In this document: positions 1-49,482 of the stretch, one piece after another
How positions within the stretch are numbered: the first letter of the stretch is position 1
Layout of the letters: each line of letters opens with the position of its first letter
Origin: an uncultured Pelagibacteraceae bacterium
GTDB lineage: Bacteria > Pseudomonadota > Alphaproteobacteria > Pelagibacterales > Pelagibacteraceae
NCBI GenBank assembly: GCA_902572225.1
Contig: CACGFJ010000005.1
Span: 1-49,482 of the forward strand
Direction of reading: 5' to 3'
DNA: 49,482 bases
The notes under the pieces: model-generated
Databases searched by the model: none
Seen by the model: the letters and a program-made list of their open reading frames with translations, nothing else
What the model was told of the DNA's origin: nothing
Translations under genes and position numbers: made by a program

Positions 1-57
1 GGTGGATTAATATTTGCAGTGATTGGTTTTTTTATTATTTGGTATTTAAAAAGATGA
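1..57 (+). CDS. C-terminal end of small membrane protein, probable DUF2065 family (partial)
   Basis: Frame 1 is open from the first base and stops with TGA at 55-57, giving 18 residues that are almost all hydrophobic (GGLIFAVIGFFIIWYLKR). This looks like a final membrane helix ending in a basic tail. In many proteobacteria a DUF2065 (YjeT-like) protein of about 60 residues lies between hflC and the Do protease, and its last helix has this character, so that is the best guess. The stop overlaps the degP start (ATGA). The family call rests on position and a very short tail and is uncertain. Confidence 0.5.
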   Translation, partial: GGLIFAVIGFFIIWYLKR

Positions 58-1457
58 GATTCATAAAGCTTTTATTAGTAATATTATTTTCAATTAATAT
101 TCAAAATACTAGTAACGCAGCAAATATGCCTGCGTCTTTTGCAGATCTAGCTGAAAAATTAATGCCGTCAGTAGTAAATATCTCGACTACAACAACAGTA
201 ACCACAAGGTCTAATCCATTTCCGTTCGAATTTCCCCCAGGGTCTCCTTTTGAAGATATGTTTAAAGACTATGGAACTCCCCAAAAGAGACAGACAAGTG
301 CACTTGGATCAGGATTTATTATTGATGAAAAGGGAATTGTTATAACAAATAATCACGTGATACAGGGCGCAGAAGATGTTTTTGTTAGAGTTAATGGTGA
401 AAAAAATATAAAGGCAAAAGTAATTGGAGCTGATCCTGGTATGGATTTGGCAGTTCTTCAAATAGAGTCTGATCAGAAATTTACCCCAGTTAAATTTGGA
501 GACTCTGATACTGCAAGAATTGGTGATTGGGTTATTGCAATTGGAAATCCATTTGGCTTAGGCGGAACGGTTACCGCAGGAATAATCTCTGCAAGAAACA
601 GAAGTATCGGTCTTTCTAGATATGAAGACTACATTCAAACTGATGCATCTATAAACCAAGGTAATTCAGGAGGTCCGTTGTTTAATATGGATGGAGATGT
701 AGTTGGAATTAATACAGCAATATTAGGTCAATCAGGCTCAATTGGAATTGGTTTTGCAATTCCTTCTAATAGTGCGCAAAAGGTAATTAATCAATTAATT
801 GAATTTGGTGAAACTAAAAGAGGATGGCTAGGTGTTAGAATTCAAACAGTCACAAAAGATATCGCAGATGTTGAAAAATTAGATGAACCAAGAGGAGCAT
901 TAGTTGCGAGTGTAGCTGAAAATAGTCCATCAGATAAGGGAGGAATTAAAGCAGGAGACATAATTTTAGAATTTGATGGTAAAAAAATTAATGAAATGAG
1001 TGAGCTTCCGAGAATTGTTGCGGAAACTGAAGTTGGAAAAAAAGTAAAACTTAAAGTGTGGAGAAATAAACGTGAAATCACAAAAGAAATTATACTTGGA
1101 AGACTAGAAACATCTGAAGATTTTAAATCTCAAGGTTTAGTAACTGAAAAGCCTAAAGAAGATGCAATAGAAGGATTAAAAATAAAAGTAAGATTACTAA
1201 ATAAAGACGATATTAAAGAAAGAAATTTACCAAAAAATACAACAGGATTAGTTATCACTGAGATCGATAAAGATAGCCCAGTTAATTATCTTCAAGTAAA
1301 TAATATTATTGTTGAAGCACAAAAGAAAAAGATCAATACCATTGGAGATTTAGATAATATTGTAAAACTAGCTTTAAAAAGTAATGATAAAAGTTTACTT
1401 ATCGCAATTTACAATAACAATAACCAAAGAAGATATATTGGTGTTAAACTAAATTAA
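54..1457 (+). CDS. degP: Periplasmic Do/DegP-type serine endoprotease
   Basis: Predicted ATP-independent protease and chaperone that handles misfolded envelope proteins in the periplasm. From the ATG at 54 the protein has 467 residues: a signal peptide (about 1-22, ending near SNA), a trypsin-like domain with the triad H101 (in TNNHV), D131 (GMDLAV) and S205 (QGNSGGP), then two PDZ domains (about 260-345 and 370-460). This is the full HtrA/DegP layout and usual length. I chose ATG 54 rather than the in-frame TTG at 39 because it begins directly with the signal peptide and overlaps the upstream stop as ATGA. The stop overlaps the miaA start. The barrel proteins encoded later in the window would be natural clients, but that is inference. 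Confidence 0.95.
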   Translation: MRFIKLLLVILFSINIQNTSNAANMPASFADLAEKLMPSVVNISTTTTVTTRSNPFPFEFPPGSPFEDMFKDYGTPQKRQTSALGSGFIIDEKGIVITNNHVIQGAEDVFVRVNGEKNIKAKVIGADPGMDLAVLQIESDQKFTPVKFGDSDTARIGDWVIAIGNPFGLGGTVTAGIISARNRSIGLSRYEDYIQTDASINQGNSGGPLFNMDGDVVGINTAILGQSGSIGIGFAIPSNSAQKVINQLIEFGETKRGWLGVRIQTVTKDIADVEKLDEPRGALVASVAENSPSDKGGIKAGDIILEFDGKKINEMSELPRIVAETEVGKKVKLKVWRNKREITKEIILGRLETSEDFKSQGLVTEKPKEDAIEGLKIKVRLLNKDDIKERNLPKNTTGLVITEIDKDSPVNYLQVNNIIVEAQKKKINTIGDLDNIVKLALKSNDKSLLIAIYNNNNQRRYIGVKLN

Positions 1458-2377
1458 TGGACTTGAAGTCCAAAATAATTCTTATTTCAGGACCAACAGC
1501 ATCCGGAAAATCAAAATTTGCTATACAGCTTGCAAAAAAAATAAACGGAGAAGTTATAAATGCAGATAGTATGCAAATTTTTAAAGAATTAAAAATTCTC
1601 ACAGCAAGACCTCATCGAAATAATTTAAAAAACATAACTCATCATTTGTATGGATTTAAAAGTGTAAAGGAAAATTACTCTACAGGAAATTGGCTTAAGG
1701 ATGCCAAGTTAAAAATCACCAGTATCAAGAAAAAAAATAAAATTCCAATTCTTGTAGGCGGTACTGGTTTATATTTTAAAGCACTTATCGATGGTATAGT
1801 TAAAATCCCTGATATTCCACCTGCCTTTCGAAATAGAGTAAGAAAAAAACAATCAAAAATAGGACAAATTAAATTTTATACTGAACTTATTAAACTAGAC
1901 CCACTTTGCAAAAAAAAAATTAACAAAAACGATACACAAAGATCAATAAGAGCCTTCGAGGTAAAAAAGTTTACAAATAAATCTTTGTTTGATTGGTACA
2001 GTGAAACATATTCTGATTTTAATCAGGACAGTTTTATAAAGTTACATATCGATTATCCTAGAGATAAATTAATTGAGAGAATTTCTTTAAGAACAAATGA
2101 AATGTTAAGAGATGGAGCAATAAAAGAGGCTAAGAGGTTTTATAAATTAAAAGTAAAGAAAGATTTATCATCTAATAAAGTTATTGGTCTAAGTGAGATT
2201 AAAGAATATCTCGACAAAAGAATAGATCTTACTGAATTGAAAGAAAAAATATCAATAAAAACAAGGCAATATGCTAAGAGACAGTCTACTTGGGCTAGAG
2301 GACAAATGTCTGATTGGCAAAAAATAAAATTTAATACTCTTAAATCATATTTAAAAAAATTTCCTAAATCAGCATAG
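1457..2377 (+). CDS. miaA: tRNA dimethylallyltransferase
   Basis: Transfers a dimethylallyl group from DMAPP to N6 of A37 in tRNAs that read codons beginning with U. It has 306 residues, normal for MiaA. Visible motifs are the P-loop GPTASGKS (12-19), the DSMQIF segment just after it, and the GGTGLYFKALIDG segment near residue 98 that belongs to the substrate tunnel. The C-terminal part is rich in Lys and Arg, as expected for tRNA binding, with the conserved QYAKRQSTWARGQ element. The ATG shares one base with the degP stop, so the two are probably cotranscribed. Nothing appears damaged. Confidence 0.95.
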   Translation: MDLKSKIILISGPTASGKSKFAIQLAKKINGEVINADSMQIFKELKILTARPHRNNLKNITHHLYGFKSVKENYSTGNWLKDAKLKITSIKKKNKIPILVGGTGLYFKALIDGIVKIPDIPPAFRNRVRKKQSKIGQIKFYTELIKLDPLCKKKINKNDTQRSIRAFEVKKFTNKSLFDWYSETYSDFNQDSFIKLHIDYPRDKLIERISLRTNEMLRDGAIKEAKRFYKLKVKKDLSSNKVIGLSEIKEYLDKRIDLTELKEKISIKTRQYAKRQSTWARGQMSDWQKIKFNTLKSYLKKFPKSA

Positions 2378-2382
2378 ATTGC

Positions 2383-2412
2383 TTGACCTATTAGCACAAC
2401 TTCAGCTAGATT
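2383..2412 (+). promoter_or_regulatory. Candidate sigma-70 promoter of ilvB
   Basis: TTGACC (2383-2388) and TAGATT (2407-2412) are separated by 18 bases. The -10 ends only six bases before the ilvB ATG at 2419, so transcription would begin at or next to the start codon. No Shine-Dalgarno sequence is visible before the ATG, which fits a leaderless or nearly leaderless mRNA. The match is partial and the genome is A+T-rich, so chance is a real alternative. Confidence 0.4.
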
Positions 2413-2418
2413 GTCTGA

Positions 2419-4185
2419 ATGTCAAAATTATACTCTGGAGCTGAAATTGTATTTAAGTGTATGGAAGATCAGAATGTTGATCATATTTTTGGTTATCCAG
2501 GCGGAGCAGTACTACCAATTTACGACGAATTACAAAATTTTAAATCAATCAAACACGTATTAGTTAGACATGAACAAGGCGCAGGTCACGCCGCAGAAGG
2601 ATATGCAAGATCATCAGGTAAACCTGGTGTTATTTTAGTAACTTCAGGACCAGGCGCAACAAACGTAGTTACAGCTTTGACTGATGCATATATGGATTCG
2701 ATTCCATTAGTTTGTATTTCTGGACAAGTTCCAACTCATTTAATTGGTACGGATGCATTTCAAGAATGTGATACAACTGGAATAACCAGACCTTGCACTA
2801 AACATAATTGGTTAGTCAAAGATATAAATGATTTAGCTGAAACAATACATAAAGCATTTGAAGTAGCAACTACTGGTAGACCAGGGCCAGTTTTAGTCGA
2901 CATACCAAAAGATATTCAATTTCAAAAAACAAAATATAAGAAACCCAAAAAAGAAAATAAATTAAATGGTAAATCTCATAATCATTTTAATCAAAATAGT
3001 ATTGATCAGTTGATTGATTTAATGAGCAAATCTTCAAAACCTATTTTTTATACCGGTGGAGGAGTGATTAATTCTGGACCTAAGGCTAGTGAACTTTTAA
3101 GAGAACTTGTTTATGCAACAGGATTTCCTATTACATCAACTTTACAAGGATTAGGATCTTTCCCAGGTGATGATAATCAATTTTTGGGAATGTTGGGTAT
3201 GCATGGAACTTACGAAGCAAATAATGCAATGCACGACTGTGATCTAATGATTAATATTGGGGCACGTTTTGATGATAGGATCACAGGAAAAATAGACGAA
3301 TTTTCTCCAAAATCAAAAAAAGTTCATATTGATATAGATCCATCATCTATTAATAAAAATGTTAAAGTTGATCTAGCTATTGTAGGAGATGTAAAAACTG
3401 TTCTTTCATCTACTTTAAAAAGTTTAAAACAAAAAAAATCGAAATTTTTGAAATCAAATAAACAAAAGACTTCTAAGTGGTGGGAAAAAATTCAAAAATG
3501 GAGGTCAGTTAGATCTTTAGATTATATTGGAAGTGAAGAGACTATAAAACCTCAGTATGCGATTGAAAGATTATATGAATTAACTAAAGATAAAGATTCT
3601 TACATTACTACTGAGGTAGGACAACACCAAATGTGGGCCGCACAACATTATAAATTTAATAAACCAAATCGTTGGATGACATCTGGTGGATTAGGTACTA
3701 TGGGATATGGTTTACCAGCAGCAGTGGGCGTACAAGTTGCTCATCCAAAAAAATTAGTTATTGATATTGCAGGAGAGGCTTCAGTATTAATGACAATTCA
3801 AGAAATGTCTACAGCTGTACAATACAAACTTCCAATTAAAATATTTATATTGAATAATCAATACATGGGTATGGTTAGACAATGGCAAGAACTTTTACAT
3901 GATAAAAACTATTCTGAGAGTTATACTGCTGCTCTACCAGATTTTGTTAAATTAGCTGAAGCATATAACTGCGTTGGTATAAGAGCAAAAACACCAGAAG
4001 AGTTAGACGATAAAATTATTGAAATGTTGAATACAGATAGACCTGTAATATTTGATTGTATGGTTGATAAAGTAGAAAATTGTTTTCCAATGATACCATC
4101 AGGAAAACCTCATAATCAGATGATTTTAGGGCCCAAAGATCAAGAAAGTAAGAAAATTACTGGCAAAGGTAAGTCTTTAGTTTAA
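2419..4185 (+). CDS. ilvB: Acetolactate synthase large (catalytic) subunit
   Basis: First common step of valine, leucine and isoleucine synthesis: joins pyruvate with pyruvate or 2-oxobutyrate using thiamine diphosphate, Mg and FAD. It has 588 residues with the three expected domains: N-terminal TPP-pyrimidine domain (about 1-170, catalytic Glu E52 in RHEQGAGHAAEGYAR), central domain (about 195-330) and C-terminal TPP-Mg domain (about 385-545), including LNNQYMGMVRQW. At the usual GDG position the sequence is GEAS (452-455), so Glu replaces the usual Mg-binding Asp; I believe some alphaproteobacterial homologues share this. The stop overlaps the ilvH start by one base, which suits translational coupling of the subunits. 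Confidence 0.95.
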   Translation: MSKLYSGAEIVFKCMEDQNVDHIFGYPGGAVLPIYDELQNFKSIKHVLVRHEQGAGHAAEGYARSSGKPGVILVTSGPGATNVVTALTDAYMDSIPLVCISGQVPTHLIGTDAFQECDTTGITRPCTKHNWLVKDINDLAETIHKAFEVATTGRPGPVLVDIPKDIQFQKTKYKKPKKENKLNGKSHNHFNQNSIDQLIDLMSKSSKPIFYTGGGVINSGPKASELLRELVYATGFPITSTLQGLGSFPGDDNQFLGMLGMHGTYEANNAMHDCDLMINIGARFDDRITGKIDEFSPKSKKVHIDIDPSSINKNVKVDLAIVGDVKTVLSSTLKSLKQKKSKFLKSNKQKTSKWWEKIQKWRSVRSLDYIGSEETIKPQYAIERLYELTKDKDSYITTEVGQHQMWAAQHYKFNKPNRWMTSGGLGTMGYGLPAAVGVQVAHPKKLVIDIAGEASVLMTIQEMSTAVQYKLPIKIFILNNQYMGMVRQWQELLHDKNYSESYTAALPDFVKLAEAYNCVGIRAKTPEELDDKIIEMLNTDRPVIFDCMVDKVENCFPMIPSGKPHNQMILGPKDQESKKITGKGKSLV

Positions 4186-4733
4186 TGCCTAGCTCAAAAT
4201 CAGCGTATAGTTTTTCAAATAAAAAAGAGAAATTTGATACACATATTATAGTCGTTTGGGTAGACAATGAAGCTGGTGTATTGGCTAGAGTAGTTGGCCT
4301 ATTTTCTGGTAGAGGTTATAATATTGAATCATTAGCAGTCGCACAAGTTGATGAAAAATTAAAAATATCAAGGATAACAATTGTAACTACAGGAACACCA
4401 CAAGTTATTAATCAAATTAAGCTTCAATTAAGAAAACTTGTGCCCGTTCACAAGGTTGCAGATTTTAAAAGAGAGGATAAAGCAGTCATCTTTAAGGAGA
4501 TGGCGTTATTTAAAATTGTTGGTACAAATAATAAGTTAGAAGGTGCATTGAAAGCTTGTAAAAAATATAATCCTATATTACTAGACAAAACAAAAAAATC
4601 GAATGTTATTCAAATAACAGCTTTAAGACGGGAAATAGACAAAATGTCAAAGGATTTAAAAAAATTTGGATTGGTGAGTGTTTCAAGAACAGGAGCCGTA
4701 GCTATGACAAGAGGTGCAGATATATTTAAATAA
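4185..4733 (+). CDS. ilvH: Acetolactate synthase small (regulatory) subunit
   Basis: Binds the IlvB subunit, raises its activity and normally confers feedback inhibition by valine. The protein has 182 residues: an N-terminal ACT domain (about 18-95, core DNEAGVLARVVGLFSGRGYN) and the C-terminal ALS small-subunit domain (about 100-178). Length is typical of the one-and-a-half-domain IlvH/IlvN family. The ATG at 4185 overlaps the ilvB stop, and ilvC follows after 18 bases, so this is one operon. Confidence 0.95.
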   Translation: MPSSKSAYSFSNKKEKFDTHIIVVWVDNEAGVLARVVGLFSGRGYNIESLAVAQVDEKLKISRITIVTTGTPQVINQIKLQLRKLVPVHKVADFKREDKAVIFKEMALFKIVGTNNKLEGALKACKKYNPILLDKTKKSNVIQITALRREIDKMSKDLKKFGLVSVSRTGAVAMTRGADIFK

Positions 4734-5774
<1,041 letters not shown>

Positions 5775-5811
5775 GTTGATGTCAAAATTGGGTTAATTCT
5801 CTCAATTTATT

Positions 5812-5843
5812 TTGCAATCTGAGCGAGAGCATGTATTATGCTC
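5812..5843 (+). promoter_or_regulatory. Candidate leuA promoter with overlapping inverted repeat
   Basis: TTGCAA (5812-5817) and TATTAT (5834-5839), 16 bases apart, resemble a sigma-70 promoter. A perfect inverted repeat GAGCAT-GTATT-ATGCTC (5827-5843) covers the -10 element. It could be an operator for a repressor or a small hairpin. The predicted transcription start near 5846 lies downstream of the ATG at 5838, which argues for the ATG at 5859 as the leuA start. Confidence 0.4.
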
Positions 5844-5858
5844 AAGCTAAAAAATACA

Positions 5859-7433
5859 ATGTCAGACAAAGAAAAATTATACATATTTGATACAACTATG
5901 CGAGATGGTGAACAATCACCAGGCGCATCTATGAGTGTCGAAGAGAAAATTCAGATATCAAGAGTGTTTGATGAAATGGGAATAGATATCGTTGAAGCAG
6001 GTTTTCCAATAGCATCACCAGGAGATTTTGAGGCAGTTTCTGAAATAAGCAAGATAATGAAAAACTCAATTCCATGTGGTCTTTCAAGAGCTCTTAAAAA
6101 AGATATTGATGCATGCCATGAATCGTTGAAACACGCTCCAAGATTTAGAATTCATACTTTTATTTCCACAAGTCCTTTACACATGAAACACAAACTTGAA
6201 ATGACAAACGATCAGGTTCTAGACGCAATTAAAGAAAGTGTTACATATGCAAGAAACTTCACTGACGATGTGGAATGGTCCTGTGAAGACGGAACAAGAA
6301 CCGATATGGATTTTATGTGTAAAACAGTTGAGTTAGCAATTAATTGTGGAGCTAAGACTATAAATATTCCAGATACAGTTGGATATTCTATACCTGAGGA
6401 ATTTGCTAAAACAATAAAACACTTAAAAAATAATGTTCCAAACATTGATAAAGCAATATTATCTGCACACTGTCATAATGATCTCGGGTTAGCAGTAGCA
6501 AATGCATTAGCAGGAGTTTCAGAGGGTGTAAGGCAAATAGAGTGTACAATTAATGGAATAGGTGAAAGAGCAGGAAACGCTGCATTGGAAGAAGTAGTTA
6601 TGGCAATTAAAACGAGAAATGATTTAATGCCATATAATACTGGAATTAAAACAGAATTAATTAGCAAAGCTTCAAAAATAGTTTCAAATGCAACTGGTTT
6701 TCCAGTTCAATTTAATAAAGCAATAGTTGGAAAAAACGCTTTTGCTCATGAATCAGGAATTCATCAAGATGGAATGTTAAAGAATAGAGAAACTTATGAA
6801 ATTATGACGCCGGAGAGCGTAGGTGTTAAGAAAACCTCACTTGTTATGGGCAAACACTCGGGACGACATGCTTTTAAAGATAAGTTATCTGACTTAGGTT
6901 ATTCAGATCTTACAGATGATATTATACAAGCTGCTTTTGGAAAATTCAAAGTTTTAGCTGATAAAAAAAAACATATATATGATGAAGATATAGTAGCTTT
7001 AGTTGATGATAGTTTGATTGTAGACAATAAAATTAATGCAATTAATTTGAAGTCTTTAAAAGTTTTTGCTGGTACGGGAGAACCACAAAAAGCTGAAATG
7101 ACATTAGATGTCTATGGTGATATCAAGAACACAACTGAAACAGGAGATGGTCCGGTTGATGCAATATTTAAATGTATAAAAAAATTATTTCCTCACGATG
7201 TAAAATTATCTCTTTATCAAGTACATGCAGTAACAGAAGGTACAGATGCTCAAGCTACAGTTAGTGTAAAAATCGAGGAAAATGATAGAACCACTGTTGG
7301 TCAATCAGCTGATACTGATACTTTGGTTGCTTCAGCAAACGCTTATTTAAATGCATTGAATAAAATGCTTATAAAACGTGAGAAAAAAGCACCTTCTCAG
7401 AATATTAAACATCAAAAAGTGAAAGGAATATAG
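5859..7433 (+). CDS. leuA: 2-isopropylmalate synthase
   Basis: Condenses acetyl-CoA with 2-oxoisovalerate, the first committed step of leucine synthesis. The catalytic TIM barrel begins with FDTTMRDGEQSPG, has the metal-binding HCHND motif and the NGIGERAGN loop. A linker with HQDGMLK follows, then a C-terminal LeuA allosteric domain (about the last 130 residues), normally the leucine feedback site. From ATG 5859 (MSDKEKLY) it has 524 residues, the long bacterial form. An upstream in-frame ATG at 5838 would add seven residues, but it lies inside the candidate -10. Together with ilvBHC it places most of the leucine-branch entry in one stretch. Confidence 0.93.
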   Translation: MSDKEKLYIFDTTMRDGEQSPGASMSVEEKIQISRVFDEMGIDIVEAGFPIASPGDFEAVSEISKIMKNSIPCGLSRALKKDIDACHESLKHAPRFRIHTFISTSPLHMKHKLEMTNDQVLDAIKESVTYARNFTDDVEWSCEDGTRTDMDFMCKTVELAINCGAKTINIPDTVGYSIPEEFAKTIKHLKNNVPNIDKAILSAHCHNDLGLAVANALAGVSEGVRQIECTINGIGERAGNAALEEVVMAIKTRNDLMPYNTGIKTELISKASKIVSNATGFPVQFNKAIVGKNAFAHESGIHQDGMLKNRETYEIMTPESVGVKKTSLVMGKHSGRHAFKDKLSDLGYSDLTDDIIQAAFGKFKVLADKKKHIYDEDIVALVDDSLIVDNKINAINLKSLKVFAGTGEPQKAEMTLDVYGDIKNTTETGDGPVDAIFKCIKKLFPHDVKLSLYQVHAVTEGTDAQATVSVKIEENDRTTVGQSADTDTLVASANAYLNALNKMLIKREKKAPSQNIKHQKVKGI

Positions 7434-7437
7434 TTAA

Positions 7438-8469
<1,032 letters not shown>

Positions 8470-8474
8470 ATATT

Positions 8475-9311
8475 ATGTCAACAGAATCGAGTAGAGATGA
8501 TTTTATTATTGCTATTCGTTCAGCATTTCTAAAAAAAGGGAATAGACAAAAGTTTTCTTTATTTACTCTATTAATCATATCTATTTTAGTTTTATCATTA
8601 GAGTATTTTAAGACTGGTCCAGTTAATCAATTTAGATCTATCACAAAAGATATTATATTTAGAGGATCATACGTTGTATCAAGCCCATTTAAATATTTAA
8701 AAGATAAATACTTTCTCTTCCAAGATCATATGACTATGTATGAAGAGTTTTCAGTTTTAAGAGACAAGGACCTTGATATTGATTCACTACGGAAAGAAGT
8801 TGATTTTTATAAATCGGAAAATGCTCTTTTAAAAAAATTGATAGAGGAAAGAGATCTTTTTTCAAAAGAATACATGTTAACTAAGATTTTATTAGATAAA
8901 CAAAGTCCATATTTGAAGTCTCTAATAATTAACAAAGGTCAAAAAAATGGTGTCAAATTAGGATCAGCTGTTAAAGATCGCCTATATTATATCGGAAAGG
9001 TTGTAAATGTTAACTTTTTAAGCTCAAGAGTATTACTGGCCAATGATCTTAATAGCAAAATCCCAATCATAATCGAGCCAAGTGGAATTAATGCTATACT
9101 TTCAGGTAATGGAAATGATGAGTATGCAGATCTAGAGTATTTGCCAAAAGAAAATGAAATAAAAGAAAATGAAATTGTTTATACCTCTGGATCTGATGGA
9201 ACGATTCCTGCGTCAATTCCTGTAGGAAAGATAATTATTCAAGACAATAAAAAATACGTGAAGTTTTTTAGCAACTTAAATCAACTTAATTATGTGCAGG
9301 TAAATAAATAA
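8475..9311 (+). CDS. mreC: Rod-shape-determining protein MreC
   Basis: Bitopic inner-membrane protein that connects MreB filaments with PBP2 in the periplasm. It has 278 residues. After a short cytoplasmic start there is one membrane helix (about 28-46), a periplasmic coiled coil (about 85-130, with the ESENALLKKLIEER-like heptads) and the beta-barrel pair typical of MreC. It lies five bases after mreB and two bases before mreD. Confidence 0.92.
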   Translation: MSTESSRDDFIIAIRSAFLKKGNRQKFSLFTLLIISILVLSLEYFKTGPVNQFRSITKDIIFRGSYVVSSPFKYLKDKYFLFQDHMTMYEEFSVLRDKDLDIDSLRKEVDFYKSENALLKKLIEERDLFSKEYMLTKILLDKQSPYLKSLIINKGQKNGVKLGSAVKDRLYYIGKVVNVNFLSSRVLLANDLNSKIPIIIEPSGINAILSGNGNDEYADLEYLPKENEIKENEIVYTSGSDGTIPASIPVGKIIIQDNKKYVKFFSNLNQLNYVQVNK

Positions 9312-9312
9312 A

Positions 9313-9834
9313 ATGGCTAGAGGAAATATCAAACTTTACCAAATTTTATTAAATGGTTTTCCAATTATCTTATTATTTTTCTTTGCCTTGACAGGATACT
9401 CATTTTCATTCCAGATTTTCAAAATTAATATATCTTTTAATTTAATTCACTTAATTGTTTTTTATTGGGTTTTAAGGAAACCCGAAATGCTAGGTTACGG
9501 CCTTATTTTTTTTGCAGGTGTAATTAATGATGTTGTACAAAACTTACCAATTGGAGTTTCTTCAATAAATTACCTTTTACTTTGTGTAATTGCTTCTTTT
9601 TTCAGAACAAGAACTCTAGTTCCTAATTTAATTTATGATTGGATACTATTTTTTATCGCAATATTAATTGTTAGCTCAATTCATTTTACAGTATTAGCGA
9701 TTTTCTTTGATGGAAGTATTAGTTATGGGGCTTTAATGTCAACGGCCTTTTTTTCATTTTTAATTTATCCAGCAGTAGCAAAATTATTTAATCAAATTTA
9801 TTTACTAGGTTTAAAACAGGAAAATGCTGAATAG
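9313..9834 (+). CDS. mreD: Rod-shape-determining protein MreD
   Basis: Small integral inner-membrane component of the elongasome. The 173 residues are almost entirely hydrophobic, with about five or six predicted membrane helices and the VINDVVQNLPIG loop that corresponds to the conserved Asp-containing stretch of MreD. Sequence identity is low across this family, so the call leans on hydropathy and operon position. Its end overlaps the mrdA start by 11 bases. Confidence 0.88.
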   Translation: MARGNIKLYQILLNGFPIILLFFFALTGYSFSFQIFKINISFNLIHLIVFYWVLRKPEMLGYGLIFFAGVINDVVQNLPIGVSSINYLLLCVIASFFRTRTLVPNLIYDWILFFIAILIVSSIHFTVLAIFFDGSISYGALMSTAFFSFLIYPAVAKLFNQIYLLGLKQENAE

Positions 9835-11773
9835 AGGAAGAAACATAGAGAAGGGTAGAGTTATAACAAGGAGGATGTTTATACTCGCTGCAGCAAAAAT
9901 ATTACTTTTTGCGGGTATTTCATCAAGATTATATAATTTACAAATTTCTGATAGAGAAAAATATGAAATCTTATCCGATAAAAATAGAATACGCGAGTGG
10001 AAAACTCCTCCTCAGAGAGGAATAATTGTAGATAACTTTAATAAAGTACTAGCAAGTAACGATAGAGTTTTTCAGCTACACTTAATATTAGATGAAATTA
10101 ATGATTTTGATGTAACAATATTTAAAATCAAAAATATAATCGGATTAGATCAGTTTCAAATTAAAAAATTATATAAAAAGAAGGAAAGATTAAAACCTTG
10201 GGATACACTGGTAGTTTCGGATAATTTAACTTGGGAACAATTCTCAAAAATTAATTTATATTTACATGAATTAGAAGGCGCAAAACCTGTGTTATCTACA
10301 TCCAGGTTCTATCCTTATGCAAATGACTTAGTACATATAGTTGGTTATGTTGGTGACGCTAGTCCAAAAGATCTTGAAAAACCTGAGATAAAAGAAAATT
10401 TTGTTCCAGGTCTAAAAGTAGGAAAATATGGAATAGAAAATTCACAAGAGAAAATGTTAATAGGTAACTACGGTATTAAAAGATATGAAGTTAATGCATC
10501 TGGAAAAAGAATAAGCCAAATAGATTATATTAAAGAAAGACAAGGTAACAAAGTAAACTTAACTATAGATATTGAAATACAAAAATATGCCCAAGAGCTA
10601 CTTAAAGGAAAAGCAGGCTCAATATGTGCAATGGATATTTATACCGGCGAAATAGTTGCTATGGCATCATCACCAACCTATGATCCAAATAAATTTACAC
10701 ACGGAATTAATCAAAAAGATTGGCAAGAAATCAGAAATAATCCTTTAAAACCCTTAATAAATAAATCTATTGCTGGTCTTTATTCTCCTGGATCAACTTT
10801 TAAACCATTAGTTGCTCTTGCAGCACTAGAGTATGGAATATTAGATCCTAATAAAACAATAAGATGCAAGGGTCATAAGCATCCATATGAACTATACGGA
10901 GTAAAATATCATTGTTGGAAAAAAGAGGGCCATGGTTATATGAAGTTGAGAAATGCTATCAAACAATCTTGCGATATATACTTTTACGAAATGGCAAGAT
11001 TACTTGGGGTTGATAAATTATCAATAATCGCAAAAAGATATGGTCTTGGAACAAATGTACTTGGTGAGACATATAATGATGAAAAAAATGGTTTAGTTCC
11101 TGATACAAAATGGAAAAGACGTGCATTGGAACAAAGTTGGTATTTAGGAGAAACTGTAATCAACGGTATAGGACAAGGCTATATTCAGACTACACCCTTA
11201 CAACTTTGTCTGATGACTGCTCAAATCGCAAATGGAGGATATAAAATTAAACCTCATATCATAAAAGATGATTCTATAAATTTTAAGGGCGTAATTAATA
11301 AAATTAAATTGGATCAATCAAATTTTCCTTTGCATGAAAGAAATTATTTAGATGACATAAATGTTGAATATTATCAGAGAATGTATCACAAAAAGTCTAA
11401 TATTAATTTTGTTTTAGATGCGATGTTTGGATCTACAAATGAACAATATGGAACTTCATACAGATCTCGTTATGATGATCCCAAGTATCAATTTGCAGGT
11501 AAAACTGGAACATCACAAGTTAGAAGAATAACTGATCTTGATAGAGAACTAGATTTAGATACTGAACAAATTGAGTATAAAAAAAGAGACCATGCATTAT
11601 ATGTAGCTTTTGCGCCATATAATGATCCGCGATATGCAATAAGTGTTATTATTGAACATGGAGGCTCTGGAAGTAAAGCAGCTGCTCCGCTCGCAAGCAA
11701 ATTGATCAAAAGAATTATAGACAGACATAAATTAAGAGAACAATTTAATAACGGAAATACAAATTTAGCATAA
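9824..11773 (+). CDS. mrdA: Penicillin-binding protein 2 (elongation transpeptidase)
   Basis: Cross-links peptidoglycan during lateral wall growth, working with RodA. It has 649 residues. An N-terminal anchor helix (about 19-36) is followed by the PBP dimerisation/pedestal domain (about 60-220) and the transpeptidase domain with all three active-site motifs: S324-T-F-K327 within SPGSTFK, S382-C-D384, and K560-T-G-T. Length and layout are standard. It overlaps mreD by 11 bases and shares one base with the rodA start. Confidence 0.96.
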   Translation: MLNRGRNIEKGRVITRRMFILAAAKILLFAGISSRLYNLQISDREKYEILSDKNRIREWKTPPQRGIIVDNFNKVLASNDRVFQLHLILDEINDFDVTIFKIKNIIGLDQFQIKKLYKKKERLKPWDTLVVSDNLTWEQFSKINLYLHELEGAKPVLSTSRFYPYANDLVHIVGYVGDASPKDLEKPEIKENFVPGLKVGKYGIENSQEKMLIGNYGIKRYEVNASGKRISQIDYIKERQGNKVNLTIDIEIQKYAQELLKGKAGSICAMDIYTGEIVAMASSPTYDPNKFTHGINQKDWQEIRNNPLKPLINKSIAGLYSPGSTFKPLVALAALEYGILDPNKTIRCKGHKHPYELYGVKYHCWKKEGHGYMKLRNAIKQSCDIYFYEMARLLGVDKLSIIAKRYGLGTNVLGETYNDEKNGLVPDTKWKRRALEQSWYLGETVINGIGQGYIQTTPLQLCLMTAQIANGGYKIKPHIIKDDSINFKGVINKIKLDQSNFPLHERNYLDDINVEYYQRMYHKKSNINFVLDAMFGSTNEQYGTSYRSRYDDPKYQFAGKTGTSQVRRITDLDRELDLDTEQIEYKKRDHALYVAFAPYNDPRYAISVIIEHGGSGSKAAAPLASKLIKRIIDRHKLREQFNNGNTNLA

Positions 11774-12903
11774 TGTTAAGAGAAAGAATACAAGCGAGTA
11801 ATTATAGTTTTTTGGATAAAATAAGATCTATAGATTACTTTTTAATCTTATTAATTTTAGCAATAGGATCAATCAGTGTATTTGCAATTTACTCTACAGA
11901 AGGAGGAGAACTTTCTTTTTACACAAAAAATCATATAATTAGATTATCTGTTTTTTTTAGTTTATTTTTAGTCTTATCTTTTGTCAGAGTTTCTACCTGG
12001 TATAAAAATGCTTACTTATTTTATATTACTGGATTAATTTTATTAATAACAGTTTTATTTTTTGGAATTTCAGCATCTGGTGCAACAAGATGGATAAACT
12101 TATACTTTTTAAACTTACAACCTTCAGAATTAATGAAGATTGCAGTAATAATATGTTTCGCAAGATATTATCATAGAATTCAAAGCTCAGATATTCAAAG
12201 CTATAAATTTTTAATTCAACCGGTTATACTTTTAATCATTCCATGTTATCTTGTTATTCAACAACCTGATTTAGGAACATCTATTTTAATTGCAGGGAGT
12301 GGTATTGCTATAATCTGGTTGGCAGGATTAAACATTAAATACTTTGTTTATTCTGGATTGTTGTTATTAGTATCTTTACCTTTTGCAATCTCTATTCTAA
12401 AACCTTACCAAAAATCTAGAATTCTAACTTTCTTCAATCCAGATAGAGACCCTTTGGGTGCTGGATATCAAATAATTCAATCAAAAATAGCTATCGGATC
12501 TGGTGGTTTTTTTGGAAAAGGATATTTAAAAGGCACACAAAGCTATTTAGAGTTTTTACCTGAAAAACACACAGATTTTATATTTACATTATTTTCTGAA
12601 GAATTTGGGTTTCTTGGATCAATTATACTTTTATTTTTATATATATTATTAATCTACAGAATTATTAATGTTGGATTAGTATCCAGAAGTTTTTTTGCAA
12701 AATTATACTGTTTTGGTTTTGCTACAGCAATTTTCTTATATGTATTTGTTAATATAGCTATGGTTTTAGGAATGCTACCAATTGTTGGCGCACCATTACC
12801 TATAATGTCTTATGGTGGATCGTCATTATTATCTATTATGTTGGGATTAAGTATCGTTATGAGTTGTAAAATATATAATCAGGAACAAATATCAGCTTAT
12901 TAG
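11773..12903 (+). CDS. rodA: RodA, SEDS peptidoglycan glycosyltransferase
   Basis: Polymerises lipid II glycan strands in the elongasome as the partner of PBP2. It has 376 residues with about ten membrane helices and the SEDS signatures SGATRWI, LQPSELMKI, QQPDLGTS and the C-terminal PLPIMSYGGSS. It is the last gene of the mre operon. The stop at 12901-12903 touches the end of the convergent phosphatase gene at 12904, with no room for a separate terminator between them. Confidence 0.95.
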   Translation: MLRERIQASNYSFLDKIRSIDYFLILLILAIGSISVFAIYSTEGGELSFYTKNHIIRLSVFFSLFLVLSFVRVSTWYKNAYLFYITGLILLITVLFFGISASGATRWINLYFLNLQPSELMKIAVIICFARYYHRIQSSDIQSYKFLIQPVILLIIPCYLVIQQPDLGTSILIAGSGIAIIWLAGLNIKYFVYSGLLLLVSLPFAISILKPYQKSRILTFFNPDRDPLGAGYQIIQSKIAIGSGGFFGKGYLKGTQSYLEFLPEKHTDFIFTLFSEEFGFLGSIILLFLYILLIYRIINVGLVSRSFFAKLYCFGFATAIFLYVFVNIAMVLGMLPIVGAPLPIMSYGGSSLLSIMLGLSIVMSCKIYNQEQISAY

Positions 12904-14193
12904 CTATTTTCCATCTATAGCAACAATCGTTAAATCATCTTTTTGTATATGACCTGCACCAAGAATATCATCAATCATTGTTTTAAGTCTATCGTTGATA
13001 GCCGTTGATTGATATTTTTTAATATAATTTTCAAAACCTTCAGATCCCAACATTTCACCATTTGGGTTTTTTATTTCAGTGATACCGTCTGTAAAAATAT
13101 ACATTGAGCTATCTTCAAAAGGAATAGTGTGTTCTGGATATTTTGTTTTTGGCATTATACCTAAAGGAGGACCAGCTTCAGAAAAATTACTAAAGGTTCC
13201 ATCAGCTGACAATATTAATGGAGGTTCATGACCTGCACTAGATAACAATAGCTCTTTTTTATTTGAATCGTATATTCCAATTAACATAGTAACAAACATA
13301 CCTCTTGATATAGTTTCACATATCTCATTATTTAATTGAAATAGTAAGTCAGACGCAGAAAAATTAGTTTTACTTAAACATCTATAAAGACTAGATGCTT
13401 TCGACATTAAGAGCGATGACTTTATGCCCTTTCCAGATACATCTGCAACTCCAAATCCATATTTTCCATCTCCTAAATCAGAAAAATTATAAAAGTCACC
13501 CGAAACAACCTTAGCTGGTATATTTATTCCCGAAATAGGAAAATCTTTTTCTTTATTTTTTGACAATAAAGATCGTTGGATTTCTCCAACGATTTCTACT
13601 TCTTTTTGTATTTTATTTTTTTCAACCATTTCTTTTGCCATTTTTGCATTTCTAATTGCTAAAGCAGCTGGTGCCGAAAGTGTTTCTAAAAGTTTTCTGT
13701 CATCTTCAATAAATAATTTATCTTCAGTTTTTTTATTTAAACAATGTATTACACCAATACATTCATTTGCAGCGATCAATGGTGAGCATAATACGGAATA
13801 AGTTGTAAAATTTGTTTTATTATCCAAATCAAAATAAAATTCTGCTATCTCTCGAACATCTTTTCTTACGTTACCAACACGAATACATTTTCTTTGCTGA
13901 ACAGCTTTACCCATAACTCCATCTTTCAAATCTAATTCATACTCATCTAAATAATCTTGATGAAGTGAGGCAATACATTCAAATTTTTTCTTCTGCTCAT
14001 TGATTAAAAAAATATTTGCGGCTTCTGCATTCAGTCTCGCAATTATAACTCTTAATGCATTCATCAGAGTATCATTTAAATCAAGAGATAATGCGAAGTC
14101 TTGATTCATTTTTGTGACAAGCTCTAAATCAACATTAACTTGTTCAGCTTCTTTTTTTGGTTCGATCGGTTTTTTTGATTTAAATAGAAACAT
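12904..14193 (-). CDS. GAF-domain PP2C/SpoIIE (RsbU-type) serine phosphatase
   Basis: Predicted cytosolic phosphatase that removes phosphate from a STAS anti-sigma antagonist. The 429 residues contain a GAF sensor domain (about 40-185), a short helical linker (186-212) and a PP2C/SpoIIE domain (about 213-429). The metal ligands are present: D233 in VVSGDFY, D251 in VADVSGKG, the FTDG motif near 374 and the final DDLT. No membrane segment is seen. It diverges from pilD and is convergent with rodA. With the STAS and kinase genes at 40029-40760 it could form a partner-switching pathway. The ligand of the GAF domain cannot be read from sequence. Confidence 0.9.
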   Translation of the reverse strand: MFLFKSKKPIEPKKEAEQVNVDLELVTKMNQDFALSLDLNDTLMNALRVIIARLNAEAANIFLINEQKKKFECIASLHQDYLDEYELDLKDGVMGKAVQQRKCIRVGNVRKDVREIAEFYFDLDNKTNFTTYSVLCSPLIAANECIGVIHCLNKKTEDKLFIEDDRKLLETLSAPAALAIRNAKMAKEMVEKNKIQKEVEIVGEIQRSLLSKNKEKDFPISGINIPAKVVSGDFYNFSDLGDGKYGFGVADVSGKGIKSSLLMSKASSLYRCLSKTNFSASDLLFQLNNEICETISRGMFVTMLIGIYDSNKKELLLSSAGHEPPLILSADGTFSNFSEAGPPLGIMPKTKYPEHTIPFEDSSMYIFTDGITEIKNPNGEMLGSEGFENYIKKYQSTAINDRLKTMIDDILGAGHIQKDDLTIVAIDGK

Positions 14194-14361
14194 TTATTTA
14201 ACTAGTATTTTAAGCAATTTTTGATAAATTTTTCAACAATGGAGATTATAATTAATACGCCTAATTTATACATTCACCTACAAGATGCAGTTCTAATGGT
14301 TCAGTATGTAATAGATGGATTAATTCACATTACATCAAACATAAAATTATAATCATATTCA
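14194..14361. promoter_or_regulatory. Divergent intergenic region between phosphatase and pilD
   Basis: About 168 bases of A+T-rich DNA between two outward-facing starts, so both promoters probably lie here. I see no strong hexamer pair, repeat or hairpin and no open frame of note. It is the longest spacer in the first half of the window. Confidence 0.45.
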
Positions 14362-15123
14362 GTGGATATAATATTTGTAATAATTCTAGGTGGCCTGTGG
14401 GGCAGTTTCGCAAATGTTTGTATTTATAGACTTCCTATAAATAAGGGAGTTGTATCAGGGAGATCATTTTGTCCAAATTGTAAAAAATTAATTACTTGGA
14501 AAGATAATATTCCTATAATTTCATTTCTATTTTTAAATGGTAAATGTAGAAATTGTAAAAAAAAAATTTCACCTCAGTATTTATTAATTGAGTTAATTAC
14601 TATTGTGTACTTCTTAGTGATTTATTACTTATTTGGTATCACTATAACTACCTTGTTGTTTTTAATTTTAGGATTGTCTTTTATTATAATCTTCTTCATA
14701 GATTTAAAGCATTATATCATTCCTAATATATTAACGTTTTCTTTGATGATTATTGGTTTTATAAAATCTTTTGATCCAAATTTAAATCCAATTTTTCCGA
14801 ATTTTATTAATTCTTTAATTGGAGGAATTTTTGGCTATTTGATTATTTGGTCTATAATTTATTTTTACAAACAAATAAGAAAAAAAGAGGGAATGGGTTT
14901 GGGAGATGCGAAACTTTTATCAGCAATCGGTTTCTGGTTTGGATGGATCTCGATACCCTTTGTGATATTTCTATCATCTATAATTGCTTTATTAAGTGTT
15001 ATTCCAAGTTTGTTAAAAAATTCAAAATCAATGTCTTCACAAATTCCTTTTGGACCATACATAATCATTGGAACATTAGTTTATCTTGTTTTTGAAAATA
15101 GTTTTAAATCACTTTTATTTTGA
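14362..15123 (+). CDS. pilD: Type IV prepilin peptidase / N-methyltransferase
   Basis: Inner-membrane aspartyl protease that cuts the leader from prepilins and methylates the new N-terminal residue. It has 253 residues and about seven or eight membrane helices. The N-terminal loop has the zinc-type cysteine pairs CPNC (37-40) and CRNC (62-65) found in bifunctional family members. The catalytic aspartates are in FFIDLKH (near 114) and GMGLGDAK (near 178-185). The start is GTG at 14362; no nearby in-frame ATG precedes the GGLWGSFANV segment that opens this family. It would process the seven or so pilin-like proteins encoded later in the window. Confidence 0.93.
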   Translation: MDIIFVIILGGLWGSFANVCIYRLPINKGVVSGRSFCPNCKKLITWKDNIPIISFLFLNGKCRNCKKKISPQYLLIELITIVYFLVIYYLFGITITTLLFLILGLSFIIIFFIDLKHYIIPNILTFSLMIIGFIKSFDPNLNPIFPNFINSLIGGIFGYLIIWSIIYFYKQIRKKEGMGLGDAKLLSAIGFWFGWISIPFVIFLSSIIALLSVIPSLLKNSKSMSSQIPFGPYIIIGTLVYLVFENSFKSLLF

Positions 15124-15165
15124 AGATTTTAATGACAAACGGTCTCTAGAACTATTCTATTAAAA

Positions 15166-17745
15166 ATGTTTAAGTATATAAGTATGAGATATTTTTTAAT
15201 ATTTTTGACCTTAATTATTCATAACCAAATATTTTTAAATATTGCCAAAGCTGAGGATATAACAATTTCATCAAATCACTCTAATCAAATTGTTATGTCA
15301 AACAATGACACGCTTACTGTTGAAAGTGGTGTTACGGTCGACACAAGTGCTGCAGAACCTGTAGAGCTAGAAGGCCATACTTTTTCAACTGGCTCAACTA
15401 CCATAACTAATAACGGTACAATTATTGGAACAACTAAAGGAATTGAAGCAGATCAATCTACAGATTTTAGTATAAATAATTCAGGCACAGTATCAGTGAC
15501 TGATAATGCTAATAGACCTGGTTCAGCACTTTCATTGCTACAATCTAGTGGCACTGTATCAATTGTAAATAGTGGCACTTTAGAATCTGAACGTGCAGAT
15601 ACTATTAAGTTACATCCATCTACTGGAACTGTAACAATTAATAATTCTGGAAGTATTACTTCATCAAAAGATAGAACAATAAATTTTGGTCAACAAGCTA
15701 ATTCAGGAACAATAACAAATTCTGGTACTATTTCGGGTAGAGCGAATACACTATATATATATTCATCAGGAACTGACAATTCAGCTGGCACTATTACAAA
15801 TTCTGGGACAATCAGTGCAACAGGAGGAAACGGCTTTGAAATTAATAATGTAAACGATGTTACTATTACTAACACTGGCACTATATCTGCTACAGCAGAT
15901 GCTATTTATAATATTGGCGAAAATAGTTCCAATGGAAACATAATTGTAAATAAAGGAACAATATCAAGTGGTTCAAGCAATCATGATTTAATAGTGACAA
16001 CTAATGTAGGTCTTGAATCTCTAACTAATGACCAAGGAGGAAATGATGCTTTGAAATTGGAAGGTTATCTTCCTGTAAATTATGTCTTCCTAGCAAACAG
16101 CACAACTGACTATGGAAAGCTAGCTGTTGATAGTCAAAATGGTGCAACTACTTTTAGTATTAGCACAGATTCTTCTTTGTCAGCAGGGACTTATAATAGT
16201 GTTATAACAGGAGTCTCTTCAAGTAGATTTACTGCTGGATCTACTGGTACAGTAACTGTAACAAATGGAAAGTTTAACTGGACACTTACGGAAACGTCTT
16301 CAGGAAGCACGAATTGGAATTTAGTTATTACAAATTTTGACAATGATGCTCCAACTTTATCATCTTCAAGTCCATCAGATAATGCAACAGAAGTCGCGAT
16401 AAATGCAAATATAGTTTTAACTTTTAGTGAAGCGGTTGATGCTGAAAGTGGAAATATTACTATTAAAAAAACTTCCGATGATACTACTATTGAAACAATT
16501 GATGTAACTGGAGCGAAAGTCAGTGGCAGCGGCTCAACAGCAATTACTATTAATCCAAGCACAGATTTAACAGCTGATATTGATTATTATATTTTAATAG
16601 ATGCTTCTGCTTTTGATGATACTAATGGAAATTCATATGCAGGCATATCCAGTACAACTGCTTTAAATTTTTCTACAAAACCAGGAGAAGTTTTTAATGA
16701 GACTGTAAAAACTCTTACAAAAAATCAAACTGTAGCTGCCATAAATTCTTTAAATCAATCATTAAATAGAATTTCAGGAAGAATGAATTATATAAGATCT
16801 ACTAACAACAATTCCTCAAATCAAAACATAAGATTAGCAATGAACTTTGACAATCAACTGTTAGCTCAACAAATAAATTCACTTTCTGCAAAACTACTTA
16901 AAAAAGAAAAAGAGACAGAGAAATGGGGAGTTTGGAGTGAAGGTAATATATCATTTGGTAGAGTAGGGCAGCAAGACGGGAATTTAGGTCAAGATATTCA
17001 CAGTGATGGAATTACATTTGGAATTGATAAAAAAATAAATGAAGATAAGACAATTGGTTTTGCAATCAATAAATCCTGGCAAGAAACCCAGGTGGGTAGC
17101 AACGAGGCAAATATGGATGCTTCAGCAATTAGTATTATGAGTTATACAAGTTTGAAAATTGAAGAAAAAAGATTTTTTGAAATGGTCACCGGTATTGGAG
17201 AAATGGATATAGATTTAAGTAGGAATGTTACAGGTGGTAAAAATAAAGGAGATAGAAAGGGAAATCAACTTTTTGGAAGCTTTACTTATTTATTAGAACC
17301 CGATGTTGAAGTTGTAGGAAGAAATTTAAATTATTATTCAAGACTTGATTTAGGATTTACTCAATTAAAGGGATATACAGAGACAGGTGATGGAACAGCT
17401 GTAGTTTATAATAAACAAAATGTTAAAAGCGCATCACTATCTGCAGGTTTAAATTTAAGTAAAGTTATTGAGAATGAAAAAGGTATATTTGAACCATCTT
17501 TTAAATTTGAATTAGGAAAAGATAAAACAATTAATTCTGTATCAGAGGCTTATTATATTAATAATTCTTCTGAAATTTATAGTAATGCTTTAGGTGATCA
17601 AAATTCTGGACATTTATTATTAAATTTCGGAATAGGGGCAAAATTAAGCAATAATTTAACTATAAATGCTTCATACGAACACTATAGAAGTAAAGATGAT
17701 ACTTTTAATAATAGTTTTTCAATTTATTTAAGAAAACCACTATAA
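15166..17745 (+). CDS. Autotransporter-like surface protein with beta-helix passenger and Big_5-like domain
   Basis: Predicted secreted, outer-membrane-anchored protein of 859 residues. It has a signal peptide (to about 28, ending AKA; the ATG at 15184 is an alternative start). A Ser/Thr/Asn-rich passenger follows (about 30-385) with many short turns of the ITNSGTI type, as in right-handed beta-helices. Next is an SbsA-like Ig domain of the Big_5 kind (about 392-505, DNDAPTLSSSSPSDNA onward), a helical linker (about 510-580) and a C-terminal autotransporter beta-barrel (about 586-859, opening KWGVWSEGNISFG). Likely role: adhesion or surface coat. The target is unknown. It lies 42 bases after pilD and nine bases before a MoxR gene. 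Confidence 0.8.
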   Translation: MFKYISMRYFLIFLTLIIHNQIFLNIAKAEDITISSNHSNQIVMSNNDTLTVESGVTVDTSAAEPVELEGHTFSTGSTTITNNGTIIGTTKGIEADQSTDFSINNSGTVSVTDNANRPGSALSLLQSSGTVSIVNSGTLESERADTIKLHPSTGTVTINNSGSITSSKDRTINFGQQANSGTITNSGTISGRANTLYIYSSGTDNSAGTITNSGTISATGGNGFEINNVNDVTITNTGTISATADAIYNIGENSSNGNIIVNKGTISSGSSNHDLIVTTNVGLESLTNDQGGNDALKLEGYLPVNYVFLANSTTDYGKLAVDSQNGATTFSISTDSSLSAGTYNSVITGVSSSRFTAGSTGTVTVTNGKFNWTLTETSSGSTNWNLVITNFDNDAPTLSSSSPSDNATEVAINANIVLTFSEAVDAESGNITIKKTSDDTTIETIDVTGAKVSGSGSTAITINPSTDLTADIDYYILIDASAFDDTNGNSYAGISSTTALNFSTKPGEVFNETVKTLTKNQTVAAINSLNQSLNRISGRMNYIRSTNNNSSNQNIRLAMNFDNQLLAQQINSLSAKLLKKEKETEKWGVWSEGNISFGRVGQQDGNLGQDIHSDGITFGIDKKINEDKTIGFAINKSWQETQVGSNEANMDASAISIMSYTSLKIEEKRFFEMVTGIGEMDIDLSRNVTGGKNKGDRKGNQLFGSFTYLLEPDVEVVGRNLNYYSRLDLGFTQLKGYTETGDGTAVVYNKQNVKSASLSAGLNLSKVIENEKGIFEPSFKFELGKDKTINSVSEAYYINNSSEIYSNALGDQNSGHLLLNFGIGAKLSNNLTINASYEHYRSKDDTFNNSFSIYLRKPL
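15400..15985 (+). repeat. Coding repeats of the beta-helix passenger
   Basis: Degenerate tandem coding repeats, roughly 20-25 residues each, with the core T-I-x-N-(S/N)-G-T-I. They encode rungs of the passenger beta-helix. They are protein-level repeats with diverged DNA and are not a CRISPR or a tandem DNA array. Confidence 0.7.
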
Positions 17746-17753
17746 TTAAAAAT

Positions 17754-18632
17754 ATGTTTAATAAAATAATAGAAGATACATCTAAAGTAATTGTAGGCAA
17801 CGTAGATAAAATCAAATTAACTCTTGCTGCAATTATTTCTGAGGGAAGCATTTTAATTGAAGATTATCCAGGTTCAGGAAAAACTACATTTGCTAAAGCA
17901 ATAACATCAAGTTTAGGGCTTAACTTTAAGAGAATTCAATTTACATCTGATTTATTACCAAGTGATGTTCTTGGATTTAATATTTTATCTGATGATAAGT
18001 TAAAATTTCAAAAAGGCCCCATTTTTACAAATATTGTTTTAGCAGATGAATTAAATAGGGGCAGTCCAAAAGCTCAAAGTGCATTCTTGGAAGCAATGGA
18101 GGAAAAAAATGTCACAATAGACGGTGAAAGTTTTAATTTGCCAGAACCATTCTTCGTTATTGCAACTCAAAACCCTATGGATACTTCTGGAACAAGCTCA
18201 TTACCAGATTCACAGCTAGATCGTTTTATGATCTCTTATTCTTTGTCTGATTTAGATAAAAATGAAAAAATTGTAATGTTAAAAAAGAATATTTCTTTTT
18301 CAAATTCTGCTAATGAAACAATTAATTGGTCTCAAATTAATGATAAAAAAAATGAAATAACTATAAAAGATGAAATTTATGAATATGTCGTTGAAATAGA
18401 ACAAACAATAAAAGCTTTAGGGCAAAATATATATATTTCAGCAAGGTGCTTGAAGCAAATAATTGACTTAGCTAAAGGCTGGGCAATTGTAAATGGAAAT
18501 GAGTATGTTTCTCATCAAGATATTAAAGATACAATACCTCATATTTTAAGGCATAGAATAAAGTTTTTAAATCAACAGGATAAACTTAGCTATGTTAATA
18601 AAGAAATCCTTGAAAAAATTAATATTGGATAA
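17754..18632 (+). CDS. MoxR-family AAA+ ATPase
   Basis: Predicted chaperone-like ATPase of the MoxR group, which usually acts with a DUF58/vWA protein to mature or activate other proteins. It has 292 residues: Walker A PGSGKT (39-44), Walker B with ADELNRGSPK (about 100-109), sensor 1 in ATQNPMDTSGT, the LPDSQLDRF arginine-finger region, and an AAA lid at the C-terminus. It is the first gene of a MoxR-DUF58-transglutaminase operon; the stop and the next start overlap (TAATG). Confidence 0.92.
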   Translation: MFNKIIEDTSKVIVGNVDKIKLTLAAIISEGSILIEDYPGSGKTTFAKAITSSLGLNFKRIQFTSDLLPSDVLGFNILSDDKLKFQKGPIFTNIVLADELNRGSPKAQSAFLEAMEEKNVTIDGESFNLPEPFFVIATQNPMDTSGTSSLPDSQLDRFMISYSLSDLDKNEKIVMLKKNISFSNSANETINWSQINDKKNEITIKDEIYEYVVEIEQTIKALGQNIYISARCLKQIIDLAKGWAIVNGNEYVSHQDIKDTIPHILRHRIKFLNQQDKLSYVNKEILEKINIG

Positions 18633-19546
18633 TGGAAATCCAATCCAGACCTTTTAGCTTCAATTTCAATAGTTTCCTTAATTTTAAAAAAAATGCGAAA
18701 ATTTATATTTATCCCAACTTTAATGGTTTAGGCTTAGGTTTATTTATCTTTTTTTGTTTTTTAATCTCAGTTTTTTATGAAAATAATTCGGGACTATTAA
18801 TTTCTATAGTAATTTTCTTCGTTTTTTTTATATCAATATTTATTTCACATCAAAATATAAATAAGCTCGATTTTATATGTAAAGACGAGTATTTAGTTGA
18901 AGCAGAAACTGTAAATTCGATTAGTTTTCAAATCTTAAATTCATCAAAAGAAAAAAAAATTAATATTGACATAGAATACAATAAAAAAAACGTTGGTAAT
19001 TATAATTTTAATGACAGGCTTAATTTTTTCAAAATAGAGTATAAAAGTAAAATTAGAGGCATATCATATTTTAATCCAATAACACTTAAATCGATTTATC
19101 CTTTTGGAGTGATGAGAACTAAAGTTATTTTTAATCCAAAGAGTGAAATAATTGTTTATCCAAAAAAAGTTCTTCCAAGTGACGAATTATTAAAAGAGTT
19201 TAAAATAACTAATATCGTAAATGCAGATGAATTTGATGGTATTGATGAATTTAAAAATGGAGATAGTTTTTCTAAAATTGCATGGAAAAAATCGATAATT
19301 AGCGACAAAAGATATGTAAAAACTTTCAGTGATACCGAAAAATTGTCTAATCTAATTTTAGATTTAGATAAATACCCGCATATTGAATTTGAAAAATTAC
19401 TAAATTATTCATCTTATATAGTTAATCATTGTTATGAAAAAAAATTGAACTTGAAGATAAAACATAAAAAATATGAGTTATACCTAAATGACAACGATCA
19501 ATCTCTAAATCAAATATTAAAATATTTTGCCAATGTTAAAAATTAA
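18632..19546 (+). CDS. DUF58 membrane protein
   Basis: Member of the DUF58 family that accompanies MoxR ATPases; its exact biochemical role is not settled. It has 304 residues with two membrane helices near the N-terminus (about 32-50 and 54-72) and a soluble domain with the family signature around DGIDEFKNGDSFSKIAWKKS (near 206-226). It overlaps the upstream gene by one base and the downstream transglutaminase by 14 bases, so the three are surely cotranscribed. Confidence 0.85.
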   Translation: MEIQSRPFSFNFNSFLNFKKNAKIYIYPNFNGLGLGLFIFFCFLISVFYENNSGLLISIVIFFVFFISIFISHQNINKLDFICKDEYLVEAETVNSISFQILNSSKEKKINIDIEYNKKNVGNYNFNDRLNFFKIEYKSKIRGISYFNPITLKSIYPFGVMRTKVIFNPKSEIIVYPKKVLPSDELLKEFKITNIVNADEFDGIDEFKNGDSFSKIAWKKSIISDKRYVKTFSDTEKLSNLILDLDKYPHIEFEKLLNYSSYIVNHCYEKKLNLKIKHKKYELYLNDNDQSLNQILKYFANVKN

Positions 19547-21428
19547 GAATTACAATTTATCAGTATTTACTTTTCTGCTTTTACTTTTGTGCACTTTTTC
19601 ATTATCAGCAGATTTAACATTAAATAATAAATTGTTTTGGTTTGTTGTATTTATTTTTAATATTCTGTTTTTCCAAATTAATATTAAATTAAAAAGTTTA
19701 ATCATAGGTATTATTGCAATAGGCACGATTTATATTCAGCTTATTTTTAATCAGTATGTGTTTTCAGAGGAATTTTTCCTAAACTGTTTAGCAATATTAT
19801 TGATCATGAAGTTTTCAGAATTAAAAAATAAAGATAACAAACTTTCATTCAGCTTGATTTGTTTAATAATATCTGTTGCAAGCCTCATCAAAGGCCAAGA
19901 TATACTAAGCACTTTATTAAGTTTTACTATCGTAATACTGGTCATAATAAATATGTATCTAATTCAGCAAAAGGAATTGTTGGATTTTAATATAAAAAAC
20001 GTTTTTAAATATTTAGGATTTGGATTAAGTATTTTCCCATTTATTATTATATTTTACTTAGTTTTCCCACGTGCAGAAATAAATTTTAGACTATTCAATC
20101 CAGCTTCAAGCTCTTTAGGTATTCCAGATAGTATTAATCTTGGATCTTTCAGTGAGTTTTCAAATTCTGATGAGGATGTTTTTACCCTTATAAATGACAA
20201 TTTTAAAAAGGAAGAGCTCTATTTTAGGGTTAAAATTTTTGATTATATGGAGGAAGATAAATCTTGGAGACCGTCTTCAAGTTACTATTTATTTGATAAA
20301 TATAAATCATCTTTTAAAGTTAAGGATGGCAAGGAACTTAATCAAACCTATCAGGTAATTTTAGAACCCTTTAAAAAGAAATGGATTCCAAGTTTAAAAA
20401 ACTCAAAATTAATCTCTAATAATATTGAAATATCAGAAGATTATTTTAATCAAATTTATATTAGCAGAGATTTAATTGATCGAAAAAAACAAATAAGTTT
20501 TAAAAGATATAAAACTAATTATTATTTAGGAGAGGATCTAAAAAACTATTATACAAAAACTCCATCCAATATATCAAATAGACTTCAAAAATGGGTATTA
20601 AATAACAACACTTCAACACCGAAAGAATTTTTAAATAAGCTATATAATAATTTTTCTGATGGATCTTACTATTATAATTTAAGTCCTCAAAATTTTTCTG
20701 GAAATAATTATGAAAACTTTTTCTTTGATCTTAAAGAAGGGTATTGCGAATATTATGCTGGAACATTTGTTCTTCTTGCAAGACTTGCAAATATACCAAG
20801 TAGAATTGTAACAGGTTATTATGGAGGTGAATTAAATGATGTAGGGGATTTTTACAAATTCAAACAAAAAGATACGCATGCATGGGCAGAAGTTTGGCTA
20901 GATGATAAAGGTTGGGTAAGAATAGATCCAACAAGAGCCATTCCTGATAGTAATGTTAGAAACACACTTAATAATATTTTCTCAAATAAACAATTTGCAT
21001 CTAAAAGTTTGTTTTCATCTAATTTTTTTAAAAAAATGAGTTATTACTTTAATTATGCTGATTTTGTATGGACTCAGCATTTATTATCATATGATGATAA
21101 TGAGAGAAAAAACTTTATTAAAGAATTGTTAAATCTTAACTTTTCTAAAATATACATTTGGGTATTTGTACCTTTATTTTTATTTTTAATATTTAAATTA
21201 TTATTCAATTTAAATAGTAAAAATATAATGAGATTTTATTTATATTTAATTTTAATTGGAAAAAGAAAAAAATTTAAAATATTAAAATCTGATACAATTC
21301 AACAAATTTATTTAAAGTTACCAGAAATACAAAAAAGTAAATATAATAAATTTTTTAAAGCATTTGAAATCAATAAATATTCAAACATAAACTTTAGTAT
21401 TATTAAATCTTTTAAATCAATTTTTTAG
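19533..21428 (+). CDS. Membrane-bound transglutaminase-like protease (TgpA / DUF3488 type)
   Basis: Membrane protein of 631 residues. The N-terminal 170 residues are about six membrane helices (DUF3488-like). An extracytoplasmic transglutaminase-core domain follows, with the catalytic triad C405 (EGYCEYYAG), H449 (DTHAWAEVW) and D465 (RIDPTRA). A further membrane helix lies near 540-560, with a cytoplasmic tail. This is the TgpA plan. ATG 19533 is preferred to the TTG at 19527. The family is linked to envelope integrity, but its substrates are unknown. The 3' end overlaps the end of the convergent barrel-protein gene by 12 bases. Confidence 0.88.
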   Translation: MLKIKNYNLSVFTFLLLLLCTFSLSADLTLNNKLFWFVVFIFNILFFQINIKLKSLIIGIIAIGTIYIQLIFNQYVFSEEFFLNCLAILLIMKFSELKNKDNKLSFSLICLIISVASLIKGQDILSTLLSFTIVILVIINMYLIQQKELLDFNIKNVFKYLGFGLSIFPFIIIFYLVFPRAEINFRLFNPASSSLGIPDSINLGSFSEFSNSDEDVFTLINDNFKKEELYFRVKIFDYMEEDKSWRPSSSYYLFDKYKSSFKVKDGKELNQTYQVILEPFKKKWIPSLKNSKLISNNIEISEDYFNQIYISRDLIDRKKQISFKRYKTNYYLGEDLKNYYTKTPSNISNRLQKWVLNNNTSTPKEFLNKLYNNFSDGSYYYNLSPQNFSGNNYENFFFDLKEGYCEYYAGTFVLLARLANIPSRIVTGYYGGELNDVGDFYKFKQKDTHAWAEVWLDDKGWVRIDPTRAIPDSNVRNTLNNIFSNKQFASKSLFSSNFFKKMSYYFNYADFVWTQHLLSYDDNERKNFIKELLNLNFSKIYIWVFVPLFLFLIFKLLFNLNSKNIMRFYLYLILIGKRKKFKILKSDTIQQIYLKLPEIQKSKYNKFFKAFEINKYSNINFSIIKSFKSIF

Positions 21429-24065
21429 TAAAAGATTTCTCTCTGTTTTGAGTTTATTGTTTTCTTTAATCAATTGAATAATCATTTCTTTCATTATTCT
21501 ATTCTCTTCAACTGCTCTACCAGTTATCTCAGCTAGTCTCTCATTTTCTCTAGCTAATTGTAATTGATCAAATAATTTTTCTAGTTCTGGATCAATAGGT
21601 AGACCCTCTATTTTTTTGCCAATATTATTCTGAATTACTTTCGTTAATGAAATACTTACTTGGCTGTCTTTAAGTCCATTTTGTTCATTAAATTCAACAT
21701 TAAAGTTTAGGCCAAAATTATCAGTATTTTTGCTGATATTTAAACCAGCTTTTACTGCTAAATCATCATCCATATAATGGGCCATGTCTTTTCTTTCACC
21801 ATCTGCAACAATGTCAATTTTTTTACTCAAAGTTTGATTTAAAGCTAGTCCTGTATATGGTTTAAGCACAAAGCCATTTTCAAAAGATTTTGAATATTCA
21901 ACGTTAAATCCACCTGATAATACTTGATCCACTGCATCATCAACAGAAAGATCTCCATCTGTAAAAGATGTTAGATAAGTTGGAAGTCTTCTTAGACCAT
22001 ATTTACCATCCACTTCAATATTTAAACTTTGACTGCTATCTATCTCAAATTCTCTTGAAGCTTTATAATTTACAGCAGCAAACTGACCTAGATTTTCTTT
22101 CAAAATTATTTGTTGTGTTTCAGTTTCAAGATCTAAATATTTATTTTGTGTTAATCCCACTATTGAAACTACAGAAAATTTAAATTTTTCATATCCGCTT
22201 TCTTTTTTTATGCCAACAGCCAAGTTTTCACTATCTAAAGCTTCGCCATTATTAAATTTTGCTTGCTGACTTGAATAACTTAGGAAGGGTGTAAAGTTAT
22301 CATTTTCAATTTCAAAGTCTCCAGTAACTCCTATTGTTGCATTTTTATAAATATTATCTCTTTTTTTTACAGAATAATATGCACTAGATTTTTTTTCTTC
22401 TGAAACCGAATTAAAAATATCATTTAAATTAGATAAAAATATTTCTGATCTATATTTTTTATTATGGCTATCAATATCTAGATCTTCACCATAAACATAT
22501 AAGAAACCATTTGTTTCTGAATTATCTGCATCTGCATCGCTGTTGCTATCTAATATTTCATAGGTATCATTTCCACAAAGATTATCTGTGACAACCATAT
22601 TTGTCTTATTATGAATTTCTATTTTTTGATCTTTTGAAATACTGCAATCTAATGTCATGGTAGTATTGGTACTATTTAATTCAATTTCACCAACATATGT
22701 ACCTTCACCTTTGGTAACTATTTCTAATCCTGTATTATTTGAATTTGCCATTACAATAGAATTGTCACCCCCCGAAATAGTTCCCGAATTATTAATTGTT
22801 AAGCCATTAAAGTTTTTATTGGCATGATAATCTCCAATTTTAATTCCATCTGCATCACCAGTAGCTGCGCTAATAGTTCCAAAATTGTTTAGAACGACAT
22901 TTTCACCAGCTTCCACAGATGTTGAGTCGTTTCCAAATCCAATTCCAAAGTGATTTTGATTATGATCACCTGTTGAAGTAATCGTACCATGATTATTTAT
23001 GGTAAGGTTCTTTGTTCTACCAGCTCCAATAGCAGCTGTTGATGATTTTATTGTTCCAGTATTGTCGATAGTTGTTCCACCAGTGTTTCTAGCTATTTGT
23101 ATTGCTGCTCCAAACGCTGATTCAATTGTGCCACTATTAGTAATGGTGTGAGCAGCATCACTATCTCCTTGTCTATCAATAAGAACCGTTCCTGTATTAG
23201 AACCTGTATTTGTTGAGCTGATTGTTCCTGAATTTGTAAATGTTACTCCAGAGCACTCTCTACAATAAATAGTATTTCTATCTGAAGTTATTGTTCCACG
23301 ATTATCTATTGTAATATTTGATCCATATTCAGTTAGTATACCATATCTACCTGCACTCTCGATTGTTCCTCCCTCATAATTTATAATTTCACTGTTCGTA
23401 AGATATTTTGCGATAATTGGGTTATTACCTGATGTAGATTTGATTGTTCCTCCATCATAGTTATAAATTTTAACACCTCGACTTCGTGGGTTTCCTCCTG
23501 CTCCAGTGCCTAACAAAATTGTTCCTTGTGTTGCACTAATCATACCGTGATTATGCAATATTAGCCCAACTTCAGTAGAGCCCGAGGATGATAAACTAGA
23601 TTGACAATTTTCATTATTACCAGCCTTATCACACCAACCAACATTTCGACCCTCAATCGCATTTCCTGCTTCAGCGCTAATAGTGGCACCTGTATTGTTT
23701 GTGATTGTTATATTTTCTGCGTAATCTATATAAATCCCTTCATTATTGTCTGAGTTGATAGTTCCATTATTTGTTATTGTTGTATTTAAAGATGATTCAG
23801 CATGAATTGCTTTTTGCTTATTAGTTCCATCTTCTGTTTCAATTGTTCCGTCATTTGTAATCTGAACTCCCGTTTCATCCTCTAGATCAACAGCTTTATG
23901 ATCATTGTAAGTAATTGAACCAGCAGAAGTAACATTTAAAATATCATCATCTGCACATGCTAATTGGTTCGTTGATGCACTAGCAATTGTTGTTAAACAT
24001 GGACCAGCATAGCTTATTGATGTAAATAAAAAAAAGAAGACAATGCTAAGTAAAATCTTTTTCAT
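21417..24065 (-). CDS. Autotransporter-like surface protein with C-terminal coiled coil
   Basis: Predicted outer-membrane protein of 882 residues: signal peptide (to about 20, SYAG), beta-helix passenger (about 25-500) with many ITNNGTI/ITNSGTIES-type rungs and a few cysteines, a linker, then a beta-barrel-like region (about 575-815). Unlike ordinary autotransporters it does not end at the barrel: about 63 charged residues (820-882) follow with heptad-like Leu/Ile spacing (ENERLAEITGRAVEENRI). If the barrel is real this tail would lie in the periplasm. The gene starts 15 bases after pilY1 and appears to be the last gene of the pilus operon. The barrel call is by general pattern and is less certain than for the 15166 gene. 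Confidence 0.72.
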   Translation of the reverse strand: MKKILLSIVFFFLFTSISYAGPCLTTIASASTNQLACADDDILNVTSAGSITYNDHKAVDLEDETGVQITNDGTIETEDGTNKQKAIHAESSLNTTITNNGTINSDNNEGIYIDYAENITITNNTGATISAEAGNAIEGRNVGWCDKAGNNENCQSSLSSSGSTEVGLILHNHGMISATQGTILLGTGAGGNPRSRGVKIYNYDGGTIKSTSGNNPIIAKYLTNSEIINYEGGTIESAGRYGILTEYGSNITIDNRGTITSDRNTIYCRECSGVTFTNSGTISSTNTGSNTGTVLIDRQGDSDAAHTITNSGTIESAFGAAIQIARNTGGTTIDNTGTIKSSTAAIGAGRTKNLTINNHGTITSTGDHNQNHFGIGFGNDSTSVEAGENVVLNNFGTISAATGDADGIKIGDYHANKNFNGLTINNSGTISGGDNSIVMANSNNTGLEIVTKGEGTYVGEIELNSTNTTMTLDCSISKDQKIEIHNKTNMVVTDNLCGNDTYEILDSNSDADADNSETNGFLYVYGEDLDIDSHNKKYRSEIFLSNLNDIFNSVSEEKKSSAYYSVKKRDNIYKNATIGVTGDFEIENDNFTPFLSYSSQQAKFNNGEALDSENLAVGIKKESGYEKFKFSVVSIVGLTQNKYLDLETETQQIILKENLGQFAAVNYKASREFEIDSSQSLNIEVDGKYGLRRLPTYLTSFTDGDLSVDDAVDQVLSGGFNVEYSKSFENGFVLKPYTGLALNQTLSKKIDIVADGERKDMAHYMDDDLAVKAGLNISKNTDNFGLNFNVEFNEQNGLKDSQVSISLTKVIQNNIGKKIEGLPIDPELEKLFDQLQLARENERLAEITGRAVEENRIMKEMIIQLIKENNKLKTERNLLLKN
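21420..21608 (-). other. C-terminal coiled-coil extension of the barrel protein
   Basis: Encodes about residues 820-882. Glu, Lys, Arg and Asn alternate with regularly spaced Leu/Ile, there is no proline after the first few residues, and the last residues are RNLLLKN. Predicted amphipathic helix or coiled coil attached after the last barrel strand. Confidence 0.65.
22760..23900 (-). repeat. Coding repeats of the second beta-helix passenger
   Basis: Roughly fifteen to twenty degenerate rungs with the pattern (T/I)-I-x-N-x-G-T-I, of varying length. This is a protein-level repeat of the same style as in the 15166 gene. The DNA is not identical between units. Confidence 0.7.
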
Positions 24066-24080
24066 TAAAGATTAAGATTA

Positions 24081-27000
24081 TTAATAGTTATGTCTCCAAG
24101 AACTTCTATATATTCCAGTTTGACCTTGTCCTGCTTGAAGAGTTACTAAGTCTTTTTTGTTACCTGTAGATTGTCCAGCAATGTTTGCAAATAATTTATC
24201 GGCAAATACTACAATTTTAGATAAAACACCTTGTCCAACATAAGCACATTTATTTGATTTACCCATAGTTTGATTTAATTGAGAAGAAGTATTAGTTCCA
24301 CACTCATCATCAACACCACAAATATATGCATTACCCAAGCTACATTTGTTAACTGATTTTGTTGGCTCATAAACTGGGAAGTAAGCAGTTCCTTTATATA
24401 CCGTTGGCTCTGCTGTTATTTTTGCAAAATCTTTTAGAACAATGTACCAACCTTTGTCTGCATTCTGAGGACATTTAGATCCAGTAGTATCATTCGTTGT
24501 ATTTTTACACTTAGTTATATCATCAGCTTTTGTAGGTTTAGCAATTTCTCTATATAAAGGATAATCTTTATCTCTTATTCCTAGAAGATAGTTTTCTACC
24601 CCACGTGTTGTATCATTAATCCTTTCATAGTCTCCTGTACCTGCAAACAACCATAATTCATTTGTTGTACCACCTATTGTTGCGTCCATAGAATGATACA
24701 TGTATCTACCATTTGTTTTATTTGAACCAGCGGTAAATAAAGTTGTGCTATCAAAAATTTTAACTCTGTTTCCAAGACCATCATCTGATAAGTTTGATAA
24801 ATTAAATTTAGTTATTTTACCTTCTAGGTCACTTAAATATAATAAACCTCCAGTAAATGTAATTCCAGTTGCAGTATCTGGTGTAATTAAAACAGGAGAT
24901 CCTGGTGTTGAATTAACGATATCACTTGATGCTAAATCTTCTATTTCAATTACTTTGTAAAGACTTCCTGGATTAGATGAATCTTCTAAATTGATTATTG
25001 TTAAGTTTGAACCAACACCTTCAAATTGTGTTCCATATCCTCCACCCATTGCTGCAACATAAACATCATCTTCTATGTTTGTATCACCAGCACCGTTGTT
25101 TGGAATTCTAAATATTCTTGGATCAGACCATGTCTCTCCGAGTAGACTATAATCGTACATATCATGAGGAGCTTGAACTCCAGTCGCTTTAGCTCCTGAC
25201 TTAATAGTAAATCCTACTTCTGAAGATTCTATGTCTGGATGAGCTGAATATTTTATAGATTGTGCAAAGTTTATAATAGTATCATTAGCAGAATCAGTGC
25301 TTACAGTAAAATTAGTATAATTCTTACCATTTTTAATAATCCTTATATCGTTCTTAGAAATTCCTTGTACTGGGAAAGTCCAAGATTTTCCTTCATAACA
25401 ATAATTATCTTCATTATTTGCGCATTTTTTCTTGCTAGCGTCAACTCCAGAACCATTAAAGTCATCGTTATAATTATCCGCAACTTTTATTGATTGTCCC
25501 ATTGCAGCCAAAGAATAAGACCTAGCAATATAATCAAATGTTGAAACAACTTGATTATGATCCATTTTGTAAATTCTGTTATTAATAATATCGTTATATA
25601 TAGAGTATAGGTGCAAAGGCTTTAAAGGATTAGTTACATCTAATACACTAAATCCAGGACCACCTCTTCCATATGGAACAAATAATATCGTATGCCATTT
25701 TTTTGATGTTCCAAGTGGACTTTTGAAATACATGTCATGGACTACTATTGAACCATCTACTCCAAATACAGCATTAGTTCCTCCTTGGCCTGGTTGGTTC
25801 AAATTAGTATTCATCACATTTGGTAAATTAGGGGCTAATAATGGTGGAACAAAACCCCATTCCTCTTTACCAGTCTTAGCATCAAACGCATGTAGTATTC
25901 CACTGTTTGATCCTGCATAAATTATTTCTTTTCTACTTGCCAATGATGCTGCCCATGCATCATAACCTTTTAATTTTCTGTAATATGCTTCTTGGTTTGT
26001 TGAAACAAATGCAGTTTCAGCAGACGGAGCACCAACTACAACTAATTGAGAATGATAAATATCTCCTAAAGGATTTTTTCTAGTCTCTGTTAATTTACAA
26101 TCTGAATCATAATCAAAATAATCTTGTCCTCTTACAAAGTTTATTAAACCTTTTAGATCGTCAGATGTTCCATCAATTACACCAGGGGAATTAGCACATC
26201 TTCTATTATTAGTAGAACCATCTGCATTATTACTATCTCTATGATAATCAAGAATATCATTAGCATAAATTGCAATTAAATTTCCAATTGCAGTCGCATT
26301 TGAATCTCTAAAGTTATTGTAATCTGCTTTATAATCTGTTGTTGGAATTACACTCCAAATTTTTCTTTTTGCCGGGGCTGGCATTTGGTCAACTGCTGAC
26401 CAATTACCTTTATCTTTTGTATCAAGTGAGCCGTCAGGATTTATTTTTGTTCTGGTAATAGTTCCAGCCCATTCTTTATTTTGTCTATAATCAAATTGTG
26501 CTTGATACATTGATCCACCTTGTTCAATTGTGGCTGTAATTGCAGGTGCTGTAAATGAAAGTTTTGAGGCAATGATTTGTGAGATTGCAGCTTTTAATTG
26601 GGTTTTTAAAGACTCAGCTGTTGTTGCAACAATTGCTTTTGATGTTCCTCCAGCATTAGCAAGCTGATTAAAGTTTCTAAGTCCACTGCTACTAATTCCT
26701 GTTCCAAAAGCCACAGTAAACGTTTTTATTTTATGTTGCTGAAATAAATTCCTTGCTTTGGACATAGCCCTGCTATGATTGTACCAATCTCCATCTCCAA
26801 TAACTAATACGTAACTATTTTGACATGGTGAGTTTTTATCTACTGGTGAATAAGTTCCATTTAGATAATACTGTTGTGCAATTTTCATAAATGCATCAGC
26901 ATCAGTCCCGCCTCCAGGGTTTACAGAATTAATCATTTTAGCAATTGCAGCAGCACCGCCTTTATAGATTGGAACTCTTAAGCAATTTAAACCGTTACAT

Positions 27001-28208
27001 GGGGAAGCTTTTCCTGTTCCTGTCTTTATATTTCCTCCACTCCACCTAGAAAAACCCGCGGTACCATGTGCCCAATGAGCAAAACCATAATCAACACCAG
27101 ATGTTAAAGAAGCATCTGTTACCAACGAAAATATAGCGGAATGTGCTGCCTGCATCCTAGTTTGTGGAGCTCCTCCAAAATTTTGTATCCATGTTCCATT
27201 TGAATCGAAAACTTGAACTGAACCTTTGTTTAAGTCTGCTGCTAGCAATAAGTTATTTCCATCATCCCAACCTAATCCCCAAGGATAATAAAAGAATGTT
27301 GCAGATGCAGAGCTATTTGATCTACTTCTACTACCAAATCTAGTTGTTGAACTTATAGATGTAAGACTACTATTCATTGTCAATTTTTCCATTCGGCTGT
27401 TGTTCCAAGATAGTGTCCATAATTCTTGGTTATTATTAGGATTGAACTGAAGACCAGTAAAACTTCCAGAATTATAAATCATAGTTGAATATCCACTTGT
27501 ATTCGGACATTTGTGGTTATGTGTACTTAATTGAAACGTATATAAACGATTGTATCTTGAGTAGACTATTTTATTTCCAGAAATTGCAGCACCAAATGAA
27601 TAAGCCATATTGATGTTTGTACTACAATTATAAATCGTTCCAGTTGAAAGATTTATTGTTTTATAACCCCATGAACCACCTACATATAAATAACCCGTAC
27701 TTTTATCTATTGTCATATTGTATGGATAAATACCAAGGGAGTATTTCTTCAAACATCTACCATCACTCGCTCGTATGGCCACAACTGCTTTTTCCCAATA
27801 TGCTGTTGTGTAATAAACATCGTTATAAGTTTCTCCACTATATGAATAAGATGTTCTGCAATTTGAATTACCTTCGTATGTTCTATTCCCTTTTCCAGAA
27901 ACACCTTTATTTCCAAATCCTGTATCTAGAGTTTTAGAACCATATAGAAATTTTTTCACACCATCTCTATTATATTGTGATACTAGAACATCGCCATTGC
28001 TATCAGCATCAGCATCGTATGGGTAACGCATACTTGCAGTACCACCACTCATTCTCCATCCCATACTTCCAGATTTATCCAACATTATTAAAACATTGGC
28101 AGGTACATCACCAATTCCAGATCCTGGAGGAAGTGCTTTTGAAAAAGCTTGATTTGATAAAGCAAATAAAAACAAAATAAATGAATAAATAAAATTTTTT
28201 ATTTTCAT
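24081..28208 (-). CDS. pilY1: PilY1/PilC-like pilus tip adhesin with vWA split by a propeller
   Basis: Predicted tip-associated adhesin and pilus-assembly factor of 1375 residues with a signal peptide (to about 23). A von Willebrand A domain begins with MIDAS D44-K-S-G-S48, then is interrupted by about 280 residues of NHL-like propeller (about 65-345; for example DADADSNGDVLVSQ and the closing GWDDGNNLLLAADLNKGSVQ). It resumes with the first helix at 350 and the remaining MIDAS residues T435 and D472. The PilY1-type C-terminal propeller occupies about 700-1375 (DAKTGKEEWGFVPP, the GGGYGTQFEG stretch). It overlaps the upstream unknown gene by four bases and sits in the order pilV-pilW-pilX-X-pilY1 typical of T4a pili. 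Confidence 0.88.
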   Translation of the reverse strand: MKIKNFIYSFILFLFALSNQAFSKALPPGSGIGDVPANVLIMLDKSGSMGWRMSGGTASMRYPYDADADSNGDVLVSQYNRDGVKKFLYGSKTLDTGFGNKGVSGKGNRTYEGNSNCRTSYSYSGETYNDVYYTTAYWEKAVVAIRASDGRCLKKYSLGIYPYNMTIDKSTGYLYVGGSWGYKTINLSTGTIYNCSTNINMAYSFGAAISGNKIVYSRYNRLYTFQLSTHNHKCPNTSGYSTMIYNSGSFTGLQFNPNNNQELWTLSWNNSRMEKLTMNSSLTSISSTTRFGSRSRSNSSASATFFYYPWGLGWDDGNNLLLAADLNKGSVQVFDSNGTWIQNFGGAPQTRMQAAHSAIFSLVTDASLTSGVDYGFAHWAHGTAGFSRWSGGNIKTGTGKASPCNGLNCLRVPIYKGGAAAIAKMINSVNPGGGTDADAFMKIAQQYYLNGTYSPVDKNSPCQNSYVLVIGDGDWYNHSRAMSKARNLFQQHKIKTFTVAFGTGISSSGLRNFNQLANAGGTSKAIVATTAESLKTQLKAAISQIIASKLSFTAPAITATIEQGGSMYQAQFDYRQNKEWAGTITRTKINPDGSLDTKDKGNWSAVDQMPAPAKRKIWSVIPTTDYKADYNNFRDSNATAIGNLIAIYANDILDYHRDSNNADGSTNNRRCANSPGVIDGTSDDLKGLINFVRGQDYFDYDSDCKLTETRKNPLGDIYHSQLVVVGAPSAETAFVSTNQEAYYRKLKGYDAWAASLASRKEIIYAGSNSGILHAFDAKTGKEEWGFVPPLLAPNLPNVMNTNLNQPGQGGTNAVFGVDGSIVVHDMYFKSPLGTSKKWHTILFVPYGRGGPGFSVLDVTNPLKPLHLYSIYNDIINNRIYKMDHNQVVSTFDYIARSYSLAAMGQSIKVADNYNDDFNGSGVDASKKKCANNEDNYCYEGKSWTFPVQGISKNDIRIIKNGKNYTNFTVSTDSANDTIINFAQSIKYSAHPDIESSEVGFTIKSGAKATGVQAPHDMYDYSLLGETWSDPRIFRIPNNGAGDTNIEDDVYVAAMGGGYGTQFEGVGSNLTIINLEDSSNPGSLYKVIEIEDLASSDIVNSTPGSPVLITPDTATGITFTGGLLYLSDLEGKITKFNLSNLSDDGLGNRVKIFDSTTLFTAGSNKTNGRYMYHSMDATIGGTTNELWLFAGTGDYERINDTTRGVENYLLGIRDKDYPLYREIAKPTKADDITKCKNTTNDTTGSKCPQNADKGWYIVLKDFAKITAEPTVYKGTAYFPVYEPTKSVNKCSLGNAYICGVDDECGTNTSSQLNQTMGKSNKCAYVGQGVLSKIVVFADKLFANIAGQSTGNKKDLVTLQAGQGQTGIYRSSWRHNY

Positions 28209-28744
28209 TGACTATCCTTCATTACTTGCATTTCCATATCTTGCATATATTTCATTAATTTTTCATCTAGTTTAGGAGTTGAGATATAAATTTGTTCGTC
28301 AATAACTCCTTGGTCATTAGGTATACGTTGATAAACTATAAATTTATTTGATTTGTCTACTATCTCATAACCAGTAAATGATTTGGGATTTTGTGTCGTA
28401 TCAAATTGACCATAATTTTTCTTCATATAATTCATCAGGGTAAGTTTTTCAGAAACAGAGTTTGTTTCATCATTTAGAGCAATTAAATTAATTGCGATTA
28501 ATTCATCATTTAAAAATTTGTATTCAATAGCAATATCTTTTAAATTTTGTTCAGGACAAATGTCTTCAGCTAATATTCCATAAAAATCTAAATTTCCATA
28601 TTCTCCAGGTAATGGTGCACCAACAATTTCCTTTGATTCAAACTCTGCTCTTTTAACACCAAGCTCAGCTTTAAAGTTACATGCAGAATATGAGTATGTA
28701 ATAGATAAAATTAAAATTAATATAATTTTAGTTATTAATTTCAT
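28205..28744 (-). CDS. Unknown secreted protein in pilus operon
   Basis: I do not recognise this 179-residue protein. It begins with a clear signal peptide (about 1-21, ITYSYSA); C22 directly follows, but the preceding residues (SYSA) do not make a good lipobox. A second Cys lies near residue 63, so a disulfide is possible. The rest is a soluble alpha/beta-like sequence ending in a Met-rich helix (KYMQDMEMQVMKD). It lies between pilX and pilY1 and overlaps pilY1 by four bases, so it is probably translated together with PilY1 and may be a periplasmic partner or chaperone of it. That role is inferred from position only. Confidence 0.7.
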   Translation of the reverse strand: MKLITKIILILILSITYSYSACNFKAELGVKRAEFESKEIVGAPLPGEYGNLDFYGILAEDICPEQNLKDIAIEYKFLNDELIAINLIALNDETNSVSEKLTLMNYMKKNYGQFDTTQNPKSFTGYEIVDKSNKFIVYQRIPNDQGVIDEQIYISTPKLDEKLMKYMQDMEMQVMKDSQ

Positions 28745-28803
28745 AAATTAATTATACCTTATTTTTAAAGATAATTTATTTCTAAAAACCATTTTAGACA
28801 TAT

Positions 28804-29487
28804 TTATTTTGGAAGCACAACAACGCTTTCAAGCGCAACCACCATTGGATCTTTTTCTTTTTTAATGCCACACCCGTAAACTCTATAAGCCATACCGTCA
28901 TTTCCTGTGTTATTTGCACCTTTTTTAACGCTAGACCCAGAGCCTCTATAAGGAGCTGATCCAATTCTAGTTACAAAAAATTGATAATAATATTTTAATA
29001 ATTTTTGGGCCTCTTCTTTTTCAACTGTTCCGCCTTTTGAGGAAAAACTATCTCTTATTATTACTCCAAAGTTCCAGCTCTCAGCTGTAACAACTTTAAG
29101 GCTGTCTTTATCTATTTCTGAAAATGAGTTGTAACAGATAGTACTTGGACTTAAATAATCATCTCTCCCAATAGATCTTGAGTTATAATTTTTTTGCGTC
29201 ATATTTCCTGTGTACTTAGATGTTTGATTTGCTGGCAAATTTCTTTTTGCTGTATCTCTTTTATGAGTAGAAGTATTCCAAGGTCCAAGGAACTGATTAA
29301 GAATATAACGTTCACCTTCCAATAAAGCGGTTTCAGCAACATAAAAAGTTTGTTGATAATCTTCACTTCTATTATTACTTTGATGATCACCTGCCGAAAT
29401 AACTATCAATGCTCCACCCATCAAAGACATAACAAGCATTAATACCAATGATAAAACTAATGCAAAACCTTTTTCATTTTTTCTCAT
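28804..29487 (-). CDS. pilX: Minor pilin, PilX-like
   Basis: Predicted minor pilin of the tip-priming complex. It has 227 residues. The N-terminus is KNEKG followed by FALVLSLVLMLVMSLMGGALIVIS, matching the PilX N-terminal domain: a short basic leader, a Gly cleavage site and a long hydrophobic helix without Glu at position 5, as in the PilX/GspK group. The globular part has few cysteines. It shares one base with pilW upstream and is separated by 59 bases from the next gene. Confidence 0.82.
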   Translation of the reverse strand: MRKNEKGFALVLSLVLMLVMSLMGGALIVISAGDHQSNNRSEDYQQTFYVAETALLEGERYILNQFLGPWNTSTHKRDTAKRNLPANQTSKYTGNMTQKNYNSRSIGRDDYLSPSTICYNSFSEIDKDSLKVVTAESWNFGVIIRDSFSSKGGTVEKEEAQKLLKYYYQFFVTRIGSAPYRGSGSSVKKGANNTGNDGMAYRVYGCGIKKEKDPMVVALESVVVLPK

Positions 29488-30326
29488 TATTGCATGCCTA
29501 AATTTCTAGCGTGAGCTGTTACCACAATACTTTCTCTCAAGTATCTATCTGTCTTAACTTTTTTTCTAGTTTGATCATTTAATGTTTCTTGAAATCTTGC
29601 TTTAATATTTCTAAAAAAATTTTTTGTTGATCTAACTGTTAAAGCGATATCAATTGTTTTAATTTTATATAATTTACTTTTTGTTGCATTCGTTGGGGTT
29701 GGAGGAGGATTTATTATTTTTCCTTCTTCATCGATAGGTATGAATACTAAGTCTTCAATATAATCTGCGATCAGTTGTTTTTTATATGTTGCATCAACTC
29801 CGTCTGTTTCAGGATTTTTCCAGTTATTAGCATTCTTGTCCCAAATAACTTTAGTTTTATAAATTGCAAAAGCATCTATCGGAGGCTGTTTACCACCAGG
29901 TAAAGGTTTAGCATTTTTATTAGGCAATTTTGATTTTTCGCAATGATATGTGATTTTATATCTTTGATAAACATATTTTGGTGTTTTGTTTTTATTGTAA
30001 TCAACATCGCCATACACGATATCAATTTTATCACAGTCATTATTAAAATTTGATGACTTTGTGATAATTATGGGAGCATGTTGATTATTTGTTTTAACAT
30101 TATCACCATAATATTTGTATCCAGCATTTCTTATATCTCTCATCATCATTCCAATAACGTCTCTTCCTTGACTTGAAATTTTTGCTCTATCGGTTACTTG
30201 AGAGTAAGAATTATTTACAACATTGTATGAAGTAAACATCGCAGCCATCATTACTACAGAGATTACAATACCAATTAAAATTTCAATTAAGGTAACTCCA
30301 GCAATTTTACTTAATTTTTTTCTCAT
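29487..30326 (-). CDS. pilW: Minor pilin, PilW-like
   Basis: Predicted minor pilin of 279 residues, the largest of the set. It has the class III leader ending AG, then VTLIEILIGIVISVVMMAAMF, with the Glu at mature position 5. The segment AKISSQGRDVIGMMMRDIRNAGYKY is typical of PilW proteins. The start and stop each overlap neighbouring genes by one base, so it is part of the minor-pilin operon. The product would be processed by the PilD at 14362. Confidence 0.85.
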   Translation of the reverse strand: MRKKLSKIAGVTLIEILIGIVISVVMMAAMFTSYNVVNNSYSQVTDRAKISSQGRDVIGMMMRDIRNAGYKYYGDNVKTNNQHAPIIITKSSNFNNDCDKIDIVYGDVDYNKNKTPKYVYQRYKITYHCEKSKLPNKNAKPLPGGKQPPIDAFAIYKTKVIWDKNANNWKNPETDGVDATYKKQLIADYIEDLVFIPIDEEGKIINPPPTPTNATKSKLYKIKTIDIALTVRSTKNFFRNIKARFQETLNDQTRKKVKTDRYLRESIVVTAHARNLGMQ

Positions 30327-30943
30327 TATTTAATTTGGAAATATAAATATTTTTTCTTTGGCTTTGCATTTCCAGATGCATCAACACGTCCAGTACTTAC
30401 ATTAACTTCCATTCTACCAAGTACCCACTGGTCATAAATTCCTGTGCCTTTATAGTTTTTGTTATTATTATAAGTACAACTATTTCCAGCTGCCGCATTG
30501 TTACAGATATCATAAACTTTCAGAGCTTTTCTGTTATGAGCTCCCTTGCATTTTAGTCTTCTCTTTGAAAATCTATTGTCCCATTTGAATTTTTTAGCAT
30601 CTAAAGTGTTTGTGAAAGTTTTAGATGTCGATGATCCCGAGCTACATGTTGCAGAATTCCAGGATGCTTTACCTTTTTTTTCTTCTGACACCAAGTAATC
30701 AACAAAAGAAACTTTGCTTGTAGGAGAAGTTGAGTTTTTTTCTGAAATAAGGTCTTCAGCAACCATTGATATAAGCAAATTTGACTTTGTTCTTTCTCCT
30801 GATACGTCAATAGATCGTACAGAATATTGAACCATCTGAAAAATAGCAACAAAACCAATACCGATTATAACTGTTGATACTAGAGCTTCTATAAGAGTTA
30901 TTCCTTTCTGATTTTTAAAAAATTTACATCCTAGTCCAACCAT
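30326..30943 (-). CDS. pilV: Minor pilin, PilV-like
   Basis: Predicted minor pilin of 205 residues with the prepilin motif NQKG followed by ITLIEALVSTVIIGIGFVAIF, typical of PilV. Several cysteines occur in the globular part (C in SATCSSGS, KCKGAH-like, YDICNN, NSCTYN), so one or two disulfides are likely. The ATG at 30943 lies 20 bases inside the upstream fimT gene, and its stop overlaps the pilW start. Confidence 0.85.
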   Translation of the reverse strand: MVGLGCKFFKNQKGITLIEALVSTVIIGIGFVAIFQMVQYSVRSIDVSGERTKSNLLISMVAEDLISEKNSTSPTSKVSFVDYLVSEEKKGKASWNSATCSSGSSTSKTFTNTLDAKKFKWDNRFSKRRLKCKGAHNRKALKVYDICNNAAAGNSCTYNNNKNYKGTGIYDQWVLGRMEVNVSTGRVDASGNAKPKKKYLYFQIK

Positions 30944-31577
30944 TACGACTCCATTTAAATTTATTTACATTACCAAATCTTGTCCATTCAACTAAGTAGG
31001 CAGGTTTTTCTAATCCTTTAGCATTACTAATAGGGCACTTTCCACCATTTTTTTTAGCGTTATCAAATGTACACAATATAATATATTGATCAGTAGCATT
31101 TGAAGGTTCGTCTAAAGTAACTCTTAATTGGTTTTTGATTTTACCTAAGGTTTTGTAATGTGTTCCATTTTGAGAAAAACATATTGAGCTTTCCCTATCT
31201 AAGTGTGTAGCTACATCATAAGTCTTGTTATCCACTTCAGAAGTCCAAAATGAACTTGATGTGTAACAATCCATTGGGTTGCCACTATTTAATCTATTAG
31301 TGTAAGCACTTCTAGACAATCCTCTTGTTATAATTAATGTTGAGTTACTACCATTAGGTTTGATGTAAACTTGCACAAAAGGAAGAGAGCCTCTTTGTGA
31401 TTGAGTGTTAATTGAATTAATCATATTAACAACTTTTTCAGTGGAAGCTCTTAACACTCTATCTTTGTTATAGTCCATAAAATTTGGAATACCAACAGCC
31501 GATACTATTGCTACAATTGAGATAACAACTAGCAATTCGAGTAATGTAAAACCTTTAATGTTCTGATCTTGCAGCAC
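30924..31577 (-). CDS. fimT: Minor pilin, FimT/GspH-like
   Basis: Predicted minor pilin of 217 residues. The leader ends NIKG and is followed by FTLLELLVVISIVAIVSAVGI. The start is GTG at 31577, inside the last 23 bases of pilT; no in-frame ATG precedes the prepilin motif. FimT/GspH-type proteins take part in pilus tip assembly and, in some bacteria, in DNA binding during transformation. Whether this one does so cannot be seen. It overlaps pilV by 20 bases. Confidence 0.83.
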   Translation of the reverse strand: MLQDQNIKGFTLLELLVVISIVAIVSAVGIPNFMDYNKDRVLRASTEKVVNMINSINTQSQRGSLPFVQVYIKPNGSNSTLIITRGLSRSAYTNRLNSGNPMDCYTSSSFWTSEVDNKTYDVATHLDRESSICFSQNGTHYKTLGKIKNQLRVTLDEPSNATDQYIILCTFDNAKKNGGKCPISNAKGLEKPAYLVEWTRFGNVNKFKWSRNGWTRM

Positions 31578-32571
31578 CTGGATCTATTTTCCCTGCTTTA
31601 GCTAATTCTTCTAATGATTTTTCCATTGTTATCATACCATCTCTTACTGCGGTTTGCATGATACTAGGAATTTGATGAATTTTAGCTTCTCTGATTAAGT
31701 TTTGTATTGGTGCAGTACATTTCATAATTTCAAATGCACCAACTCTACCAGCACCATCTCTAGTTTTTAATAATCTTTGTGTGACAACCATTTTTAAAGA
31801 CGTTGAAATTTGAGCTCTTATTTGTTCTTGTTGTTCAGGTGGAAACACATCAATAATTCTGTTTATTGTACTAGGTGCACCACTTGTATGAAGAGTTCCA
31901 AATACTAAGTGACCAGTTTCAGCAGCAGTTAAAGCAAGACTAATAGTTTCCAAGTCTCTCATTTCTCCAACTAAAATTACATCAGGATCTTCTCTGAGAG
32001 CTGCCTTTAAAGCTGCAGCAAATGTTTCGGTTTGTTTTCCAACTTCTCTGTGAGAGACAATACTTTTGTTATCTTGGTGTATAAATTCAACTGGATCTTC
32101 TACTGTAATAATGTTGGCAGTTCTCGTTTTATTTATTTCATTAACAATTGCTGCAAGTGTAGTTGATTTACCTGAACCTGTTGGACCAGTAACTAAAACT
32201 AAGCCTTTATGAAAGTCGACAATATCATAAAGAGATTGTGGTAAATTAAATTGATCCATTTCAGGAATTTTACTTTCTACTCTTCTACAAACACACGCTG
32301 GACCTTTTATTGTTTTATAAAAGTTTGCTCTAAATCTTAATCCACTTAATGTTACCGAAGTATCTAGTTCATGTGTTTTATCAAATTTATTCAATTCATG
32401 TTCATTACAGTTCATTGATAATAAATCTTTTATATCTTGAGCTGTAACCATTACATCTTGAACTTTAATAATTTCGCCTGTCTGTCTGTAAGCAAGAGGG
32501 GCACCAGCTCTAATATGAAAATCGGAAATCTTCTTGTTATTTTTTGCCAGTTCTTCTAATTTTTCAAACAT
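31555..32571 (-). CDS. pilT: Pilus retraction ATPase PilT
   Basis: Hexameric cytosolic motor that depolymerises pili. It has 338 residues, normal for PilT. Visible are the N-terminal PAS-like domain (SDFHIRAGAPLAYRQTGEI), Walker A GPTGSGKS (129-136), the Asp box, Walker B DVILVGEMRD, the His box GHLVFGTLHT and a version of the AIRNLIRE element (PIQNLIREAKIHQI). It is the first gene of the minus-strand pilus operon and overlaps fimT by 23 bases. No second retraction ATPase (PilU) is present in the window. Confidence 0.95.
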   Translation of the reverse strand: MFEKLEELAKNNKKISDFHIRAGAPLAYRQTGEIIKVQDVMVTAQDIKDLLSMNCNEHELNKFDKTHELDTSVTLSGLRFRANFYKTIKGPACVCRRVESKIPEMDQFNLPQSLYDIVDFHKGLVLVTGPTGSGKSTTLAAIVNEINKTRTANIITVEDPVEFIHQDNKSIVSHREVGKQTETFAAALKAALREDPDVILVGEMRDLETISLALTAAETGHLVFGTLHTSGAPSTINRIIDVFPPEQQEQIRAQISTSLKMVVTQRLLKTRDGAGRVGAFEIMKCTAPIQNLIREAKIHQIPSIMQTAVRDGMITMEKSLEELAKAGKIDPGAARSEH

Positions 32572-32697
32572 TTAATATTGATACTATAAATATTAGTAAT
32601 TTTTAGTAATTTATTTCAAAAAAACTCATTATGTACTACTCGGGCTTTTTATTCTAGTAAAAGTTGAGTATATAGATAAAATTCAAAATATAAAATT
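32572..32697. promoter_or_regulatory. Divergent spacer between the two pilus operons
   Basis: The 126 A+T-rich bases separate the outward-facing pilT and pilM starts and must hold the promoters of both pilus operons. Several TATA-like hexamers occur, but no convincing -35/-10 pair with normal spacing. No inverted repeat longer than a few bases was seen. Confidence 0.45.
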
Positions 32698-34413
32698 ATG
32701 AAAAATCCTTTTGCAAATCTTTTTAAGAAAAAGAGTAAAGATGGTGAACCAGATAAACCTGTACCAAAGCCAGATGCAGGTAAAAAGAAAGAGGGTTTTT
32801 TTAGTAAACTATTAAAAAATAGGTTAGGAAAATCCTCAATTAAAGGTGAAGAAATTTTAGGTGTTGAATTGACATCAAACGAAATTAGGCTTGCTCAAGT
32901 ATCAAGCAATAAAGCAAACCAATGGGTTTTAGATAAATTTTATGTTCATAAATTTGATGGAGTTCCTGAGGGTGGAACTGTTTTAGAAAATCAGGATAAA
33001 ATTGCAGAAGAATTAAAGTTAGCTTTATTAAAATCAAAAGTTTCAACAACAAACGCTGCAATAGCAATTCCAGTCACTAGTGCAATCATTAGAGTGGTGA
33101 CTGCACCTTTGATGACAGAAGAAGAGTTAAAAAAAGCGATTGATACAGACTCACTTTGGGAAAATTTAGTTCAACTAACAGATAACTTAGCAGATTATTC
33201 AATATTCCATCAGGTTATAAATAAAGATGAAAAAGCTAACACGATGGATATTTTGTTTGTTGCCTCAAAACTTTCAGACATTAATAGCTATACAGCAATC
33301 ATTAAAAAGGGTGGACTAAATGCTGTAATTATTGATGTTAAATGTTTCGCTTTAAAATCTGCAGTAGACCAAATAAATCAAATAGCTGGTTCAATTGAAG
33401 ACTCAAATTTAACAGCAGTTTTAGAATTTGGATTAGATGAGAACTATGTAATGATACTTTATGAAAATAATCCAATCATCACTGATATTTTTATAAGAGC
33501 TCAAGACAGAAAAACTTTATCTGAAAGTAATAATCAAGAGGAAATGGATGCTTTGGTTAGAAGATATATGACACAGGTCAAGCAAGCAGTTCAAGATTTT
33601 GAAACAAAATATGAAAAAAGAATTAGAAATTTAAAAGTTACTTCTAATTTACCTAATGTTGAGGACTATTTAGCAAGCTTTAGAAAGAATATGGTTAATA
33701 CTGGTTATAATCTTTTTAATCCATTTGATGGAATTAAAGTTCCTGCACAGATAGAAAATGAAACTAAATTAAGTAACCCTTCTTATTTTTCTACAGTTAT
33801 GGGTTTAGCATTTAGAAAGCTGGATGTATTTGGTTATTATAAATTCGTAACTGCAGTAAAGAATATAAACCTTCTTCCTAACCGAGAAAATATGATAGCT
33901 CAGAAAAAAGCAAAAGCATTCTCTAATTTTGCATTTAAAGGGATAGCAGGAATTGTTGTAGTTATATACGTTGTTCTATTTGGATTTTCATTTTGGCAAA
34001 TTACTGACTTAAATAAAAAAATTGCAGGATATGAGGAAGTAATTCAAACACACGAATTAAGAACATTAGAAAGAAATAAATATCTTAAAGAGAAAAAATT
34101 AATGGATAAATCCTTAGAATTGAGTAACTCTATCAAATCAAATAAAACAATAAGTTTTAGAGTATTAGCTCAAATAGCATCAGCAGTACCCAAAAGAGTA
34201 AAATTTGACTCAATTGAATATAACGGATCAGATTTAGTTATTATTCAAGGATCAGCATTTAGTGATCAAGATATATTAAAATTAATCAGCAATTTAAATA
34301 ATAAAAAATTAATTTCACAAGCATCCCTTGCTAGCATGACTTTGCCAAATGAACAACAAGGCTCACAAACTATGAAGGGTTTTAAAATTGCCTGTATATT
34401 GGAGAACATATAA
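32698..34413 (+). CDS. pilM: Fused PilM-PilN inner-membrane platform protein
   Basis: Platform protein of the pilus machine, 571 residues, combining two normally separate proteins. After a Lys-rich N-terminal tail (1-45) comes an actin-like PilM domain (about 52-385, opening ILGVELTSNEIRLAQVS). The sequence then has NLLPNREN (from about 390), the start motif of PilN, followed by a membrane helix (about 412-432), a periplasmic coiled coil (433-470) and a ferredoxin-like periplasmic domain. The same arrangement is known in GspL of type II secretion and, as I recall, MshI of MSHA pili. It shares its last base with the pilO start. Confidence 0.88.
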   Translation: MKNPFANLFKKKSKDGEPDKPVPKPDAGKKKEGFFSKLLKNRLGKSSIKGEEILGVELTSNEIRLAQVSSNKANQWVLDKFYVHKFDGVPEGGTVLENQDKIAEELKLALLKSKVSTTNAAIAIPVTSAIIRVVTAPLMTEEELKKAIDTDSLWENLVQLTDNLADYSIFHQVINKDEKANTMDILFVASKLSDINSYTAIIKKGGLNAVIIDVKCFALKSAVDQINQIAGSIEDSNLTAVLEFGLDENYVMILYENNPIITDIFIRAQDRKTLSESNNQEEMDALVRRYMTQVKQAVQDFETKYEKRIRNLKVTSNLPNVEDYLASFRKNMVNTGYNLFNPFDGIKVPAQIENETKLSNPSYFSTVMGLAFRKLDVFGYYKFVTAVKNINLLPNRENMIAQKKAKAFSNFAFKGIAGIVVVIYVVLFGFSFWQITDLNKKIAGYEEVIQTHELRTLERNKYLKEKKLMDKSLELSNSIKSNKTISFRVLAQIASAVPKRVKFDSIEYNGSDLVIIQGSAFSDQDILKLISNLNNKKLISQASLASMTLPNEQQGSQTMKGFKIACILENI

Positions 34414-35051
34414 TGGACTTAAAAAATATTACTATGGACGACCTAAAGCAGAAATTTTCTACTATAGATAAAAAGACACTTATAAAGTTTGGAATTGGAT
34501 TTGGAGCAATAATCCTTTTCTTGATAATTTATTATGCAATCTTAAACCCAATGGTTAAAGAGAGAAAAGCAAAATACCAAGATAAAATTCAAAAAGAACA
34601 AGAAATAGTGGAATTTGAGAGCAATATAATTTCACTAAAAAAAACTATAAAAAAAATGAAACCAAAATTTGAGGAGACATCAACGTTGTTTCACTCAAAA
34701 GCTGAAGTTGAAGATCTTTATCAAAGTCTCAGTAAGCATGCAGCAGTCAATGGTTTGGTTATTTCAAAAATAGAAAAGAAAGAGCCAAAACCAGTTTTAA
34801 AAGTTGGAGTGACAGATCAATCAGAAAACAATCTTCAAAAAGAAATGGTTTCATATTACAAAATCCCTGTAGACTATGAAATTAAAGGAAATTTCTTGGG
34901 TTATATAAAGTTCAAAAGAGCAGTATCTAAGCAAAAGAAAATGTTAAATTTTGACAAAGAGACAATAAGTGTAGTACAAAACGATTCAACTGGAGCGATA
35001 GTTGCGACGGGAGAGTTAACGATAGTGGGAATGCCAGATGAATTTTTTTAA
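34413..35051 (+). CDS. pilO: Pilus platform protein PilO
   Basis: Bitopic inner-membrane protein that pairs with PilN beneath the secretin. The 212 residues have a short cytoplasmic start, one membrane helix (about 25-43), a periplasmic coiled coil (about 50-90) and an alpha/beta domain with the SKHAAVNGLVISKIEKKEP segment typical of PilO. It overlaps the upstream gene by one base and pilP by 14 bases. Confidence 0.88.
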   Translation: MDLKNITMDDLKQKFSTIDKKTLIKFGIGFGAIILFLIIYYAILNPMVKERKAKYQDKIQKEQEIVEFESNIISLKKTIKKMKPKFEETSTLFHSKAEVEDLYQSLSKHAAVNGLVISKIEKKEPKPVLKVGVTDQSENNLQKEMVSYYKIPVDYEIKGNFLGYIKFKRAVSKQKKMLNFDKETISVVQNDSTGAIVATGELTIVGMPDEFF

Positions 35052-35487
35052 AATATTAATTTTTTTATCTTTAATGTTAATACCTACGATTTCTTTTTCT
35101 GATAGCCATGATCAAAAGAAAGAAGTTTTAGAACAGGTAAAAGAAATTGCTAAAGAAATGGAAGATGATGAAGAGGTTCCTCTAAATGATCCTTTTGCAG
35201 GAAATGAGGGAACAAGTTCGATGTCTGGGAATATACCTGAAGATGAACAGGAAAATGAACTAAGTTTATATAATTTTAAATTAGCAGGGCTTATATCGGG
35301 AAAAGATTATAGCTATATATCAATCGTTAATTCTGGTGGAGAAGTTTTAACTTTATCTCTTGGACAATATTTAGGAAAAATCCAACTTGTTGATTTAAGA
35401 TTAAATGAGGCAATATTTAAAAAAGAAGATGGAAAATACATGATTATAGATTTTAACAGTCAAGTTAGAGAGGCAGATGATTATTAA
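35038..35487 (+). CDS. pilP: PilP-like periplasmic pilus protein (non-lipidated)
   Basis: Predicted connector between the PilN/PilO platform and the secretin. It has 149 residues with a signal peptide (about 1-22, SFS then DSHDQ). There is no Cys, so it is not a lipoprotein, unlike the classical PilP. An acidic unstructured stretch (25-75) precedes the small beta domain (LYNFKLAGLISGKDYSY onward, about 79-140) that matches the PilP homology region. It overlaps both neighbours by 11-14 bases. Confidence 0.8.
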   Translation: MNFFKILIFLSLMLIPTISFSDSHDQKKEVLEQVKEIAKEMEDDEEVPLNDPFAGNEGTSSMSGNIPEDEQENELSLYNFKLAGLISGKDYSYISIVNSGGEVLTLSLGQYLGKIQLVDLRLNEAIFKKEDGKYMIIDFNSQVREADDY

Positions 35488-37039
35488 AAAATATTATAAT
35501 ACTATACTTGTTATATTATTTGCATTTTTACTAAGTGCTTGTGGTCCAAACTCACAATTTGGAAAAAAGTATAATAAACCTTTCAAACACAATTCTCCAT
35601 TAATTAAAGATCAAAACATAGTAGATTCAGGAAAATCTGAAGTCGCTAAAACTTTAGAGATGGGTCCTAAACCACTAGAAGGAGACTCTAGAAAATTAGG
35701 AAAAAGAAAGAAAATATCATCTGAAGCTCAGAGAAACTATTTAATCATCTCTGACGATTATCCATTATTAAAGCAGAGAGTTACACTAAAATTTAAAAAC
35801 TTGGATTATAAGGAAACCATGAAGTTAATGGGCAAAATTGGTGAGATTAATATTTTAGTTGGTGATGAAGTCGCTGGAGCAATTTCAGCAGAATTAATTG
35901 ACGTTCCTTGGGATAAAGCTTTTCAGGCTTTATTAGATATGAAGAATTTTGCATCTGATGTAGATGTTGCAAGTAACTTAATCAGGATTCATTCACCAGA
36001 AACATTAACTGCACAAGAAACTTATAAATCTGAAAGAGCACAAGCCGTTAAAAAGAAAGTAGAATTAGAAGACAGTGTTGAGCCTATCTATTCTGAAATA
36101 TTTAGACTTTATTACATAACGCCAGCTCAAGCTAAACAAACAATTGAAGAATTATTTACACAATCTTCAGGTGATAGTTCTTATACACCAATACAAATAA
36201 CAGAGGAAGTTACCACTCGATCAATTATTGTTAGAGGTAAAGAAAAAGATTTAGATGTAGTTGATAAAGTTGTTAAAGAAATAGATATTAGAACGAAACA
36301 GGTATTAATTGAAGCTTTTATAGTTGAAGCTAATTCAGATTTTGAAAGAGCGCTTGGTTCTAGACTTGGAGGTTATTATAACAGAAGAGGTAAAATATCT
36401 GGTGGTACAGCAAGTACTAGTAGTGGAAGTGCATTTGGTACTGATTTAGATACAGCTGCTGGTCTAGGAGCTGCAACAGATAGTTTAGCTAATTTCCCTG
36501 TAACTGGCGCAACAAGTGGTATCGGAATTTTGAGAAGAACTGGCACAGGTGTTCTTAAAGCTGAGATTACTGCTTTAGAGAGCATAGGCATGGGTAAAAC
36601 AATTTCAAATCCAAAAGTATTCACTTTAGACAACCAATTAGCAACAGTTACACAAGGTGAAGAAATTCCTTATCAAACAACATCTGACGGAACAACTTCT
36701 ACGTCATTTAAAGAAGCTGCATTAAAACTAGAAGTTACACCAAGTATAATTGGTGATGGAAACGTTTTACTGACTATTAAGGTAAATAATGATACTCCAA
36801 ATAGATCAGCAGGAGGAGATGAGCCTCCAATTAATAAAATGGAAATTGTAACTAAATTGTTAGTTGCTGATGGTGATATTGTTGTAATTGGTGGAATTAA
36901 GAAAAATGTAGTATCTCAAAGTAAAAATCAAACACCAGGCATTGGAAATATGCCTGTAATTGGTAACCTCTTTAAAGGTAAGGCAAATTCTGATAACCTA
37001 GATGAATTATTGGTATTTATAGCACCAAGAATTTTATAA
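35477..37039 (+). CDS. pilQ: Outer-membrane secretin, PilQ/MshL-like, predicted lipoprotein
   Basis: Forms the outer-membrane pore for the pilus. It has 520 residues, shorter than typical PilQ (about 700), because the N-terminal AMIN domains are missing. The leader ends with the lipobox LLSAC (Cys near 22), so it is predicted to be lipidated. N0/STN (about 105-165), an N1-type domain (about 205-275) and the secretin domain (about 280-520) follow, with the VPxxG-like NMPVIGNLF segment near the C-terminus. It starts 11 bases inside pilP and ends one base into pilB. The lipobox and short length are closer to MshL than to PilQ. Confidence 0.92.
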   Translation: MIIKKYYNTILVILFAFLLSACGPNSQFGKKYNKPFKHNSPLIKDQNIVDSGKSEVAKTLEMGPKPLEGDSRKLGKRKKISSEAQRNYLIISDDYPLLKQRVTLKFKNLDYKETMKLMGKIGEINILVGDEVAGAISAELIDVPWDKAFQALLDMKNFASDVDVASNLIRIHSPETLTAQETYKSERAQAVKKKVELEDSVEPIYSEIFRLYYITPAQAKQTIEELFTQSSGDSSYTPIQITEEVTTRSIIVRGKEKDLDVVDKVVKEIDIRTKQVLIEAFIVEANSDFERALGSRLGGYYNRRGKISGGTASTSSGSAFGTDLDTAAGLGAATDSLANFPVTGATSGIGILRRTGTGVLKAEITALESIGMGKTISNPKVFTLDNQLATVTQGEEIPYQTTSDGTTSTSFKEAALKLEVTPSIIGDGNVLLTIKVNNDTPNRSAGGDEPPINKMEIVTKLLVADGDIVVIGGIKKNVVSQSKNQTPGIGNMPVIGNLFKGKANSDNLDELLVFIAPRIL

Positions 37040-38787
37040 TGATTAACATAAGTAGAGAATCAGAGATTAATTTAATTAATATCCTCATAGACCAAGATAT
37101 TATTTCTGGGAAAGATTTAGCTGAAATTAAAAAAGTTTCAAGCGATGGAAACAAGTCACAGTTAGATGCAGTATTTGAATTAAATCTAACAGATGAACAA
37201 AAAATTTTAGATCTATTAGTCCATGACCAATCATTAGATGTAGTTGATTTGTCAACAATTCAAGTTACTGAAGAGCTAAAAGCTGTTCTACCTTCCAATT
37301 ATATAAATATGAATTTTATAGCACCATTTAAAATTGAAGGAAAAGTTTTACATATCGCAATTTCAGATATCTCAAAGCTAAGTTTGATGAGAAACTTAAG
37401 AACTATTACTAAAATGGATATTGAGCTTCATGCAGCAAAAGTTTCGGATATTTCAAACTTTGTAGATAAACTTTTAGCAGATGGTGAAAAAACTATTTCA
37501 GACATTAGACAAACTCAGGCAGAAAAAACTAAAACATTTGATTACGACGTTGATGAACAAGCTGAAGTTTTAGAAAGCCAACCCGAAGAAGATATAGAAG
37601 CAATCGAAAACGAGTCTGAAGTAATTAAATTTAGTACAGCTGTTGTTGCTGATGCGATTAAATCAGGTGTATCTGATATTCACATTGAACCATATAGATT
37701 TAGTTCAAGAGTAAGATACAGATTAGATGGTATTCTTACAGAGCAAGAGCATTTCAAAAAATTTTTACACTCTAATTACGGCGCAGTTGTTACAAGATTT
37801 AAAATTATGGGAAAATTAGATATTGCAGAAAGAAGACTTCCACAAGATGGAGCTATACCATTTAAAATTGATGGTAAAGTAGTTGATTTACGTCTTTCAA
37901 TTCTTCCAACAGCAACTAATGAAAGAATTGTAATGAGGGTTCTTAATAAAGATGCAGGAGATATAAGTTTAGAGCAATTAAATTTTGAAGAAACGGATTT
38001 AAAAAATTTAAGAAAAGCAATTCATGGTACACAGGGACTAGTACTTGTTACAGGTCCAACAGGTTCAGGAAAAACAACAACTTTGTACAGTATTCTTAAA
38101 GAAGTTTCTAAACCTCATCTAAATATTTTAACGGCTGAAGATCCAGTTGAGTATGAACTAGATGGTGTGGGGCAGGTTCAAATTAAAGATGATATTGGTT
38201 TTAACTTTGCAACAGCGTTGAGATCTTTTTTAAGACAAGACCCAGAGATTATTTTAGTTGGAGAGATGCGGGATAAAGAAACAGTTGATATAGGATTAAA
38301 AGCAGCGCTTACAGGACACTTAGTTTTCAGCACACTACACACAAATGATGCCCCAAGCACTATTACAAGATTACAAAATATGGGTACTCCAGATTATTTA
38401 ATAAGTGCGGCTGTTAGTTTGGTTTTAGCACAAAGACTAGCAAGAAAAACTTGCACTGAATGCAGAGAGCCAGACAATGACATTACTCCAAAAGCACTAG
38501 CTGACTTAGGCTTTACTGTTGAACAAGCATCAAGAGCAAAAGTACAAAAGGGAAAAGGTTGTCCAAAATGTAAAGATACTGGATACAAAGGTCGAATGGG
38601 AATATATGAAATATTAAATGTTACAAAACCAATAAAAGAAGCAATATTACGAAAAGCTACAACACCAGAGTTAAAAGAAATTGCATCTAATGAAGGTTTC
38701 AGAACAATGCAAGATATGGGAAGAGAACTTATATTAACTGGAGACTTAAATTTCAGAGAATTTGATAGAGTTCTTTCTATGGATTAA
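37039..38787 (+). CDS. pilB: Pilus extension ATPase PilB
   Basis: Cytosolic hexameric motor that drives pilus polymerisation. It has 582 residues. The N-terminal MshEN-type domain occupies about 1-150; the ATPase core contains RLPQDGA, Walker A GPTGSGKT (339-346), LTAEDPVEYE, Walker B IILVGEMRD and the His box GHLVFSTLHTNDAP. The C-terminal zinc module has two Cys pairs, CTEC (near 472-475) and CPKC (near 508-511). All elements are intact. The MshEN region is a known c-di-GMP site in some homologues; the binding motif is not clear enough to claim it here. Confidence 0.95.
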   Translation: MINISRESEINLINILIDQDIISGKDLAEIKKVSSDGNKSQLDAVFELNLTDEQKILDLLVHDQSLDVVDLSTIQVTEELKAVLPSNYINMNFIAPFKIEGKVLHIAISDISKLSLMRNLRTITKMDIELHAAKVSDISNFVDKLLADGEKTISDIRQTQAEKTKTFDYDVDEQAEVLESQPEEDIEAIENESEVIKFSTAVVADAIKSGVSDIHIEPYRFSSRVRYRLDGILTEQEHFKKFLHSNYGAVVTRFKIMGKLDIAERRLPQDGAIPFKIDGKVVDLRLSILPTATNERIVMRVLNKDAGDISLEQLNFEETDLKNLRKAIHGTQGLVLVTGPTGSGKTTTLYSILKEVSKPHLNILTAEDPVEYELDGVGQVQIKDDIGFNFATALRSFLRQDPEIILVGEMRDKETVDIGLKAALTGHLVFSTLHTNDAPSTITRLQNMGTPDYLISAAVSLVLAQRLARKTCTECREPDNDITPKALADLGFTVEQASRAKVQKGKGCPKCKDTGYKGRMGIYEILNVTKPIKEAILRKATTPELKEIASNEGFRTMQDMGRELILTGDLNFREFDRVLSMD

Positions 38788-38790
38788 TAA

Positions 38791-40032
38791 ATGTCCTCAG
38801 AAACATTTACATATAAAGGTATTTCAGCAGGCAAATATATTGAGGGTGAAATAGAAGCCTTAAATCAAGAGGAGGCGTCATATAAGCTTAAAGAACAAAA
38901 GATAATAATCACTAATTTAGTTAAAACTAAAAAGAAAAAAGCAGCTAAAGAAAAAGGTAAAAAAAGCAGTTTTTCTTTTGGAAAGAAAAAAATTACGCCT
39001 CAAGATGTAATGATTTTCTCAAAACAATTTGCAACCATGGTTAAGGCAGGTCTTCCAATTTTAAATGTACTTTCAATGTTACGTGATCAAATTGAGCATC
39101 CAACAATGAAAGAAATTATTGAGGATATTAGAAAAAGTCTAGAAGGAGGTATCACACTTTCAAAATGCTTTGAAAAATACCCAAAGGTTTTTGATAATAT
39201 TTATATAAACTTAATAAAAGCAGGTGAAGCTAGTGGTAAATTGGATGTTTTCTTACTCAAATTAGTAGATTCACTAGAAAAAAGAGAAAAAGTTAAAAAG
39301 AAAATTAAAAGTGCATTAACCTATCCTGTTGTCATGTTTACAGTAGCAATAACTGTAATGGTATTCATGTTAATTAAAGTTGTTCCAATATTTGCTGAAA
39401 TGTATGAAGGAATGGGAGTACCATTACCAACTCCAACTGCAGTTATTATGAATGCTAGTAATTTTATGAGAGGAGCAGGTGGTTTAACTTTATTTTTTGT
39501 TTTTGCAATAGGATTTGCTATCTTTAAATACACAACAACTAAAATACCTGCCGTAAGATATAAATGGCATTATAGAGTTTTAAAAATGCCTGTATTTGGA
39601 GATATGATTTTAAAATCTCTAATTGCAAGAGTATCTCTTATTATGGGTAACCTTAGCTCTGCAGGTGTAAATTTGCTAGAGAGTATAGAAATTGCAAAAC
39701 AAGTAAGCAATAATGATGTTGTTACTCAAGCTTTAGAAAATGTTAAAAAAGGTGTTTTTTCAGGAGACACATTAACTAAACTATTTTTAAAAGAGCCAGT
39801 ATTCCCGCCAACTTTTAGTCAATTAATATCTGTCGGTGAACAAACTGGTAATTTGGATGAAATGTTTACATCAGTATCAGCTTATTATGAAGAAGAGTTT
39901 GATACAGCTGTTGATAATATGTCGAGTTTAATTGAGCCGATTATGATTGTATTTATGGGAACAATGATCGGTGGCTTAATGATAGCTATGTATTCACCAA
40001 TCTTTAATGTCGGTGCAATTATTGGAAGTTAA
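38791..40032 (+). CDS. pilC: Pilus inner-membrane core protein PilC
   Basis: Polytopic platform protein driven by PilB and PilT. It has 413 residues with two type II secretion F domains (about 70-195 and 275-398), membrane helices near 180, 225 and 385, and a Lys-rich stretch (45-66) after the N-terminal domain. Conserved GLPI, GEASGKLD and GEQTGNLDEM segments are visible. It closes the plus-strand pilus machine operon, three bases after pilB, and its end overlaps the convergent kinase gene by four bases. Confidence 0.94.
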   Translation: MSSETFTYKGISAGKYIEGEIEALNQEEASYKLKEQKIIITNLVKTKKKKAAKEKGKKSSFSFGKKKITPQDVMIFSKQFATMVKAGLPILNVLSMLRDQIEHPTMKEIIEDIRKSLEGGITLSKCFEKYPKVFDNIYINLIKAGEASGKLDVFLLKLVDSLEKREKVKKKIKSALTYPVVMFTVAITVMVFMLIKVVPIFAEMYEGMGVPLPTPTAVIMNASNFMRGAGGLTLFFVFAIGFAIFKYTTTKIPAVRYKWHYRVLKMPVFGDMILKSLIARVSLIMGNLSSAGVNLLESIEIAKQVSNNDVVTQALENVKKGVFSGDTLTKLFLKEPVFPPTFSQLISVGEQTGNLDEMFTSVSAYYEEEFDTAVDNMSSLIEPIMIVFMGTMIGGLMIAMYSPIFNVGAIIGS

Positions 40033-40457
40033 TAATTTATTTTTTTAGACAAAATTAAATGGTTAATCCAAGGCTTTTCGCCTTCTTTAAATACTACTGC
40101 ATCCATTATTTGTTGAATAAAAAAAGTTCCAAGTCCTCCAGGTTTAATATCATCAATTTTTCTATGTCGAATTTTATCTTTTTCAACTGGTCTTCCTTTA
40201 TCAAAAAATCCAATTTCTAAATTTCCATTTGATAAAGAAATTTTAATCTCCATTTTATCTTCAGTATCTTCACCTTGGTAAGCATGTTTTACAATATTTT
40301 GGGCTGCTTCTGCTATTGCTAGTACAAGTTCATCTTTTAAATCTTGATCAATATTTACTTTTTCAAAAACTTCTCTTGAAAAACTTCTTACATCTTTAAG
40401 ACTAGATGAACTTACAACAAAATCTCTTTGTTCTGATATTTGAGCAAGGTTATTCAT
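40029..40457 (-). CDS. RsbW/SpoIIAB-like anti-sigma-factor kinase (HATPase)
   Basis: Predicted serine kinase of a partner-switching system that phosphorylates the adjacent STAS protein. It has 142 residues, normal for the family. The Bergerat-fold motifs are the N box AIAEAAQNIVKHAY (N54), the G1 box FFDKGRP (D86) and the G2 box PGGLGTFFIQ (about 106-114). It follows the STAS gene with a three-base gap, as rsbV-rsbW usually do, and overlaps the end of pilC. No sigma factor gene is seen nearby, so the output partner is unknown and may not be a sigma factor. Confidence 0.9.
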   Translation of the reverse strand: MNNLAQISEQRDFVVSSSSLKDVRSFSREVFEKVNIDQDLKDELVLAIAEAAQNIVKHAYQGEDTEDKMEIKISLSNGNLEIGFFDKGRPVEKDKIRHRKIDDIKPGGLGTFFIQQIMDAVVFKEGEKPWINHLILSKKINY

Positions 40458-40460
40458 TAT

Positions 40461-40760
40461 TTATCCTAAGTTTAAAATTTGCTCCAGTTTTGCCATCATA
40501 ATTACTTTTAAAACTGACTTACTAATATCTTTTAAAATGACTTTTGTTCCAAGTTCAGTTGCTTTTTGATGACTTTCAATTAGTACAGATATTCCAGATG
40601 AGTCCATATACTGGACTTCTTTTAGATTTAGATGAACTTCTTTTTTTGCCTCAATAAGAGGCATTATAACTTCTTTTGCCTTTTCAGTTACATCCATATC
40701 AATTTCACCATCAAGGTGAACAATTGATATTTCGCCTTCTTCTGTTACTTTGTATGACAT
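40461..40760 (-). CDS. STAS-domain anti-sigma-factor antagonist (RsbV/SpoIIAA-like)
   Basis: Predicted small switch protein of 99 residues made of one STAS domain. The phosphorylation loop reads YMDSSGISVL; by comparison with SpoIIAA the target serine is S55. The N-terminal strand contains IVHLDGEIDM. In the family model, the unphosphorylated form captures the kinase and the PP2C phosphatases reset it. It is transcribed together with the kinase, toward pilC, and its start faces the pilin gene across a 142-base spacer. Confidence 0.92.
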   Translation of the reverse strand: MSYKVTEEGEISIVHLDGEIDMDVTEKAKEVIMPLIEAKKEVHLNLKEVQYMDSSGISVLIESHQKATELGTKVILKDISKSVLKVIMMAKLEQILNLG

Positions 40761-40902
40761 AATTATTAATATTTATTAAATTTCCCAATGAAATCAACAA
40801 AAATGACCCATTTTGAATATATTATGTATGTAGATATTGACTTTTAAAAGATATAATTATTATGTATATACATATTTTTTATTTAAAATAGGATCATAAA
40901 TT
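40761..40902. promoter_or_regulatory. Divergent control region of STAS/kinase and pilin genes
   Basis: Contains TTGACT at 40837-40842, two near-identical 12-base units ATTATGTATGTA (40821-40832) and ATTATGTATATA (40859-40870), and a perfect 14-base palindrome TATGTATATACATA (40861-40874) overlapping the second unit. A -10 consistent with the TTGACT would fall on the palindrome (TATGTA, 18-base spacer). TATAAT at 40852 is too close to that -35. A GGATC-like element precedes the pilin ATG. I saw no RpoN-type -24/-12 site. Confidence 0.45.
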
Positions 40903-41370
40903 ATGAAAAAAAATAATAAAGGTTTTACACTTATAGAATTATTAGTTGTTGTAGCCATCATTGGTATTTTAGCTGCCGTTGGAGTAGTTGCTTATTCTGG
41001 TTACACAAAGGGAGCAAAAAAATCAGCTGTTAAATCAAATCAAGCAGCAGTACTTAAGTATGTGGCTGCTGAGCTTAAAAAATGCGAAATTGGGGAGACT
41101 GAAGTGATGGTCAAAGGCACAAAAAAATTGACTTGTGCTAACAGAAAATCTTCAGGAAATGTTGCGACGGCTACAAATGATGCTTTAGGATCAGAATTTA
41201 AAAATCCTTATACGACATCTAATTCTGCAATCAAAACAACTAAATTAACTTCTTGTGGTACAGGTGATGAAGGTTATACAAGTGTCACAGATAATGGTAC
41301 CACAGTAGAAATTATATCTTGTGAAGTCAGTGGAGCCACTTTGCTGACAGGCACTGTTACCATAGAATAA
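40903..41370 (+). CDS. pilA: Major type IV pilin PilA (probable)
   Basis: Predicted pilus fibre subunit of 155 residues. The short leader MKKNNKG is followed by FTLIELLVVVAIIGILAAVGV, a perfect type IVa prepilin motif with Glu at mature position 5. The globular domain has four cysteines (in KKCEIG, LTCANR, TSCGTG and ISCEV), which could form two disulfides. It has its own upstream control region, short leader and separate position from the minor pilins, which favours the major-pilin role; expression level cannot be judged here. Confidence 0.88.
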   Translation: MKKNNKGFTLIELLVVVAIIGILAAVGVVAYSGYTKGAKKSAVKSNQAAVLKYVAAELKKCEIGETEVMVKGTKKLTCANRKSSGNVATATNDALGSEFKNPYTTSNSAIKTTKLTSCGTGDEGYTSVTDNGTTVEIISCEVSGATLLTGTVTIE

Positions 41371-41385
41371 AGTAAAAAAATTCTT

Positions 41386-41793
41386 ATGACAACCAGGAGC
41401 TCAGGTTTTACCTTAATTGAGCTTTTGGTTGTTGTTGCAATTCTTGGAATAATTTCAGCAATAGGAATAGTAAGCTATAACGGCTACGTTTCGTCAGCAA
41501 AAAGGAAATCTGCAGAAAATATAATTTTACAAATTTCGCTTGCACAAAGTGAATTCTACTCCGATGAGGATGAATATTTTACTCCTGGATGCGGACCTAA
41601 TAATTCAACATCGACTACTTTAGAAACAAAACTACTTGGTGGGTCCGACGTTATTACCCCTGAGATTGGTTATGAATTTTGTTCTCAAGGATCTGCGGAA
41701 ACTTATACAATTATTGCTCAAGAAACTGGAGCTAAATCACCATGCAAAATTGAATATACAGATAAGTCTGTTTGGACACGAACAAATTGTTAA
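41386..41793 (+). CDS. Second type IV pilin, PilE/PilA-like
   Basis: Predicted pilin of 135 residues, beginning MTTRSSG then FTLIELLVVVAILGIISAIGI. The helix continues to SLAQSEFYSDEDEYF, a segment characteristic of PilE-like pilins. Four cysteines lie in the globular region (PGCGPN, EFCSQG, SPCKIE and the final Cys), the last closing a C-terminal loop. It follows the first pilin by 15 bases and is probably cotranscribed. It could be a minor pilin or an alternative major subunit. Confidence 0.85.
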   Translation: MTTRSSGFTLIELLVVVAILGIISAIGIVSYNGYVSSAKRKSAENIILQISLAQSEFYSDEDEYFTPGCGPNNSTSTTLETKLLGGSDVITPEIGYEFCSQGSAETYTIIAQETGAKSPCKIEYTDKSVWTRTNC

Positions 41794-41795
41794 TA

Positions 41796-42047
41796 ATGAA
41801 CATTGAGATTAGTAAATATTTAGAAAAAGTTAAATTTATTTTTTCTGGAGATCTCTCAAAAAATTTTAAGATCTATACAACTCTTAGTTTAGCATGGATA
41901 ATTTTTATTGGGTACTTGACTTGGTGGAACGGTTTAAGAAGTCCAATGTTAGACAAAAGCTTTAGATGGGATGAGTGGTTTTGGTTTGGGATTGTTCCAG
42001 CTCTTTCTCCGTATCTATTTTATTTTATCTGGAAAAAAAAAGAGTAA
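41796..42047 (+). CDS. Small two-helix membrane protein of unknown function
   Basis: I do not recognise this 83-residue protein. From ATG 41796 (two bases after the pilin stop) it has a short polar N-terminus, a Trp-containing membrane helix (about 31-49, LSLAWIIFIGYLTWW), a loop with RSPMLDKSFRWDEWF and a second helix (about 64-80), ending in Lys and Glu. A longer reading from 41772 would run inside the pilin gene and is unlikely. It lies between a pilin and the ammonium-transporter fusion; it could serve either or neither. Confidence 0.65.
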   Translation: MNIEISKYLEKVKFIFSGDLSKNFKIYTTLSLAWIIFIGYLTWWNGLRSPMLDKSFRWDEWFWFGIVPALSPYLFYFIWKKKE

Positions 42048-42114
42048 CCAACCTATTTTGACCATCTATTTTCTATGATGAACTTTAAAATAAATATAAC
42101 CTTAAGAGGATGAA

Positions 42115-44265
42115 GTGGAGAATATAGATCTGGAATCGGTTAAGTCATTTGTAGATACTCTTTGGGTTATAGATTGCGCTATACTTGTTTTTATAATGCA
42201 AGCAGGTTTCATGTGCATGGAAACAGGTTTATCAAGACATAAAAATAGCATTAACGTGGCTCTTAAAAATGCTGCTGACTTCGGTCTCGCGGTTGTAATT
42301 TTTTGGATATTTGGTTTTGGTTTAATGTTTGGAAAAAGTTTTAATGGGTATTTTGGTACTGACTTGTTCTTTTTTAAAACTGATCAAGCTGAATACATGA
42401 CATATTTTGTATTCCAAGCAATGTTCGTTGCAACTGCAGCTACAATTGTTTCAGGAGCTGTTGCTGAAAGAATGAAGTTCAATGGTTATTTAATAATCAC
42501 TATTATAGCTACTGGAATAATATATCCAATAGTTGGCCATTGGGCATGGTCATCAAGTTATTTAAATAATATTGATGCTACAAGACAATTACTTGCAGTA
42601 ACTGGGCAAGTTAAAACCACTGGATGGCTGACAGATATTGGATTTGTTGACTTTGCAGGAAGCACCATTGTTCACTCAGTTGGAGGTTGGATTGCATTAT
42701 CGGCAGTTTTAATTTTAGGTCCTAGAATAGGAAAATATTCAGATGCAAACAAAGGAAAATTCACAGGATCAAGTTTCCCTTTAGCAGTATTGGGAACTTT
42801 AATTTTATGGTTTGGATGGTTTGGTTTTAATGGTGGAAGTAATGGAGCTATGGATGATGCCGTTCCACTAATTTTAATAAATACATTTCTTGCTGCTTCT
42901 TTTGGTTTATTAACAGGTCTTGGAATTTCATTTGCATTGTTTAAAAAACCAGATCCTTACTATGTAATCCTTGGACCACTTGCAGGGTTAGTTGCAATCA
43001 CAGCAGGATGTAATTCGATGACATCAGTGACCTCGATCTTTGTTGGAATTATAGGAGCGGTTGTTGCAATTTTTGTAAATGAATTTTTAAATAAATTTGA
43101 AATCGATGATGTTGTTGGAGCTGTTCCTGTTCATTTAGCAGCAGGGGTTTGGGGAACTATTGCAGTTGGATTATTTAGCGATCTTGAAATACTTGGAACA
43201 GGATTAACTAGACTAGAACAAATCAAAGTTCAATTTATTGGAATTGTTTCAATCGGCGTATTCTCATTTTTTGGATCTTATATTTTATTGAAAATTTTAA
43301 ATTACTTTTATCCATTAAGAGTAAGTCCATTGCACGAAGAATTAGGTTTGAATATTGCTGAACATAATGCAACTTCTGTTGAACACGATTTAATTACTAT
43401 TTTAGAAAAACAGTCTGAATCTGGTGACTTAACTATTAGAGGTCCACAAGATCCATTTACTGCTGGAGGTGTGATCGGTCTTTATTACAATAGATTGATG
43501 AACAAACTAGAAACCAGTGAAGCTGAAAAGAAAGTGTGGAGAGACAGAATTTCAAATGAAGTAAAACTTGCAGTAAAAGTCCAAGAAAACTTTTTACCAA
43601 AAAGAAATTTAGAAAATTACCCTGTGCACGGAATTAATATTGCTGCTAGAGAAGTTTCTGGAGATTTCTTCAGCTTTTACCCCCACAATGATAGTGTTTA
43701 CTTTATTATTGCAGATGTTGCTGGCAAAGGAATTCATGCCGGAATGGTAATGGCAAAAGCATCAACTTTATTTGAGATTATGTCTAGAGATCAAGTAGAT
43801 CCAGATGAAATGATGTTTCATATGAATAATGATCTATTTTTAACTAAAACTGGAGGAATGTTTGTTACTAGTATTTTGGGAGAATATAATATGAGGACTG
43901 ATGAATTAAGATGGGTAAATGGAGGTCATCAACCAGCTTTAATTAGATCATCATCTGGAAATTATGAACAATTTGAAAGTAATTCACCACCAATGGGAGT
44001 AATACTTCAAAAGGATAAATCAGTTTATAAAACTCACAAAATTAAGCTAGAAAATAACAGATTTTATGCGTTCACCGATGGTTTATCTGAAAGTTTAAAT
44101 AGCTCAGGTGAAGAAATAGGAATAGATGGATCATTAAAAATAATAGAGCAAAATTTCAATACAGATTCTAGCAAACAATTATCAGATATATCAAATTCAG
44201 TAATTAATACTGCTGGGGATAATAAGTTAAGTGACGACTTAACCCTAATATCAATAGGTAAATAA
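42115..44265 (+). CDS. Ammonium transporter fused to PP2C/SpoIIE serine phosphatase
   Basis: Single 716-residue protein. Residues 1-400 are a full Amt/MEP/Rh channel with about eleven membrane helices; conserved features include the pore Asp and first twin His in DFAGSTIVHSVGGW, the second His in VPVHLAAGVWGTI, and QAMFVATAATIVSGAVAER. The usual Amt C-terminal HEELGLNIAEHN (from 404) is followed by a HAMP-like linker (SGDLTIRGPQDPFTAGGVIG), a helix (460-500) and a PP2C/SpoIIE domain (504-716) with its metal motifs SGDFFSF, IADVAGKGIHAG, FTDGLSE and DDLTLISIG. The start is GTG with AGAGGA four bases upstream. Predicted to import or sense ammonium and dephosphorylate a STAS protein, perhaps the one at 40461. 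Confidence 0.92.
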   Translation: MENIDLESVKSFVDTLWVIDCAILVFIMQAGFMCMETGLSRHKNSINVALKNAADFGLAVVIFWIFGFGLMFGKSFNGYFGTDLFFFKTDQAEYMTYFVFQAMFVATAATIVSGAVAERMKFNGYLIITIIATGIIYPIVGHWAWSSSYLNNIDATRQLLAVTGQVKTTGWLTDIGFVDFAGSTIVHSVGGWIALSAVLILGPRIGKYSDANKGKFTGSSFPLAVLGTLILWFGWFGFNGGSNGAMDDAVPLILINTFLAASFGLLTGLGISFALFKKPDPYYVILGPLAGLVAITAGCNSMTSVTSIFVGIIGAVVAIFVNEFLNKFEIDDVVGAVPVHLAAGVWGTIAVGLFSDLEILGTGLTRLEQIKVQFIGIVSIGVFSFFGSYILLKILNYFYPLRVSPLHEELGLNIAEHNATSVEHDLITILEKQSESGDLTIRGPQDPFTAGGVIGLYYNRLMNKLETSEAEKKVWRDRISNEVKLAVKVQENFLPKRNLENYPVHGINIAAREVSGDFFSFYPHNDSVYFIIADVAGKGIHAGMVMAKASTLFEIMSRDQVDPDEMMFHMNNDLFLTKTGGMFVTSILGEYNMRTDELRWVNGGHQPALIRSSSGNYEQFESNSPPMGVILQKDKSVYKTHKIKLENNRFYAFTDGLSESLNSSGEEIGIDGSLKIIEQNFNTDSSKQLSDISNSVINTAGDNKLSDDLTLISIGK

Positions 44266-44337
44266 TAATCTAAGCAAAATAAACCCGCGATCAAATATCA
44301 TATATAATAATTATATCTTAAAAAATATATTTCCAAC

Positions 44338-45579
44338 GTGGATGAAAAAAATCTAAAAATTGGTATTATTGGCGCCGGTATACAAGGTGTTTGTAATGCT
44401 TTATTTCTCCAAAAAAAAGGTTTTCAGGTTACACTTTTTGATAGAGAAGAGCCCGGTAGTGCAGCATCATATGGAAATGCTGGTCACTTTTCTCCTTATG
44501 CGTCTGTTCCCTTAAACAGACCAGATGTCATAGCAGACGTTCCTTCAATGTTAATTAGCTCAAGAGGACCTCTTGCTTTAAAATGGAACTATGTTCCAAA
44601 AATGATCCCGTGGTTTGCAAGATTTATTTTAAATTGTAGAGAAGAAAAAATGATGCATACAGCTAAAAATATGCATCAAATTTTAGATCAATCATTACCA
44701 GCATTCGATGAATTATTTGATGAAATTGATTTAGATGGGTTAGTTGAAAATAATGGCATTCTCTATGTTTGGACAGATCAAAATATGAAAAGTAGAGAAT
44801 TAGAAATTAGAATTAGAGATCAATTGGGAGTGAAACAACAGTTAGTTAACAAAAAAGAAATTCATGATTTAGAACCAAACTTAAAACCATTTTATCATGG
44901 TGGGGTATTTTATGATTATGCAAGACATGCAAGGAATCCAAGAAAAATTTTAATAAAGTTATTTGAAAATTTTGTTAACAAAGGTGGCAAATTTTTAAAA
45001 TTAAATATCCAAGATATAGATTTTGATGAAGAAAAACCTGTATTAAGAACAGAAACACAAAGATTTATTTTTGATAAACTAGTTATTGCATGTGGAGCAT
45101 TTTCAAAAAGATTAACTGATAAATTACATGAAAACATTCCTTTAGATACTGAAAGAGGATATCACGTTCATTTTAAAGACTATGATCATTTAATTTCAAG
45201 ACCCATTGTTTACGCAAATAGAGGTTTTGGAATGACACCAATGGAACAGGGGTTGCGTGTTGTTGGAACTGTAGAATTTGGAGGTTTAGAAAACTCTCCA
45301 TCTAAATCGAGAATAAAAAACTTGATATTAAACGCAAAGGATATGTTAGATGGTTTACCAGAACATAAAGATGAGTGGCTTGGTTTTAGACCTACATTGC
45401 CAGATTTTCTACCAGTTCTAGGGCCTTCAAAAAACTATAAAAATGTTTTTTATTCATTTGGTCATCATCATTTAGGTTGGACGCTTGGTGCAATATCAGG
45501 AAAAATTATATCTAAAATGATCTCTGGTGAGAATACTAACTTAGATTTACAGCCATACAGTTCAATAAGGTTTAGTTAA
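44338..45579 (+). CDS. dadA: FAD-dependent amino acid oxidoreductase, DadA-like
   Basis: Predicted membrane-associated D-amino-acid dehydrogenase or related oxidase; it would convert an amino acid to its 2-oxo acid and pass electrons to quinone. It has 413 residues. The N-terminal ADP-binding motif is GIIGAGIQGVCNA, followed by LFDREEPGSAASYGNAGHFSP, a DadA hallmark, and the C-terminal FAD segment FGHHHLGWTLGAISG. The start is GTG at 44338; no better ATG was found. The substrate cannot be told: D-amino acids, sarcosine- or proline-type compounds are all possible for this superfamily. An A+T-rich spacer with TATAAT (44303-44308) precedes it. Confidence 0.82.
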   Translation: MDEKNLKIGIIGAGIQGVCNALFLQKKGFQVTLFDREEPGSAASYGNAGHFSPYASVPLNRPDVIADVPSMLISSRGPLALKWNYVPKMIPWFARFILNCREEKMMHTAKNMHQILDQSLPAFDELFDEIDLDGLVENNGILYVWTDQNMKSRELEIRIRDQLGVKQQLVNKKEIHDLEPNLKPFYHGGVFYDYARHARNPRKILIKLFENFVNKGGKFLKLNIQDIDFDEEKPVLRTETQRFIFDKLVIACGAFSKRLTDKLHENIPLDTERGYHVHFKDYDHLISRPIVYANRGFGMTPMEQGLRVVGTVEFGGLENSPSKSRIKNLILNAKDMLDGLPEHKDEWLGFRPTLPDFLPVLGPSKNYKNVFYSFGHHHLGWTLGAISGKIISKMISGENTNLDLQPYSSIRFS

Positions 45580-45606
45580 AAGTAATCTTTTATAGTAATC
45601 TATTTA

Positions 45607-46512
45607 ATGCTTGAAAATAAAAGTAATATCATAATTGCATCTATTTTGCTTTTTTTAGCAGCTTTGTTTTGGTCTGGAAATTTTATTGTCGGAAAGATAG
45701 CGGGTTTAAATGAAATACCTCCTATATCTTTAAACATATTAAGATGGTCATTGGCGTTTCTAATTTTACTACCTTTCACTTACAAAGAGATGTTTGAAAA
45801 AAAAGAATTAATTTTTAAAAACATTTATCTCTTATGTTTTTTAGGGATAACGGCGGTAAGTATTTTTAATTCGGCTCTTTTTTATTCTTTGAAAACTACA
45901 CAAGTGATTACAGGTGTACTTATGATCTCAACTGTCCCAGTTATGATTATTTTATTTTCAATTATTTTAAAAATAGAAAAAACAAATACATTTCAAGTTT
46001 TGGGAGTAATATTTTCTTTACTAGGAGTAATATTTATAATTTCAAAAGCAGATTTTGAAGTCTTTAAAAATTTAGCTTTTGAAAAAGGAGATTTATTTGC
46101 ATTATTTGCAATGATATCATGGTCACTTTATTCAGCACTTTTAAAGAAAAAAAATTATGGATTATCTCCAATAACTTTACTTCAAGTTGTTATTGGTCTT
46201 GGTGTAATATTTCTTATACCAATGTATGCAATAGATTATATTTACATTGGTAATCGAATTATAATTAATACAAATTTCATTCTTGTTTTATCTTATGTGG
46301 TTCTTTTGCCTGGCATCATTTCATTCTTTTTTTGGATAAAAGGTGTTGCTTTGATAGGAGCTAATAGAGCAGGAATTTATTTACATTTAATGCCAATTCT
46401 TGCTGCAATTCTTGCAATGATAATATTTGATGAAGTATTACTATTTTATCATTATATCGGTGGAATATTTATTGTTTCAGGGATATTACTTTCAAACAAA
46501 AAAAATGCTTAA
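45607..46512 (+). CDS. EamA-family (DMT) transporter
   Basis: Inner-membrane permease of 301 residues with ten predicted helices in two EamA repeats (about 9-140 and 155-297). It opens SIILFLAALFWSGNFIVGKIAG, typical of RhaT/EamA exporters. These proteins usually export amino acids, their derivatives or other small metabolites. The gene lies between an amino acid oxidoreductase and a hydroxyacid dehydrogenase, so a related metabolite is plausible. Its end overlaps the next gene by eight bases. Confidence 0.88.
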   Translation: MLENKSNIIIASILLFLAALFWSGNFIVGKIAGLNEIPPISLNILRWSLAFLILLPFTYKEMFEKKELIFKNIYLLCFLGITAVSIFNSALFYSLKTTQVITGVLMISTVPVMIILFSIILKIEKTNTFQVLGVIFSLLGVIFIISKADFEVFKNLAFEKGDLFALFAMISWSLYSALLKKKNYGLSPITLLQVVIGLGVIFLIPMYAIDYIYIGNRIIINTNFILVLSYVVLLPGIISFFFWIKGVALIGANRAGIYLHLMPILAAILAMIIFDEVLLFYHYIGGIFIVSGILLSNKKNA

Positions 46513-47458
46513 AGTAGCTATACTCGACGATTATCAAAATATTGCAAAAGACTTTATTGATCTTAAAAAATTATCTTCAAAATATGAATTTCAGGTATTC
46601 AATGAGCCATTTGAAAACGAGGATGATGTAATTGAAAAATTAAAAGAATTTGAAGTACTTTTTATAATGAGAGAAAGAACAAAAATAACTAAAAATCTTT
46701 TAGAACAATTAAAGAAATTAAAATTAATTGTTACAAGCGGGATGAGAAATAAGTCAATAAATTTAGAAGCAGCTAAAAAAAATAAGGTTGTGGTCACTGG
46801 TACTGAAATCAATAGTAATCCAACACCAGAGTTAACTTGGGCATTAATTTTAGGACTTGCTAGAAATTTTAAAACAGAGATAGATAATATGTACCAAGGC
46901 TACTGGCAAAGTACTATTGGAGTAGAGCTTAAAGGTAAGATTTTAGGTTTACTTGGATTGGGTAGGGTAGGCTCTCAAGTTGCTAAAATTGGTAAAGCTT
47001 TTGGTATGCAAATTATGGCTTGGAGTGAAAATTTAAATTTAGATAAATGCAAAGAGCTTGATGTTCTGCCGTGCAGTAAGGATGATCTAATCCAAAATTC
47101 AGATTTTCTGTCAATTCATGTTCAAGGAGGAGATAGATATAGAGATTGTATTACTATTAAAGAATTTGAGAAAATGAAAAAAACCTCATATTTAATAAAT
47201 ACATCAAGAGGTGAAATAGTTAATGAAGATGATTTAATTATAGCTCTATCAACAAATATTATAGCTGGCGCAGGTATAGATGTTTACGTAAAAGAACCAT
47301 TGCCTGAAAGTCATAAGCTTAGATTCGTTCAGAACGCTCTATTGCTTCCTCATATTGGTTACGTAACTGCTGAAAATTATGCAACTTTCTACAATCAAAT
47401 GATTGAAAATCTTGATAGTTTTGCATCAGGCAAACCTCAAAGAGTTATAGAACAATAG
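46505..47458 (+). CDS. D-isomer-specific 2-hydroxyacid dehydrogenase
   Basis: NAD(P)-dependent reductase/dehydrogenase interconverting 2-oxo acids and D-2-hydroxy acids. I start it at ATG 46505 (MLKVAILDDYQ), giving 317 residues; a longer frame from 46427 would add a hydrophobic piece read from inside the EamA gene. The Rossmann motif is GLLGLGRVGSQVAK (about 145-158). The catalytic residues fit the family: Arg in NTSRGEIV, Glu in YVKEPLP and His in LLPHIGY. It overlaps the EamA gene by eight bases and is probably cotranscribed with it. The substrate is unknown. Confidence 0.88.
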   Translation: MLKVAILDDYQNIAKDFIDLKKLSSKYEFQVFNEPFENEDDVIEKLKEFEVLFIMRERTKITKNLLEQLKKLKLIVTSGMRNKSINLEAAKKNKVVVTGTEINSNPTPELTWALILGLARNFKTEIDNMYQGYWQSTIGVELKGKILGLLGLGRVGSQVAKIGKAFGMQIMAWSENLNLDKCKELDVLPCSKDDLIQNSDFLSIHVQGGDRYRDCITIKEFEKMKKTSYLINTSRGEIVNEDDLIIALSTNIIAGAGIDVYVKEPLPESHKLRFVQNALLLPHIGYVTAENYATFYNQMIENLDSFASGKPQRVIEQ

Positions 47459-47501
47459 AAATCTTAGACAATTTTACCAGATAAAATTTTTTATTTTTGT
47501 G

Positions 47502-47507
47502 TATACT
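47502..47507 (+). promoter_or_regulatory. Candidate -10 element of aceE
   Basis: TATACT preceded by TGTG (47498-47501) lies seven bases before the aceE ATG at 47515. No matching -35 at normal distance was found (TTTACC at 47473 is too far). If used, transcription would begin at about the start codon. No Shine-Dalgarno sequence is present in the short gap. Confidence 0.35.
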
Positions 47508-47514
47508 ATTACCG

Positions 47515-49482
47515 ATGAGCAAAGAGCTTAAAGCTAATCAAAATCAAAAATTAGATAATCAAGAGTTAAATGATTGGTTAGATTCTTTAGACGCAGTAGT
47601 AGAAAATCATGGTAGAGATGGAGCTAAAATAATTTTAGAAAAACTTGAACAACGGGCAAAAGATTTAAGAGTATTATATTCACCTATCCCTTATTCGCCA
47701 TATAGAAATACTATATCTCAATATGATCAGGGAATTTACCCTGGTGACTTAGCAATTGAAGAAAAAATAACAGCAATTTTAAGATGGAATGCTTTAACAA
47801 TGGTTATGAAAGCAAATAAAAACTTTGGAGGTCTTGGAGGACATATTGCAAGTTATGCATCTTTTGCTGAAGTATTTGAAACTGGATTTAATCATTTTTT
47901 TAAGGGAGGAGACGAAGCAGATTTAATTTTTTATCAATCCCAGTGCACAACAGGAATTTATGCAAGATCATTTTTAGAGGGAAGATTAACAAAAAATCAT
48001 TTAGAAAATTATCGACAAGAACTTAATGAACAAGGGCTTTCATCTTATTGTCATCCATATTTAATGAAAGACTATTGGACATTCACTACAGCATCAATGG
48101 GAATAGGTTTGGTTAATGCAATTTATCAAGCTCGTTTCATGAAATATTTGGAAAATAGAAACTTATTAAAAACAGATAAAAGAGTTTGGGGTTTATTTGG
48201 AGATGGTGAAATGGATGAACCCGAAAGTTTGGCTGGATTATCTATAGCTTCTAGAGAGAAATTGGACAATTTAACATTTATAATAAATTGTAATCTTCAA
48301 AGATTAGATGGACCAGTAAGAGGTAATGGACAAATAATTCAAGAACTTGAGACAATTTTTAAAGCTAATGGATGGAATGTTATAAAAGTCCTTTGGGGGT
48401 CTGAATGGGATAAGATTTTTCAACAAGATAAAGATCACTTGTTATTAAAACGTTTTGCTAAAACTGTAGATGGAAAATATCAAACTTTAGGGGCAAGAGA
48501 TGGTGAGTATAACCTTAAAAACTTTTTTGCAGAAGATCCAGAAGTTTTAAAATTGGTTTCTTCACTTAGTAAAGATGAAATTGACAAATTAAAAAGAGGT
48601 GGACACGACTTTAAAAAACTTTATGCAGCTTTTAGTGCAGCAGTCAAAACTAAGGGGAAGCCAACAGTTATACTTGCTAAAACAAAAAAAGGTTACGGTA
48701 TGGGAAAAGCAGGAGAGTCTAAAATGACAAACCATCAACAAAAAGAATTAAATCTTGATGCTTTAAAGGAATTTAGAGATCGTTTCCAACTTGATATCCC
48801 AGATAATAAAATAGAAAATTTAGAATTCTACAAACCCTCAGAAGACTCAGATGAGATAAAATATTTAAAAAAGAGAAGAGAAATACTAGGAGGTCCACTA
48901 CCAAAGAGAAGTTTTAAAAAGGTAGAACTGAAAACCCCAAGTATAGAAAAACATTCAAATTTTTTATTTGAAAAAAATGATAGAGAATATTCAACCACAA
49001 CAGGATTAGTAAGATCTTTAGGAAATATAATGAGAGATAAAGATTTTGGAAAAAGAGTAGTTCCTATTGTAGCTGATGAAGCTAGGACTTTTGGAATGGC
49101 TAATTTGTTTTCACAAATTGGAATATATTCACCGGATGGTCAGTTATATGAACCTGAAGATGCAACATCGATTTTAAAATATCAAGAATCCAAAACGGGA
49201 CAATTACTTGAAGAAGGAATTAATGAAGCTGGTGCAATATCTTCATGGCTAGCAGCGGCTACTTCTTACAGTAATCATAATTTTCCAATGATGCCTTTTT
49301 ATATTTTTTATTCTATGTTTGGCTTTCAAAGAATTGGAGATTTGATCTGGGCTGCAGCAGATCAAATGCCAAGAGGATTTTTAATTGGTGCTACAGCAGG
49401 GCGAACTACTCTAGCTGGAGAAGGATTGCAGCACCAAGATGGACAAAGTCACATAATTGCATCGACATTCCCAAATTTAAAA
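47515..49482 (+). CDS. aceE: Pyruvate dehydrogenase E1, homodimeric (AceE type), 5' part
   Basis: Decarboxylates pyruvate with thiamine diphosphate and passes the acetyl group to the E2 lipoyl domain. The frame is open from ATG 47515 to the window end, 656 complete codons of about 880 expected. It has the AceE features: LYSPIPYSPYRNTI near 55, GGHIASYAS, FYQSQCTTGIYARSFLEGR, the TPP motif GDGEMDEPE...NCNLQRLDGPVRGN (about 230-265), and the second domain with VADEARTFGM and GEGLQHQDGQS near the cut. It is a single-chain E1, not the alpha/beta type. The remaining C-terminal domain lies outside the window. Confidence 0.95.
   Translation, partial: MSKELKANQNQKLDNQELNDWLDSLDAVVENHGRDGAKIILEKLEQRAKDLRVLYSPIPYSPYRNTISQYDQGIYPGDLAIEEKITAILRWNALTMVMKANKNFGGLGGHIASYASFAEVFETGFNHFFKGGDEADLIFYQSQCTTGIYARSFLEGRLTKNHLENYRQELNEQGLSSYCHPYLMKDYWTFTTASMGIGLVNAIYQARFMKYLENRNLLKTDKRVWGLFGDGEMDEPESLAGLSIASREKLDNLTFIINCNLQRLDGPVRGNGQIIQELETIFKANGWNVIKVLWGSEWDKIFQQDKDHLLLKRFAKTVDGKYQTLGARDGEYNLKNFFAEDPEVLKLVSSLSKDEIDKLKRGGHDFKKLYAAFSAAVKTKGKPTVILAKTKKGYGMGKAGESKMTNHQQKELNLDALKEFRDRFQLDIPDNKIENLEFYKPSEDSDEIKYLKKRREILGGPLPKRSFKKVELKTPSIEKHSNFLFEKNDREYSTTTGLVRSLGNIMRDKDFGKRVVPIVADEARTFGMANLFSQIGIYSPDGQLYEPEDATSILKYQESKTGQLLEEGINEAGAISSWLAAATSYSNHNFPMMPFYIFYSMFGFQRIGDLIWAAADQMPRGFLIGATAGRTTLAGEGLQHQDGQSHIIASTFPNLK

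Follow-up and report, generated by a model that had tools for sequence, protein, structure and literature searches.

Partner switches of the RsbU-RsbV-RsbW and SpoIIE-SpoIIAA-SpoIIAB type in Bacillus join a kinase, a STAS phospho-acceptor and a phosphatase, and kinases of the RsbW type as a rule recognise only their own STAS partner. In several described systems the STAS protein provides the output and no sigma partner is known, namely those of RbaV (PMC3999984), HmpV (as given in the description in PMC6495340) and SypA (PMC8256260). The alphaproteobacterial RbaV-RbaW-RbaY system of Rhodobacter capsulatus controls gene transfer agent production; no sigma partner was found for it, and genetics point to the STAS protein as the output (PMC3999984). 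HmpU-V-W of Nostoc punctiforme, as described in PMC6495340 (citing Riley 2018), controls hormogonium development and affects a type IV pilus-driven process through a STAS output. In the HsbR-HsbA-HsbD system of Pseudomonas aeruginosa, STAS phosphorylation feeds motility and biofilm formation and touches twitching and pilus assembly (PMC5085249). On the input side, the ammonium sensor histidine kinase Ks-Amt5 provides a case in which an ammonium transporter (Amt) domain is fused to a cytoplasmic signalling enzyme (PMC5764959).

Here we describe a SAR11 locus that resembles each of these in part, found in a 49,482-nucleotide stretch (the window) of an uncultured Pelagibacteraceae assembly (GCA_902572225.1, contig CACGFJ010000005.1) that is 72% complete. 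It contains the same three protein families as the Bacillus systems, with the kinase, phospho-acceptor and phosphatase residues intact, but unlike them it has no cognate alternative sigma factor, lies inside a pilus locus and draws on several sensor-phosphatases, an Amt fusion among them. We read it, with a probability of about 0.6, as a complete partner switch, free of any sigma factor and dedicated to the type IV pilus of SAR11, in which sensor-bearing PP2C phosphatases would oppose the kinase and so set pilus expression or activity. It differs from Rba, in which RbaY has an N-terminal receiver domain whereas the SAR11 phosphatases carry GAF or Amt domains (PMC3999984), and from Hsb, which acts via FlgM and a diguanylate cyclase and combines kinase and phosphatase in one protein (PMC5085249).

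The first-pass annotation, made from the letters of the window, had placed adjacent STAS and RsbW-like genes between pilC and the pilins, overlapping the end of pilC. Domain searches identify both genes where it had put them (Table 1), and the overlap is one of 4 nt between the pilC stop and the convergent 3' end of the kinase gene. Only 3 nt separate the kinase and STAS genes, and the pair is divergent from pilA1.

Table 1. Features of the switch and the pilus locus; coordinates are those of the window except where a locus is named.
Feature	Coordinates	Strand	Product and evidence	Setting
GAF-PP2C phosphatase	12904..14193	-	429 aa; PF07228 2e-41 + GAF	adjoins pilD
pilD, prepilin peptidase	14362..15123	+	ORF; named by sequence resemblance	adjoins GAF-PP2C
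pilT, retraction ATPase	31555..32571	-	ORF; near relatives 85-96% identical	divergent from pilM
pilM/N, pilO, pilP, pilQ, pilB operon	32698..38787	+	ORFs; counterparts in relatives
pilC, type IV pilus platform	38791..40032	+	PF00482 1e-61	convergent neighbour of kinase
RsbW/SpoIIAB-like serine kinase (HATPase_c_2)	40029..40457	-	142 aa; PF13581 E 9e-20
STAS protein (RsbV/SpoIIAA-like)	40461..40760	-	99 aa; PF01740 E 4e-17
cis element ACCCATTTTGA	40806..40816	+		divergent STAS/pilA1 promoter region
pilA1, pilin with N-methylation motif	40903..41370	+	PF07963 1e-10	divergent from STAS
pilA2, ComP-like minor pilin	41386..41793	+	PF16732 7e-9, PF07963 4e-8
cis element ACCTATTTTGA	42051..42061	+		64 bp before Amt-PP2C start codon
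Amt-PP2C fusion	42115..44265	+	716 aa; PF00909 6e-111, PF07228 7e-35
lipoprotein-like insert (L118, L119, L121, L123, L125-L130)	L118:10417-10710 (example)

The pair has the residues expected of a working kinase and substrate. The N-box E50..N54, D86xG88 and KPGGLG motifs that define a GHKL serine kinase are invariant across 14 relatives, and an AlphaFold2 model of the kinase (mean pLDDT 76) matches SpoIIAB (1til, 1l0o) and RsbW (6m37) best, sigma-bound forms among them. On the STAS side, whose matches are RsbV, SpoIIAA and TM1442, the MDSSGIS motif with its D-S-S-G phospho-acceptor signature is invariant in 17 sequences including a tandem paralogue, and Ser55 in the Y-M-D-S-S-G loop is the predicted phospho-acceptor. 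The kinase is the only HATPase_c_2 match above the family cut-off in the assembly; it is 100% identical to that of the SAR11 single-cell genome AG-913-B14, and all but one of its 80 best matches are labelled Pelagibacteraceae or Candidatus Pelagibacter, while none of 107 pattern matches in viral contigs was a relative. In L030-L033 and L175 the STAS gene is duplicated in tandem (94 and about 99 aa) with the DSSG loop in both copies, the second of which may serve as a decoy or provide another output.

Around the pair lies a full set of pilus genes, those from pilM/N to pilB being named by sequence resemblance, with PilM and PilN domains confirmed on one relative. PilM and PilN are fused in a single ORF in L023-L036 (e.g., L032:299-2665), and many relatives have an additional N-terminal extension of more than 200 residues. 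The pilus region of the window also encodes two large proteins with repetitive passengers (15166-17745 and 21417-24065), which we call autotransporter-like from the appearance of their sequences and regard as adhesin candidates.

Two phosphatases are encoded in the same window and are the sole PP2C matches in the assembly. The gene just past the pilins fuses an ammonium transporter/sensor domain (residues 17-420) to a SpoIIE-type PP2C domain (residues 526-714), and the GAF-PP2C gene adjoins pilD, an adjacency repeated in L035, L183 and L211. Both proteins, together with seven relatives, contain the PP2C metal-ligand motifs SGD, DVxGKG, (T/S)DG and DDxT, so that the STAS protein, the kinase and two motif-intact phosphatases make up a complete partner switch and not an orphan pair. 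Sister genomes replace or supplement this set with a CHASE2-PP2C accompanied by FecR and a TPR-barrel protein, or with a second Amt-PP2C. A small secreted-looking protein with the metal-binding-like CxxC motif MCIKCQKM adjoins the second Amt-PP2C (L175:9575-9904, L023:5099-5461, L177:13664-14017), and its L175 copy has no Pfam match.

The Amt domain is closest to the solved Amts 8qj3 and 8qpf (E about 1e-119), whose proteins of 644-661 aa are longer than a bare Amt, followed by Ks-Amt5 (6eu6, 1e-84) and E. coli AmtB (1e-29). We scored seven Ks-Amt5 ammonium ligands (Q24, E31, N47, D50, T51, T109 and T112; PMC5764959), without an assimilatory Amt as control: five (Q, E, N, D and T109) are identical, T112 is conservatively replaced by Ser, and T51, unlike in Ks-Amt5, is Phe. 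This pattern of five ligands and one conservative change is the same in 72 of 72 Amt1-type and 30 of 30 Amt2-type proteins, all of which keep the Amt covalently joined to the signalling enzyme. The largely retained ligands make ammonium sensing plausible, and the Amt-PP2C may thus read external ammonium. The fusion further departs from Ks-Amt5 in that its output enzyme is a PP2C phosphatase and that F27 alone of the three bulky pore-blocking residues is kept; since transporter pore residues are retained and T51 is Phe, plain transport is also possible. If the Amt signals to the phosphatase by way of a helical linker, this would agree with the mechanism put forward for PPM phosphatases (PMC12143880). 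Plasmid matches to the fusion are confined to its Amt part, reaching into the linker at the furthest (best 70% of the query), and in our search of the openly licensed literature neither the Amt-PP2C fusion nor the present switch turned up.

The arrangement pilA< STAS> kinase> <pilC is invariant in 80 further loci and, being kept so widely, cannot be put down to chance: counting only loci whose contig extends far enough, STAS lies upstream of the kinase in 78 of 78, pilC downstream in 80 of 80, and a divergent pilin is present in 76 of 76. The order is also kept in the assessable stretches of relatives with one exception, a divergent closed genome in which the kinase lies near pilT. Mean identity across loci is 94% for STAS, ahead of PilC (92%) and the kinase (87%), the two neighbours with which it was compared; this higher conservation mildly favours STAS as the output-bearing partner. 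Ten loci have a gene for a 97-98-aa lipoprotein-like protein (LTGCAQSVAVLGP...) between the kinase and pilC, behind pilC, and a similar protein is encoded near the Amt-PP2C genes of L176 and L184.

Across 218 genomes of the genus, the window's own assembly and 217 others that are at least 85% complete, kinase and PilC occur together in 92, PilC alone in seven and neither in 119, and no genome has the kinase alone. The first-pass annotation would have had to give way had relatives carried the pair in the absence of pilus genes, or had a cognate alternative sigma factor come to light; neither was seen in this genus. The seven genomes with PilC alone comprise two contig-edge fragments and five with a different pil locus (L204-L208). 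This second kind of SAR11 pil locus (L204-L209), with a PilC about 64% identical and pilins straight after pilC, contains no STAS, kinase or PP2C gene, which indicates that the switch is not part of every SAR11 pilus system; genome G264 has both kinds (L184, L209). Mapped on a tree of RpoD from 28 genomes, the switch/pilus trait is scattered and requires at least 10 changes, four of them forced by well-supported branches, so joint gain or loss has happened repeatedly. Because the genes are physically linked in one island, their co-occurrence could in part reflect hitch-hiking, and joint loss is partly expected. Separately, divergent pil clusters (L037, L178, L179, L180, L265 and L266) have an RsbW-like kinase, 33-44% identical, near pilT; no STAS gene was found beside this kinase in the divergent genomes (e.g., G012, G089 and G268), and the cluster of G012 (L180) has, at its far end, a CHASE2-PP2C, TPR-barrel and FecR set.

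A search widened from SAR11 to the whole class gave matches in 26 of 386 genomes, most of them distant. In L268, L270-L273 and L275, STAS, HATPase and GAF-PP2C genes are adjacent, with no pil genes in the stretch read. In the distant alphaproteobacterium of L269 the order is pilA< | STAS> GAF-PP2C> HATPase> | <pilC <pilB, the same slot as in SAR11, which supports the SAR11 GAF-PP2C, encoded near pilD in the window, as part of the same switch.

As the first-pass annotation had noted, the window contains no sigma factor gene, and we took up its suggestion to look for sigma factors across the genome. The whole assembly gives two Sigma70_r2 matches, both on other contigs, and each of ten SAR11 genomes with a completeness of 97% or more likewise has exactly two such genes, of rpoD and rpoH size, in agreement with the published SAR11 set of RpoD and RpoH (PMC13198564); among the ten are six single-contig genomes that encode either the kinase or its divergent relative. 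Since near-complete genomes hold only these two, the lineage has no dedicated alternative target of the sigma-70 family, and a strict anti-sigma system with such a target is ruled out. The kinase might instead be an anti-sigma factor for RpoD or RpoH themselves, with its pilus linkage incidental, much as Chlamydia RsbW acts on sigma66 (PMC8256260); its fold is nearest to SpoIIAB and RsbW, sigma-bound forms included, and RpoD and RpoH, the only candidates present, both bear Ser/Thr phosphosites in HTCC1062 (PMC13198564). We consider this unlikely, as more than half of the genus genomes at least 85% complete have no kinase, all 11 of the kinase-less ones sampled keep RpoD, the closed genome G065 has both sigma factors but no kinase, PilC or PP2C, and none of the genomes has the kinase but lacks the pilus.

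A quasi-palindromic DNA element, ACCYAWTWTGR (or, with a looser centre, ACCYAWWWTGR), links the switch genes to the pilus genes. Its two exact matches in the window compare with 0.74 expected by chance (17 of 100 shuffles reach two), so the count there is unremarkable and the weight comes from relatives, examined as non-redundant sets of 160-bp upstream sequences. The element occurs upstream of pilA1 in 13 of 49 sequences (0.11 expected) and, in the same gap, of STAS in 9 of 31; it also precedes the Amt-PP2C gene in 11 of 21 (0.06 expected), pilM in 4 of 29 (0.03 expected; eight with the looser centre) and fecR in 3 of 12 (0.00 expected; five with the looser centre). As the pattern was derived by inspecting the pilA1/STAS alignment, the pilM and fecR sets test it more independently. 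It was absent from the relatives' sets upstream of the kinase, DAO, EamA and the remaining pil genes, the exceptions being pilV (two), pilT (one, in the gap shared with pilM) and pilO (one with the looser centre); in the window itself, the gap between pilT and pilM holds no more than a degenerate version that mismatches at two positions. The shared promoter element suggests a single regulon of pil genes, Amt-PP2C and the operon of STAS and kinase.

Such a distribution bears on a further explanation, that what the switch governs are other functions encoded beside it, for instance autotransporter adhesins, the uptake of ammonium or the use of amines, its link to the pilus being only one of shared residence in a hypervariable island. 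The island does hold genes for a DAO-family oxidase, EamA and autotransporters beside the Amt-PP2C gene, in the HTCC1062-like L175 a copy of the element is found close to an autotransporter gene as well, and hypervariable region HVR1 of HTCC1062 has been described as devoted to transport and secretion (PMC2217521). Against this, the flanking cargo varies among genomes whereas pilC-kinase-STAS-pilA is fixed, the same slot is occupied in the distant pil locus L269, and the element clusters ahead of pil and switch genes; we find the explanation improbable.

The locus can probably also be placed in HTCC1062, for which a phosphoproteome is available. In the HTCC1062-like genome G269 (a single contig of 1,308,759 bp), tandem Amt-PP2Cs, two pilins, two STAS genes, the kinase and pilC follow an order that fits the published one from SAR11_0049 to 0057, in which SAR11_0049 and 0050 are ammonium transporters and 0053 and 0054 pilins (PMC2217521), and rsbW is SAR11_0057 (PMC13198564). 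The 2025 study reported 1014 phosphosites on 555 proteins, with RsbW, itself seen in the proteome, as the sole annotated Ser/Thr kinase and six annotated phosphatases, none predicted to act on proteins (PMC13198564). G269 encodes four PP2C domains of the SpoIIE type with intact catalytic motifs, two as part of an Amt fusion, and these SAR11 PP2Cs are candidate opponents of RsbW that could fill the place of the protein phosphatases reported missing (PMC13198564). The fourth (L210:8827-9693), in which we identified no sensor domain, is apparently SAR11_1218 of hypervariable region 4; it lies between two pilin-like genes and adjoins a globin-like gene. That the kinase is instead a general SAR11 Ser/Thr kinase behind this widespread phosphoproteome, as suggested for SAR11_0057 on its standing as the only annotated and detected enzyme of its kind, we reject as highly improbable because it is missing from so many SAR11 genomes (no match in 126 of 218, closed G065 included), and the main-lineage kinase always adjoins the gene of a STAS substrate, to which RsbW-type kinases normally confine themselves.

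We return to the sigma-free switch dedicated to the type IV pilus. Its gene content, intact active-site residues, fixed linkage and co-occurrence with the pilus, the lack of other sigma factors and the shared element are observed; the phosphorylation, the ammonium sensing and the output, whatever its sign, are what we infer. The kinase would phosphorylate STAS on Ser55, and the sensor-bearing PP2Cs would strip this phosphate in response to their own inputs, the Amt fusion to ammonium and the GAF protein to some ligand; in sister genomes the CHASE2 protein beside FecR would do likewise. The phosphorylation state of STAS would then decide which partner STAS or the kinase holds, and with it pilus gene expression or pilus activity. 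By analogy with the STAS-output systems, STAS itself is most likely the output and, free or phosphorylated, would act on a pilus regulator or on the machine. The first-pass reading of a partner switch thus stands in its tie to the pilus locus and its want of a dedicated sigma factor, but it had overlooked the two PP2Cs, the Amt fusion and the cis element; the outputs that it suggested, pilus assembly, adhesin display or a non-sigma target, are candidates. More tentatively, and at somewhat less than even odds, we propose that an Amt turned membrane phosphatase reports external ammonium directly to this sigma-free switch controlling type IV pili.

SAR11 are the commonest bacteria of the ocean, and to our knowledge they have almost no known regulators, and their response to nitrogen limitation is described as one without PII. 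If our reading is true, SAR11 would have nitrogen supply connected to pili in a single step, and the phosphatases of the switch would be the enzymes so far lacking to oppose the one Ser/Thr kinase annotated in SAR11. That kinase would acquire a likely substrate in STAS, likely opponents in the PP2Cs, a likely input in ammonium and a likely output in pili, raising the question of what the most abundant heterotroph of the ocean uses its pili for.
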